Positions 1 through 64,000 of a DNA stretch of 64,000 nucleotides are shown in pieces; the first letter of the stretch is position 1; every line of letters begins with the position of its first letter. Under the pieces are notes generated by a model. That model saw only the letters and a program-made list of their open reading frames with translations. It made no database searches and was not told the origin of the DNA. Source of the DNA: Cordilura impudica (Eukaryota; Arthropoda; Insecta; Diptera; Scathophagidae). Location of the stretch: contig OY821519.1 of assembly GCA_963682025.1 (NCBI GenBank), positions 159,271,457 to 159,335,456 on the forward strand, given 5' to 3'. The position numbers were made by a program, and so were the translations under genes.

Positions 1-1254
1 ATTAAGTAGAAACCCGGTAGGTGTTTTTTATGTCGATATTACTGAAATGGATTGGATATTAGCTTTGCAGTTAAATGATGAAAGGTGTAGATATCTTATT
101 GCAATATTAAAGAAGACTCTAACAGATAAAGAGAAAAAACAGATATATAGCGAATATTTACTAAAAAAAAGGTAGGTTATATAAGAAAACATTAAACGGC
201 AGTAAGTGGGTTGTTCCACAATCTTCGAGAAAGGAAATTTTATTTAACCATCATGACAAAATTGGACATTTTTCTTTGGAAAAGACGATTTCTTATACTC
301 AAGAAAAATATTCGTTTCCCAATATGAAAAATTATGTTAAACGTTATATTGCATGTTGTCTCCCATGATCATATAACAAGGTGCCTACTGGTAAACAAGC
401 AGGAATGTTGCATCCGATTGATAAAAGTAACATACCTTTTGATACTGTTCATGTTGACCATATTGGTCCATTTACGAAGAGTATTCACGAGAATATGTAT
501 CTCATTGTTTTGGCAGATGGTTTTACGAAATATGTCATGTTAAAAGCAGTACAGAGTACAAAAGTAGAACCTTTTCTGAAATTTTTAGATGAATTTATAA
601 GAATTTTTGCAGTTCCCAGAAGAATGATTTGTGATAGAGCTAGCACATTTACTTGTCATAAATTTATAACATACGCCCAAGAGCATGGCATGAAAATAAT
701 ACATAATGCGACCGCCACTCTATGAGCCAATGGACAAGCAGAAAGGTATAATAGAACGATTTCATCGGCTTTGGGTACATCTGTAGAAAATGAAAAAAAA
801 ATGGGATGAGTCTATTGATGATGTTCAATGGGGATTAAATTCCACTGTTAACAAATCGACAGGAAAAATACCAAATGAGCTTTTATATGGGTTTTTACCA
901 AGGGGAATATATGATTTATATTTAATTAGTGAAGTCTATGAAATTAAAACTAAAGACGTTATAAATGCTAGAAGACAGGCAAATTCATTGATAGAAACTA
1001 TGCAACAATATCAAAAACAAAAATATAACCAAAGGAGAAAACCAAGTGAAATTTATAGAAAGGGGCAGTTAGTACTAGTACGGAAAATTAAATTAATGGG
1101 GGAGAATCGAAAACTTCCAAAATATAATGGCCCTTATCAGATTGTGAAATATTTGGGCAATGATAGGTATGTTATAAAGGACATGCCAGGTTCTAATAGA
1201 TCACAGAAACCATATGAAGGAATAACTTCCTCAGATAAAAGGGATGCGTCATGA
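1..1254 (+). pseudogene. Ty3/gypsy retrotransposon pol, 3' part (integrase), decayed
   Basis: This is the C-terminal part of a Ty3/gypsy polyprotein; integrase joins the cDNA to the host chromosome. About 40-180 resembles the linker after RNase H (DWILALQLNDERC). About 240-360 is the zinc-binding HHCC domain (HHDKIGH, then CC). 400-725 is the catalytic core, with the first Asp in VDHIGP and the second in CDRAS. The third catalytic residue, the Glu in NGQAERYNRT, lies just past the stop at 723-725. 790-1254 is the C-terminal DNA-binding region. Lesions: a frameshift near 173-185, in-frame TGA at 366-368 and 723-725, and a frameshift near 785. The 5' part lies outside the window. The class is secure; the lineage within Ty3/gypsy is not. 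Confidence 0.88.
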
Positions 1255-1391
1255 TTAGATAATATGAAAGTATATATGAGAATGAATTTTTGTTATATTA
1301 TTATGAAAAAAAAATGCTTGTAAATATGTATATTAATAATATATAATTCCAGATGCTTCACGAGGACGTGTGTGATGGAGCGTGGCCGAGT

Positions 1392-1868
1392 TGTAATCAC
1401 TGTGCTGAGAATATTTTAAAATAATCAAAGAAACATTTTCTAAATTTTATATGACAAAGAAAATATTTGTATATGAAAAAGAAAAATAAAAATTATTATT
1501 CGCCAGATACTCAAACGATAGACACTGGTTTTTATTTAAGCTTTTATTATAAATACCCTATGAGAAGTTCTAGACTTCTACTGTATGAGTGACTTTCTAA
1601 AGTACACTCAATATCTTATAATTCTAAGAGCGATTTTCTAAAATACGCTCAATAATATTAAATATATCCAATGCATTTTGTAGTTGGGCGGAGTTTCTCT
1701 CTATGTCAGTTTCTATCTACGGAGTTTCATAATTTACTCCAAATTATTCAAATATTGTCCAAATAGAAACTGTATATGTAGCAATTATATTTATTCAAAA
1801 CAAAATTAAAAATATCAATGGGTCAATAGTATCAATTGCATTAGTCAATAGTACTGGTTGTTTACCCC
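1392..1868 (+). repeat. possible 3' LTR of the gypsy remnant
   Basis: Downstream of the integrase, the sequence TGTAATCACTGTG follows a short tract that looks like the extreme end of a pol ORF. A TG...CA-bounded non-coding AT-rich block runs to about 1868. It contains related short motifs (TGACTTTCTAAAGTACACTCAATA and GCGATTTTCTAAAATACGCTCAATA-like). No 5' LTR is present for comparison, so the borders are guesses. Confidence 0.25.
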
Positions 1869-2059
1869 ACAAACTATATGTGTAATAATTATGTTTACTC
1901 GAAAGAATAGAAAAAGTGGAAAGAAACTCAACCGCAAAACAAAGCAGTGTCGTAAGCATGTTGTCAATGTTTACATTAAATCACACGCTATAACATGCAT
2001 ACTTTACAATACATGCGTTCAACGTGTTATAAAAGCTTGTTATCATCTCATCATAATCA

Positions 2060-2760
2060 ATAGATGAAAGGATATCATTCCAGTCAATATCGGATAGTAG
2101 AGCATTCAATTTTGGATAATCAGTTTTCGAAGAGCAATAAACATTTTCCTTCTGATTATGCACAGGATTCTTAATTGGCAAATTGAATGGAAGCAAAATA
2201 AGTAAATTTACTGTTAGATGATAACGATCTTCAGGTAAAGTAGTTGGATTAGATGGATGCAGCGATACTTCAGATGGTTGATTAATAAAAATTAGATCCA
2301 AGTTTTCCATACGCGTTTAGAATATGATTTACTTGGAAGAGACCATAATCAAATAATGATTCGATGAATTCATTTATACAGCCATTCATAACAACAGGAA
2401 CCAAATAATTGGTGTTATAAGAATTTGCCCACGAAATAGATGGTAAGTTGAAATCGCCAAAAAAAGATAACTAAATCAGATGTTTTAGAATTCTAGAATG
2501 ATTTTTTCATGGCTGACATATGGTTAATGTATATATCATCACTGGAACCAGGAGGGACATACCAAAATGAGATGTATAATGATTTGTGTCTTAATTTGAT
2601 TTTTATCGCAACAAATTCAATATCAGATGTGGGTGGAAGAGTCTATAATTTACTCCACCTCCAGTTTTTTTTAGTTATATTAACACGATCACATCTGTAT
2701 ATATGGTACTTATCATAAAGAATTTCAGAGTTTGTTACGGTTGTGGAATTTTGAAAGAAA
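2060..2760 (-). pseudogene. non-LTR retrotransposon endonuclease fragment (Jockey-like)
   Basis: The minus strand encodes most of an apurinic-type endonuclease, the target-nicking domain at the start of ORF2. In order: EILYDKYHIYRCDR near 2690-2730, IEFVAIKIKL near 2610, YISFWYVPPGS near 2560, the catalytic-site motif FGDFNLPSISW near 2445, and LDLIFINQP near 2290. A weak linker (DWNDILSSIDYDEMITSFY) then runs to about 2060. The pieces lie in at least three frames, with frameshifts near 2310 and 2470 and another in the Gly-rich stretch near 2650. Neither reverse transcriptase nor ORF1 is attached, so it is a double-truncated copy. The domain is clear; assignment to Jockey rather than a sister clade is inference. 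Confidence 0.8.
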
Positions 2761-4019
2761 ATTTAACTTGACATAATATTTACTTTGCAAAATATTTTAA
2801 TTTTTATTTTTTTTAAATCAATGATTCTTTGAAAAGAATGAAAATGTTTTTGACATTTTTTTTTATTAAAAAAGACAATTGTTGGTGATTCTTGAAAAAG
2901 AAAAGTAAACTCTTGAGAGTGTGCTGAGAAATAAAACTCAAATATAGAAAATTTTAGAATTTTTATGGAAATGGATAAAATAAAGAATTTAAAAATAATG
3001 TGATACATATACATATATATTGACAATAAAACAATATAAATAATTAAAGTTATGATAAAATTTTTTTATGAATTTTGAAATTGTAAATTTTGTATAAGTA
3101 CGAGTACATGCGAACTTCAGTACAAATAAAGAAAGTATCTTTATTAATAGAATGAACTGAAGAAAATCATTACAAAAGAAATATATTAAAAATAAAATTG
3201 GTGAAAGTTAAATTGAACAATTTTGAAACTTGCAACATTCATAAGAAAGGAAACCCGCAATTTTTGGATTGAAATTGATTAAAGAAGCTGGTGAAACCTT
3301 AAGAACAAAAAAAGGGAAATATATAACAAAATCTTATTTTTTTTTTTGCATATAATAAATTTCAATATTATTTTTTTTTAAATTGATTAATTTTTTTACA
3401 TTAAATTATTATCCCTTTTCTATTATTATTAATTGTTTAATAAACCATCTTCGACAAGGATCATATGGCCATATCATCGTGAGAAGTCTGGGTAAGTTAT
3501 TATTATCAAAGAAATTTTTGAAAATTTAAATGGAAAATTTAATTAATCTCACGTTTTAAATAAATAATATAAACATATTGACTTTGAATTTTGTTTTTGT
3601 GTTATGTAAATATATACTTTTTTTTTGTTTCGCAATTTCAATATATTATAGATACATATGTACATACATATATATTCATTTTCTTATAATAAATATATTT
3701 AATAATTATAAACATAATAATGTATAATAAATGAATTCTAAATGTTTGTTTTAAAAATAATGTTGGAATAATTTATTTAATTAAGAGTTGTGGGTATAAT
3801 TGGCAAAATTAATGTACACATAAAATAAGCAGGTAACTAATATTAGTTAGGGATTATTTCAAAGTGAAAAGCCTATGAGATAATCAAAGGTGACATCTAT
3901 TGTCAATGGGGTGGGTATAGGTTAGGAGTACCCAACATCTAGTCTCCTGCAAAATATTCGGATGATAATGTACAGCACTAGAGAGACCCGGAAAGAGCTA
4001 GACTAGGAAACTAGTAACA
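2761..4019. other. AT-rich spacer, no recognisable gene
   Basis: Long T and A runs and short ATA repeats dominate. No ORF has protein-like composition. A less AT-rich tract at about 3840-4010 looks like the edge of an unknown repeat but shows no diagnostic ends. Confidence 0.5.
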
Positions 4020-5095
4020 AGTTATGAATATTATTATTAAGCCAGGTTTCAGTAAAAACAATAATATTTTAATTGAAGTCAACACTTTCAACAAATAGTG
4101 TAGATAATTTAGTTTTTAAGCCTCCAACATTCTGATAAACTACAGACAAATGTTCATCAGATGGTAAGGAATTTAGTTTTTTTTGGCAAATCCACCGTTC
4201 GAGGAGGTAATTGAACAGCATTAGACGAAGCAGTATATTTGAAAATATACTCACGAATTATAGCTTTCGGTTGCCAAAAATCTGGATTTACAACCGTAGA
4301 AAACACTTCTTCAGAAAGGATAATTTTAAAAGATGCTTTACTTCGCTTTTCGGCGTATTTAAATTTAAAAACATTTATATTAATATCAATAGGAAGGCGT
4401 GGTTTTATGTAAAATGATACATCTTCTTCTGTTGTCTCAGCTGTGAATCGAGCAGCAAAAATGGTTTTATTTGACGCAATCACTCTTAATTGTTTAGGAA
4501 CATTTGTTGGAACAGTACTATTAATATTATCCATGGAACCAGTATTAAGCGGACAATTAACAGGGGAATAAAATATATTTGAACAAGCATGCGCCATGTT
4601 AAAAGGCATAAGTACGTTTTTAGATAGAATGCTTTCAGGATGCGTAATTTGATTGAAGACAAAATTATTTTGAGCATTAATTGAAGAATTAGGTAATATA
4701 TTGATGGTAGAAACACTCGATGGATCATTTTCTGAAGTCAATGTAAATGGAGCCGAATTATTTGTTGCATTTGAATCAGATGTAGGATTCATTTTTTTAG
4801 ATTTTGGTGACATTTTTTTTTCTTTTGGGGGATTTTGATGAAGATTCAAGCCATGTATTTAAGTTGGAAGGGTTATAAAACAGGACTTTATGCTTTTTAA
4901 GCTTCTCAGTAAAAATCATGAGGTCTTGACTTATGGTATCTAATTCACTTCGAGTATTTTTAAAGAACGAATAAAATTGGATATCATAAATCTTACATTT
5001 ACTGCAGCACCATCGAAGTCCTTTATCTTCCCGTAAATTATCAGCAGTACGAGTAGTTAATTCAACACATTTGGCATGATAAACTACTGTTTGCG
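4020..5095 (-). pseudogene. PHD-containing non-LTR retrotransposon (CR1-like): ORF1 and start of ORF2
   Basis: Reading leftwards, the second half of a PHD-type zinc finger appears first (YHAKCVEL, then WCCSKCKI; about 4980-5090). A coiled, Lys-rich linker follows. After a frameshift in an A-run near 4805-4845 comes a 230-residue segment. Its last 90 residues have the RRM-like pattern of CR1-type ORF1 proteins: IFAARFTAETTEEDV, then VVNPDFWQPKAIIREY. The ORF1 product is the RNA-binding gag-like protein. ORF1 ends at 4157. ORF2 overlaps it in another frame and starts the endonuclease: LSVVYQNVGGLKTKL, an in-frame TAA, then IIVFTETWLNNN, breaking off near 4020. The first PHD cysteines are missing because an unrelated repeat begins at about 5095. 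Confidence 0.78.
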
Positions 5096-5478
5096 TATGT
5101 AGGAAAAAAATATATGAAAAATAAAAACACAATTTAATTTTAGGTTTTATAAGAAGAGAAAATAAAATCTCTATTTTATTTGTATATACAAATGTATTAC
5201 CTTTTTTAAAATATGCACAGCGGATGGTGTTTATGTGTACGAAGGTACCAAAACGATTGATTTTATAAGTTAAAAAATAAAGAGAGAAGGTGGCGAACAA
5301 TATCTAAGTACCGTTAACGGTTTTACTAGTTAAAATCTATGTAAACACTCCTTTCAACGATGTATAAAAAAAAGGAGTTTCATAGATTTTAACCCAGAAT
5401 TAACCCAAAAATGGCTAATCGACTCAAAGCGGAAAAGTACAAAGAAAATATTAAATTGTACTTAAACATTGCCGGCCA
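5092..5478. repeat. unclassified interspersed repeat R, copy 0
   Basis: This stretch is nearly identical to 16835-17178, 26060-26430 and 35316-35686, so it is a dispersed repeat older than the triplication. It contains the palindrome TACCGTTAACGGT and a 63-bp hairpin at 5331-5393. On the plus strand it ends with a potential ATG-led segment (MANRLKAEKYKENIKLYLN). No known transposase or polymerase motif is visible. Confidence 0.7.
5329..5393. repeat. hairpin (inverted repeat) in repeat R
   Basis: The left arm GTTAAAATCTATGTAAACACTCC is complementary to the right arm GGAGTTTCATAGATTTTAAC (20 nt, three extra bases in the left arm). The arms flank a loop of about 22 nt. The hairpin is conserved in two of the three other copies of R. 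Confidence 0.8.
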
Positions 5479-5626
5479 CCTTGCAACTTCCAGATATGTT
5501 GCAACAATAATACTTTAACAAATAACTTAAATTTCTTAAAATAAGGCATAGTTCAGTTTAAAAATGTGAGCTTGAATTCAATTTATTAAAAAATTTTTTT
5601 TTCTTTAAAACACTTAAAGTTAAATT

Positions 5627-5776
5627 GGCCAGTAGGGACCTCGACGTAACAATTTTCCATAGGCCAGTAGGGACCCCAATGGAAAATTGATTATAAATAA
5701 GTATGAGCCAGTAGGGACTCTACAATTTGAGCCAGTAAGGACTCTACATATGAGCCAGTAAGGACTCTACAATGGA
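5627..5776. repeat. short tandem repeat, five GCCAGTARGGAC blocks
   Basis: Five copies of GCCAGTARGGAC(Y) lie at 22-35 bp spacing. The last three are regular at about 23 bp (GAGCCAGTARGGACTCTACA). The array starts a few bases after the stop codon of the minus-strand protease ORF at about 5775. Confidence 0.8.
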
Positions 5777-6800
5777 GATGGACCAGATATGACCCATCCA
5801 AAAATGGTGTATTGGGCCATTGGAAGTCCCGGGCTCGCCTGTATCCGATTTTTCATCACCTGTGGATTAATTGCTGGACCTAAAACTAACGCGACCCGCC
5901 CGGAATGATTAAACGTGGGATCCGAAAGTTGGAACACAACGAAATGCTCCCTTATCGCGTCTGGAATTGACTGGAAGGAGTTCTGATTCCTAACATCTTC
6001 GTGACTCTAGCGGTGATTGTAATTTTCTGGGTCGAGTCGTATATTGACGTAATCGTTAACCGACAAAACCGGTTGTTGTCCATCTTTGAAACTAGCAACC
6101 ATATCTGATGGACCAACGTTCCGCAAATATAACTTGCACTACAGCAAGGGTCGAGCACTGCTCGTACCGGAATGGCCTTTCCGGGTATATTTAATTCAAC
6201 TTGAAGCGTAGGCGACAAATTAAGGACATGACGTATAGGCAAGGATTGAACTTTAGAAACGGACGACAATGGACGAGACTTTCGTTTTGCACGATTCTGG
6301 TGGTCAGAACTACGTGACCTTGAATTCGCATGCAACAAAGTATTGTGGTCACACTGGCAGACCCGGCACTTTGACGTGCTAGGACACAATTTTGCCATAT
6401 GAGAATGGGCCAAGCACTTCGAACAGTATCGATGAAATATCACCATACGAAGGCGGCGCTCATAACTCATATCCCGAAACAAATGACAGAAGCGCAGAGG
6501 GTGACGTCGTTCGCAGAGTCTACATAGAGGGGACGATGGCGGTTTAATCGGAGCCGAGGTAGACAGTGGCTTCGAACCCGAGGCTTCCATAGCTTTCGTA
6601 GTCACCACGACCGGCGATGATGCAACTGTCTCAGCATGGACAGTTTCAACAGCGGGCGTTGCTTCCAATGATGGATTTACCACTGGAACGATTGTCGTTG
6701 TTGTTGTCACTGCTGGACTAGGAACGGCTGCGGGAGAAGTTTTAGGTTCCGAAATCTCCACAGCATCCTCATAATCGAGCAGAGCATCGTCAAAAAAGTT
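5777..6800 (-). pseudogene. BEL/Pao element B: gag C-terminus with zinc knuckles plus protease
   Basis: A BEL/Pao gag-protease segment, 5'-truncated. From the N-terminal end: a Pro/Thr/Val-rich linker, then a cysteine-rich nucleocapsid with CRLCERRHPLRFC, CSKCLAHSHMAKLC and CRVCQCDHNTLLH (about 6340-6540). The retropepsin follows; its active-site Asp is in ALDPCCSASY (about 6150). A one-base frameshift near 5985 moves the rest into another frame: PDAIREHFVVF, VALVLGPAINPQVMKNRI, YTIFGWVISGPSPL, ending in TAG at about 5775. The protease matures the polyprotein in virus-like particles. The ORF is open upstream to about 6800 with no convincing start. No reverse transcriptase follows, and its upstream side abuts the integrase end of BEL-A with no LTR between, so this is a fragment joined by rearrangement. 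Confidence 0.85.
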
Positions 6801-6867
6801 GGGAGAGATTCCATATTTCTATGAAACAATAAAAAATTTAAAGAAAATATCGAAGAAAAAGTGTAAA

Positions 6868-8192
6868 TTATTCGGTCAAAATGACCAGTTTGGTTATTGG
6901 TCGTTTTACAACCCCATTAGCAGTACGAATATCCGCGACCCTTACGCGACCGTCACTTTCCGGATAAACTTTTATGAACCGGCCTAAACGCCACGATGTC
7001 GGAGGTAGATTTTCATGCTTGATAACGACTAAGTCGTTTTCCTGTAGATCGCGTTCTGGATATTTCCATTTATAGCGCTTATTTAACGTCATTAAATATT
7101 CTTCTTTCCATCGGCGACAAAAAAGTTGAGACAACGCTTTCATTTTTCGAAATCGATTAACAAGACTTATCGGAGATTCATTAATTTAAGGCTCCGGGGG
7201 AGCAAGTATTGGTCCACCTATTAAAAAATTACCAGGAGTCAGAGCTGCTGGTTCCCGAAGGTTATCCGCCATAGAACAAAGAGGACGTGAATTTAGACAA
7301 GCTTCGATTCTTGCGAGAACTGAAGAAAGTTCTTCAAAAGTATATTTAAAAGATTGCGCTTCCTTACGAAAATGGTGTTTAAAACTCTTGACACCGGCTT
7401 CCCAAAAGCCACCCATATGAGGTGCCCGGGCCGGTATAAACCGCCAAGTTAAACCCTGAATACCATAAATAGAACCCACTGCAATCTGACTTTCTTTAAG
7501 AAACATCTTAAAATCCTTCTCTAATTCACGCGATGCACCTATGAAATTTGTGCCATTATCCGAAAATATAGTGTAGGGGCAACCTCGTCGAGAAATAAAT
7601 CTGTGAAAGGCAGATAAAAAAGTAGGCGTCGATAAATCAGACGTGGCCTCTAAATGAATTGCTTTCGTACAAAAGCAAACAAAAATACAAACGTAGCCCT
7701 TCGTTATCCTACAAGCTCTGCCCGTGAAACTTTTGATGTCAAAGGGACCAGCAAAATCAACGCCCGTTGTCATAAATGGTCTAGTAAGAGTAGTTCTTTG
7801 AGGGGGCAGAGCCGCCATAATTTGATGACACGATACTTTACGGTCAATAATGCACCGTTTACAACGACCAATGACTCCACGAATTTTCGACTTCAAGCGT
7901 GGAACCCAATATTCAATGCGCAGTATTCGCAACATCAACTGATTTCCACCGTGAATGGAAATCATAGGAACAAATTCTATTAACAATTGAGTAAATCGGC
8001 TCGAATAAGGTAAAATAATAGGATATTTCTCCGTATATGAAAGGGATGGTGATTTAACCAAGCGACCATTCAATCTTATCACACCGTCTTTATCGAGAAA
8101 GGGATTCAAAGAAATAAGGCAACTCTTTGAACGGTTTTTTGTCTAAAGGCACTTATATTCATCTGCATAGTGATGTTTCTGAGCCACAATGG
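6868..8192 (-). pseudogene. BEL-A integrase and C-terminal domain
   Basis: Integrase of the BEL/Pao element whose upstream part lies at 8193-9407 and 13118-15796. The zinc-binding region is at 7830-7960 (IHGGNQLMLRIL, then CKRCIIDRK). The core has GVDFAGPFDIKSF with the first Asp and FSDNGTNFIGA with the second. HMGGFWEAGVKSFK supplies the Glu region (about 7400). The BEL-typical C-terminal domain (DLVVIKHENLPPTSWRLGR, then VRVADIRT) ends at TAA 6868. Lesions: a frameshift near 8200, in-frame TAG at 8143-8145 and in-frame TAA at 7186-7188, the last separating core and C-terminal domain. No LTR follows; the flank is BEL/Pao fragment B. Confidence 0.9.
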
Positions 8193-9407
8193 CTAAATGC
8201 AATTTTGTTCTTCTGATTTCATAACCAGCAACGATTTTATCCACGTATATGAGATTATCCGAAGAGCTCGATCAAGGCGAGAGTAATTATTCAAAATATC
8301 CACATATATATCTTCCCCCTTAACGTCCGTAAAAAAGGAAGCATGAGTTTTGACAACCCGACCCTCAATGTCAGTGTCAAGATAACTTAGATCCGTTATA
8401 TTCCAGTGCACTTTATCTTGACCCAGCCGTCTTGGACCATGCCACCAAAGCTTACTATTTTCCAGCTCAGTGGGAGAGGTACCACGACTACCGAAATCTG
8501 CAGGGTTATCCTCAGAACGAACATGATACCAATTATGGTTTCTTACATTTTCTTGAATGCGGCATACTCTGTTCGCTACAAATGTGGTCCAGGAACACGG
8601 CGTTTTCCTTAACCAAGAAAGGACTATCGTCGAATCAGTCCAACAGTAAATTTGATCAATTTTAATATCAATTTCACTTATTACCGTCTTCAAAAGTTCA
8701 GAGGCTAACACCGCCCCGCACAGCTCTAAACGAGGTAAAGAAATTGATTTGATGGGGGCTACTTTGGTTTTCGATGAAAGTAGGTGAGTATGAATTTCGC
8801 CGTTAGAGGCCTGAATTCGAATATAAATAACCCCCGCATATGCTTTTTCCGAGGCATCAGAAAAAACATGAAGCTCAACAGAATTTCCCGGTGAATAATT
8901 AACCCATCTTGGAATACGAATAGTATTTACCTTATGACAAGAAGTTACAAATCTTTTCCATTCATCTTCCGGCGAAATTGGAAGCATATCATCCCAATTT
9001 ATATTATCAAGCCAAATTTTTTGCATGATAATTTTAGCAACCACAATGACAGGACCTAACCAACATACAGGATCAAACAATTTCGCGATAGTCGATAAGA
9101 CTTCCCTCTTAGTATACCCAGATTTTAATGAAATAGGAGTCACACTAAAATAAAACTAGTCCAACAGAGCGTTCCACTGAATTCCTAAAGTCTTTGAAGT
9201 ACTCGATTCTATAAAGGTCAATAATTTAACGTCAACTAAATGGTCCAAAGGTATGTCTTTCAAAATAGTCCTGTTGTTGGAAGTCGATTTTCTTAGCTGA
9301 AACTTGGCGGAAGCCAAAGCAGCAACGAGTTGATCACGAGCCATTAATGCAGTCGAAATGTCATGAGTCCCTGTCAAAACGTCGTCAACGTACATGCACT
9401 TTCGTAG
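8193..9407 (-). pseudogene. BEL-A reverse transcriptase (from YVDD) and RNase H
   Basis: This begins in the middle of the reverse-transcriptase palm. The codons for CMYVDDVLTG (9380-9400, catalytic Asp pair) are the first intact BEL codons left of the R1-like inserts. The thumb/connection follows (VLSTIAKLFDPVCWLGP near 9080). RNase H then has its Asp/Glu pattern: HVFSDASEKAYAGVIY near 8860, LPRLELCGAVLAS near 8725, CWTDSTIVLSWL near 8620, ADFGSRG near 8490. The in-frame TAG at 9156-9158 is the only stop in about 1.2 kb, and the frame is lost near 8200. The upstream half of the same reverse transcriptase ends at 13130, and the reading frame is continuous across the removed inserts. Confidence 0.93.
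9395..9407. repeat. target-site copy 1, TGCACTTTCGTAG
   Basis: The left border of insert 1. On the minus strand it encodes LRKC, directly before MYVDD of BEL-A. Identical 13-mers lie at 10440-10452 and 13118-13130. Confidence 0.9.
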
Positions 9408-10439
9408 GGAGCAAAAGTTGTATTCATTATGAACTGGCTTGCCAGAGACGTGATACAATGGCCTATAACCTACCTCCAAGTGGTGCTCCTGGGCAACGCT
9501 AGGCAAAGCCAGTTAATTCTGGTGATTATTCCTAGCGGCTAAAGGTTAAGGAAGAGAAATGTCTGCCAGTGCAATCCCTTCACGGGGGATAACTGGTAGT
9601 TACTAAATTGGCTAATTAGTAGCGAAGCCTTACCAAAAGGCGCTAAATTTGGTACTGCGGGGAGATCGAATTGCCCAAAAAGAGGACTTTTCGACTTCTT
9701 GCGGATACCAAGCGAGCCATAGCACTCTAATCTGATAGCCGACTGGTGGATCGTGAAACATCCAACCAGATGAAAAGGTTGTCACAACCCTTTAATATAT
9801 GTGAGTCCAAGTTGAATTGACGGTATTGTTGGACCACATTACGAACGTGGCACTAGAGGCTTTCGAATCTGATGTGCAGAGGAGATCGCTGTGTGTGACT
9901 AGTAGGGGTGGTTGTAGAGTGGAAGAGCTGGTATATGTGTTGGATGGAAATGCTGGTATATGCGTTGTTTGGGTGGCATGAGTGGAAGATGAGTCGCAAG
10001 ATGAATCGGATGCAAGAATGTCGGATGTAGCATGAGCAGAAGTCTTTTTGACGATACAAGAGTGCGTAGAAATGGGTCAGAAAACAGTGCTATGGTAAGC
10101 AAGGTCAAAGCAGAAGTCTTTGACGAATCTTTTACGATCTCATTGGGAACGGCCCCTCGGGGAGTTTCGCAGTAGCTTGTGGTGCCCGTATCGCGGGCAG
10201 ATCACAGATCGATGTGGAGGTGCATCCACCCAGGTGTTGCTAGCTCTAAAGCAAAAGTTTTAGATAGGCTCGACACAATAACAAAGTGTGGAGTGATGCC
10301 GTGAACATCACTCCAGCTTGTAACCGTCTTTTGGCGGGGCGAAGGCAAGACGCATAGTATCTCTCCATGTGCTAAGACCACCGTGTGGTTAAGTCGACAA
10401 GACAGGCACGCACGTAAAACCCATATGACATATGACATA
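9408..10439 (+). mobile_element. R1-like non-LTR insert 1 (3' fragment, no poly(A))
   Basis: A 1,032-bp GC-richer segment bounded on both sides by TGCACTTTCGTAG. No protein domain is recognised. I interpret it as a 5'-truncated copy consisting of the end of ORF2 (possibly the first 120 bp) and a long 3' UTR. The orientation and family rest on the last 60 bp: the stretch reading ACCACCGTGTGGTTAAG... GACAGGCACGCACGTAAAAC aligns with the 3' end of insert 2 (GCACCGTGAGGTTATG... GACGGGTACTCATGTTAAAC). It ends in short CATATGA repeats with no poly(A) tail. The two tails are clearly diverged, so this is a related subfamily and not a duplicate. Confidence 0.6.
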
Positions 10440-10452
10440 TGCACTTTCGTAG
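10440..10452. repeat. target-site copy 2, TGCACTTTCGTAG
   Basis: Shared border between the 3' end of insert 1 and the 5' end of insert 2. Confidence 0.9.
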
Positions 10453-11353
10453 TCATTCGTTGTTTGACTGTTGAAGTGTACGGTTGTGTTTTTCTAAAAC
10501 GTCGCGATAATTAGTTGAATTTTTGAATTTTTCTAAGTGAATAAAAGTGATAGTGTGTGTGTGTGATATTGTTTTTGTAAAGTTGAGACTCCGCTGAGCG
10601 GGTGCGCCGCTGAACAAAAATAATCTCCGGCAAATTGTGAGGTTAAACTCACTTTTTGTGGTAAGGTAGTGGTGAGTGGCAGTGGTAAGTGTGAACGCGG
10701 TTGCCATTAGTGACATGCTATTGCGGGTCGGTAATAAAGTTCATTTCCGGTCGGTAAGACAGTGCAAAAATTCGGATTTGTCGGTAAAACGGTTCACTTC
10801 CGGTTCCGGTTTGTGTCTGTGCTAGTCGGTCGGTAGGTAGTGCAGTTCAAGTGTCTTGGATAACTTCCGCTGAAGTTAGTGCAGTACGTAGGTGAGTGGG
10901 TGCGTATAAGTACTAGTTTTTAAAAAACTATTAAGTATACGCAACCAGCACAACTGTTTGGTTCACTAGAAGTCTTAGTGTCCGTCCTTCCGTCGGTTGT
11001 CTGTCCTTCCATGGCAGCGTCCGTCTGTCCGCGGTTGTGTCCGTCGGTTGTCCGTCTGTCCGTGGCAGTGTCCGTCTGTCCGCGGCAGTGTCCGTCTGTC
11101 CGCGGCAGTGTCCGTCTGTCCGTAATTAAAAATTTTTAATCGCGGTTCGTGGTGTGATTGTGGTTTTTTGATTCGATAAATTGATACCGTCGTATCGGTT
11201 GCGGTTAGGGCCGTTAGCTTTTTAGTGCATTTGGCGATTCCTTGGGTCTGTAAACAGTTTGTCGGGGTACTGTTCGGTACGGGTAACTGTTATCGGTCGG
11301 TACACAGATCGATTTTTGCTTACGTATTTGGCAGTACGTACTGCCCGGGTAAG
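10453..11353 (+). promoter_or_regulatory. 5' UTR of R1-like insert 2, with tandem array
   Basis: Non-coding sequence from the 13-bp target repeat to the ORF1 start. It contains a (GT)n tract near 10553-10564 and a G/C-rich array at 10979-11123 of roughly 20-bp units (GTCCGTCTGTCCGYGGCAGT). Non-LTR elements carry internal promoters here; the promoter role is inferred. Confidence 0.5.
10979..11123 (+). repeat. tandem repeat, GTCCGTCTGTCCG units
   Basis: About six or seven imperfect repeats of a 20-21 bp unit. The last three (about 11062-11123) are almost identical. It occurs once, because it lies just outside the triplicated segment. Confidence 0.85.
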
Positions 11354-12461
11354 ATGGTTAAGCCCAAAAGGGGCGCGGGTCCAAGGTGTGCTAGGTTGAA
11401 ACCAACTGACGGCACAGGGGACGAACGCGGGACGGAATACTGATGTTAGTGGGCCGGACAAAGTCGATTTGACGGAGGAGGTGCCACCCACCGGTGGTAG
11501 TAGACTTCGCCATTCCGACTCGGACATTGACAACGGAGAGTCGACAGTAAACGAGGACGGAAAGCGGTTCAAACCCGGCTCTCCCAAATCGGGAGGAAAG
11601 GTTTTTGTTGAACCGAAGATGGTTTCAGGACAGGTTAGGAGGAAGACTGCCATAAGGACTGACGTTGGCAGCATGGGTAGTTTGGTCGGCAGCGTTAGTA
11701 GCTTGCACGGTGGCTTAGGGAGAGGTTCAACTCCGGTACCAGCAGTCTCCACAGTTTCCCCTTCTGGGCCCTGTGGTGCTCATTCTGCAATTAAGCAGAT
11801 GAAGGCGATGACGTCGGAGTTGAACGACATAGTTTTGGACGGTCGTGTTGAGGTCGAAACGGCGAGGCGGATCATAAATCAAGTGGGTCGGCTAGAAGAA
11901 CTGTTGATGACGTTGGTAGGGGACAATGAACGTCAGAGGGGTCGTTTGGACGCCCTAGATGCTGGGGGCGCTACGCCAAGTGTTCGAGTATCCCGGCTGG
12001 ATAAATCCTCGCCTGTTCAGCCCGTGTGCCAGAAAGCGCCAGTAGTTGCCCCTGCACCGAAACCAGTCGAGACCTGGTCGGTGGTTGTGCGAAGCAAGAC
12101 GGCGGCTAAGTCTGAGGAAATTGTTAAGAAGGTTGTGAACGAAGTAGGTCCCAAGCACGGGGTCAGAGTTCACGCGGTTAAGGCGGTTCGTAGCGGTGGG
12201 GCGGTCATTCCGCGTGAGACGCCATGAGCTTATCCCTAGCTGCTACCGTTGTCTTGGGTTTGACCATATGTTAGGGATTGTCGTAGCAAAGGTGAAGTCT
12301 GTCGTCGGTGCGGACAGACCGGTCACGTCGTACATCGTTGCGAAAATCTGCCGCACTGTAGGAACTGCGCGTTCAAGGGCTTGCCGTCGAATCATCTTAT
12401 GATGACCGACGACTGTCCCACGTACAACGTGTTAGTCGCGAGGGCTAGGGCAAGGCATTAA
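11354..12461 (+). pseudogene. R1-like ORF1 (gag-like RNA-binding protein)
   Basis: The ORF1 product would coat the element RNA. From ATG 11354 the frame is basic (MVKPKRGAGPRC) and breaks near 11440. The main frame then runs to TGA 12225-12227, with a predicted coiled segment (ARRIINQVGRLEELLMTLVG) and the conserved gag-like region ending VRVHAVKAVRSGGAVI. Beyond that stop, other frames encode three zinc knuckles: CYRCLGFDHM, then CRRCGQTGHVVHRC and CRNCAFKG, finishing at TAA 12459-12461. At least three indels are needed to connect these. Three CCHC motifs and an upstream GGAVI-type box fit the R1/I group. From 11614 onward the sequence is part of triplication unit 1. Confidence 0.8.
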
Positions 12462-12462
12462 G

Positions 12463-12909
12463 ATGTCTCTGACAATTATTCAATATAATTGCCAGGGCTC
12501 TTATGCCAGTATGTGTGAATTGGGCGAAAGGATGGTTGCCATGAAGAGCGGGTTTGCCCTGGTTCAGGAACCTTACTCAATCGATGGCTTGTTCTAGGGT
12601 CAAGGCCGCTGTAATTGTCAACGATCCAGACGCAGATTGTATTGTGTTATCTGCTGACGAACTGAGGCTATCTTGGTCGAAGGAAGATTCGGAAAAATCT
12701 TCCTGGCAAGCATATACTGTCAGTTCAGCAGCCCATTAGAGCCGTATGTCTCGTATATGGATACGGTGCTACTACTAGCGAGTAGCAACCCGAATATCCT
12801 AGGTATGGACGCGAACGCATCCTCTCCCATGTGGTTCAGTAAGTTATCCCGGCATTCGTCTGGGGAGAGCATAGCTCGATGTGGAGTTGCATTCAACTGG
12901 GTGCTGTGA
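12463..12909 (+). pseudogene. R1-like ORF2, endonuclease domain only
   Basis: ORF2 starts 1 bp after the ORF1 stop: MSLTIIQYNCQGSYASM, then FALVQEPYSIDG, the N-terminal motifs of an R1-type apurinic-like endonuclease with the QEP catalytic Glu. TAG at 12594-12596 and frameshifts follow. A second frame gives FLASIYCQFSSP (about 12700) and NILGMDANASSPMWFSK (catalytic Asp/Asn, about 12800), closing at TGA 12907. Reverse transcriptase and the rest are deleted, and the 3' UTR follows directly. This domain would determine target choice. Confidence 0.78.
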
Positions 12910-13117
12910 CCCTAGAACAGCAGAGATGTGTAAGGTAGGCCTCGACTCCCCACCAAGGAGTGGGATTTGTTGCCCAAATGCACAAATCTTGAATTGGTAC
13001 CGGAGTGTAGTTCACTACACAATGGGGCGGTGGTTGGCGCATATTCCGATCCAGTGTCCAGAGCACCGTGAGGTTATGTTAACGAGACGGGTACTCATGT
13101 TAAACACAAGAGACTTC
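12910..13117 (+). other. 3' UTR of R1-like insert 2
   Basis: A 208-bp non-coding tail ending AAACACAAGAGACTTC immediately before the 13-bp target repeat. Its last 60 bp align with the tail of insert 1. There is no poly(A) and no AATAAA, as in site-specific R1/R2-type elements. Confidence 0.6.
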
Positions 13118-13130
13118 TGCACTTTCGTAG
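13118..13130. repeat. target-site copy 3, TGCACTTTCGTAG
   Basis: The right border of insert 2. On the minus strand it reads as the LRKC codons that close the upstream half of the BEL-A reverse transcriptase. Recurs at 22345-22357 and 31597-31609 through the triplication. Confidence 0.9.
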
Positions 13131-14489
13131 AATATGTGCTGCGAGAGGGAACTCAGCCTCAGAATCGTCAGCGAGTTGTAATAACGTCCTAATGGCAAGG
13201 TATGGAGCGCAGTTAACGCCAAAAGTCACTGTATGTAATTCATAGTCCTTTACAGTCTCCGTCGGAGAATCCCTAAACAAAATTCGTTGAAAAGGGGTAT
13301 GAGACGGATCAACCCGAATCTGCCTATACATTTGAGTAATATCACAATTGAAGACGAATTTAAACAGACGCCACCTAAGAATAAGTAGAACTAAGTCTGC
13401 TTGTAAGGTAGGTCCCACGTAAAGACAATCGTTTAAACTAATTCCATTAGAAGTTCTATTTGAAGCATTGAACACAACTCTCAATTTAGTTGTCTTACGT
13501 TCTAGTTTTACCACCGGATGATGCGGTAAATAACAAAAAGAAATATGAGATGAAAAATCTGGTAATACCGGTCTCATATGTCCTATGTCCAAATACTCCC
13601 TAACGACGTCATCGTACATCTCCTTAATTTCAGGTCTACGCAGTAAAGATGATTTGGTCCTAAGATATTGTCCCATAACACCAGGTCTTGAAGTCCCTAA
13701 AGAAAATTTTTCAGGAAATTTGGGCTTAAATGGGGGAGTCACTACATATCGACCATCAGATTCGCGACGAGTAGTCGCTTTATAATTTTCCTCACAAAAT
13801 TTGTCAAATGGAGACAGAATTTTTCTTTTAGGAGTTTCCTCAAGTTCCCAGAATCTCAACAGATTTTTGTTAAGGCAATCTTCCTCTGAGATTTCGACAT
13901 TCGTAGAATATACCTCAACTTGAGGTTGTACAACTGGACCAGTAATAATCCAGCCAAAAATAGTGTTCTGAACTAGTAAAGAGCCCAAAATATTGCGACG
14001 GATTTCTCCCAACAGAATTCTTGGATATAAATCCGCGCCAAGCAAAAGATCAACAGGTCGACTGTCATCAAAATTAGTATTGGCCAAACGAAGGTTTGGC
14101 AAATTTTCCTTTAAATACGAGTGGACTGTAAATGATGGTAAATTTCCCGAAATATTTGGCAAAACAAGTGCCAATGTTTCCAATACAAGGGATGAATCGA
14201 GGGTGGAGCCAATTTTCAATGAACAAAGTTTTCTAGACATTGCCGTAACTGCCTGATTAACTCCTGAAATTTGAGCATTCGTCGAATGCGTCGAAATTTT
14301 CAGGCGATTTTGCAAACGTTCAGAAATTAACAATGCTTCAGAAGCAGGGTCAATAAGGGCCCGGGCTAGGTACGTAGTACCCTGATGGATAAGATTCACC
14401 ATAGCCGTCCCTAAAAGTACAGTCCTACTTTGCGCTGTATGAAATACTTGACGATTTGTAGGAGCTGTGGCATGATTGGCATTCGAGGA
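13118..14489 (-). pseudogene. BEL-A protease and N-terminal half of reverse transcriptase (unit 1)
   Basis: Continues in frame from the gag ORF after TAA 14490-14492. Retropepsin: ARALIDPASEALLISERL carries the active-site Asp (about 14350), then VDLLLGADLYPRILLG and NTIFGWIITGPVV (about 13930). After an acidic linker comes reverse transcriptase: YCTITRRESDG-type start near 13770, GVMGQYLRTKSSLL, CYLPHHPVVK, KLRVVFNASNRTSNGISLND (about 13460), FVFNCDITQMYRQIRVDP with the first catalytic Asp (about 13340), VTFGVNCAPYLAIRTL (about 13220), FPLAAHILRKC at 13120. The frame then leaves BEL and ends within the R1-like tail at 13095. The YVDD half is at 8193-9407. Confidence 0.94.
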
Positions 14490-15796
14490 TTATGCGATTG
14501 CAGGTACGGAGTTTGAAACTCGAGAAACAGAAACCGAACTAACACCCGAATTCGACCGATTAGTATCCCTAGAAACTTCAGAAGATGGTAATTCACGGTG
14601 TAACATAGTATGATGTCTCTTGTTACAAATGGAGCAATTATACGAACTGCTACAATTTTTAGCTTCATGTGTCCTTGCGAGACAATTGACACAACAGTGA
14701 AACTTTTTTACCGTAAAAAATCGATCCGCAACAGAAAAACTTTTGAATCGATGACAAGAACGTAAAAAGTGAACTTGATTCTTACAAAGAACACAAGAAG
14801 CACTTGAAGTTGAAGCAGCACTGGTATGATGCGCTTTGAATTTAGGTTCAGAAAGCCGTTTAGCAGATTCTGAACCCCTAAGATCACGTAAACAATCTAA
14901 AGTTTGAACTCTTTCTGTCAGAAAGAGGTCCAAATCCTTCCAGAGTGACAAAGCTGATTTGTCCTTTATACTCTGTTCCCACAGACTAACAGTTTGTGAA
15001 GGTAACCGTTGAATACAAAGAAATACAATAATAGGATCCCAGCTGTGCGTCGAAATATTAGAAATTGACATAGCCGTAAGGCAACCGTTTATTCCGCGTT
15101 GTAAAGTTTTTAATCCCGACGAGGTTTCCTTATCAAGAAAGGGAAGGCTAAATAGCGATTTTAACTGGTTATTAACCAGCATACGCGGATTATCATATGC
15201 GTCCCTCAAGTTGCGCCAAAACCTTGATTAGTGAGAGGGCATTTCGAAACAATTTCCCGAGCTTCGCCACTAGTTTTCCGAACTAGATGGCATAGCCGCT
15301 CAATATTGCTAAGTCGAGAGTTATAGATATAAACCGCTGTAAAAAGATCCCTAAAAGTGGACCAAGAAATGTAATCGCCCTCAAAAACGTCGGTGGCGTC
15401 ACATGGCGGAAGCGTTAAATTATGACAAAAGTTGTCAGCTGAATTGAGGTTTACGCTCGGAGACTGAGACTGCTCTTTCGGTGTCGCGTTGGATTTAAAA
15501 TGATGTAATTGTTCATTAATCCTAGATAAACAATTAACATACGCGTTAAAAGTGGCTTCATATTTCGATTCAGCCGCATCAAAATCCGCCGGTTCCGCGT
15601 CATCCGAATTTTCTAAATATGATAAACAAGTACGATATGTCGATTTTACTTGTTCCCAAAGCAAGTCCAATTCTTTTCCAGGAATTTCAAGATTAAATAC
15701 CGAATGTAACTCCCCACGAATATCGTTGAATTTCGCCTCAAATTTAATGAGCGTATCCGAATCGCGAATAAAAATATCAAGTGCAGTTCCCGGCAT
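14490..15796 (-). pseudogene. BEL-A gag (unit 1)
   Basis: Capsid/nucleocapsid of the BEL/Pao element. ATG 15796 opens a DUF1759-type capsid region (DIFIRDSDTLIKFEAKFNDI, then DVFEGDYISWSTFRDLFTAV and VRKTSGEAREIVSKCPLT). A one-base slip near 15212 in GGTTTTGG moves the frame into LRDAYDNPRMLVNNQ. The nucleocapsid follows with CVLCKNQVHFLRSCHRF, CCVNCLARTHEAKNC and CSICNKRHHTMLH (about 14600-14790). The ORF stops at TAA 14490-14492 and is open beyond it into the protease. BEL elements usually have a single gag-pol ORF, so the stop is probably a mutation, though stop readthrough cannot be excluded. All three units share both lesions. Confidence 0.92.
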
Positions 15797-16683
15797 TTTG
15801 GTTCGAAATTATTTTAAAATAAGTTAATTTAATTTAAATAACAATATAAAAATTCGTTAAAAAAAATCCGAAAAAATAATAATATATTATAAGCTAATAA
15901 TATAAAACTATATTAAAAAAAATTTTATTTTCTTAATATGTGGTATTATTTTAACAAATTAGAAGCAAAACCAAAATTTGCAAAAAAAAAAATTAATAAA
16001 AAAACACACTGGATATGTCGCGACTAAAACGGACAGTAGGGTGACTAACAATGTTATAGAAAAAACAAACCAACACAATGCGTGTGCGTATATATTAGTG
16101 TGAAGAGAAATGAACACACTCTTGAGCATAAACACAAAAAAAAAAAAACAAACGCGTGAACGTATAGAGAAATAAACACTATTCAGCTTAAGCAGCTTGA
16201 AACACGAAAAAAAAAACGTTCGCGTGAGCGTATATGTATAACACAAAGGAGAAAAACCGATTTAGTTATAATCTTTATTGTAATGTATATCTGTTTAAAT
16301 GTATATCTGTTTAAATGTAAATCTGTTTAAATTATTATTATTTGCACTAAACACTTTTTTTAAAAATCCCGACGGCTTTTTCTCTTTCCTTCGATTAAAG
16401 CAAACACGATTTGATTATTATATATATTATTACTTGCACTAAACACTTTTTTTTTTTTAAATCCCGACGGCTTTTGCTTTTTCTTTCGATTAAAATATAA
16501 ACGAATATATACGTAATGTAACGTAACGCGTAGGGTTGTAAAACGAAAAGTATGCAAAATAATAGTATTTCAATAACGATGAAACTTTTTTCTTTTTAAA
16601 TTAATTTTAATTATACACTTTTTAAATTTTCAAGTTTTTGTTTAGCTCACAGATAAAAAAAACTGAACTATACGCACATTTTT
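15797..16683 (-). other. BEL-A upstream region (leader and probable 5' LTR), AT-rich with direct repeats
   Basis: Upstream of BEL-A gag, without coding content. It contains TGTATATCTGTTTAAA three times in tandem (16284-16331) and a pair of 60-bp direct repeats about 89 bp apart (16344-16400 and 16433-16495; GCACTAAACAC, then AATCCCGACGGCTTTT). LTR borders cannot be fixed because the 3' LTR is missing. Recurs at +9,227 and +18,479. Confidence 0.45.
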
Positions 16684-16834
16684 AATTTATTGTTTTCTGT
16701 TGTAGTTGAAGCTAAGGGTTGTTTTTGCAGGTTTCACGATGAAGGCTGTGAGAATGTTGAAGAGTTAGAAAATTTAATTAATTTTCCCAAACTTCTCCAG
16801 GATCCGGCTCGAAGGATCAAATGTTTATGTTTGT

Positions 16835-17178
16835 GTATGTAGCAAAAAATATATGAAAAATAAAAACACAATTTAATTTTAGGTTTTATAAGAAGAGAAA
16901 ATAAAATCTCTATTTTATTTGTATATACAAATGTATTACCTTTTTTAAAATATGTACAGCGGATGGTGTTTATGTGTACGAAGGTACCAAAACGATTGAT
17001 TTTATAAGTTAAGAAATAAAGAGAGAAGTTGGCGAACAATATCTAAGTACCGTTAACGGTTTTACTAGTTAAAATCTATGTAAAGGAGTTTCATAGATTT
17101 TAACCCAGAATTAACCCAAAAATGGCTAATCGACTCAAAGCGGAAAAGTACAAAGAAAATATTAAATTGTACTTAAAC
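16835..17178. repeat. repeat R, copy in unit 1 (hairpin deleted)
   Basis: Aligns with 5092-5478. The hairpin is broken by a 27-bp deletion at about 17085 that removes most of the loop and one arm tip. Upstream at 16690-16830 the plus strand has a short protein-like stretch (FHDEGCENVEELENLINF) ahead of a GTATGT donor-like site; downstream at 17180-17275 another (TIESLSEVTLQLGLEHDIII). These suggest R is an intron-containing fragment of an unidentified gene or element. Confidence 0.65.
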
Positions 17179-17440
17179 AACTACATTAAAAAGCCAACAG
17201 TTGACCATTGAATCCTTATCAGAAGTAACTCTGCAATTAGGTTTGGAGCACGACATAATAATATTTTTAAATGGGTATGTATTAAATTCAAGAAGCATGT
17301 ATTATTTATTGAAAAAGTAATGTTTATGAATTTTAAGTATTTATACGATTTTACACTCAATGTAGTATTTAAATTTAACGTATTGTTCAGACAAATACAA
17401 TACTGTATAATTTTCACTAGTGGCTGCAAAACTGTCAATA

Positions 17441-17832
17441 CCCAGTTAGCATTTGGAAGATTGTTTTAACAAAAATCACCTTACTGAGTCTTCTTCGACC
17501 ACTTTTGATGATCAAAAACTGATTAATCGCATGCGCGATTAAAAAAAGACTCGAAGATGATTCACGCTTACGCTTAAAAACTGATTTATTGAAAAAATAC
17601 AAACAAATTGTACAGAAATAAAATAAATATGACTCAAAAATGAGTCGAAACTGATAAAAAAAAGCGAGCCACAAAAGACTCTTCAAGAAGAGTCGCGGAT
17701 AGGGTACCATTTTCTCCCGACAAAAGAGTCCTTTATGATTCGAAAATGACCGCATATATAATTGCTTTAATCGCGCAGAGGAGTCGAAAAAGACTCGAAT
17801 GTGATCATTAGTTGCAGAAAATGCTAGCTAGG
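17441..17832. mobile_element. MITE D (TA target duplication), unit 1
   Basis: A 392-bp non-coding element with 14-bp terminal inverted repeats (CCCAGTTAGCATTT left, CCTAGCTAGCATTT right, reverse complement) flanked by TA on both sides. This pattern suggests a Tc1/mariner-type relative. The interior has GAGTC/GACTC in at least ten places, including the perfect dyad GACTCTTCAAGAAGAGTC. Confidence 0.7.
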
Positions 17833-17834
17833 TA

Positions 17835-18404
17835 ATAGATAATTATAAACCAGTACAATACATGGACAAAACAGGCAAATAGTTTTTTGTTGTTGTTCAG
17901 CTAACAAAAAATAAATTTGTGTGTCTCAGTTGTTTCTGTATGTATTTTGTTTGTTTCACAATGTTTGCTCAATGTTTTCTTCTTTATATTATTGTTGTTG
18001 ATTTTAATATATTATAATTTACTTTTAAATTTAACTATTTAATTTATTATGATTTTGAATTATGTGTAGATATTTGAAGTATTTAACATACACAGCTTGT
18101 TTGTGGTATAATAGTTAATAGATTCAAATATTTTTAAAAATTTTAAGAAGTTTTTTATTAACACAAAATTGACGACTTGAAAATTTACAAAAACCACGAA
18201 GAATTCACAGAAGAATTCCTTACAAAAAACACTCACCACTGCTAAAATTTTAAATTAAATCTCAGACTAGTTGACAACTAGCAGCATGTATAATGTCAAA
18301 ATTTAAACATAACCAGTGCTGTTACGAACGAGCCACTATTAATTCGTACACCAAGAATTGTTTTGACTGTGTAACATTAAAGGCCACTGAAGTAAATAAC
18401 ACGG
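17835..18404. other. AT-rich spacer in unit 1
   Basis: No ORF of note and no recognisable ends. It contains a local duplication, GAAGAATTCACAGAAGAATTC. Confidence 0.5.
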
Positions 18405-20339
18405 TGCTACAGTGAAAATATACTTGAAAAGCGACCTAGTGCAGGTTATAGACCTTATTGAGTAGATCATAAATAAGTTTTCAAAAGTTCGGAAACACCC
18501 TCAAATTTCGGAGTTATTCCGAATAAACCGTTTTTGGGTAGGTACAAGTACTTATGACCTCGTAAGTTAGTTGGTTTTTAGCCGATATTTATTTTTTAAC
18601 TGGTTTCGGAAAGAAGAAATATGTGCCTTTCCAAATGTATACACCCTTTGGTATTTATATAAAATTTTTGTAGTGATATTCTTAATTATATCTGATTTAA
18701 ATTTTATTTTTTCTAGTTTTTTCAACTTTGGCACCATTTTTTAAATAAGTTTGTTTAGAACATACCCTTATGTATATATTTGATTAATATATTAATATAT
18801 ATATATATATATATTTTGAGTTAAACTAGCTTTCAATAAATAAAATCGGGTAAAAAATAAAAAAGTTATTAAGGTTTTTCAAAAGTGATATATTTAGCTT
18901 TTACAAAATTTGATCAAGAACTACCACTTTATTTTATTTTACTTTATTTTTTTAGTTTTATAATATGATGATATACTCGTAAATATTTTAAAATAACAAT
19001 ATAAAAATTAATTTATTTAGAAATTTAGAATAATTGATTAAAAGTGTTAAGTGTTAAAAGTCGTCTCGTTCTCGCTTAAGTGGCCAGCAGTAATTTGAAA
19101 TCATTCTTACTTGGCTTTTTCCTTCGAAGCGTCTTTCGATATCCAAAATATCTTGGTGAAATCGTTCACCTTTCTCATCACTAAATTGTCCTAGGTTTTC
19201 TGGGAAAAAATCTAAATGTGAATGCAGAAAATGAACTTTTATTGACATTCTGCATCCCATTTCTGCACAAGCCTCAAGAAATTCGTTTACTACGTCAATA
19301 TAATTTTCACTTTTTTTATTTGCCAAAAAATTTTCACATAAACTAATAAAGCTTCTCCATGCTCTTTTTTCCACAACATTTAGTTTCATTGTAAATTCTT
19401 CGTCAAGCATGATTTTGCGGATTTGAGGTCCCACAAAAATACCTAAAAATAAAAAAAATAAAAACACAATTATGGTTAGAAATCAATAAACATTTGTACC
19501 TTCTTTTATTTTTGCTCCAGTTATTCTTGGGAAAACTGATGATTTTAAGTGTAAAAAGGCATCGCTTTCCCTATCCAGGCGTTTCACGAACTGCTTCATG
19601 TATCCCAATTTGAGGTGTAATGGTGGCAAAATTATTTTATCGGTACTCACTAGCGGAATTTTTAAGACGTTTTTCTTACCAATTTCAAAACTTGTTCTTG
19701 ATGGCCAGTTTTTTTGCTTATATTGATCTTCCCCACGACTGTCCCATTCGCAAATATAGCAAGGAAATTTAGTATAGCCACCTTGCATTCCGAATAAGAT
19801 TGTCAGAACTTTTAGATATGAAACAATTTGCCATTGATACTTTTTATAACATATTAAATCCAGTATCGTCTCCATTGTATACGACTCTTTCATGTTAGTA
19901 GCGTATGCTATTGGCACTGAGGGTAACTGGTTCCCATTGTGTAATAAAACTGCTTCCAAACCTAACAAATATGTTAATGGTTTTCGAATAACAAAAACAT
20001 ATTACCTACTTTTACACGAGCCCTCCAAAAATAATCTCCAGTCGTTCGGTTGATGTTGGTAATTCAGATAATGGAATAACGCATCTACATCTGAGCAATA
20101 TACAAGGTTGTTATTATCATTGTTCTTGTTGTTATAACCATTGTCAGCTTTAAAAATGTGTTCAAACTGTATTTGGGATTAAAATCAACTGAGTTACGTG
20201 TTCATAAGTGATCGAACCCACCCGAAATAACTCCAAAATTTGAGGGTGTTTCCGAACATTTTAAAACTGATTTGAAATCTACTCAACTAGGCCTACAACT
20301 TACACTAGATCACTTTCCAAGTATATTTTCACTGTAGCA
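18405..20339 (-). mobile_element. long-TIR DNA transposon, internally deleted (unit 1)
   Basis: A 1,935-bp element. Both ends begin TGCTACAGTGAAAATATACT, and the imperfect terminal inverted repeats extend about 150 bp (shared landmarks GTTCGGAAACACCCTCAAATT and GAGTAGAT). No target-site duplication is evident. It carries the 3' half of a spliced minus-strand transposase-like gene but no N-terminal exons, so it is probably non-autonomous. A diverged copy of its left end lies at 48944-49616. Confidence 0.85.
19054..20165 (-). pseudogene. putative transposase, C-terminal exons (unit 1)
   Basis: Three minus-strand exons. Exon 1 (about 20165-20010) encodes VYCSDVDALFHYLNYQHQPNDW and ends near a GTAATATG donor. 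Exon 2 (about 19960-19502) encodes LEAVLLHNGNQLPSVPIAYA, FGMQGGYTKFPCYICEWDSR and ILPPLHLKLGYMKQFVK. A 59-nt intron (GTACAA to TTTTTAG) leads to exon 3 (ends 19054), with GIFVGPQIRKIM, CRMSIKVHFLHSHLDFFPENL, GERFHQDILDIERR and NYCWPLKRERDDF. Proteins of this type are widespread in insect and cnidarian genomes as repetitive uncharacterised ORFs. Its placement between long TIRs supports a transposase role, but I cannot name the superfamily. The N-terminal half is absent. Confidence 0.75.
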
Positions 20340-20342
20340 AGG

Positions 20343-20414
20343 CGAACGATTTCACCAAAACATTTTGGATATCGAAAGACGCTTCGAAGGAAAAAGCCAA
20401 GTAAGAATGATTTC
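20343..20414 (+). pseudogene. inverted fragment of the same transposase
   Basis: About 70 bp encoding ERFHQ..LDIERRFEGKSQ on the plus strand, almost identical to 19094-19165 but in the opposite orientation. It sits 3 bp outside the right TIR, pointing to a nested insertion or fold-back rearrangement. Recurs at 29595 and 38846. Confidence 0.85.
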
Positions 20415-20840
20415 GAGTTCGATCGCGACCGTGATGCGTGGTAGACGTATAGCGGAGATCAGTGCTTTTCATCGGTGTTACACTAAAAAAAACTTTTTCG
20501 TTCAAATATTTAACATATATTGTTGTTATTTTTATAGTGCGTTTGTACAAAAAAAGAAAAAAAAATACGAACAGTTCTTAAAAGACTTTAAATGAGTGAG
20601 CTTAATGCTCAATACTCAAATTGTAAAAATAATGTTAATCTAATTTACAATAATGATAACATTGATAACAAAAGAAAAAGAAAAAACAACAATATGGATA
20701 GTTCAACTATAAACAGTTGAGAAACAATTATTACTCAGTGCTTGACTGTGAGAACGATGCACAATGTGACAAAGAATTGCTAAACAAATTTGTAAAGCAT
20801 GTTAATGATAATAAAGAGAAACCTCAAACTTCTCATTCAG
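20415..20840 (+). mobile_element. Jockey-like element, 5' UTR and start of ORF1 (unit 1)
   Basis: Starts near GAGTTCGATCGCGACCGTGA, a GC-rich start typical of Jockey-type 5' UTRs. ORF1 ATG is at about 20592 (MSELNAQYSNCKNNV). It is cut at TCTCATTCAG by the triplication junction. The complete copy is at 38917-43420. Confidence 0.75.
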
Positions 20841-21454
20841 CGAAGATGGTTTCAGGACAGGTTAGGAGGAAGACTGCCATAAGGACTGACGTTGGCAGCA
20901 TGGGTAGTTTGGTCGGCAGCGTTAGTAGCTTGCACGGTGGCTTAGGGAGAGGTTCAACTCCGGTACCAGCAGTCTCCACAGTTTCCCCTTCTGGGCCCTG
21001 TGGTGCTCATTCTGCAATTAAGCAGATGAAGGCGATGACGTCGGAGTTGAACGACATAGTTTTGGACGGTCGTGTTGAGGTCGAAACGGCGAGGCGGATC
21101 ATAAATCAAGTGGGTCGGCTAGAAGAACTGTTGATGACGTTGGTAGGGGACAATGAACGTCAGAGGGGTCGTTTGGACGCCCTAGATGCTGGGGGCGCTA
21201 CGCCAAGTGTTCGAGTATCCCGGCTGGATAAATCCTCGCCTGTTCAGCCCGTGTGCCAGAAAGCGCCAGTAGTTGCCCCTGCACCGAAACCAGTCGAGAC
21301 CTGGTCGGTGGTTGTGCGAAGCAAGACGGCGGCTAAGTCTGAGGAAATTGTTAAGAAGGTTGTGAACGAAGTAGGTCCCAAGCACGGGGTCAGAGTTCAC
21401 GCGGTTAAGGCGGTTCGTAGCGGTGGGGCGGTCATTCCGCGTGAGACGCCATGA
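20717..21454 (+). CDS. chimeric gag-gag fusion ORF at junction of units 1 and 2
   Basis: An uninterrupted 245-codon ORF created by the duplication junction. Residues 1-42 (MRNNYYSVLDCENDAQCDKE to TSHSA) come from the Jockey-like ORF1 and residues 43-245 (KMVSGQVRRKTAIR to GGAVIPRETP) from the R1-like ORF1. The join at 20840/20841 is in frame. Both parents are themselves frameshifted, so the product lacks zinc knuckles and has no proven start. It is listed as an ORF, not as a demonstrated gene. Confidence 0.5.
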   Translation: MRNNYYSVLDCENDAQCDKELLNKFVKHVNDNKEKPQTSHSAKMVSGQVRRKTAIRTDVGSMGSLVGSVSSLHGGLGRGSTPVPAVSTVSPSGPCGAHSAIKQMKAMTSELNDIVLDGRVEVETARRIINQVGRLEELLMTLVGDNERQRGRLDALDAGGATPSVRVSRLDKSSPVQPVCQKAPVVAPAPKPVETWSVVVRSKTAAKSEEIVKKVVNEVGPKHGVRVHAVKAVRSGGAVIPRETP

Positions 21455-22344
21455 GCTTATCCCTAGCTGCTACCGTTGTCTTGGGTTTGACCATATGTTA
21501 GGGATTGTCGTAGCAAAGGTGAAGTCTGTCGTCGGTGCGGACAGACCGGTCACGTCGTACATCGTTGCGAAAATCTGCCGCACTGTAGGAACTGCGCGTT
21601 CAAGGGCTTGCCGTCGAATCATCTTATGATGACCGACGACTGTCCCACGTACAACGTGTTAGTCGCGAGGGCTAGGGCAAGGCATTAAGATGTCTCTGAC
21701 AATTATTCAATATAATTGCCAGGGCTCTTATGCCAGTATGTGTGAATTGGGCGAAAGGATGGTTGCCATGAAGAGCGGGTTTGCCCTGGTTCAGGAACCT
21801 TACTCAATCGATGGCTTGTTCTAGGGTCAAGGCCGCTGTAATTGTCAACGATCCAGACGCAGATTGTATTGTGTTATCTGCTGACGAACTGAGGCTATCT
21901 TGGTCGAAGGAAGATTCGGAAAAATCTTCCTGGCAAGCATATACTGTCAGTTCAGCAGCCCATTAGAGCCGTATGTCTCGTATATGGATACGGTGCTACT
22001 ACTAGCGAGTAGCAACCCGAATATCCTAGGTATGGACGCGAACGCATCCTCTCCCATGTGGTTCAGTAAGTTATCCCGGCATTCGTCTGGGGAGAGCAAA
22101 GCTCGATGTGGAGTTGCATTCAACTGGGTGCTGTGACCCTAGAACAGCAGAGATGTGTAAGGTAGGCCTCGACTCCCCACCAAGGAGTGGGATTTGTTGC
22201 CCAAATGCACAAATCTTGAATTGGTACCGGAGTGTAGTTCACTACACAATGGGGCGGTGGTTGGCGCATATTCCGATCCAGTGTCCAGAGCACCGTGAGG
22301 TTATGTTAACGAGACGGGTACTCATGTTAAACACAAGAGACTTC
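20841..22344 (+). mobile_element. R1-like element, 3' part (unit 2)
   Basis: Copy of 11614-13117: ORF1 remnant to TAA near 21688, ORF2 endonuclease from ATG 21690, 3' UTR to 22344, then TGCACTTTCGTAG at 22345-22357. One unit-specific change in the endonuclease remnant (GESK for GESI). Confidence 0.85.
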
Positions 22345-25023
22345 TGCACTTTCGTAGAATATGTGCTGCGAGAGGGAACTCAGCCTCAGAATCGTCAGCG
22401 AGTTGTAATAACGTCCTAATGGCAAGGTATGGAGCGCAGTTAACGCCAAAAGTCACTGTATGTAATTCATAGTCCTTTACAGTCTCCGTCGGAGAATCCC
22501 TAAACAAAATTCGTTGAAAAGGGGTATGAGACGGATCAACCCGAATCTGCCTATACATTTGAGTAATATCACAATTGAAGACGAATTTAAACAGACGCCA
22601 CCTAAGAATAAGTAGAACTAAGTCTGCTTGTAAGGTAGGTCCCACGTAAAGACAATCGTTTAAACTAATTCCATTAGAAGTTCTATTTGAAGCATTGAAC
22701 ACAACTCTCAATTTAGTTGTCTTACGTTCTAGTTTTACCACCGGATGATGCGGTAAATAACAAAAAGAAATATGAGATGAAAAATCTGGTAATACCGGTC
22801 TCATATGTCCTATGTCCAAATACTCCCTAACGACGTCATCGTACATCTCCTTAATTTCAGGTCTACGCAGTAAAGATGATTTGGTCCTAAGATATTGTCC
22901 CATAACACCAGGTCTTGAAGTCCCTAAAGAAAATTTTTCAGGAAATTTGGGCTTAAATGGGGGAGTCACTACATATCGACCATCAGATTCGCGACGAGTA
23001 GTCGCTTTATAATTTTCCTCACAAAATTTGTCAAATGGAGACAGAATTTTTCTTTTAGGAGTTTCCTCAAGTTCCCAGAATCTCAACAGATTTTTGTTAA
23101 GGCAATCTTCCTCTGAGATTTCGACATTCGTAGAATATACCTCAACTTGAGGTTGTACAACTGGACCAGTAATAATCCAGCCAAAAATAGTGTTCTGAAC
23201 TAGTAAAGAGCCCAAAATATTGCGACGGATTTCTCCCAACAGAATTCTTGGATATAAATCCGCGCCAAGCAAAAGATCAACAGGTCGACTGTCATCAAAA
23301 TTAGTATTGGCCAAACGAAGGTTTGGCAAATTTTCCTTTAAATACGAGTGGACTGTAAATGATGGTAAATTTCCCGAAATATTTGGCAAAACAAGTGCCA
23401 ATGTTTCCAATACAAGGGATGAATCGAGGGTGGAGCCAATTTTCAATGAACAAAGTTTTCTAGACATTGCCGTAACTGCCTGATTAACTCCTGAAATTTG
23501 AGCATTCGTCGAATGCGTCGAAATTTTCAGGCGATTTTGCAAACGTTCAGAAATGAACAATGCTTCAGAAGCAGGGTCAATAAGGGCCCGGGCTAGGTAC
23601 GTAGTACCCTGATGGATAAGATTCACCATAGCCGTCCCTAAAAGTACAGTCCTACTTTGCGCTGTATGAAATACTTGACGATTTGTAGGAGCTGTGGCAT
23701 GATTGGCATTCGAGGATTATGCGATTGCAGGTACGGAGTTTGAAACTGGAGAAACAGAAACCGAACTAACACCCGAATTCGACCGATTAGTATCCCTAGA
23801 AACTTCAGAAGATGGTAATTCACGGTGTAACATAGTATGATGTCTCTTGTTACAAATGGAGCAATTATACGAACTGCTACAATTTTTAGCTTCATGTGTC
23901 CTTGCGAGACAATTGACACAACAGTGAAACTTTTTTACCGTAAAAAATCGATCCGCAACAGAAAAACTTTTGAATCGATGACAAGAACGTAAAAAGTGAA
24001 CTTGATTCTTACAAAGAACACAAGAAGCACTTGAAGTTGAAGCAGCACTGGTATGATGCGCTTTGAATTTAGGTTCAGAAAGCCGTTTAGCAGATTCTGA
24101 ACCCCTAAGATCACGTAAACAATCTAAAGTTTGAACTCTTTCTGTCAGAAAGAGGTCCAAATCCTTCCAGAGTGACAAAGCTGATTTGTCCTTTATACTC
24201 TGTTCCCACAGACTAACAGTTTGTGAAGGTAACCGTTGAATACAAAGAAATACAATAATAGGATCCCAGCTGTGCGTCGAAATATTAGAAATTGACATAG
24301 CCGTAAGGCAACCGTTTATTCCGCGTTGTAAAGTTTTTAATCCCGACGAGGTTTCCTTATCAAGAAAGGGAAGGCTAAATAGCGATTTTAACTGGTTATT
24401 AACCAGCATACGCGGATTATCATATGCGTCCCTCAAGTTGCGCCAAAACCTTGATTAGTGAGAGGGCATTTCGAAACAATTTCCCGAGCTTCGCCACTAG
24501 TTTTCCGAACTAGATGGCATAGCCGCTCAATATTGCTAAGTCGAGAGTTATAGATATAAACCGCTGTAAAAAGATCCCTAAAAGTGGACCAAGAAATGTA
24601 ATCGCCCTCAAAAACGTCGGTGGCGTCACATGGCGGAAGCGTTAAATTATGACAAAAGTTGTCAGCTGAATTGAGGTTTACGCTCGGAGACTGAGACTGC
24701 TCTTTCGGTGTCGCGTTGGATTTAAAATGATGTAATTGTTCATTAATCCTAGATAAACAATTAACATACGCGTTAAAAGTGGCTTCATATTTCGATTCAG
24801 CCGCATCAAAATCCGCCGGTTCCGCGTCATCCGAATTTTCTAAATATGATAAACAAGTACGATATGTCGATTTTACTTGTTCCCAAAGCAAGTCCAATTC
24901 TTTTCCAGGAATTTCAAGATTAAATACCGAATGTAACTCCCCACGAATATCGTTGAATTTCGCCTCAAATTTAATGAGCGTATCCGAATCGCGAATAAAA
25001 ATATCAAGTGCAGTTCCCGGCAT
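22345..25023 (-). pseudogene. BEL-A gag, protease and half reverse transcriptase (unit 2)
   Basis: Copy of 13118-15796 with the same gag slip and the same in-frame TAA between gag and protease (23717-23719). Differences: Phe for Leu after PASEAL, and Pro for Arg in the Ser-rich end of gag. Confidence 0.93.
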
Positions 25024-26059
25024 TTTGGTTCGAAATTATTTTAAAATAAGTTAATTTAATTTAAATAACAATATAAAAATTCGTTAAAAAAAATCCGAAA
25101 AAATAATAATATATTATAAGCTAATAATATAAAACTATATTAAAAAAAATTTTATTTTCTTAATATGTGGTATTATTTTAACAAATTAGAAGCAAAACCA
25201 AAATTTGCAAAAAAAAAATTAATAAAAAAACACACTGGATATGTCGCGACTAAAACGGACAGTAGGGTGACTAACAATGTTATAGAAAAAACAAACCAAC
25301 ACAATGCGTGTGCGTATATATTAGTGTGAAGAGAAATGAACACACTCTTGAGCATAAACACAAAAAAAAAAAACAAACGCGTGAACGTATAGAGAAATAA
25401 ACACTATTCAGCTTAAGCAGCTTGAAACACGAAAAAAAAAAACGTTCGCGTGAGCGTATATGTATAACACAAAGGAGAAAAACCGATTTAGTTATAATCT
25501 TTATTGTAATGTATATCTGTTTAAATGTATATCTGTTTAAATGTAAATCTGTTTAAATTATTATTATTTGCACTAAACACTTTTTTTAAAAATCCCGACG
25601 GCTTTTTCTCTTTCCTTCGATTAAAGCAAACACGATTTGATTATTATATATATTATTACTTGCACTAAACACTTTTTTTTTTTAAATCCCGACGGCTTTT
25701 GCTTTTTCTTTCGATTAAAATATAAACGAATATATACGTAATGTAACGTAACGCGTAGGGTTGTAAAACGAAAAGTATGCAAAATAATAGTATTTCAATA
25801 ACGATGAAACTTTTTTCTTTTTAAATTAATTTTAATTATACACTTTTTAAATTTTCAAGTTTTTGTTTAGCTCACAGATAAAAAAAACTGAACTATACGC
25901 ACATTTTTAATTTATTGTTTTCTGTTGTAGTTGAAGCTAAGGGTTGTTTTTGCAGGTTTCACGATGAAGGCTGTGAGAATGTTGAAGAGTTAGAAAATTT
26001 AATTAATTTTCCCAAACTTCTCCAGGATCCGGCTCGAAGGATCAAATGTTTATGTTTGT

Positions 26060-26430
26060 GTATGTAGCAAAAAATATATGAAAAATAAAAACACAATTTA
26101 ATTTTAGGTTTTATAAGAAGAGAAAATAAAATCTCTATTTTATTTGTATATACAAATGTATTACCTTTTTTAAAATATGTACAGCGGATGGTGTTTATGT
26201 GTACGAAGGTACCAAAACGATTGATTTTATAAGTTAAGAAATAAAGAGAAAAGTTGGCGAACAATATCTAAGTACCGTTAACGGTTTTACTAGTTAAAAT
26301 CTATGTAAACACTCCTTTCAACGATGTATAAAAAAAGGAGTTTCATAGATTTTAACCCAGAATTAACCCAAAAATGGCTAATCGACTCAAAGCGGAAAAG
26401 TACAAAGAAAATATTAAATTGTACTTAAAC
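26060..26430. repeat. repeat R (unit 2), hairpin intact
   Basis: Copy of 5092-5478. The hairpin at 26293-26355 keeps both 20-nt arms, unlike unit 1. Confidence 0.7.
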
Positions 26431-26692
26431 AACTACATTAAAAAGCCAACAGTTGACCATTGAATCCTTATCAGAAGTAACTCTGCAATTAGGTTTGGAG
26501 CACGACATAATAATATTTTTAAATGGGTATGTATTAAATTCAAGAAGCATGTATTATTTATTGAAAAAGTAATGTTTATGAATTTTAAGTATTTATACGA
26601 TTTTACACTCAATGTAGTATTTAAATTTAACGTATTGTTCAGACAAATACAATACTGTATAATTTTCACTAGTGGCTGCAAAACTGTCAATA

Positions 26693-27084
26693 CCCAGTTA
26701 GCATTTGGAAGATTGTTTTAACAAAAATCACCTTACTGAGTCTTCTTCGACCACTTTTGATGATCAAAAACTGATTAATCGCATGCGCGATTAAAAAAAG
26801 ACTCGAAGATGATTCACGCTTACGCTTAAAAACTGATTTATTGAAAAAATACAAACAAATTGTACAGAAATAAAATAAATATGACTCAAAAATGAGTCGA
26901 AACTGATAAAAAAAAGCGAGCCACAAAAGACTCTTCAAGAAGAGTCGCGGATAGGGTACCATTTTCTCCCGACAAAAGAGTCCTTTATGATTCGAAAATG
27001 ACCGCATATATAATTGCTTTAATCGCGCAGAGGAGTCGAAAAAGACTCGAATGTGATCATTAGTTGCAGAAAATGCTAGCTAGG
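26693..27084. mobile_element. MITE D (unit 2)
   Basis: Copy of 17441-17832, with the same TA flanks and GAGTC dyads. Confidence 0.7.
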
Positions 27085-27656
27085 TAATAGATAATTATAA
27101 ACCAGTACAATACATGGACAAAACAGGCAAATAGTTTTTTGTTGTTGTTCAGCTAACAAAAAATAAATTTGTGTGTCTCAGTTGTTTCTGTATGTATTTT
27201 GTTTGTTTCACAATGTTTGCTCAATGTTTTCTTCTTTATATTATTGTTGTTGATTTTAATATATTATAATTTACTTTTAAATTTAACTATTTAATTTATT
27301 ATGATTTTGAATTATGTGTAGATATTTGAAGTATTTAACATACACAGCTTGTTTGTGGTATAATAGTTAATAGATTCAAATATTTTTAAAAATTTTAAGA
27401 AGTTTTTTATTAACACAAAATTGACGACTTGAAAATTTACAAAAACCACGAAGAATTCACAGAAGAATTCCTTACAAAAAACACTCACCACTGCTAAAAT
27501 TTTAAATTAAATCTCAGACTAGTTGACAACTAGCAGCATGTATAATGTCAAAATTTAAACATAACCAGTGCTGTTACGAACGAGCCACTATTAATTCGTA
27601 CACCAAGAATTGTTTTGACTGTGTAACATTAAAGGCCACTGAAGTAAATAACACGG

Positions 27657-29591
27657 TGCTACAGTGAAAATATACTTGAAAAGCGACCTAGTGCAGGTTA
27701 TAGACCTTATTGAGTAGATCATAAATAAGTTTTCAAAAGTTCGGAAACACCCTCAAATTTCGGAGTTATTCCGAATAAACCGTTTTTGGGTAGGTACAAG
27801 TACTTATGACCTCGTAAGTTAGTTGGTTTTTAGCCGATATTTATTTTTTAACTGGTTTCGGAAAGAAGAAATATGTGCCTTTCCAAATGTATACACCCTT
27901 TGGTATTTATATAAAATTTTTGTAGTGATATTCTTAATTATATCTGATTTAAATTTTATTTTTTCTAGTTTTTTCAACTTTGGCACCATTTTTTAAATAA
28001 GTTTGTTTAGAACATACCCTTATGTATATATTTGATTAATATATTAATATATATATATATATATATTTTGAGTTAAACTAGCTTTCAATAAATAAAATCG
28101 GGTAAAAAATAAAAAAGTTATTAAGGTTTTTCAAAAGTGATATATTTAGCTTTTACAAAATTTGATCAAGAACTACCACTTTATTTTATTTTACTTTATT
28201 TTTTTAGTTTTATAATATGATGATATACTCGTAAATATTTTAAAATAACAATATAAAAATTAATTTATTTAGAAATTTAGAATAATTGATTAAAAGTGTT
28301 AAGTGTTAAAAGTCGTCTCGTTCTCGCTTAAGTGGCCAGCAGTAATTTGAAATCATTCTTACTTGGCTTTTTCCTTCGAAGCGTCTTTCGATATCCAAAA
28401 TATCTTGGTGAAATCGTTCACCTTTCTCATCACTAAATTGTCCTAGGTTTTCTGGGAAAAAATCTAAATGTGAATGCAGAAAATGAACTTTTATTGACAT
28501 TCTGCATCCCATTTCTGCACAAGCCTCAAGAAATTCGTTTACTACGTCAATATAATTTTCACTTTTTTTATTTGCCAAAAAATTTTCACATAAACTAATA
28601 AAGCTTCTCCATGCTCTTTTTTCCACAACATTTAGTTTCATTGTAAATTCTTCGTCAAGCATGATTTTGCGGATTTGAGGTCCCACAAAAATACCTAAAA
28701 ATAAAAAAAATAAAAACACAATTATGGTTAGAAATCAATAAACATTTGTACCTTCTTTTATTTTTGCTCCAGTTATTCTTGGGAAAACTGATGATTTTAA
28801 GTGTAAAAAGGCATCGCTTTCCCTATCCAGGCGTTTCACGAACTGCTTCATGTATCCCAATTTGAGGTGTAATGGTGGCAAAATTATTTTATCGGTACTC
28901 ACTAGCGGAATTTTTAAGACGTTTTTCTTACCAATTTCAAAACTTGTTCTTGATGGCCAGTTTTTTTGCTTATATTGATCTTCCCCACGACTGTCCCATT
29001 CGCAAATATAGCAAGGAAATTTAGTATAGCCACCTTGCATTCCGAATAAGATTGTCAGAACTTTTAGATATGAAACAATTTGCCATTGATACTTTTTATA
29101 ACATATTAAATCCAGTATCGTCTCCATTGTATACGACTCTTTCATGTTAGTAGCGTATGCTATTGGCACTGAGGGTAACTGGTTCCCATTGTGTAATAAA
29201 ACTGCTTCCAAACCTAACAAATATGTTAATGGTTTTCGAATAACAAAAACATATTACCTACTTTTACACGAGCCCTCCAAAAATAATCTCCAGTCGTTCG
29301 GTTGATGTTGGTAATTCAGATAATGGAATAACGCATCTACATCTGAGCAATATACAAGGTTGTTATTATCATTGTTCTTGTTGTTATAACCATTGTCAGC
29401 TTTAAAAATGTGTTCAAACTGTATTTGGGATTAAAATCAACTGAGTTACGTGTTCATAAGTGATCGAACCCACCCGAAATAACTCCAAAATTTGAGGGTG
29501 TTTCCGAACATTTTAAAACTGATTTGAAATCTACTCAACTAGGCCTACAACTTACACTAGATCACTTTCCAAGTATATTTTCACTGTAGCA
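27657..29591 (-). mobile_element. long-TIR DNA transposon (unit 2)
   Basis: Copy of 18405-20339. Transposase exons at 28306-29417 on the minus strand; inverted fragment at 29595-29666. Confidence 0.85.
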
Positions 29592-29666
29592 AGGCGAACG
29601 ATTTCACCAAAACATTTTGGATATCGAAAGACGCTTCGAAGGAAAAAGCCAAGTAAGAATGATTTC

Positions 29667-30092
29667 GAGTTCGATCGCGACCGTGATGCGTGGTAGACGT
29701 ATAGCGGAGATCAGTGCTTTTCATCGGTGTTACACTAAAAAAAACTTTTTCGTTCAAATATTTAACATATATTGTTGTTATTTTTATAGTGCGTTTGTAC
29801 AAAAAAAGAAAAAAAAATACGAACAGTTCTTAAAAGACTTTAAATGAGTGAGCTTAATGCTCAATACTCAAATTGTAAAAATAATGTTAATCTAATTTAC
29901 AATAATGATAACATTGATAACAAAAGAAAAAGAAAAAACAACAATATGGATAGTTCAACTATAAACAGTTGAGAAACAATTATTACTCAGTGCTTGACTG
30001 TGAGAACGATGCACAATGTGACAAAGAATTGCTAAACAAATTTGTAAAGCATGTTAATGATAATAAAGAGAAACCTCAAACTTCTCATTCAG
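29667..30092 (+). mobile_element. Jockey-like 5' end (unit 2)
   Basis: Copy of 20415-20840, truncated at the same base by the second junction. Confidence 0.75.
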
Positions 30093-30706
30093 CGAAGATG
30101 GTTTCAGGACAGGTTAGGAGGAAGACTGCCATAAGGACTGACGTTGGCAGCATGGGTAGTTTGGTCGGCAGCGTTAGTAGCTTGCACGGTGGCTTAGGGA
30201 GAGGTTCAACTCCGGTACCAGCAGTCTCCACAGTTTCCCCTTCTGGGCCCTGTGGTGCTCATTCTGCAATTAAGCAGATGAAGGCGATGACGTCGGAGTT
30301 GAACGACATAGTTTTGGACGGTCGTGTTGAGGTCGAAACGGCGAGGCGGATCATAAATCAAGTGGGTCGGCTAGAAGAACTGTTGATGACGTTGGTAGGG
30401 GACAATGAACGTCAGAGGGGTCGTTTGGACGCCCTAGATGCTGGGGGCGCTACGCCAAGTGTTCGAGTATCCCGGCTGGATAAATCCTCGCCTGTTCAGC
30501 CCGTGTGCCAGAAAGCGCCAGTAGTTGCCCCTGCACCGAAACCAGTCGAGACCTGGTCGGTGGTTGTGCGAAGCAAGACGGCGGCTAAGTCTGAGGAAAT
30601 TGTTAAGAAGGTTGTGAACGAAGTAGGTCCCAAGCACGGGGTCAGAGTTCACGCGGTTAAGGCGGTTCGTAGCGGTGGGGCGGTCATTCCGCGTGAGACG
30701 CCATGA
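29969..30706 (+). CDS. chimeric gag-gag fusion ORF at junction of units 2 and 3
   Basis: The same 245-codon fusion as at the first junction, with the join at 30092/30093. The identical breakpoint shows that the third unit arose by recombination between existing repeats and not by an independent event. Confidence 0.5.
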   Translation: MRNNYYSVLDCENDAQCDKELLNKFVKHVNDNKEKPQTSHSAKMVSGQVRRKTAIRTDVGSMGSLVGSVSSLHGGLGRGSTPVPAVSTVSPSGPCGAHSAIKQMKAMTSELNDIVLDGRVEVETARRIINQVGRLEELLMTLVGDNERQRGRLDALDAGGATPSVRVSRLDKSSPVQPVCQKAPVVAPAPKPVETWSVVVRSKTAAKSEEIVKKVVNEVGPKHGVRVHAVKAVRSGGAVIPRETP

Positions 30707-31596
30707 GCTTATCCCTAGCTGCTACCGTTGTCTTGGGTTTGACCATATGTTAGGGATTGTCGTAGCAAAGGTGAAGTCTGTCGTCGGTGCGGACAGACCG
30801 GTCACGTCGTACATCGTTGCGAAAATCTGCCGCACTGTAGGAACTGCGCGTTCAAGGGCTTGCCGTCGAATCATCTTATGATGACCGACGACTGTCCCAC
30901 GTACAACGTGTTAGTCGCGAGGGCTAGGGCAAGGCATTAAGATGTCTCTGACAATTATTCAATATAATTGCCAGGGCTCTTATGCCAGTATGTGTGAATT
31001 GGGCGAAAGGATGGTTGCCATGAAGAGCGGGTTTGCCCTGGTTCAGGAACCTTACTCAATCGATGGCTTGTTCTAGGGTCAAGGCCGCTGTAATTGTCAA
31101 CGATCCAGACGCAGATTGTATTGTGTTATCTGCTGACGAACTGAGGCTATCTTGGTCGAAGGAAGATTCGGAAAAATCTTCCTGGCAAGCATATACTGTC
31201 AGTTCAGCAGCCCATTAGAGCCGTATGTCTCGTATATGGATACGGTGCTACTACTAGCGAGTAGCAACCCGAATATCCTAGGTATGGACGCGAACGCATC
31301 CTCTCCCATGTGGTTCAGTAAGTTATCCCGGCATTCGTCTGGGGAGAGCATAGCTCGATGTGGAGTTGCATTCAACTGGGTGCTGTGACCCTAGAACAGC
31401 AGAGATGTGTAAGGTAGGCCTCGACTCCCCACCAAGGAGTGGGATTTGTTGCCCAAATGCACAAATCTTGAATTGGTACCGGAGTGTAGTTCACTACACA
31501 ATGGGGCGGTGGTTGGCGCATATTCCGATCCAGTGTCCAGAGCACCGTGAGGTTATGTTAACGAGACGGGTACTCATGTTAAACACAAGAGACTTC
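30093..31596 (+). mobile_element. R1-like element, 3' part (unit 3)
   Basis: Copy of 11614-13117, including ORF2 start at 30942 and the 13-bp target repeat at 31597-31609. It keeps the unit 1 base at the GESI codon. Confidence 0.85.
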
Positions 31597-34275
31597 TGCA
31601 CTTTCGTAGAATATGTGCTGCGAGAGGGAACTCAGCCTCAGAATCGTCAGCGAGTTGTAATAACGTCCTAATGGCAAGGTATGGAGCGCAGTTAACGCCA
31701 AAAGTCACTGTATGTAATTCATAGTCCTTTACAGTCTCCGTCGGAGAATCCCTAAACAAAATTCGTTGAAAAGGGGTATGAGACGGATCAACCCGAATCT
31801 GCCTATACATTTGAGTAATATCACAATTGAAGACGAATTTAAACAGACGCCACCTAAGAATAAGTAGAACTAAGTCTGCTTGTAAGGTAGGTCCCACGTA
31901 AAGACAATCGTTTAAACTAATTCCATTAGAAGTTCTATTTGAAGCATTGAACACAACTCTCAATTTAGTTGTCTTACGTTCTAGTTTTACCACCGGATGA
32001 TGCGGTAAATAACAAAAAGAAATATGAGATGAAAAATCTGGTAATACCGGTCTCATATGTCCTATGTCCAAATACTCCCTAACGACGTCATCGTACATCT
32101 CCTTAATTTCAGGTCTACGCAGTAAAGATGATTTGGTCCTAAGATATTGTCCCATAACACCAGGTCTTGAAGTCCCTAAAGAAAATTTTTCAGGAAATTT
32201 GGGCTTAAATGGGGGAGTCACTACATATCGACCATCAGATTCGCGACGAGTAGTCGCTTTATAATTTTCCTCACAAAATTTGTCAAATGGAGACAGAATT
32301 TTTCTTTTAGGAGTTTCCTCAAGTTCCCAGAATCTCAACAGATTTTTGTTAAGGCAATCTTCCTCTGAGATTTCGACATTCGTAGAATATACCTCAACTT
32401 GAGGTTGTACAACTGGACCAGTAATAATCCAGCCAAAAATAGTGTTCTGAACTAGTAAAGAGCCCAAAATATTGCGACGGATTTCTCCCAACAGAATTCT
32501 TGGATATAAATCCGCGCCAAGCAAAAGATCAACAGGTCGACTGTCATCAAAATTAGTATTGGCCAAACGAAGGTTTGGCAAATTTTCCTTTAAATACGAG
32601 TGGACTGTAAATGATGGTAAATTTCCCGAAATATTTGGCAAAACAAGTGCCAATGTTTCCAATACAAGGGATGAATCGAGGGTGGAGCCAATTTTCAATG
32701 AACAAAGTTTTCTAGACATTGCCGTAACTGCCTGATTAACTCCTGAAATTTGAGCATTCGTCGAATGCGTCGAAATTTTCAGGCGATTTTGCAAACGTTC
32801 AGAAATGAACAATGCTTCAGAAGCACGGTCAATAAGGGCCCGGGCTAGGTACGTAGTACCCTGATGGATAAGATTCACCATAGCCGTCCCTAAAAGTACA
32901 GTCCTACTTTGCGCTGTATGAAATACTTGACGATTTGTAGGAGCTGTGGCATGATTGGCATTCGAGGATTATGCGATTGCAGGTACGGAGTTTGAAACTC
33001 GAGAAACAGAAACCGAACTAACACCCGAATTCGACCGATTAGTATCCCTAGAAACTTCAGAAGATGGTAATTCACGGTGTAACATAGTATGATGTCTCTT
33101 GTTACAAATGGAGCAATTATACGAACTGCTACAATTTTTAGCTTCATGTGTCCTTGCGAGACAATTGACACAACAGTGAAACTTTTTTACCGTAAAAAAT
33201 CGATCCGCAACAGAAAAACTTTTGAATCGATGACAAGAACGTAAAAAGTGAACTTGATTCTTACAAAGAACACAAGAAGCACTTGAAGTTGAAGCAGCAC
33301 TGGTATGATGCGCTTTGAATTTAGGTTCAGAAAGCCGTTTAGCAGATTCTGAACCCCTAAGATCACGTAAACAATCTAAAGTTTGAACTCTTTCTGTCAG
33401 AAAGAGGTCCAAATCCTTCCAGAGTGACAAAGCTGATTTGTCCTTTATACTCTGTTCCCACAGACTAACAGTTTGTGAAGGTAACCGTTGAATACAAAGA
33501 AATACAATAATAGGATCCCAGCTGTGCGTCGAAATATTAGAAATTGACATAGCCGTAAGGCAACCGTTTATTCCGCGTTGTAAAGTTTTTAATCCCGACG
33601 AGGTTTCCTTATCAAGAAAGGGAAGGCTAAATAGCGATTTTAACTGGTTATTAACCAGCATACGCGGATTATCATATGCGTCCCTCAAGTTGCGCCAAAA
33701 CCTTGATTAGTGAGAGGGCATTTCGAAACAATTTCCCGAGCTTCGCCACTAGTTTTCCGAACTAGATGGCATAGCCGCTCAATATTGCTAAGTCGAGAGT
33801 TATAGATATAAACCGCTGTAAAAAGATCCCTAAAAGTGGACCAAGAAATGTAATCGCCCTCAAAAACGTCGGTGGCGTCACATGGCGGAAGCGTTAAATT
33901 ATGACAAAAGTTGTCAGCTGAATTGAGGTTTACGCTCGGAGACTGAGACTGCTCTTTCGGTGTCGCGTTGGATTTAAAATGATGTAATTGTTCATTAATC
34001 CTAGATAAACAATTAACATACGCGTTAAAAGTGGCTTCATATTTCGATTCAGCCGCATCAAAATCCGCCGGTTCCGCGTCATCCGAATTTTCTAAATATG
34101 ATAAACAAGTACGATATGTCGATTTTACTTGTTCCCAAAGCAAGTCCAATTCTTTTCCAGGAATTTCAAGATTAAATACCGAATGTAACTCCCCACGAAT
34201 ATCGTTGAATTTCGCCTCAAATTTAATGAGCGTATCCGAATCGCGAATAAAAATATCAAGTGCAGTTCCCGGCAT
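31597..34275 (-). pseudogene. BEL-A gag, protease and half reverse transcriptase (unit 3)
   Basis: Copy of 13118-15796. The protease active-site region has Arg for Pro (LIDRASEAL) next to the catalytic Asp. Confidence 0.93.
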
Positions 34276-35315
34276 TTTGGTTCGAAATTATTTTAAAATA
34301 AGTTAATTTAATTTAAATAACAATATAAAAATTCGTTAAAAAAAATCCGAAAAAATAATAATATATTATAAGCTAATAATATAAAACTATATTAAAAAAA
34401 ATTTTATTTTCTTAATATGTGGTATTATTTTAACAAATTAGAAGCAAAACCAAAATTTGCAAAAAAAAAAAATTAATAAAAAAACACACTGGATATGTCG
34501 CGACTAAAACGGACAGTAGGGTGACTAACAATGTTATAGAAAAAACAAACCAACACAATGCGTGTGCGTATATATTAGTGTGAAGAGAAATGAACACACT
34601 CTTGAGCATAAACACAAAAAAAAAAAAAACAAACGCGTGAACGTATAGAGAAATAAACACTATTCAGCTTAAGCAGCTTGAAACACGAAAAAAAAAACGT
34701 TCGCGTGAGCGTATATGTATAACACAAAGGAGAAAAACCGATTTAGTTATAATCTTTATTGTAATGTATATCTGTTTAAATGTATATCTGTTTAAATGTA
34801 AATCTGTTTAAATTATTATTATTTGCACTAAACACTTTTTTTAAAAATCCCGACGGCTTTTTCTCTTTCCTTCGATTAAAGCAAACACGATTTGATTATT
34901 ATATATATTATTACTTGCACTAAACACTTTTTTTTTTTTAAATCCCGACGGCTTTTGCTTTTTCTTTCGATTAAAATATAAACGAATATATACGTAATGT
35001 AACGTAACGCGTAGGGTTGTAAAACGAAAAGTATGCAAAATAATAGTATTTCAATAACGATGAAACTTTTTTCTTTTTAAATTAATTTTAATTATACACT
35101 TTTTAAATTTTCAAGTTTTTGTTTAGCTCACAGATAAAAAAAACTGAACTATACGCACATTTTTAATTTATTGTTTTCTGTTGTAGTTGAAGCTAAGGGT
35201 TGTTTTTGCAGGTTTCACGATGAAGGCTGTGAGAATGTTGAAGAGTTAGAAAATTTAATTAATTTTCCCAAACTTCTCCAGGATCCGGCTCGAAGGATCA
35301 AATGTTTATGTTTGT

Positions 35316-35686
35316 GTATGTAGCAAAAAATATATGAAAAATAAAAACACAATTTAATTTTAGGTTTTATAAGAAGAGAAAATAAAATCTCTATTTTATT
35401 TGTATATACAAATGTATTACCTTTTTTAAAATATGTACAGCGGATGGTGTTTATGTGTACGAAGGTACCAAAACGATTGATTTTATAAGTTAAGAAATAA
35501 AGAGAGAAGTTGGCGAACAATATCTAAGTACCGTTAACGGTTTTACTAGTTAAAATCTATGTAAACACTCCTTTCAACGATGTATAAAAAAAGGAGTTTC
35601 ATAGATTTTAACCCAGAATTAACCCAAAAATGGCTAATCGACTCAAAGCGGAAAAGTACAAAGAAAATATTAAATTGTACTTAAAC
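35316..35686. repeat. repeat R (unit 3), hairpin intact
   Basis: Copy of 5092-5478 with the hairpin at 35549-35612. Confidence 0.7.
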
Positions 35687-35948
35687 AACTACATTAAAAA
35701 GCCAACAGTTGACCATTGAATCCTTATCAGAAGTAACTCTGCAATTAGGTTTGGAGCACGACATAATAATATTTTTAAATGGGTATGTATTAAATTCAAG
35801 AAGCATGTATTATTTATTGAAAAAGTAATGTTTATGAATTTTAAGTATTTATACGATTTTACACTCAATGTAGTATTTAAATTTAACGTATTGTTCAGAC
35901 AAATACAATACTGTATAATTTTCACGAGTGGCTGCAAAACTGTCAATA

Positions 35949-36340
35949 CCCAGTTAGCATTTGGAAGATTGTTTTAACAAAAATCACCTTACTGAGTCTT
36001 CTTCGACCACTTTTGATGATCAAAAACTGATTAATCGCATGCGCGATTAAAAAAAGACTCGAAGATGATTCACGCTTACGCTTAAAAACTGATTTATTGA
36101 AAAAATACAAACAAATTGTACAGAAATAAAATAAATATGACTCAAAAATGAGTCGAAACTGATAAAAAAAAGCGAGCCACAAAAGACTCTTCAAGAAGAG
36201 TCGCGGATAGGGTACCATTTTCTCCCGACAAAAGAGTCCTTTATGATTCGAAAATGACCGCATATATAATTGCTTTAATCGCGCAGAGGAGTCGAAAAAG
36301 ACTCGAATGTGATCATTAGTTGCAGAAAATGCTAGCTAGG
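35949..36340. mobile_element. MITE D (unit 3)
   Basis: Copy of 17441-17832. Confidence 0.7.
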
Positions 36341-36912
36341 TAATAGATAATTATAAACCAGTACAATACATGGACAAAACAGGCAAATAGTTTTTTGTTG
36401 TTGTTCAGCTAACAAAAAATAAATTTGTGTGTCTCAGTTGTTTCTGTATGTATTTTGTTTGTTTCACAATGTTTGCTCAATGTTTTCTTCTTTATATTAT
36501 TGTTGTTGATTTTAATATATTATAATTTACTTTTAAATTTAACTATTTAATTTATTATGATTTTGAATTATGTGTAGATATTTGAAGTATTTAACATACA
36601 CAGCTTGTTTGTGGTATAATAGTTAATAGATTCAAATATTTTTAAAAATTTTAAGAAGTTTTTTATTAACACAAAATTGACGACTTGAAAATTTACAAAA
36701 ACCACGAAGAATTCACAGAAGAATTCCTTACAAAAAACACTCACCACTGCTAAAATTTTAAATTAAATCTCAGACTAGTTGACAACTAGCAGCATGTATA
36801 ATGTCAAAATTTAAACATAACCAGTGCTGTTACGAACGAGCCACTATTAATTCGTACACCAAGAATTGTTTTGACTGTGTAACATTAAAGGCCACTGAAG
36901 TAAATAACACGG

Positions 36913-38842
36913 TGCTACAGTGAAAATATACTTGAAAAGCGACCTAGTGCAGGTTATAGACCTTATTGAGTAGATCATAAATAAGTTTTCAAAAGTTCGG
37001 AAACACCCTCAAATTTCGGAGTTATTCCGAATAAACCGTTTTTGGGTAGGTACAAGTACTTATGACCTCGTAAGTTAGTTGGTTTTTAGCCGATATTTAT
37101 TTTTTAACTGGTTTCGGAAAGAAGAAATATGTGCCTTTCCAAATGTATACACCCTTTGGTATTTATATAAAATTTTTGTAGTGATATTCTTAATTATATC
37201 TGATTTAAATTTTATTTTTTCTAGTTTTTTCAACTTTGGCACCATTTTTTAAATAAGTTTGTTTAGAACATACCCTTATGTATATATTTGATTAATATAT
37301 TAATATATATATATATATATATTTTGAGTTAAACTAGCTTTCAATAAATAAAATCGGGTAAAAAATAAAAAAGTTATTAAGGTTTTTCAAAAGTGATATA
37401 TTTAGCTTTTACAAAATTTGATCAAGAACTACCACTTTATTTTACTTTATTTTTTTAGTTTTATAATATGATGATATACTCGTAAATATTTTAAAATAAC
37501 AATATAAAAATTAATTTATTTAGAAATTTAGAATAATTGATTAAAAGTGTTAAGTGTTAAAAGTCGTCTCGTTCTCGCTTAAGTGGCCAGCAGTAATTTG
37601 AAATCATTCTTACTTGGCTTTTTCCTTCGAAGCGTCTTTCGATATCCAAAATATCTTGGTGAAATCGTTCACCTTTCTCATCACTAAATTGTCCTAGGTT
37701 TTCTGGGAAAAAATCTAAATGTGAATGCAGAAAATGAACTTTTATTGACATTCTGCATCCCATTTCTGCACAAGCCTCAAGAAATTCGTTTACTACGTCA
37801 ATATAATTTTCACTTTTTTTATTTGCCAAAAAATTTTCACATAAACTAATAAAGCTTCTCCATGCTCTTTTTTCCACAACATTTAGTTTCATTGTAAATT
37901 CTTCGTCAAGCATGATTTTGCGGATTTGAGGTCCCACAAAAATACCTAAAAATAAAAAAAATAAAAACACAATTATGGTTAGAAATCAATAAACATTTGT
38001 ACCTTCTTTTATTTTTGCTCCAGTTATTCTTGGGAAAACTGATGATTTTAAGTGTAAAAAGGCATCGCTTTCCCTATCCAGGCGTTTCACGAACTGCTTC
38101 ATGTATCCCAATTTGAGGTGTAATGGTGGCAAAATTATTTTATCGGTACTCACTAGCGGAATTTTTAAGACGTTTTTCTTACCAATTTCAAAACTTGTTC
38201 TTGATGGCCAGTTTTTTTGCTTATATTGATCTTCCCCACGACTGTCCCATTCGCAAATATAGCAAGGAAATTTAGTATAGCCACCTTGCATTCCGAATAA
38301 GATTGTCAGAACTTTTAGATATGAAACAATTTGCCATTGATACTTTTTATAACATATTAAATCCAGTATCGTCTCCATTGTATACGACTCTTTCATGTTA
38401 GTAGCGTATGCTATTGGCACTGAGGGTAACTGGTTCCCATTGTGTAATAAAACTGCTTCCAAACCTAACAAATATGTTAATGGTTTTCGAATAACAAAAA
38501 CATATTACCTACTTTTACACGAGCCCTCCAAAAATAATCTCCAGTCGTTCGGTTGATGTTGGTAATTCAGATAATGGAATAACGCATCTACATCTGAGCA
38601 ATATACAAGGTTGTTATTATCATTGTTCTTGTTGTTATAACCATTGTCAGCTTTAAAAATGTGTTCAAACTGTATTTGGGATTAAAATCAACTGAGTTAC
38701 GTGTTCATAAGTGATCGAACCCACCCGAAATAACTCCAAAATTTGAGGGTGTTTCCGAACATTTTAAAACTGATTTGAAATCTACTCAACTAGGCCTACA
38801 ACTTACACTAGATCACTTTCCAAGTATATTTTCACTGTAGCA
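36913..38842 (-). mobile_element. long-TIR DNA transposon (unit 3)
   Basis: Copy of 18405-20339, 5 bp shorter because one TATTT step is lost near 37441. Transposase exons at 37557-38668; inverted fragment at 38846-38917. Confidence 0.85.
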
Positions 38843-39094
38843 AGGCGAACGATTTCACCAAAACATTTTGGATATCGAAAGACGCTTCGAAGGAAAAAGC
38901 CAAGTAAGAATGATTTCGAGTTCGATCGCGACCGTGATGCGTGGTAGACGTATAGCGGAGATCAGTGCTTTTCATCGGTGTTACACTAAAAAAAACTTTT
39001 TCGTTCAAATATTTAACATATATTGTTGTTATTTTTATAGTGCGTTTGTACAAAAAAAGAAAAAAAAATACGAACAGTTCTTAAAAGACTTTAA

Positions 39095-40377
39095 ATGAGT
39101 GAGCTTAATGCTCAATACTCAAATTGTAAAAATAATGTTAATCTAATTTACAATAATGATAACATTGATAACAAAAGAAAAAGAAAAAACAACAATATGG
39201 ATAGTTCAACTATAAACAGTTGAGAAACAATTATTACTCAGTGCTTGACTGTGAGAACGATGCACAATGTGACAAAGAATTGCTAAACAAATTTGTAAAG
39301 CATGTTAATGATAATAAAGAGAAACCTCAAACTTCTCATTCAGCTAATACATCTACTAACAACGATTTGAAAACAAAATCTAACGAGACAGTGGTTAACT
39401 TAGAAATATTAAAAAAATAAAAAAATACCACCAATAAACGGTGTCGATATAGACACAAAACAATTAATTGAATTCATAAAAAATGGATTAAAAATAAATG
39501 ATTTCAAAATAAAAGAATTCAGAAATAAAAAATCTCTATTTTTGAATACTCTTGAGGACTTTTTAAGAGTTAAAGCTTTTTAAGAAAAAACTAAAACGGA
39601 ATTTTTTACCTTTACGCCGAAAGGTATAAAAACCAAAACTTATTTACTTAAAGGTCTCGATGCTAGCGTGGATATAGAAGATATTTTAAATAAGTTATCA
39701 ACATTTGAAGACGATGATTTAAAATTTATAAAAATTTGTCCTTTTTCAACAAAGTCATCTATTGAAAAAGGGCACAAACTACCAATATTCATTGTACAAG
39801 TATCTCCTGAAAGCAATATCAACAAATTAAAGAGCAATAAAGTTATTTTATACCGTTGCGTTAAATGGGAACATGTGAGAAGACCCGAAATACCTCAATG
39901 TCGTAATTGCCAAGGCTTCTTTCATAGTGCTGCCAACTGCTACCTTTCCACAAGATGTGTAAAATGTAATATGGAACACGAAAGGGGTAAATGCCCTGTT
40001 AATATAGTTCAACCTGAGGAAAAACACAAGTTATTCTGTGTTTTATGTAACAAATATGCATCTTACAGGGGATGCGAGAAATACAAACAACTGAAACAAA
40101 AACTTAGTATTAAGAAAAAAGATTTATTAGAAAACAAGGGATATATTAATATATTATATATATTAATACAGAAACTTCTTTTGCAAATATAGTTAGAGGA
40201 AATAACTCTTTAAATACAGATTTAAATAATTATAACATAGCTAATACAACAAATATATCATTTATGCAGAAAATGAAAAACATGATGTTGAATCTTAATA
40301 ATCAAATTATAACCTTACAAAAACAATTAAATTTACAGGCGTCTAGAATAGACACAATCTTTTCCATGTTAGAGTAA
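39095..40377 (+). pseudogene. Jockey-like ORF1 (gag-like, PRE_C2HC and zinc knuckles)
   Basis: A nucleic-acid-binding protein of the element. From ATG 39095 (MSELNAQYSN) the frame is lost at TGA near 39218 and continues in the frame of MRNNYYSVLDCE. An A-run near 39415-39425 shifts it again (PPINGVDIDTKQLIEFIKNG), with a TAA near 39580. The 39668-40192 frame carries a PRE_C2HC-like region (DDLKFIKICPFSTKSS) then CRNCQGFFHSAANC, CVKCNMEHERGKC and CVLCNKYASYRGC. A frameshift near 40175 leads to a C-terminal coiled segment ending LQASRIDTIFSMLE. The stop TAA overlaps the ORF2 start as TAATG. Confidence 0.82.
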
Positions 40378-41704
40378 TGGCATCAATTAATCAAACAAAC
40401 ACAATTTCAAGAAGTCTTAAAATAATACAAATAAATGTAAATTCCTTAATACAGATAAGTAGAAGGTATGAACTTAAACAATTTCTTATGAAAAATAATC
40501 CTGACATTGTACTCATAAGCGAGACAAAACTTAACGCTAAACATAAAATAGCATTCGAAAATTATAAAATCATTAGAAAAGATAGAAAAAATGCCATCCA
40601 AGGGGGAGGCATAGCAATACTAATAAAAAAAATAACTTAAAGTATAATAGTTACACAAATAAAGACATAAATTCTCTTAAAAATTTAGAAACTTGTATAA
40701 TTAGAATTCCCATGATAGGAAATAAAACTTTATATTTAATATCTGCCTATTACCCATCGGGAAATAATAATAACCATTTTAAGTCAGAGCTATATAAGCT
40801 TTTTGAATGTATGAATTTACAATATGATAACAACTATTATATTCTAGCGGGAGACCTTTCATATTAACAGATTACACGCTGTTATAACCAAAGCAATTGA
40901 AGAGGTAGTACCAAAATATAAAAAGAGTGATAATTTTTCCAAGATAACTAATTGCAGAATTAAAATGCTTTATTCAGAAAAAAGTAAAATATTAACGATA
41001 ATTAAAAGACATAATAGATTAGAATATATATTATCAGAGGCCACTATTAAATTATTGAAGACGAAATTAAAACTGGTAAGCTTATAAATGAAAACTTCGG
41101 AATTGCAATTAATAGACGTATGCAAGAAAAATTAACAAATATGGATCCAAGAGATTCAATAAATATGTTTGGACAAATAAAAAAGAATTTAAAAAAATTT
41201 AAACCATTGAATCTTCAACATATTACAATCCCCAAAGATTTTGATTATTTGTTGATTAATGCTGGAATTGATACACAAATTGATTGATGTACAAGAACAG
41301 GAACAGATTTTAGATACCATAGGTAGCTATTTACAAGCAATTCATTCTCACAAAGAAATTAATCAGGAAAACATTATACATACTAAAGTAATTGAGTCCT
41401 TCAATATGTTTATTGAAACAAAAACTTTATTCGAAGGTAATCGAACCACCGTAACTAATTTTAGCAGTACCTTGTTGTCTGACAACATAGATGAATCCCA
41501 ATCCATTAACTTCTTTATAACAAAGTCAAATATTTTATACATATTCTCGAATTTGAGAAATAAACTATCTTCTGGGATTGATAATGTCCCAAATATAGTT
41601 CTAAAGAATATTCCCCAGTCAATGATTCTCGACTACTGTAAGCTATTTAATAATATGCTTAATAATTCTTATTTCCCAAATAAATGGAAAACAGCAAAAG
41701 TGGT

Positions 41705-41745
<41 letters not shown>

Positions 41746-43136
41746 ATGATTCTAGTAATATCAAAAACATGCGCCCTATAAGCTTATTACCCAATATAAG
41801 CAAAATATTCGAAATATGCATCAACAATATCATAAACAAGTTTTGTATAGATAAAAATTTAATAAGTGAAAAACAGTTTGGTTTCATATATAAACATTCT
41901 ACAACTAACGCTATACATTTGCTAACATCAAACATCAATTGGAACTGGAATAAAAAAATATGTACAGGAGCTTGCCTTATTGATATGGAGAAAGCGTTCG
42001 ACAGTATACGGATTCCTGGTCTTATAATTAAACTATGCCAATATCAATTCCCATTACATAAGATTATTTTGATATATAATATGATATGCCAAAAAAAAAC
42101 TTAAATTATCATCAAGACGTAAAAAGTAGTAAAATGTTTAAGATAGTCAACGGATTACAACAAGGAACTGTAAATTCACCTATTCTTTTTAATTTGTATA
42201 TGTTAGAACTGCTAAAGCAAGTCGACAACATTATAGCATTTGCCGACGATATTGTCATTTATCATGCTGAAAGCAAAATCGAGCTTATTAACCAATATCT
42301 TCAAAATACTTGCAATATAGTAGAACAATATACAATTGACTGGAATATGAAAATAAATGCACAAAAGTGTGAATCTATCCTCTTCAGACCCCCAGTTAAC
42401 AAATGCAATTACAATATAAGAAACTACTGGAAACAGTTTGGAATAAAATCAAACTTATCAAATTGTAATATTCAAAACAAGAATGTTGTAAAATACTTAG
42501 GAATCTATTTAAATAAATTTTTATACTTTAACCATCATGTTAAAGAAATAATTAAATTTGGATTTTTCCTATATAGGCCATTGTTTCATTCCAAATATAT
42601 TAAAACTAGAATAAATATAATGTGTCAGTCCCTGGTCAGACCTATCATAACCTACGGTTGCCCAATATGGTTCAACATTTCGCCATCATTCATGGAAAAG
42701 ATCAGAGTTTTTGAAAGGAAATGTTTGAGAGCATGTACGTCATTATATAGATCTTCACAAAGTAATTATATTAAGTACATTTCTAATAAGATATTATACA
42801 ACAGTGCAAATATTATTAGAATAGACAATTTTATAATAAAATTAATTAGAAATAATATTTTGAAATGTACTCAATGTACGGAAAATAATCTTATTATGGC
42901 ACCGAACTAAAAAATGAAAGATACATAATTGATTCCCCTAAAACGGGGTTTGTACCACCTGAGGCTTCTATTTACCTCGGCAAAAAACAAATTATTCAAA
43001 ATAAAAATGGCATCCCAATCTACCACAATCTTAAAAGAGCCAATATAAAAGCAGTGAATTGCAATACAGAATATATAAATATAAAGTATGATACCAGCAT
43101 ATCAAATAAAGATTTAAAATTTATAAAAAAAAATTA
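40377..43136 (+). pseudogene. Jockey-like ORF2 (endonuclease and reverse transcriptase)
   Basis: Endonuclease from ATG 40377: IIQINVNSLIQ, PDIVLISETKLN (catalytic Glu), then GGGIAILIKK. A frameshift near 40635 follows, then YLISAYYPSG and YYILAGDL. The sequence jumps near 40862 to the linker, deleting the C-terminal third of the endonuclease. Reverse transcriptase: NIKNMRPISLLPNISKIFE, EKQFGFIYKHSTTNAIH, ACLIDMEKAFDSI (first Asp). After a frameshift near 42100: GLQQGTVNSPILFNLY and AFADDIVIY with the Asp pair (about 42240), thumb VKYLGIYLNKF. A last frameshift near 42905 precedes the C-terminal region (GFVPPEASIYLGKKQ). A run of 34 A at 41711-41744 sits inside the fingers domain and adds a lysine tract. 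Confidence 0.9.
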
Positions 43137-43442
43137 AATACCAAGAGTTTTTCAATTATATATTCTTCCTTTATTTACATATTTTAACAAATTTGATATT
43201 CACATATGAGATCTTATCTTTACGTATAGATATTGCAACAATTAATATATAGGATCTAAAGATATTAAATAGTTTTTATTTTATTTTTTAATGATTTTTA
43301 AAGGAAAATGGGAGGAAAAAAACATTATATGATTTAATAAATTCAAATATTATCTGAAAATATTTATGTGCTTATAGGAGGTTTATTATAAATAATAGCC
43401 CTATAAGCATATAATTTTCAATTTGGTGATTTCTTTTTAATT

Positions 43443-45930
43443 TTACGTTATTTCTCTACATTCCCTTATCAGTGGGTAAGAGGAATTTTCAATTTTGGCA
43501 AAGTAATTGTTTTTAATCCTTGTTATAAAATCGATAATTTTTTCATAACCTGTTTCTTCATGAAGAAGATTTGAAGGATACCTCAAGGGCTTTTTATTTA
43601 TCATTTTTAGACATTTGTTTTGTATAATTTGTAAGCGTTTTAGGTGGCAGTTGGCAGCGTCACTCCAAATAGGACACGCGTATGTTAATATTGGCCTTAT
43701 AACACTTTTGAAGAGGAGATTTTTGTGTTTAGGGTTTAGAAATGACCTTCTATTTAGTAGTGGCCATAATGCTTTAAATGATTTTATAGCTTTTTGGCAC
43801 GTAGCCATAATATATTGATTAAAAGGAAGCTTTTTGTCCAAGACAACTCCGAGATATTTGACATGATTAAGTACATTTATGGTATTATTTCCAATAAGAA
43901 GATGACGTCTTGGCAGTCTTTTGGGAGATTTGTTGAATGGAAAAATTATTGCTTGGGTCTTGTTTGGATTAATTTTGATTTTCCATTTGTGAAAATATTT
44001 ACTGCAATTTACAAGTCCCTTTTCCATTTTCTTCAGGAGTGCACTTGTAAGTTTGTTTGAAGAAATTAACGCAGTATTATCTGCGTAATAAGCAATTTTC
44101 ATATATTTCGGGACTTTAAAAGACAGATCCTTGAGGTTACCCTGTGGTAATGGTTTTTGGAGATGATGTTTCATTATTAATCGCAACTTTAAAGCTTCTG
44201 CCGTGAATGAAATCTGAAATAAGTTTGCATAAATATTTTGGTATATTTGCATCAAGAAGTTTAAATACGAGGCCATTATGCCAAACGGTGTCAAACGCTT
44301 TTTCAATATCTAACAATGTTACACCCGTTGAACGTTTATTGTTTTTATAGGTGATTATTTGATTTTTAATTCTGTTTATTTGGTGAGTAGTGCTATGTCC
44401 TTTTTTAAATCCAAATTGTTCTTTAGCAACAAATTCACTAAGACGAGAATGTAGAATTTTTTCAAATATTTTACCAAAGTTACTTAATATAGGTCTGTAG
44501 CTGTTTGGGTTATTTTTTGGCTTGCTAGGTTTGTTAATAGCTATAACCTTAGCATTTTTGAAATGGTTTGGGAAATAGTTGAGTTTGATGCAGCTGTTAA
44601 ATATTATAACCAGTAATTTTAGAGCTTTGAGTGGTAGTTTCTTTAAGAGCAGGTTCGGAACATTGTCAAAACCGGGGGATTTTGAGGGTTTTATTGATGA
44701 GACAATATTCATTACTTCTTCAAGAGATGTTTAAATAGCTGATTCAGAACTAGGATTTTCCTTCTTAAAATTATTTACTGTTGTATTTATTACTGTATCC
44801 GCTGAGTGGTTGTAGTTCGAAGTGATGTTATTTGCTTGGACAAATGTATTTGCCAGGACTTCAGCCTTGTCCTTATCAGATGTTATTTTTGTATTTCCAA
44901 CTTTAAACTGAGAGATTTAATTTTTTCCTTTTCCTCGCAAGTTCCTGCTTATTTTCCAAAATGATTTATCACCTGGTTTTAAATTGGATAATAACACCAT
45001 TTCTTATTGCGTTCCGAATTAATACTTTTATCAATCATGTTACTTAGAAACTTAGTACATTGATTATAAAAAGTTTGCTCGGCTATATTTGAAGATCGTT
45101 GGCTTTTTCTTTTAAAGCTTCTTCTTAGTTTAATATATTTCACAGTACTTTCTGGTAATGTGTAATTATTTTGTTGGGTTATTTTGGGTGTAGACACGTC
45201 CCTTGCTTCGAAAACTACATTTATAAATTTTTGGATTTCCTGATCAATTACTACCTTGGTATTGTATACATCCGAATTTAACGTGATTTTATTGTCTAAA
45301 AAATTCATATAAATGTTCCAGTTGGTTGCACTATAATCATAATAATTGAGGTCAACCTGCAAGGCCATTGATCTTTTAAGTGTACATATAATGGGGCGAT
45401 GGTGTGATGGTATTTCGTAATCCATTGTTTTTACGTCTATTTAAAGCGGAATTGCTTAAAATAATATCGACTGTGGATGCTTCGCGATTGTGTTGATGGG
45501 GGAATAGGGTTGGACTATTAGGATAGTGAATGAAAAAATTGCTTGATTGCTGTAGGTTGTTGAGTGCAATTCCTGCAGTATTATTTGAACGGCAATTCCA
45601 AGAACAATGTTTGGCATTTAGGTCACCAAAAACTATATATTCTTTGGTGGAAGGTGTTAGGTGCAAGATATCAGCACAGAAGTTATGGGTATATCTTGGT
45701 GAATATAACGAATATAACAATAGGTCTATTATTTATAATAACTTCAATTGAGATGTTTTCGATTGATGAGGTGTTTGATATAAAGAGGTTTTTATGTGCG
45801 ACAGATTTATGTATTAAAGAGCTACTCCTCCTCCTCTAGCATCTGTTCTGTCACTTCTATATAAATAATAATTTTTAAAATAAGGTCTATGATTTCTGAA
45901 AAAAATGTTTCATTCAAAGACGCTATTTTA
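43443..45930 (-). pseudogene. Jockey-like element J2, ORF2 main part
   Basis: Continues the element whose 5' part is at 47184-48480; the gap between is two MITEs. Endonuclease: IASLNETFFS at 45905, YLYRSDRTDARGGGVAL near 45850, EYIVFGDLNAKHCSWNC near 45620, VDIILSNSAL near 45480, SHHRPIICTL near 45400. Linker to about 44715 with in-frame TAA near 44733. Reverse transcriptase: YRPILSNFGKIFE, EQFGFKKGHSTTHQI, LLDIEKAFDTVWH (first Asp, 44300). A frameshift follows at the PQG motif near 44155, where roughly 15 residues appear deleted. The catalytic box reads YADNTALISS, so the second Asp of the pair is Asn. Thumb HVKYLGVVLDKKLPF, then SVIRPILTYACPIW. Stop TAA 43443. Confidence 0.9.
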
Positions 45931-46644
45931 TACTATGTTCACACGGACAGCAATATTCGCGGTTCGCTCTCTTATTCTTGGTTGGCGAGCGAATCATGAT
46001 TGAATCTACATGATTCGCCATACAAAATTTTGAGAGCGAATCTACTTGGTTCATTTTGAACCCAGTTGTGAACCTAGAAACATTCAGTGTCATCTCCAAG
46101 TTTGATAACAAATTATCGCTAGTTTTTCTTAACTAGCTGTCAAATACAAAATATAAACAAAGAAAAATCAAGAAATTAATGTGTACAAAGAACATAAAGA
46201 AAAAACAAGAAATTAATGTGTAAAAAACAATATAAACAAAGAAAAAACAATAAATTAACGTGTACAAAACAATACAAACAAAAAAAAAACAAGAAATTAA
46301 CGTGTACAAAAAAATAAATAGAAACATAAATAAATAGAAACAAATAAAAGCCATATATTACATAAAGCATATAAATAATTAAAAAAATGTAAAAAAAAGA
46401 AATAGTGAAACATATTTTGAAGTGCAGAAGGATGTTTTCAAACAGAAAAACCCAAAATATTTAAACGAAAAATTTTAATGTAAATAAAAACAAAACAAAA
46501 AACAAAAAGCCGCGCCATATGTTTCAAAAAAAAATATATATATAAACGTCAAAATGAAACAAGAACACTCGTCTGAACACCTAGGTTCACAATCATGATT
46601 CAGAGAGCGAATCAAGTGGTTCATTTTGCCGTCTGAACATGCTA
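45931..46644. mobile_element. MITE A (TTA target duplication), inserted in J2
   Basis: A 714-bp element flanked by TTA at 45928-45930 and 46645-46647. Terminal inverted repeats are TACTATGTTCACACGG (left) and TAGCATGTTCAGACGG (right, reverse complement), 13 of 16 identical. A longer related subterminal motif (GATTCGCTCTC, AATCATGATT) occurs near both ends. TTA duplications suggest PIF/Harbinger. The interior at 46140-46330 has about four imperfect tandem repeats (AAACAAGAAATTAAYGTGTA). No coding capacity. Confidence 0.78.
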
Positions 46645-46650
46645 TTAATA

Positions 46651-47177
46651 GCGGTATTCACTCTTGGTGTTAAATTTACAACCCTGTTATATTTACAACG
46701 ATTTTATATTACAAAGCGTGAACGTCTTTTCCGTGTATATTGTATTGTGCATTGTAAATTAATGAATCAGCTGATTTTTGTTTTGTTTTCCATCAATTTG
46801 AAAACTAAAAAATATCAAAAAGCATTTGAAGATTAGAAAAATGTCGAAAATGCTAAATTTACCTATCGGTCCATCTTTATTATTAATTTATTAATTATTT
46901 TGATCCATTTTTTTTATTATTTATTTTGATAGTGACCACAAAATGAACAATAAAATTAAACAATTGTTTTGGCAGCTCAACGATCAGCTGTTTTAGTCTT
47001 GTAAATGTTTAGTCTTGTTAATGTACTATACCTTTTACCCTTGTACTTTAACCACAGCGTAGTAAATTTTCATTTCATACATTTTGTTGTTGCGGTGTTG
47101 TAAATAATAGTACTTTTACTATATCTGCAACATTTATAAGGGTTACAAGGGTACTTTACTACCAAGAGTGAAAACCC
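46651..47177. mobile_element. MITE B (TTAATA flanks), inserted beside MITE A
   Basis: A 527-bp element with inverted ends GCGGTATTCACTCTTGGT and GGGTTTTCACTCTTGGT (reverse complement of the right end). Similarity extends another 20 bp (AACCC.GTTATA against AACCCTTATAA). It is flanked by TTAATA at 46645-46650 and 47178-47183. No ORF of significance. Confidence 0.75.
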
Positions 47178-47183
47178 TTAATA

Positions 47184-48480
47184 TTTTCTCGTTCAATTAG
47201 TATCTCAAATTGTTTTAATTTAGAAAAGTTTGAAATGCCATTAGCATTCAAGTGAAGCATTTTGAATTCGTTTAAATTATTAGTATAATCCATGGGCGTA
47301 TCTTACCATTGACATTACAACTTTGATTTGTTGTACTTTTGAAGTGCACCTATGCAAATCATCCATAGCTGTAGTGAAAATATCAAAAAGCTCATCAGTG
47401 CTAAATAAATCGTTGTTGGTTTTCAGCTGGTTAGCATATGTAGCTTTGCTGTTATTATTGACGTTATTGTTACAATTTGTGTTGTTGTTACTTAAATTTG
47501 GGAAATCAACCTTTGATTGAAATGAAAAATTTTGTTGTTTCCTGCTGTTGTTATGACTTTTGGAAGTTACTCTTGTTCTAGTTTCCAAATAGAGAGAACG
47601 TAACGGACAGTTGATGTCGTTTGCAGAGTGATCAGTTCTCTCTTTTCCATGTTTTTTGCAATTAAAGCATGTAAAAACAGCTGGTCTTTCTTCATTTGTG
47701 TTAAACGGACACACACTTGTATGATGTCGTTCTGCACATATCATACACGCAGCACTTCGATGGCAATGTTCACCGCCATGGCCATACATTAAGCAGTTCC
47801 AGCATTGAGTTGGTCTGCTCCTGAATTTCGATTTGTAATTTTTCCAAGAAATTATAATATTGGAAATTGTTCGTACATGTTTTAAGGCAGTTGGATTAAA
47901 ATTTTTACGAACAAATTGAACTTTCTAAACTGCATTATTGTTTGAACTGAATTTGGTGACTATTTCAGTTACGGAAGAAGGGGATAGGTTGTAGTTTTTT
48001 AACTCCTTGGAGATTTCCTCAGAGGGGTAAACCGTGTAAAAAGGTGGTGTATAACCTATTTTCTTTTGACCCATAAGAATGAAACTCCATCTTATTCTCT
48101 TTAAGTATTTGTTTGTAGCATTCGTACATTTTATTACTTGGAGCAAAAATTTCGGTACCAATTGAAGTACGTTTGAAAATACAATCCTTACCAAGCAGCT
48201 TTTGTATTTCTGTAAATGAAGCGTTAGCTTCTACAACAATGGGTGGAGGTTTGTGTTCCTTAACATCGTTAATATTTGATACGGGAGTTACGTCCATATC
48301 ATTGAGGCCAGCAAGCAGGCTAAATCTGTTGCTTGAAGTTGATGCAATGTTCGGGTTAACAAAACCCGGAGGAAGTTTTGTCATCTTCTTGTTCACAAGC
48401 TTTCTTTTTGATGAGGATTTGGCCCCTCGGGCCATCGCTAAATTTTTATTCCTGTTTTAAGCTGGATTGTCTACCACGTG
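47184..48480 (-). pseudogene. Jockey-like element J2, ORF1 and first codons of ORF2
   Basis: ORF1 starts at ATG 48435 (MARGAKSSSKRKLVNKKMTK), with FSLLAGLNDMD and a gag-like domain (FKRTSIGTEIF, TTFLHGLP). A frameshift near 48030 leads to SEEISKELKNYNLSPSSVTEI. An in-frame TAG at 47925-47927 interrupts the next stretch. The nucleocapsid has CWNCLMYGHGGEHC, CMICAERHHTSVC and CFNCKKHGKERTDH..INC (47620-47810). ORF1 ends at TAA 47280. ORF2 then begins MLHLNANGISNFSKLKQFEIL and is cut at 47184 by the MITE insertion; the endonuclease resumes at 45930. Only about 40 nt of 5' UTR is included here; more may extend to 48650. Confidence 0.88.
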
Positions 48481-48943
48481 AGTTCAAATGAGATCAAGAA
48501 TAGGCAATTGCAAAAACAAAAATATACACTTGTTTTTAATTTTAAATAGTTGTACTCTAAGCGCTTTAATTTTTTACACGACCGTTCGTAAAGAGAGTTA
48601 GATTCGAACTGAATTAAATACCAAGACATTTTGTTGGCTACCTGCATTATTTGGCATATCCCCTGCTTTTTTTTTAACCCTTGACTATTTCCTCTGTTAT
48701 AAAAGCAATGTTTTTTAAAAAATCTTTCATTGCAAAAATCAATTATCTATTTTTCATTTAAAATAAAGAAAATTTTATTAATTGTAAAACCTAAATTTTT
48801 AATATATTAATAATACTCGGGAGCCCGATTAAGGGCCATAGTATATTCAAAATGTTATTATTACTAGTTGTTTATTATAGTATAATTATAATTATTGTAA
48901 ATAAAAAACTTGAAAAAAAAAATTATTTCAAATTACTGCTGGT
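48481..48943. other. spacer, probably J2 5' UTR then AT-rich DNA
   Basis: 48481-48650 has moderate GC and may be the J2 5' UTR. 48660-48943 is AT-rich with no feature I can support. Confidence 0.4.
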
Positions 48944-49616
48944 CACGTAAGCGAGAAACAGACGACTTGATGTACAAGCGTAAGAAGTCTAACAAACACT
49001 TTTAATCAAATATTCTAAATTTCTAAATAAAAGAATTTTTAAACCGTTATTTTAAAATATTTACGAGTATATCATCATATTATAAAACTAAAAAAAATAA
49101 AGTAATATAAAATAAACTGATAGTTCTTGATCAAATTTTGTAAAAGCTAAATATATCACTTTTGAAAAACCTTAATAACTTTTTTATTTTTTACCCGATT
49201 TTATTTATTGAAAGCTGGTTTAACTCAAAACTAAATTAGCTTTAATTAAATATATACATAAGGGTATGTTTCTAAACAAACTTATTTAAAAAAATGGCGC
49301 CAAAGTTGCAAAAACTAGAGAAAATAAAATTAAAATCAGATATAATTAAGAATATCACTACAAAAATTTTACGTACACAAATACCAAAAGGTGTATACAT
49401 TTGGAGAGGCACATATTTCTTCTTTCGGAAACCAGTTAAAAAATAAATATCGGCTGAAAACCAACTAAGTTACACGGTCATAAGTACTTGTACCTACCCA
49501 AAAACGGTTTATTCGGAATAACTCCGAAATTTGAGGGTGTTTCCGAAATTTTGAAAATTGATTCCTGATCTACTCAATAAGGTCTATAACCTACACTAGA
49601 TCGCTTTTCAAGTATA
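48944..49616 (+). mobile_element. diverged end fragment of the long-TIR DNA transposon
   Basis: Aligns, in reverse orientation, with 18405-19110 of unit 1. It begins with the last codons of the transposase (NYCW..KRE.DD), runs through the shared AT-rich region, and ends with the TIR block (ACTCCGAAATTTGAGGGTGTTTCCG, CTACTCAATAAGGTCTATAACC, GATCGCTTTTCAAGTATA). It is clearly older than the unit copies. Confidence 0.85.
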
Positions 49617-49794
49617 AAAAAGTGCTCATTTGTAGCAGCGTGTAATTAGTCTTGTTGAATTCAGTGTTAAGCCAAGAGTAACTTTCATAACTAGTCTTAT
49701 TCTATCAGTTAAAAATAGAAGTCCAAGGTCTTCAATCCACCGGTAGCAGTACCAACTTGTACGCCTTTTGCTGTTTTTATTGTCGCAAGCCCAA

Positions 49795-50576
49795 GGTTCA
49801 GAAAATACACACATCAAACACCCAATGTACTGTTCTAAAGCACGGTGTCGAACACAATCATGAATGCGTTTCGTGTTAGTATTTGGTTGTATACATGAAC
49901 ATGTTTCTATCACGTATTGTTTGATTCGAACACACATAAACCACACAGGTTCGAGTGTAGCTTTATTTTAAGTTCGTATTATTGCACGTGTACTTCTGAA
50001 AAAACAGAACATGAACAATAAATAGGTTCGATTATAGCTTTATTTTCAGTTCGTGTTCTGAACGCCTACAGCTAAAAATTAAAATATCGGAATATATCTA
50101 TCTATATATATATATATATATATACATATCTCGATCGGAAAAATATATAAAAAAAAAATAAAAATAAAAAAATAAAAAGATAATAAAAAAAAAAAAAATA
50201 ATAATAAAAATAAAAAAATAATAAAAAAGACGAAGTTAATCATAAATGAAATATTATATTTCTCTGTTTTCTATTTTATTATCCTATTTTTAATTTTTTA
50301 TAACTGCTACGAATTACTTTAGATTTTTTAAATAAATTTGGTTGAAACAATTGTTGTCGTTTTTATCAGATTTTTTCAAACAATACGTGATAGAAACATG
50401 TTCGTGTATATAACCAAATATTAAAACGAAACGCATTCATGATTGTGTTCGGCACTGTACAACATTTAGAACACACATAATTGATATGAAAATAAAAATA
50501 TGTGTTTGTTGGTCTAAGGTGTGTTTGTTCACAAATATATACGAGATTTTTATTCGGCGTGTATTTTTCTGAACTC
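49795..50576. mobile_element. large inverted-repeat (fold-back or MITE-like) element
   Basis: The left arm (about 49795-49925) is the reverse complement of the right arm (about 50381-50576) at high similarity. Landmarks: AATACGTGATAGAAACATGTTC, AACGAAACGCATTCATGATTGTGTTCG, and GTGTATTTTCTGAAC-type ends. Between them lie two related 80-bp blocks (AGGTTCGA..ATAGCTTTATTTT), a (TA)n tract at 50101-50124 and an A-rich tract. No coding. Confidence 0.7.
50100..50235. repeat. (TA)n microsatellite and A/T-rich simple repeat
   Basis: TATATA run near 50101-50124, then AAAAATAAAAATAAAA-like sequence to about 50230, inside the inverted-repeat element. Confidence 0.85.
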
Positions 50577-50579
50577 TGC

Positions 50580-51365
50580 GCAAGCCTTACTTTCAGATCG
50601 CTGCCTGGCATTACGGATTGCCCCCGACCTGTAAGCCACTGTAGAGGGGAGATTATTGTCTTGTATGAGGATGAGTTGTCCTTCGCACCATTGGGTCTTT
50701 TAAAAACTGACGCACAGTCGACCATTTCACGAGAAGGCGGTCAAAAATCCATAACTTTTGATTGGATTGGAATTTTGGTATGCGGTTTTTTTTTTTGGTA
50801 GGTGGGACTTCAGCCTTTAATTTCTGCTATAAAACGTAAATATCGACCGATAATAAAAAAAAAAAAGCTATGGAGGGTTTAAATACATTTTCATTTTTAG
50901 TTGAATTTTAGTACAAAAGTGAAGTGTTAAAAGGTTGAAAAAGGTTTTTTTTATATAATGTCTTTTTTCAGTGAATTTTACAACTAATACTTTTTAAAAA
51001 TTTTTTGTAACTTAAATTTTGTCAGAAAATGCAAAACTTTAGCCCCCGTAAACTTTTCAGTCCTAATGTTCACAAGGGCCAGAGGTTGGCTTTTTCTTTT
51101 GAAAGAACCCGAGTTAAAATATAATTTATTAAGCAGTGAACGTAAAAGTTACCTGATATTGGTTCAATATAGAGAAGTTTCAATGAAAAGGTCGTATGTT
51201 TTTACTTTAGTTAAAAAATTTTTTATTATCTTTTTAAATATTTCTATATCAATTTTTATTGTAAATTTATAAAATACATAAATTTTTAAATCAAGAAAAA
51301 TTGTTAACTATATAAAAAAAGAGTATAACTTATTGTTAGGGTACTGAAAAACTATTTTAAATCAA
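50580..51365. other. unassigned sequence left of the transposase pseudogene
   Basis: 50580-50760 has higher GC and short protein-like patches in two plus-strand frames that faintly resemble a BEL C-terminal domain, too weak to call. The rest is AT-rich and may contain the left end of the element at 51366-53339. No TIR found. Confidence 0.35.
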
Positions 51366-53339
51366 AAAATTTTAGTAAATATTTCTTCCAAATAGGCTTG
51401 ATTTTCATCTAGAAGTTGTGAAGCTTCTTCATCTAATTCAGTAGAGGTAGTTATCCATTTTTGTCGAATGTTGGATATATATGGATCTGAAGTGCACAAC
51501 AAAATAGTGATAAGGTCTTAGTGCAACATCTGGCCGTTTTTCTTGCGTTGTGCTCGCGAAAGAATCTGTAGTCTTTGTTCCTTTTTTCTTGCGCTTCTTC
51601 AGATAGATCTCCTATTGATAGCATATTGTTTTGGATTGTTTGTTCCCCATGGTAAAAAATTTTATGAACTGTGGATGGCATATATCTCCAAGAGTATTTT
51701 TCGTTATAAAGTATAGCTGTTTTATTGGCGTACTCTCCAATTTTTTTTGCATTTATCTTTCTGCTGTATGCTAGAGAACTTGTAATATGCTTTTGAATGG
51801 TCTTATTAATTCATGATCTACACCTGCGATAGATGCTGCAGTTTCTGGGTCAGAAAAAAATCTTGCAGTATTTCCATCATTTGAGTTTCCTTCTCCTTGT
51901 TTTGGTTGGTCGATTTTGAGGCCTCTGTAGATATTTTTCTTGAATTCGTTTTTTTTTCTTCCTTTTTCCTTCATTTTCTTTGTTTTTCTCACTGTTTCGC
52001 CTAACGGACCAAATTCCAAATCATAGTCCAATTTAAGAATATGCTCCACAAAACGTATTCTATCATGAAGAGGGGACATTCCAAATTCGTAGGCTTCCTT
52101 AAAACTATCGTCTTGTGGTGGGGGTTGGCTTAATTGACTTGATGTCTGATGTCTGTTGGTATATAATGCAGCTTGACGATGACTTTGTTTGGGTTAAAGC
52201 TTGTGCAACTTTTCCATCAACCATTGTGACACATTTTAAAATTTACTTCAATGTCTTGGTCATCAAATTTAAATATTACTGGTTGAAGTTCTTTATTTTG
52301 ATCTTTTATTTTTTGAACTTCTTCAGTTATGACATCTTTGGTTTCCTTTTTGAATGCAAATTTTATTGGTCTGCAATACTTTGTTGAAGAAGGAATTTCA
52401 TTTTTCCATACATCAATTTCTGTTGCTCTACTAGTTGGCTGCTCTAAGCTGCAATAAATTTTTGTTAAGCGCAATGGAACGAAAGATTGCTTGTATTGTT
52501 TCTGACCAGAGGATCCATCACATCCCCATTTAGAAATTTAAGCAATGCTGCCATTTCCAATTTTTTTTTTAATGATCAGTATCAAGCGTATTTAGAAATC
52601 GTTCTGCAGTATGTTCAAGGTGATCTTGCAATTTTATTTCTGCTGAACTTGAAGTGACACTAATAGCAGATTGTGAAGGTAAGCATTCTTTTTTGGCAGA
52701 AACCAAATCTCGATACCATGGAAAAATCCAACAATTCTTTTCATTGGTTCGCTTCCGCAATTCCTTATATTGATTTTTGGTCAACTTCATATCCAAAAAT
52801 AGGGCGAACGCTTCTTCTGGATTAAATTTCTTATCTTCAATTGGTGTAGGAATGCTTTTCAAAATCCTCTTTGTGCGGCTTGGCTCGCTTCTACTATTTT
52901 TTAATTTCAATTTTATTTGTCTTGTTTTGTGTTGGTTGAATTTGGTGCAAAAATGAAACCTTAATAATTCTTTGAGAAATTTGTTCACTGATATTCTTCA
53001 GCTTACACCTTTGAGATCTTTCACTACATCCGTCAATTGGTTTTGCTGGTCGACCCTTTTTCCACTTTCGTTGGCAGTTGTAGATGAACTCCCAAAAATA
53101 AGTTCCTTTATTAACAAGTCTTGGTGACGTTTGCATATATTTGCCTTGCTTGAGAGCATTCAATGTACCTTTTTTTTTAAATTTGATGCAAAAGTTGTAA
53201 TTTTTTCTATGTGTATTTCAATTTCGTGCAGGTTACAATTCTTAAAGAAATGGTCGCTCAGTATATGCAAAATTATATCGTCTACATCTTTTTGTTGAAA
53301 ATAAATATCAGCGAGATCTATATAACAGTTCTTAGCCAT
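51366..53339 (-). pseudogene. RAG1/Transib-like transposase, broken
   Basis: ATG 53339 opens MAKNCYIDLADIYFQQKDVD, and after a frameshift near 53165 comes KKGRPAKPIDGCSERSQRCK. Further frames carry FALFLDMKLTKNQYKELRK and KKECLPSQSAISVTSS. KWGCDGSSGQKQYKQSF (about 52525) matches the region with the first catalytic Asp of RAG1. WKNEIPSSTKYCRPIKFAFK, TMVDGKVAQALTQT and SPLHDRIRFVEHI follow. GEGNSNDGNTARFFSDP (about 51870) is the Asn-rich box. EKRNKDYRFFREHNARKTAR (about 51570) matches the C-terminal catalytic Glu region. The end reads SDPYISNIRQKW, stopping near 51366. At least five frame changes make it a pseudogene. Identification is by remembered family motifs; the second catalytic Asp is not assigned, and terminal CACWATG-type repeats were not found. 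Confidence 0.72.
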
Positions 53340-53750
53340 TGTTCAAACTGTAATGAATAATAATTGTGGAAACATTATTATAAATCCTCTTTCTTGCAAT
53401 TATGTAAAATACAATTTTTTATCTTTTATTACTAATTTTTGAAGCATTAAAAACCCAGACCCTAACCCCTTTTAAAGGTGAAGCATACCTGCTTATATCT
53501 TAAAAGGGTGTGTCGCAATAGTTTTTTACCATTTACCTGTTATTTAATTTTTTTCCCATTTTGCCAGGTATTTAAACTATATAACTCAAGTTCCGACTGT
53601 TAATGTTTTTGAAAAATACCTATGTAAAATGTACTTGTCAAAATAAAAAAGATATTACCCATTAATATAATTTAACAATTAAGCGCATTATGTCTCAACC
53701 CTTTATAACAACTCGTGTTAACTCTACCAAAAAAAAAAAATACACCGGTA
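53340..53750. other. spacer right of the transposase pseudogene
   Basis: AT-rich non-coding DNA; would contain the transposon 5' end if the element is complete, but no inverted terminus is recognised. Confidence 0.4.
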
Positions 53751-53754
53751 CGAC

Positions 53755-53920
53755 CAACTTTTGTATTCATAACACACAGACGGACGGACGGACATCGTTA
53801 AATCGACCCAGAAAGTGATTTTGAGTCGATCCGTATAATAAAAGATGAGTATAGGTCCAATATTTTTGGTAGTTACAAACATCAGGGCAAACTCATTATA
53901 CCCTACCCACATAATGGAAA
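53755..53920. repeat. dispersed fly repeat with GACGGACGGACGGAC and a 13-nt dyad
   Basis: Contains ACGGACGGACGGACATCGTTAAATCGAC, then an imperfect dyad (AATCGACCCAGAAAGTGATTTTGAGTCGAT), then AAACATCAGGGCAAACTCATTATACCCTACCCACATAATGG. I recognise this arrangement as a common motif of higher-fly introns and UTRs, from memory only. CTTTTGTATTCATAA occurs at both ends (53757 and 53925). Confidence 0.5.
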
Positions 53921-54059
53921 ACTTTTGTATTCATAAATTTTGCACAAAATATCTGACCTTTGGTCAGAAAAATTGTTCTGTTGCACACGGGCGGAAACTA
54001 GCGGGTATACAATGGGGTATAGGAGTATAGGGGAGGGTTCGGACTACAGAAGAGTACAA

Positions 54060-55640
54060 GATTTTTTTTGATGGGCAGGAGTTATGCTCTATTAAGTAGA
54101 TTTTCGGGAAATTTTGACCTTTCTTAATTTTTTTTTAATTTCTGAACGACTTGTGTCTTTATATTCCTAACATTAATTAAAGTTACAAAATTATACAAAA
54201 TTTATTTTACTTTAAAATCTCTTAAAACAAAAAAGTTACAGTAATTTAAAAATTAAAATTTACAAAGAAATTTTTAATTTTACCAAAATACTGAGAAATA
54301 GAGTCGCAATTTTTTGGCTCCCGAGGTTCACTGGTATTTACTTTCAAATGAATAACATAACTTTAAAATCGGTAACCATAAAAAAATTATTTTTGGCCGC
54401 CTTCTCAAAATATGGTCCACTGTGCGACGTTCAAGAGAAAGAAAACGTCGCTTGGCTGAATCGAAAGAAAGACCTAACTTGGTAGGGCCTGTTTTCAAAG
54501 GTAATGTCACCTGAAATTTAGCCGACAATATTTATCGATCTGAAAAATGTCCTCGCACTTGTGGTGTTCCATAGATAAAATATTTTTAAACGTTCGGAAT
54601 TTGAATTTCTCCTAATTTTCAAAATCTCTGTATAATTGAATCGAGGGATGATTCGGTTTCGATATTGGAATGAATTGACAAGACTTTGATTAATTAGCAC
54701 CCTGCTGGTGATATTTACCACAAAATATTTAGCCAAGAAAAGTCTTCTGAAGTATGGGTAGACTAGGACTCGGTTTAATTTGACCAATACATAAGGGCTC
54801 GAAGAAAATTAACATGTCGATCTTTTGCGGCTTACAAAACAGTGGATCTGTCAATTCCAAATTACTTGGGATATTCCAATCCGTTGTCGATTTGTTTCGT
54901 ATTTGAAATATTGCAGTAGACAAAATAACTTTATCATAATTGGAGGAAGAATGATTCACAAATGCACGAAGGCTGATCTGGATTAGGACTAGAACTTGTT
55001 CCCTGATTTAGAGCATCAGGGGGCTAAATCGCCTCATTCGATATCGAGTAAAATCAATCGAAATTCCAATTTTGATTTATAATTTAAAGAAGATGGACAA
55101 ACGTCAGACCTCGTTTCACTTTTACTATTAACTAGGGGCCATAATTGGTTAACTGTGACAGAGGAAAATTATTCTTAGAGTTTTATTTTGGAAAATAAAA
55201 AAAAATAATTTCGATCGAAAATTTTCGATAACGAATGCGATGATTAAACCCCAGATGTCGCAAACTGATCCGTAGCTGAAGATTACAAAAAATCGGAAAG
55301 CAAACCGTTTTGGGGTCAATATTTTTTTTTTAATTTAGTCCAATCTTGTATCAAATAAGTAAATAAAAATTAATGCCAAAATAGTTTATTAACATATTTT
55401 TTTATATTTGTTGTTTTCCGTATTTTTTGCCCATACCTTATTCAAATTGGTAATTACAGTTTTTGTTGAGAATGTTATTTTATTTCATATTTAAAGTAGT
55501 TATTATAAAAAATATAGTTTCATGCTGTATTTACACCAAAGAAAATCCCCATTTGGTTTTGAAAACCGTAACCGTTTTAATTTGGTTATGGTTGATTTAG
55601 AATTTGGACAAAATTTTTCATTATGGTATAAGATATCAAT
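54060..55640. other. intronic or intergenic spacer downstream of the fax exon
   Basis: No ORF with protein-like composition and no TE ends that I can define. 54320-55100 has a higher GC content than its surroundings and may be an old unclassified repeat. Confidence 0.4.
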
Positions 55641-55650
55641 TAATACTTAC

Positions 55651-55985
55651 TCTGGCTTTTGAATATGAGAATTTAAATCCAATTTCGTACATATTTCATC
55701 CCAATCGGGGAAGCATCTGTCCTTCATACGCGAAACATGTCCAACCAAATTGGGGCATTTTTCAGTCATAAAATCGCGTAGAGCGTACGGAACATCCTTG
55801 GACAAAAAGTGCAACTGTGATAACACAGCAAATGCTACAACATCCAATGTTGTGGGTTCATCGCCAAAGAAGAATGGTTTACAATCCAACATTTCGCTAA
55901 GCACCTTTAAATCGTTTTTGCCGAATTCTTCAATCTCTTCTGCACTATGCACGCCAATTCCATGAGCCTTGAGTTTTTTGGTACC
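55651..55985 (-). CDS. fax: failed axon connections (fax), C-terminal GST-like exon
   Basis: A 335-nt internal exon. The acceptor TTCCAG precedes GGTACCAAAAAACTC and the donor is GTAAGT at 55645-55650, leaving phase 2. It encodes GTKKLKAHGIGVHSAEEIEE, DMLDCKPFFFGDEPTTLDVV-like sequence, QLHFLSKDVPYALRDFMTEK, and ends NSHIQKP(E). This is the C-terminal helical half of the metaxin/GST-like fold in Fax, a protein that interacts genetically with the Abl kinase in embryonic axon growth. The TAA that follows GAG is read only if the donor is ignored; Drosophila Fax continues with a charged tail, so splicing to an unseen downstream exon is preferred. Identification is strong; no frameshifts. Confidence 0.93.
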
Positions 55986-56633
55986 CTGGAACCACTATTT
56001 ATGAAAAATTTGCACAATATAATTATGGGAAAAAAAAGTAAAAGTGTTGAATGAACTAAAACTTGAAAGCACAAAAGCAGCACCGAAAGCCAATATTTTT
56101 AAAGAGATAACACTGCAAATGTAGGAAGAACATGAATATCACACACACTCTTTTCTTTCATTTTTAGCACATGCTAAAAGATAATTTAATTTTCGCTTTA
56201 AAAATGGAGTGAATCGAAAAAATGGTTGGTTGAATTATGGAAATTATGAAGAGAATTAAAAAAATTTATGTTTAATATATCCTAACAGATATTTTTCATT
56301 GGTGTTGTCAATGGATGAATTACAATGTATTCGGAGGTAAATAGAACTTTTAAGTTATCCAACTTTTGCTATTACCTGAATTTACTGGGAAATCCTTTTT
56401 GCATTGCCACTTAAATCCCCATTAACATTTATTAAAAGTTTGGGTTTACTGTTGGAATAGTACAGTAAGAGAGATATTGTTAAAAAAAAATATTTTTGAT
56501 TAATTTTTACTACATATTCAACAAATCCCATTATAGTTTTTATTTTCTCCATTTAATCATAGTTAAAAACATGTCTCAAAATCAAGTTCAGCTATTAACA
56601 GCATTTAATTTTTACTACTCTCTCCTAACTTAC
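55986..56633 (-). other. fax: fax intron (648 bp)
   Basis: Flanked by GTAAGT and TTCCAG on the minus strand. AT-rich, no TE recognised within it, in contrast to the neighbouring long introns. Confidence 0.9.
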
Positions 56634-56972
56634 CTTTCTGCCAAATGTTATTTTAAAGAAGAAATTCAAAATGGAATTTGGTAGACGCAAACCTAAAGCA
56701 TGCTGTAAATTCACTTTATAACCTTTAAGAACGTTGTCGGGAAATTTTGCACGCCAGTAAAATATAATCCAGATTAAATGATTCTCCAACATGGCAATCA
56801 TAGCATATGACACATTGCGTTGTTCAGTAGTTAGGCCGGCATCTAGATCCTTGGTATATTTATCCGAAAGGTCTTTGATAATAATGGCAGAATCAGCGAT
56901 TTCTTCCCCATTTAGTTCGATAAATGGCAGCTGTCCCTTTTTTGAACGGAATCGCATTTTGTGATCGACATT
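56634..56972 (-). CDS. fax: failed axon connections (fax), central exon
   Basis: A 339-nt exon (113 codons, phase 0 at both ends). The acceptor TTTTAATTTTAG precedes AATGTCGATCAC, and the donor is AAAG/GTAAGT at 56628-56633. It encodes NVDHKMRFRSKKGQLPFIEL, NGEEIADSAIIIKDLSDKY, NVSYAMIAMLENHLIWIIFY and GYKVNLQHALGLRLPNSILN, ending FKITFGRK. The exon covers the end of the thioredoxin-like half (LPFIELNG, EIADSAII) and the start of the helical half. Its last codon joins directly to GTKK of the next exon; the intron between is 648 bp. The upstream exon with the start of the thioredoxin-like fold is not present up to 64 kb, so the preceding intron exceeds 7 kb. Confidence 0.95.
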
Positions 56973-57540
56973 CTAAAATTAAAAGAAAAAGAAAATGTTT
57001 AAAACTTGCATATATATACACACCTGATCATAATAATAGACACACTATCTTGTTTTTTTAGACGAATAAATGCTCCTTCCACTATTTGGTTATTACTAAA
57101 TTATATTTAAAGCAATAAAGGAAACTAAATACCAGAGCTCTCCAGTAATCGAGTAGTAAATACTTACATTTTTCATGGTTGAAAGCACGTAAAAAGATAT
57201 ATATAACTATTACAATTAAATTGTTTTCGTGGAAAAGATCTCTTTTGGAATAAGAATTAAGTAATGATAATGCGTATATCAAACGTGGTTGAATGCCAGC
57301 ATTTTTATACATATGTATATAATGATTAGAAAATCTTTTTATATATGTTGCAAAATTCCGATTAATACAGAACCGTAAAACACTTCTTTCTAAAATCTAA
57401 CTCATACGCCAAAGTTGGTGAAATAGTGAACCATACAGAAAGCCATAAAGAACGGATACTTATTTTATAGATTAATAGTTTTGATTTTTTACTCAAATTT
57501 TTATTAACAAGTAATTTTGTGAACATATCTTTTATTCAAA
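56973..57540. other. fax upstream intron, AT-rich part
   Basis: No gene or element ends recognised. Confidence 0.5.
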
Positions 57541-58640
57541 TTATTTTCTTTTAAACAATACGTGCATGATCAGATCATTGAATTGATTGCCAAGATATTT
57601 AATTTTGTCTTTAAACTGGATTTTAACACCATTGAAAAATAAAACTAAGTTTTTACTTTGAAGTAAATTTGCCTGAAGCATTTCTAAAACATATTGATTC
57701 TAATTTCAGAGGGTTAATTTGAATTCCCCAACTTTTGTAATAGTCATCAATTATAGAAAAATGTTTCTTTACTAATTCTAAATAAATGGTGATTTGTGAC
57801 TTGCATAAATAAGTGAATCATCAGCATATAAAATACTACTTGAACCATTATACATATATGTGTGGAAAATCATAAATTAAAATATTATATAGAAGTGGAG
57901 CTAAAATTACTTCTTGAGGTATTCCGCTGCTAATTATGCTTATATCCGAATGGGTATCATTAATATTAATATTAACAAAGAATTTCCTGTTTTGAATATA
58001 ACTACTTAAATTTTTAATAATAAAAAAATTAAAACCAAATTGTATTAATTTATAAATAATCCCTTTATGAAAAGCTCTATCGAAAACTTTTTCAATGTCT
58101 AAAGAAATGGCTACGGAAAAATTTTGATCACGAAGATTTAAAATGACGTCGCCATTATTTGAAAGTAATGAATTGGTAATTATAGTTATTAAGACAAAAA
58201 TAGTTTTTTTTTTAAGATGGTAAAGTTTAGAAATTTGCCATGAGTTCGGAAAATAACCATTATTTAAACAGTTATTAACTATAATTGTTAAATACTCGAT
58301 TGCAGAAATTGGAAGTTTTTCAATTATAAAATTTTAAATTTTATCTGAACCTGAAGATTTTTTTGCATTAAGAGATTGCATATTTTGAGAAGGACAAGTA
58401 AAAGTAAGATGTACCTGCGTTTGTTAAAAAATTAAAACTTGAAGAAAACTCACAATGAGATAAACAATTATTAACCAAAACTTCTGATATAGTAGGTCTA
58501 TTTGGTATATCATTTCAATATCATTTTTTACAATAATGATGCAAATGTTATTATATGCATTAGGTCCAGGATTTATATGAGAAAGGCGATTATACTTAAT
58601 TCATTTGCTTAAAAAAGTTTTAGCTATTCTTTTATTATTA
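57541..58640 (-). pseudogene. Jockey-like reverse transcriptase fragment (in fax intron)
   Basis: Minus-strand pieces in order: SLNAKKSSGSDKI near 58370, NNCLNNGYFPNSWQISKL near 58260, VAISLDIEKVFDRAFHKGII (first Asp, Phe-Asp motif) near 58090, YIQNRKFFVNINI near 57980, ISSGIPQEVILAPLLYNILI near 57920, YADDSLIYAS near 57820 (Asp pair intact), SWGIQINPLKLESICF near 57725, KIKYLGNQFNDL near 57590. Many frameshifts and stops. The PQG motif has Glu for Gly. No endonuclease or ORF1. Same strand as fax. Confidence 0.85.
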
Positions 58641-58689
58641 TTTTTATTTATTGACATGATATTAAACTTATATGAATATAAAACTAATA

Positions 58690-60835
58690 TATAAATATAA
58701 GCTAATACAGGCTGCAGGGCCATCAGCTATTATTAAGGACTTCAAGGATTCAAGGATTCAAATTTTTATATTTAATTTAGATATGTAATTACAAATATAA
58801 TAAATGTTATCAATGGAAGGTTCCTTATTGAGACCATTGTTGAATAGGTATTTGGTTTGGAGACTTCTTAAATTAGGGCAAGTTAAACAGTAGTTGTTAA
58901 AGTTACTGCTTATTAGATGTTGATGTTTTGTGATTGTGTGGCCCATACGCAGGCTAAAAATTTGCGAATTTTTTTTGTTAATATTTTTTGGATAAATAGG
59001 ATTTTTTTAAATTTGGGTTTATTTCTGTGTAATGTGAATGATGGCAATTTTTCAGGTCAGTAACTTTCTTTTTTTTTTGAGTTTATTAATAACTAAATGA
59101 AGTATGTGAAATTTTTCAGTCATCTTTTATAATTGGAGCTATACATGCATGCTTGGCAGCTGCGTCTGCATAATTATTACCGCATATTCCGGCATGCCCA
59201 GGGACCCAATTTTTTTTAATTTTGCCTTTGAAGTCTATTAATAAGTCGCGAATTTTGTTAACGGATCGCCAATTGTTGTTTGCCAGTTTGTTAATCGCCG
59301 TTATGACTGACCAGTTGTCAGAGAAGGTTATGGTTTTTTTCTTAAGACTTAATTGCGATAAATATTTCTCGTAAAATACCAGCTGCTGCTGCAGTAAAAA
59401 TTGATGTGAAATCGGCTAGATTTTTTGCAGTTAAAATGTTACCGTTTTGGTAAACAACGGAATATGCTACATTATAATTATATTTTGATGCATCTGTATA
59501 GAGATGCTGCCTTTCTAAACTTGTAAAAGTTGATAAAAGTTGGTAGAAAAGTTGTATATACATGTCCGTTAGACGTAGTTTGTTTTTGTATGATGAAGGG
59601 CTTATGATGCATGAATTGGAGTCGTACGTCCATACAGGATGTGTGGTGTTGAATGTGGAAAGTTTTTCTTTGTAGTTTAATATGTTGTTGATACATTTGT
59701 ATATAGCTGATTTAATTCTCACAGTTTTTTGGAAGAAGTAATTTTCGAAACGTCAGCATCTTTATTTGAGTTGTTGTATGTTAAGGTGCTATTACACGAA
59801 ATGTTTTTTACATATGTACTGTCACTTTTTTTATCCATATGAAATTCTTCATGTCTGTCAAAATTGTCTTCTTACATACGATTCATAATTTTTGCTATCA
59901 CACGTGCGTATGTATTTCCGTATGACATAACCTCTAAATGTAAACAACAGCTGATTTAATTTGTGAATTTAAAAAATTTTTTGTTAAAAAAAAGGTTATG
60001 TATTTTTTAATTGTTAATTAATACTAAACAATTTATTTTTCTTTCAATATTAATCTTTAAAATGTACTCTGTTTTTCTTTCGCCACAAGCAGTGTTGTAT
60101 TTTCACTTGTTTGTCATGCAAAAATAGAACCTGTTCTAATTGAAAAATGTACATGTGACTTTTCTCATGTATTGTACATAAACAATGTTTTATATGTATC
60201 ACACGATGTTTACAACTTTTGTTGTGGGAAAATTTGACAGTACATATGTAAAAAACACATCATGTAATAGCACCTTTAGTAACTTTGGTAATAGTCTGTT
60301 AATTGTTTCAAAAATCTTTTGTTCCAATGATGGAAGTCGAGATTCTATCATTAATATTTGTATAGGCGTTATTCGATAATCATATTTACTGGATTTGATT
60401 GTTTGGTAGTTATCGATTTTGTATGTGTTAGATTAGTTTTAGAACAGTTTCCGTAAAGAAAGAGTACGTAATCAATCTTACTTAAAATTAGTGTTTTTAT
60501 GACATATTTAATTGTATTTATGTGTGTATAACTTCTTGTGGTTAAATATCTTATATTCGTTTTGCAGGGTAGATATTTTTTAGCTTTAAGATATGATTTT
60601 TAAATCTATAGTTTTTTCGAGTACAACTCCTAATATTTTAAGTTCGGCAAAATTAGGTATTGTACTATTATGTACTGTTAGATTTGTAGGATTGCACTTA
60701 TGTTTTCTGCATATATGAGGTATAGATGATTTTTCTAAATTTGAAATTTGATTTTCTAACGAAATCAGCCTTGGTTCTAAAAGCTGCTCCGATATATAAT
60801 TTATTACTGTCCTTGCGATAATAGTGACTCTTCGT
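58690..60835 (-). pseudogene. I-clade-like ORF2 3' half: end of reverse transcriptase, RNase H, C-terminal domain
   Basis: Starts just after where the catalytic YADD box would be: VTIIARTVINYISEQLLEP (60825), HICRKHKCNP, IPNFAELKILGVVLEKTID (60660, thumb). Then YDYRITPIQILMIESRLPSL near 60350. MITE C interrupts at 59784-60275 and the frame resumes after it. RNase H: HLYTDASKYNYNVAYSVVYQ (59500), FTSIFTAAAAGI (59390), TITFSDNWSVITAINKLANN (59320), NWVPGHAGICGNNYADAAAK (59180). The C-terminal region is LRMGHTITKHQHLIS (58940) with a Cys-rich end. Presence of RNase H separates it from the Jockey-like copies. Several frameshifts; inactive. Confidence 0.85.
59784..60275. mobile_element. MITE C (TTA target duplication), inserted in the I-like ORF2
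   Basis: A 492-bp non-coding element flanked by TTA at 59781-59783 and 60276-60278. Terminal inverted repeats are about 40 bp: AGGTGCTATTACACGAAATG (left) and AGGTGCTATTACATGATGTG (right, reverse complement), both continuing TTTTTTACATATGTACTGTCA. TTA and this structure suggest PIF/Harbinger-type mobilisation. Confidence 0.85.
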
Positions 60836-60838
60836 TTT

Positions 60839-61135
60839 CTATAATTTGTCAAAATATTCTCTTAAATGGGCCATATTTTCCGAAATGTTTGTTTTAAATA
60901 GAGTAAGAGGCGGTTGTCTGGCTTTTAACCAACCTTTAACCATATCAACGTTTACAGACAAAGTGGAGAGAAATGTAAAACGACACACCTGAAAGGATTC
61001 CTGGTTGTTAGGTAGGGTAAGTATAAAACTTGTCAGTTTTTTTAAATTCGCAAAAGAGGAATTGTGGTCAGCTTTCTCCGTGACATAGCTTTTCGCAAAC
61101 ACTTGTTTGGCTTCCCACGATATATTCCAAAACAT
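60839..61135 (-). pseudogene. possible hAT transposase C-terminal dimerisation region
   Basis: A 98-residue frame with NSSFANLKKLTSFILTLPNN followed by a degenerate FS/ER-like region and VDMVKGWLKARQPP. Its spacing resembles the hAT C-terminal dimerisation domain (LxKLxxxxLxLPxSN...ERxFS). The SN and ER residues are not preserved. It directly precedes the I-like fragment with no visible element ends, so the call is tentative. Confidence 0.4.
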
Positions 61136-61899
61136 TCTAAATATATTGCTTCTGGTTTCTTTATGAAATTTTTGGCAGTGTCTTAAATTAGTTTAAAAAA
61201 AAAAATTGATGAGCACACTAATCCCATTTTTCTTTGGGGTCTTTCAGAATTTTGTTTGGATACTCCCTTCTGTAGTAGGAAGCCCTAAATATTGTTGACC
61301 CCTTATTCTTTTTACCGAGTTTCCTTTTTGAGTATTTGAAATACAATTATGTTTCCCCTAATTTCTTCGGCGATATTCCACATTATAATTCATTTCGCCT
61401 ATATGATCAAGATAAGCCATATACCTGTTATACACACATATTTCGTGTCTTCATTTGAAGATGCATAATTATTTGCTATACTCTGCAAGGAATTGTAATT
61501 TACTTGATATGGAACACAGTTACTATACCCAACATCAGACTTTTAGCTATTTTAAAATTTATTATTAAACTTCTGCTATTAAATATGTACATATATTAAT
61601 CTTACCGACGATTATATTTATCACACGCAAATATTGTCATTCGAAATAGAATTATTTTTTGCTTTGCAAGGCTACTAATTATTTACTCAAAAAAGTAGTG
61701 AATTCTATGAAGAAAATTACGTGTGTAAGATAGAGAAGAAACAAAAATGAAAATAAAATCCGAATTTTTATTTTTATTTTATGAGGCTCATTTTACCGAA
61801 TATTTTACCATCAAAAAGTCATTTTCGTAAATATGGAAGATAGAGGGTTTTGAATATAACCTCTCGATATGCTGTATTTATTTAAGGAATGTTCGATGA
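61136..61899. other. spacer, no feature supported
   Basis: AT-rich with short ORFs only; lies between two non-LTR fragments. Confidence 0.4.
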
Positions 61900-62105
61900 T
61901 CGATCATCACATGTTGTTGCATTGTGATCCCCATAGTACATTCCAACTATTGAAATCCACTACTAAAATAATAGGAGCTTGAATATTTTGAAAAAGATCA
62001 TTAAAATCATTTAACGAATAAGAGTCAGTGGGTGAGTAAATAGAAATTATTGTAAACTTTATATTAAGCATAATTTCAATTGATATGTTTAGAGATTTTG
62101 ATGTA
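61900..62105 (-). pseudogene. I-like non-LTR endonuclease fragment
   Basis: The minus strand reads SLNISIEIMLNIKFTIISIY, SPTDSYSLNDFNDLFQNIQA, then PIILVVDFNSWNVLWGS, the GDFNxxNxLWGS catalytic region of R1/I-type endonucleases with Val for the usual Gly. It could belong to the I-like ORF2 at 58690-60835 (same strand and order), with the reverse-transcriptase N-terminus deleted or displaced. Confidence 0.7.
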
Positions 62106-63065
62106 TAGAACGATGTAGTTGGACAATATTAAATTTTGTTGTCATGAATTAATGTAATAAGTATAGAGTAATGTATATGTTATTAATTTAGAGTTCCATG
62201 TTTTGGTCTGGTGAATCGATTTCATTTCTTCCGTATTTAATTTTTCTTGCTTGTTTTTTCTGTGTTTCTGATAGTTTTGATTTTCATATAATTTGTCTAG
62301 ATATCTCTAGATTAGGGGGAGCATTTAAAGTTTGTAGTGTGCTGTAGAGTACCTCTCTAAAGGCCAGTGGCAACGATCAAATAAACTCATGAATCACAAG
62401 GTTGTGTGTATGCAGTCGTTCTTTTTCGGCTAGACGTACCCGTTGATTTGTTGATAAGTCTATACTTATAGTTAAATTTTACATAAGAATTAATATATAT
62501 ATATATATATATATACATATATATATACATATTCAATTTTTTTTTTTAATTTCAATACGTGAGGGTCGGATTATTGTGACATTGGATCAAAAACTTTAGT
62601 GCGTAAAATTTGAGCCAAATCGGACAATGCTTTCTGGACGCGCATTGAGTTCAAATATGCATTTATATGTAAAAATTATCAAAAAAAAATCATTTTTCTC
62701 CAAAATTTTGATACTAATAATTGCGTTTCAATTAAATTAATAAACCATTATCTAGAGTAAATTATCTTTCTAATAAAACAACTAAATCTATTATCGGTTG
62801 CAAAACAGCCAAGTAAGATCAAGTTCCCCAGGCAATAGATGCACCGCAGACCACTTGATTAAGAAAATCGAGCTCACATTTTTAAAGACATTGAAATAAT
62901 TTACAACAACAACATTTTTGCATTCTCCTGATCCCTAAATAATCATATGTAAGGTATTTTGCATCTCGCCTATTGTTATGCCGTTCTAAATTAATGTCAA
63001 AACGGTACGTATTTTTTAGCACTATTTCAAAATTCGACCAAAAATTTTTTTCATACAAACCGTTG
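62106..63065. other. AT-rich spacer with a (TA)n tract
   Basis: A (TA)n microsatellite with an internal CATATA variant lies near 62491-62532. No gene or element ends recognised in the rest. Confidence 0.6.
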
Positions 63066-63067
63066 TC

Positions 63068-63275
63068 ACCATAATTAATTATTTAATATTTTATAATTTC
63101 ATGATTTAATTATTTAATATTTTATCATTTAATTAGTTAATATTTTATAATTTAATTATTTAATATTTTATAATTTAATTATTTAATATTTTATAATATA
63201 ATTATTTAATATTTTACAATTTAATTATTTAATATTTTATAATTTAAATTTTTAATATTTTATAATTAAATTATT
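63068..63275. repeat. AT minisatellite, TTTAATATTTTATAATTTAATTA units
   Basis: About eight tandem copies of a 23-24 bp unit composed only of A and T (one C in two units). Confidence 0.9.
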
Positions 63276-63796
63276 ATGATTATAATTAATAATGAATTAG
63301 TTAGAAATTATCAAAATTTTTTATCATAGTTTGAAATATGGTAAAATTTATACAAAAATTAACATATAAATTTAATTATTTTATATTTTTAATTAAATAA
63401 TTTTTGTAGTTAATAAATTGATGGAAATTATAAAATTTTTAGTTATAAAATCATCCGATGACGACCTGATTTGATGCGAACGCTACGAAGTGAAAATACA
63501 AATTGTTTCAAAACGACGTGAACTTATTTAAATGAAACAAGTCTTTTTATTTGGAGTAGTTGTATAATACTTTTTTTTTAATGCATTTATTTATTGGATC
63601 TCCACATAGTGAACTAACAATAATTATTCAAATTTTAGAACTAATACTTTTCTTATTAAATCCGGCCAGTGCCAGAAAAAATTTAATGTTTCTACATAAA
63701 TTCGAAATAAATAAATATTCATTAAAAATACTGATTCTTTATTTCTAAAATTATTCTAAAGTACTGCATACAAAAATCTTATAACTAATCTAGAAC

Positions 63797-63880
63797 TAAT
63801 TTCTTATCTGCTTGTGAGACCTTCGAAGTGTGTGGGAATTTCTTATCTTCTTGTGAAACCTCTTTAATGTGTGGGAATTT
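63797..63880. repeat. two-copy 41-bp direct repeat
   Basis: TTTCTTATCTGCTTGTGAGACC... GTGTGGGAAT is followed directly by TTTCTTATCTTCTTGTGAAACC... GTGTGGGAAT. A diverged third unit (CTTTTGTGACGCTGTTTTAATGAGTG) follows at 63907. Otherwise nothing is recognised in 63276-64000. Confidence 0.75.
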
Positions 63881-64000
63881 ACACATGCGTATTTTCCACC
63901 CGTTGTCCTTTTGTGACGCTGTTTTAATGAGTGTCTACTTATACCATACCACCTAAGTACACACAGAAGGATAAGTATTTTTCCCTATGTTAATTTATAA

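Follow-up and report, generated by a model that had tools for sequence, protein, structure and literature searches.

Recurrent R1-type insertions at one position of a BEL/Pao retrotransposon in Cordilura impudica

R1-type non-LTR retrotransposons are a textbook case of strict targeting; the R1 clade includes the telomere-specific TRAS and SART families, and Tx1L of Xenopus is a non-LTR element that specifically targets a transposon. Transposons are among the known targets of non-LTR elements (excerpted text of PMC4640811). Drosophila R1 makes 14-bp duplications and builds tandem arrays through the duplication, with 118 non-28S insertions, often in repeats, and the duplications of R1B in D. ananassae are 11 or 13 bp long (excerpted text of PMC2718515). 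Among the titles and abstract openings listed by the literature searches, none concerned a non-LTR element with a BEL target.

The window, that is, the whole 64,000-nucleotide stretch of DNA analysed here, was initially annotated as containing a site-specific non-LTR element whose target is the YVDD-coding site of a BEL/Pao element. We consider it very likely instead that the locus holds an R1-clade copy and a non-autonomous, ribozyme-like partner with relaxed, 28S-like targeting, for which the BEL position is one of the best secondary sites.

The interrupted BEL element

The 13-mer TGCACTTTCGTAG occurs exactly at 9395-9407, 10440-10452 and 13118-13130, at the borders of two inserts of 1,032 bp (insert 1) and 2,665 bp (insert 2), precisely where the initial annotation had placed them. 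The features of the locus are as follows.

5088..5468, minus strand: LTR-like direct repeat, BEL 3' side
6868..8142, minus strand: BEL integrase region, weak H2C2 zinc-binding match below cut-off
8193..9394, minus strand: downstream half of BEL pol, from YVDD onward, with the Pao peptidase domain PF05380 (E=7.2e-56)
9395..9407, plus strand: target-site duplication copy 1, bordering insert 1 on the left and preceded by BEL ...gtcgtcaacgtaca
9407..9551, plus strand: 5' end of insert 1, putative HDV-like self-cleaving ribozyme (fold descriptor)
9408..10439, plus strand: insert 1, non-autonomous R1-type (SIDE-like) element, 1,032 bp
10440..10452, plus strand: target-site duplication copy 2, between inserts 1 and 2
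10453..13117, plus strand: insert 2, R1-clade element, internally deleted
11400..12227, plus strand: R1 ORF1 remnant, 275 codons open
11614..39347, strand not applicable: tandem triplication, unit of ~9.25 kb starting inside R1 ORF1
12463..12594, plus strand: R1 ORF2 start remnant (endonuclease side), without a Pfam match of its own, domain seen on the L031 copy (PF14529)
13118..13130, plus strand: target-site duplication copy 3, right border, then BEL aatatgtgctg...
13131..14489, minus strand: upstream half of BEL pol to the insertion site, weak protease match and RT start
14490..15808, minus strand: BEL gag, DUF1759, two ORFs
16828..17179, minus strand: LTR-like direct repeat, BEL 5' side

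The Pao peptidase, gag, RT and LTR-like repeats place the host element in BEL/Pao, with the protease and integrase zinc-binding matches lying below the Pfam cut-offs. A 28-nt indel and a small number of substitutions separate its two LTR-like repeats, and its pol is closest to fly proteins carrying YVDD. A truncated BEL protein of Haematobia irritans (P0019) that ends in ...HAAHIL was dropped as a sign of the same insertion, since a gene model does not demonstrate an insert.

None of 100 shuffled controls contained 6 matches of the 13-mer at two mismatches or fewer. Across the genome (G000, 1.49 Gb) it has 284 exact copies, compared with 4 for the reversed control, where base composition alone would predict about 28. 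Of the first 100 copies listed, 94 places were read, and 83 of these 94 were empty BEL sites; beyond the first 100 entries of the 13-mer and tail lists, the reading covered the window's own places and L033. Natural uninserted BEL copies code HILRKCMYVDDVLTG in 28/28 loci (L001-L028), so the two BEL halves belong together without any artificial joining, and the initial annotation was right that they had once been one element. Each insertion would plausibly kill its host BEL element.

The R1-clade insert and its small partner

Insert 2 runs from a 5' part through some ORF1 to the start of the endonuclease, and then jumps to the 3' end. By the numbering of a 6,096-bp relative that occupies the same BEL position elsewhere in the genome (locus L031), the sequence between 2906 and 5841 is absent from it, and so is a shorter segment between 1875 and 2208. 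ORF2 of L031, spread over two overlapping frames, contains an endonuclease domain (PF14529, E=7.6e-13) and an RT domain (PF00078, E=1.8e-37), and the ORF1 has one zf-CCHC match of 19.7 bits, just below the Pfam cut-off of 20.8. The best 13 hits of its RT among 7,990 candidates scored are 57-62% identical and unnamed, and named relatives include an R1DM-named sequence of Eumeta japonica (60% over 78%), an R1DM-like sequence of Tribolium (43% over 90%) and R1 of Anthophora (45% over 98%). On this sequence evidence, we assign insert 2 to the non-LTR retrotransposons of the R1 clade. The R1 tails mostly terminate in ...GACTTC (by eye, 92 tails read) with no poly(A) seen, and duplications of 13 bp were found in the window and at L031, L033 and L034. 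The window contains two separate R1-type insertions at one nucleotide of one BEL element, stacked through the duplication, as had first been described.

The two inserts had been taken as elements of one lineage. Both are R1-type, but insert 1 is a different, non-autonomous element. Its 3' part has two segments in common with the R1 3' end (against the L031 element, 76.8% across 99 nt and 78.3% across 60 nt), and its 5' end could fold as a ribozyme with the pairings P1 GGGAGC/GCTCCT, P2 CCTATAACC/GGTTAAGG, P3 ACC/GGT and P4 GCTAGG/CCTAGC and the joining segment J4/2 GGCTAAAGG, the helices being named after what we take to be the corresponding parts of the HDV fold. In the window the descriptor of this fold matches the 5' border, as it does in three of the eight other small-element loci scanned (L034, L055 and L066), with no 5'-border match in L056, L058, L062, L070 and L081; it also matches elsewhere in the window and, in simulated sequence, 8-19 times per 128 kb. 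Rfam gave no relevant match for the ribozyme, the five weak matches below the gathering score being none of them ribozymes. The copies of the small element form one length class near 1.0 kb and another near 1.25 kb, and are too alike for ribozyme covariation.

The small element uses the same BEL site and duplication as R1 and stands in tandem with R1 also at L056. By eye, duplications of its own of ~12-15 bp, some imperfect, were made out in six of the eight copies examined outside BEL (L054, L055, L056, L062, L066 and L081), and none at L058 and L069. Judging from its sequence, insert 1 is a non-autonomous partner with a ribozyme-like 5' end, and not a second copy of the element in insert 2.

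Recurrence at the BEL position and dispersal elsewhere

Further insertions at the same BEL position lie at L031, L033, L034, L042/L082, L047/L083 and L140; together with the window, the position has been hit 8 times in 7 BEL copies, and the claim that it is struck repeatedly was borne out. All six inserted copies whose BEL could be typed, the window included, belong to a single BEL sequence type, of which 5 of the 10 13-mer copies among the places read were occupied, against 0/74 of the other type (the labels type 1 and type 2 carry no age meaning). Relaxed targeting alone does not readily account for so strong a preference for the BEL position, and the two types differ in occupancy although they agree over ~70 bases upstream of the site.

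Two different elements, 8 insertions at one position and the high occupancy of one BEL type are what would be expected if the YVDD-coding BEL site were the specific target of the lineage and other copies were strays. However, R1-type tails number 471 genome-wide against 0 for the control, and 88 of the 92 tails read lie outside the BEL position, with 4 at it (the list comprised 100 tails, all on contig C1, of which 92 were read; 91 are distinct because L095 and L096 are identical over the stretch read). Inspection of the tails for BEL flanks thus found R1-like tails at unrelated sequences, an outcome that the initial annotation had itself named as speaking against its reading, and with 0/30 of the first listed tails at the BEL position the strict form of BEL specificity is refuted. 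What the flanks have in common is a TGTCC-like start and not BEL sequence (positions 1-5: T58 G43 T35 C31 C29 in 63 R1 flanks, BEL rows included; of the 92 rows, 9 in which no border was recognised and 20 from the small element were left out), and another repeat with (TGTC)n is struck nearly as often as BEL, with 5 rows compared with 6 R1 rows in a 94-row table. A BEL-specific lineage with strays is therefore highly improbable. By hand count, the BEL site agrees with the 28S site at only 6 of 13 positions, a point against a 28S-like preference; no 28S flank was recognised by eye among the tails read on C1, and no relatives in viral contigs were confirmed. R1 and its small partner have also inserted at many other sites, so the BEL position, though a recurrent hotspot, is a favoured stop and not the home address of the lineage.

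It is also very unlikely that one insertion in one BEL copy was multiplied with its host, even though all typable inserted copies share a BEL type, the left flanks of the window and L033 are nearest to that of the inserted L031 (0.976 and 0.971), and the last 269 nt of R1 in the window, L031 and L033 are mutually nearest (0.967-0.985). In a comparison over 1.46 kb, the closest R1 to that of L031 is L080, which lies outside BEL (98.0%); L033 is 93.6% like it and groups with L075, also outside BEL (support 100/99). Among L031, L033 and the window, the R1 blocks diverge by 3-14% and vary greatly in length, while the right BEL flanks differ by 3-5%, each having an uninserted copy as its nearest relative. 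L034 holds the small element only, the first bases after the duplication vary among the BEL insertions (TC, AC, AG), and the L031 junction lacks 7 bp of upstream BEL with its duplication intact. Multiplication with BEL is disfavoured by the R1 relatives outside BEL and by the mismatch of flanks and inserts, whose differing branching was partly seen. As for an assembly or duplication artefact, the window does contain a segmental triplication, with units 99.6-99.7% identical, that copied the R1 3' end and with it the 13-mer twice more, at 22345 and 31597; these two are thus not independent and were rejected as extra insertions. The caveat that the 13-mers might stem from duplication or assembly was justified for this pair but not for those at 9395, 10440 and 13118, and since distinct loci on contigs C1 and C2 carry differing inserts at the same BEL position, an artefact is extremely improbable.

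Proposed mechanism and known systems

Starting from the preferred reading, an R1-clade copy and its partner with relaxed 28S-like targeting, and from the observed sites, borders, duplications, dispersal, recurrence and domain content, we propose that R1 machinery inserted both elements by target-primed reverse transcription. The bottom strand would be nicked before TGCACTTTCGTAG, the presumed nick position, and cDNA synthesis would be primed at this nick, starting from a recognised 3' end; a second cut 13 bp from the first would give rise to the 13-bp duplication. The relaxed preference is for a TGTCC-like sequence immediately 3' of the presumed nick, and the lineage is dispersed genome-wide. 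The BEL position may be favoured by copy number and, presumably, by sequence fit, and the repeated hits there would follow from its being one of the best secondary sites. In the window, the second insertion would have gone into the duplication left by the first, and insert 1 may have used R1 protein and possessed an active ribozyme.

If true, ribozyme-bearing R1 hitch-hikers would extend beyond rDNA. Hundreds of tails and one position hit at least 8 times allow the loss of strictness and the rise of a new favoured site to be measured per copy, and the locus also cautions that a pair of insertions sharing a site within one window is not in itself proof of target specificity. An unlikely further possibility is that BEL of one type serves as an auxiliary R1 residence, with inserts transcribed as part of BEL, and R1 and its partner freed from these transcripts much as from 28S co-transcripts. 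The L031 junction would then reflect second-strand priming from RNA still carrying BEL, and a target shift from rDNA to a retrotransposon would have been caught half-way.

Under relaxed targeting, this lineage is like Tx1L in having a site inside another mobile element, but unlike Tx1L, which is specific, it is relaxed. With TRAS and SART, as R1-clade families, it shares a sequence preference, but it has no dominant single target. Like arthropod R1, it combines endonuclease and RT domains, duplications of ~14 bp, tandem copies parted by the duplication, and strays in repeats that partly resemble the 28S site (excerpted text of PMC2718515); unlike R1, it has hundreds of tail copies, none recognised in rDNA among those read, and at least 8 hits on one BEL position. 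Insert 1 resembles the Drosophila R2/R1 SIDEs in its putative ribozyme-type 5' end, its R1-like 3' segments, its insertion at the R1 position with an R1-type duplication, and its mixture in tandem with R1 (excerpted text of PMC3414825). Unlike those elements, the kind to which insert 1 belongs, whose ribozyme is putative, is dispersed and found in BEL, in length classes near 1.0 and 1.25 kb.

A double insertion in a BEL element

The window holds a real double insertion. The 13-mer TGCACTTTCGTAG occurs at 9395, 10440 and 13118, bordering two inserts of 1,032 and 2,665 bp (G+C 47% and 50% vs 33.5% for the window), and the BEL element that both interrupt lies on the minus strand. The proposal of the initial annotation that one BEL reading frame had been interrupted was borne out, since the uninserted site reads HILRKCMYVDDVLTG in all 28 of loci L001-L028. 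Pfam recognised gag (DUF1759) and Pao peptidase domains in this BEL, with protease and integrase zinc-binding matches under the cut-offs; its LTR-like repeats are separated by a few substitutions and a 28-nt indel. The closest relatives of its pol, in Lucilia cuprina (71%) and Musca autumnalis (67%), make a calyptrate fly the probable source of the DNA. Further exact 13-mers at 22345 and 31597 are right-border copies and not new insertions, because they lie inside a tandem triplication whose left breakpoint falls within R1 ORF1 and whose every unit contains the upstream BEL part.

Other features of the window
5952-6818 (-): gag-like ORF, CCHC-type knuckles by eye, without Pfam match; seemingly from a different BEL/Pao element, adjoining the integrase end of the first BEL
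11614-39347: tandem triplication, unit about 9.25 kb, copies 99.6-99.7% identical
39584-48456 and 57848-58333: more ORFs of LINE type; by eye, their RT motifs resemble FADD or YADN

The main blocks of insert 2 are 86-97% alike to the R1 of locus L031, and the insert is without the stretch corresponding to L031 positions 2906-5841. The L031 copy has a 484-codon ORF1 in which a single CCHC match falls below threshold, and its endonuclease (PF14529) and RT (PF00078) lie in different, overlapping frames; matches to the RT were up to 62% identical, those noted by name being R1 or R1DM-like.

Repeated use of the BEL position

The 13-mer was counted 284 times in the 1.486-Gb assembly, vs 4 for the reversed control. 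Reading 94 of the first 100 listed places (with L029 and L030, which are both ends of L031, taken as one) gave 83 uninserted BEL sites, 8 junctions from 5 inserted BEL copies and 3 places not in BEL. With the R1-type tails read, the window and L033, the BEL position totals 8 insertions in 7 BEL copies.

BEL copies with insertions at the 13-mer
Window: small element and R1
L031: R1, 6,096 bp; 7 bp of BEL (acgtaca) absent at the 5' junction, immediately upstream of the intact 13-mer
L033: R1, 6,064 bp
L034: small element, 1,254 bp
L042: 3' end is L082, retaining the first six 13-mer bases, then a deletion
L047: 3' end is L083, right 13-mer with one change
L140: found via its tail; 13-mer with one change

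These are much more likely to be separate insertions, as judged from comparisons covering the window, L031 and L033. A less favoured reading, in which the three are not separate, would fit the last 269 nt, where their R1 copies are mutually nearest, and the likeness of the left flanks of inserted copies, although the latter is owing to a common BEL type. However, the L031 R1 is closer to that of L080 at a non-BEL site (98.0%) than to that of L033 (93.6% over 1.46 kb), L033 groups with the non-BEL L075 (support 100/99, in a tree with 12 of 19 inner branches open), and the right BEL flank of each of the three has an uninserted copy as its closest relative.

All six inserted copies that were typed belong to type 2 of the two BEL sequence types. 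Among the 13-mer places read, type 2 comprised 5 inserted and 5 uninserted copies vs 0 and 74 for type 1 (Fisher 8e-6; 4 uninserted copies had no type), a share of inserted copies that is somewhat inflated by their two chances of being found. This association of insertion with type 2 could be caused by timing, chromatin place or co-amplification.

Targets of the R1 tails elsewhere

A conserved tail motif, which misses variants such as the L034 tail, was found 471 times in the genome vs 0 for the control. Of 92 tails read among the first 100 listed (91 distinct, all on one contig, C1), only four were at the BEL position (L031, L082, L083, L140), and none among the first 30 listed. This survey therefore speaks against the BEL-specific lineage that had been proposed: it supports repeated use of the position, but not sequence-specific targeting of BEL.

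In a 94-row table of targets including the window and L033, R1 at the BEL position formed the biggest shared group (6 rows), followed by a (TGTC)n-bearing repeat (5 rows) and seven groups of 2-3 rows; 67 rows, including the window small element, were single. Certain groups may represent DNA duplications instead of separate hits. The (TGTC)n-bearing repeat (..TGCCATGGGGCAACCCC..; L053, L061, L064, L075, L114) holds both R1 and the small element and forms a second hotspot. A related BEL contains L087, though at a different place (71% against window 8130-8355, over 275 nt). The R1 tails of L122 and L123, with 592 kb between them, stop at one and the same base in seemingly another BEL gag gene (by eye).

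An old 28S preference seems to show through, since the first five positions of R1 flanks (T 58, G 43, T 35, C 31 and C 29 of the 63 whose border was recognised, counting BEL rows; 9 of the 92 rows had none) resemble TGTCCC, the start of the 28S site. Small-element flanks (n=20) gave a weaker pattern (T 16, followed by A 8 and G 6). By eye, six of eight distinct small-element copies examined elsewhere (L054, L055, L056, L062, L066, L081) are flanked by duplications that measure about 12-15 bp, not all of them perfect.

The small element and its R1 partner

Insert 1 is an element distinct from insert 2. Its 5' part fits the plan of an HDV-like ribozyme beginning at the 5' border, and two 3' segments match the R1 3' end. 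By eye, the window and L034 small elements barely differ in the core that follows the initial ~60 nt; elsewhere they mostly align far less well, apart from the region close to the 3' end. A loose fold descriptor matched at the 5' border in the window and in three of eight other small-element loci (L034, L055, L066), with no border match in L056, L058, L062, L070 or L081; because it also matches elsewhere in the window and, in ten simulated sequences, 8-19 times per 128 kb, weight attaches to the exact position alone. A search of Rfam with the putative ribozyme of insert 1 found nothing relevant. At L056 (about 1501-2900), R1 and the small element stand in tandem at a non-BEL site, in the reverse of the window order, with a TGTCCGTCAGTGG-like duplication between them. 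At L070 a shortened R1 tail is followed directly by a small element whose far border is non-BEL sequence.

By analogy with R1 work, the bottom strand would be nicked at the 13-mer's left border, TPRT would start at the 3' end, and the top strand would be cut 13 bp further on. PMC2718515 describes R1 duplications of 14 bp (for R1B of D. ananassae, 11 or 13 bp) and 118 non-28S insertions, often in repeats; those recovered with both ends share 4-9 bp of identity with the 28S site. A single case here, the loss of 7 bp at L031, resembles the 9-bp upstream deletions that this paper gives for some Drosophila R1. R1 tandem arrays there appear to arise when the duplication at the 5' end of an R1 receives a further insertion, so that in the window R1 would have come first and the small element second, into the duplication 5' of R1.

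Overall, we read these data as R1 biology with relaxed targeting and a recurrent BEL hotspot; this hotspot and the dispersed partner, whose 5' end is ribozyme-like, deserve specialist attention. In its combination of a ribozyme-type 5' end (here putative) and an R1 3' end, insert 1 has the same design as the Drosophila elements of Eickbush and Eickbush (PMC3414825), which join an R2 ribozyme to an R1 3' end, occupy the R1 site and are intermixed in R1 tandem arrays.
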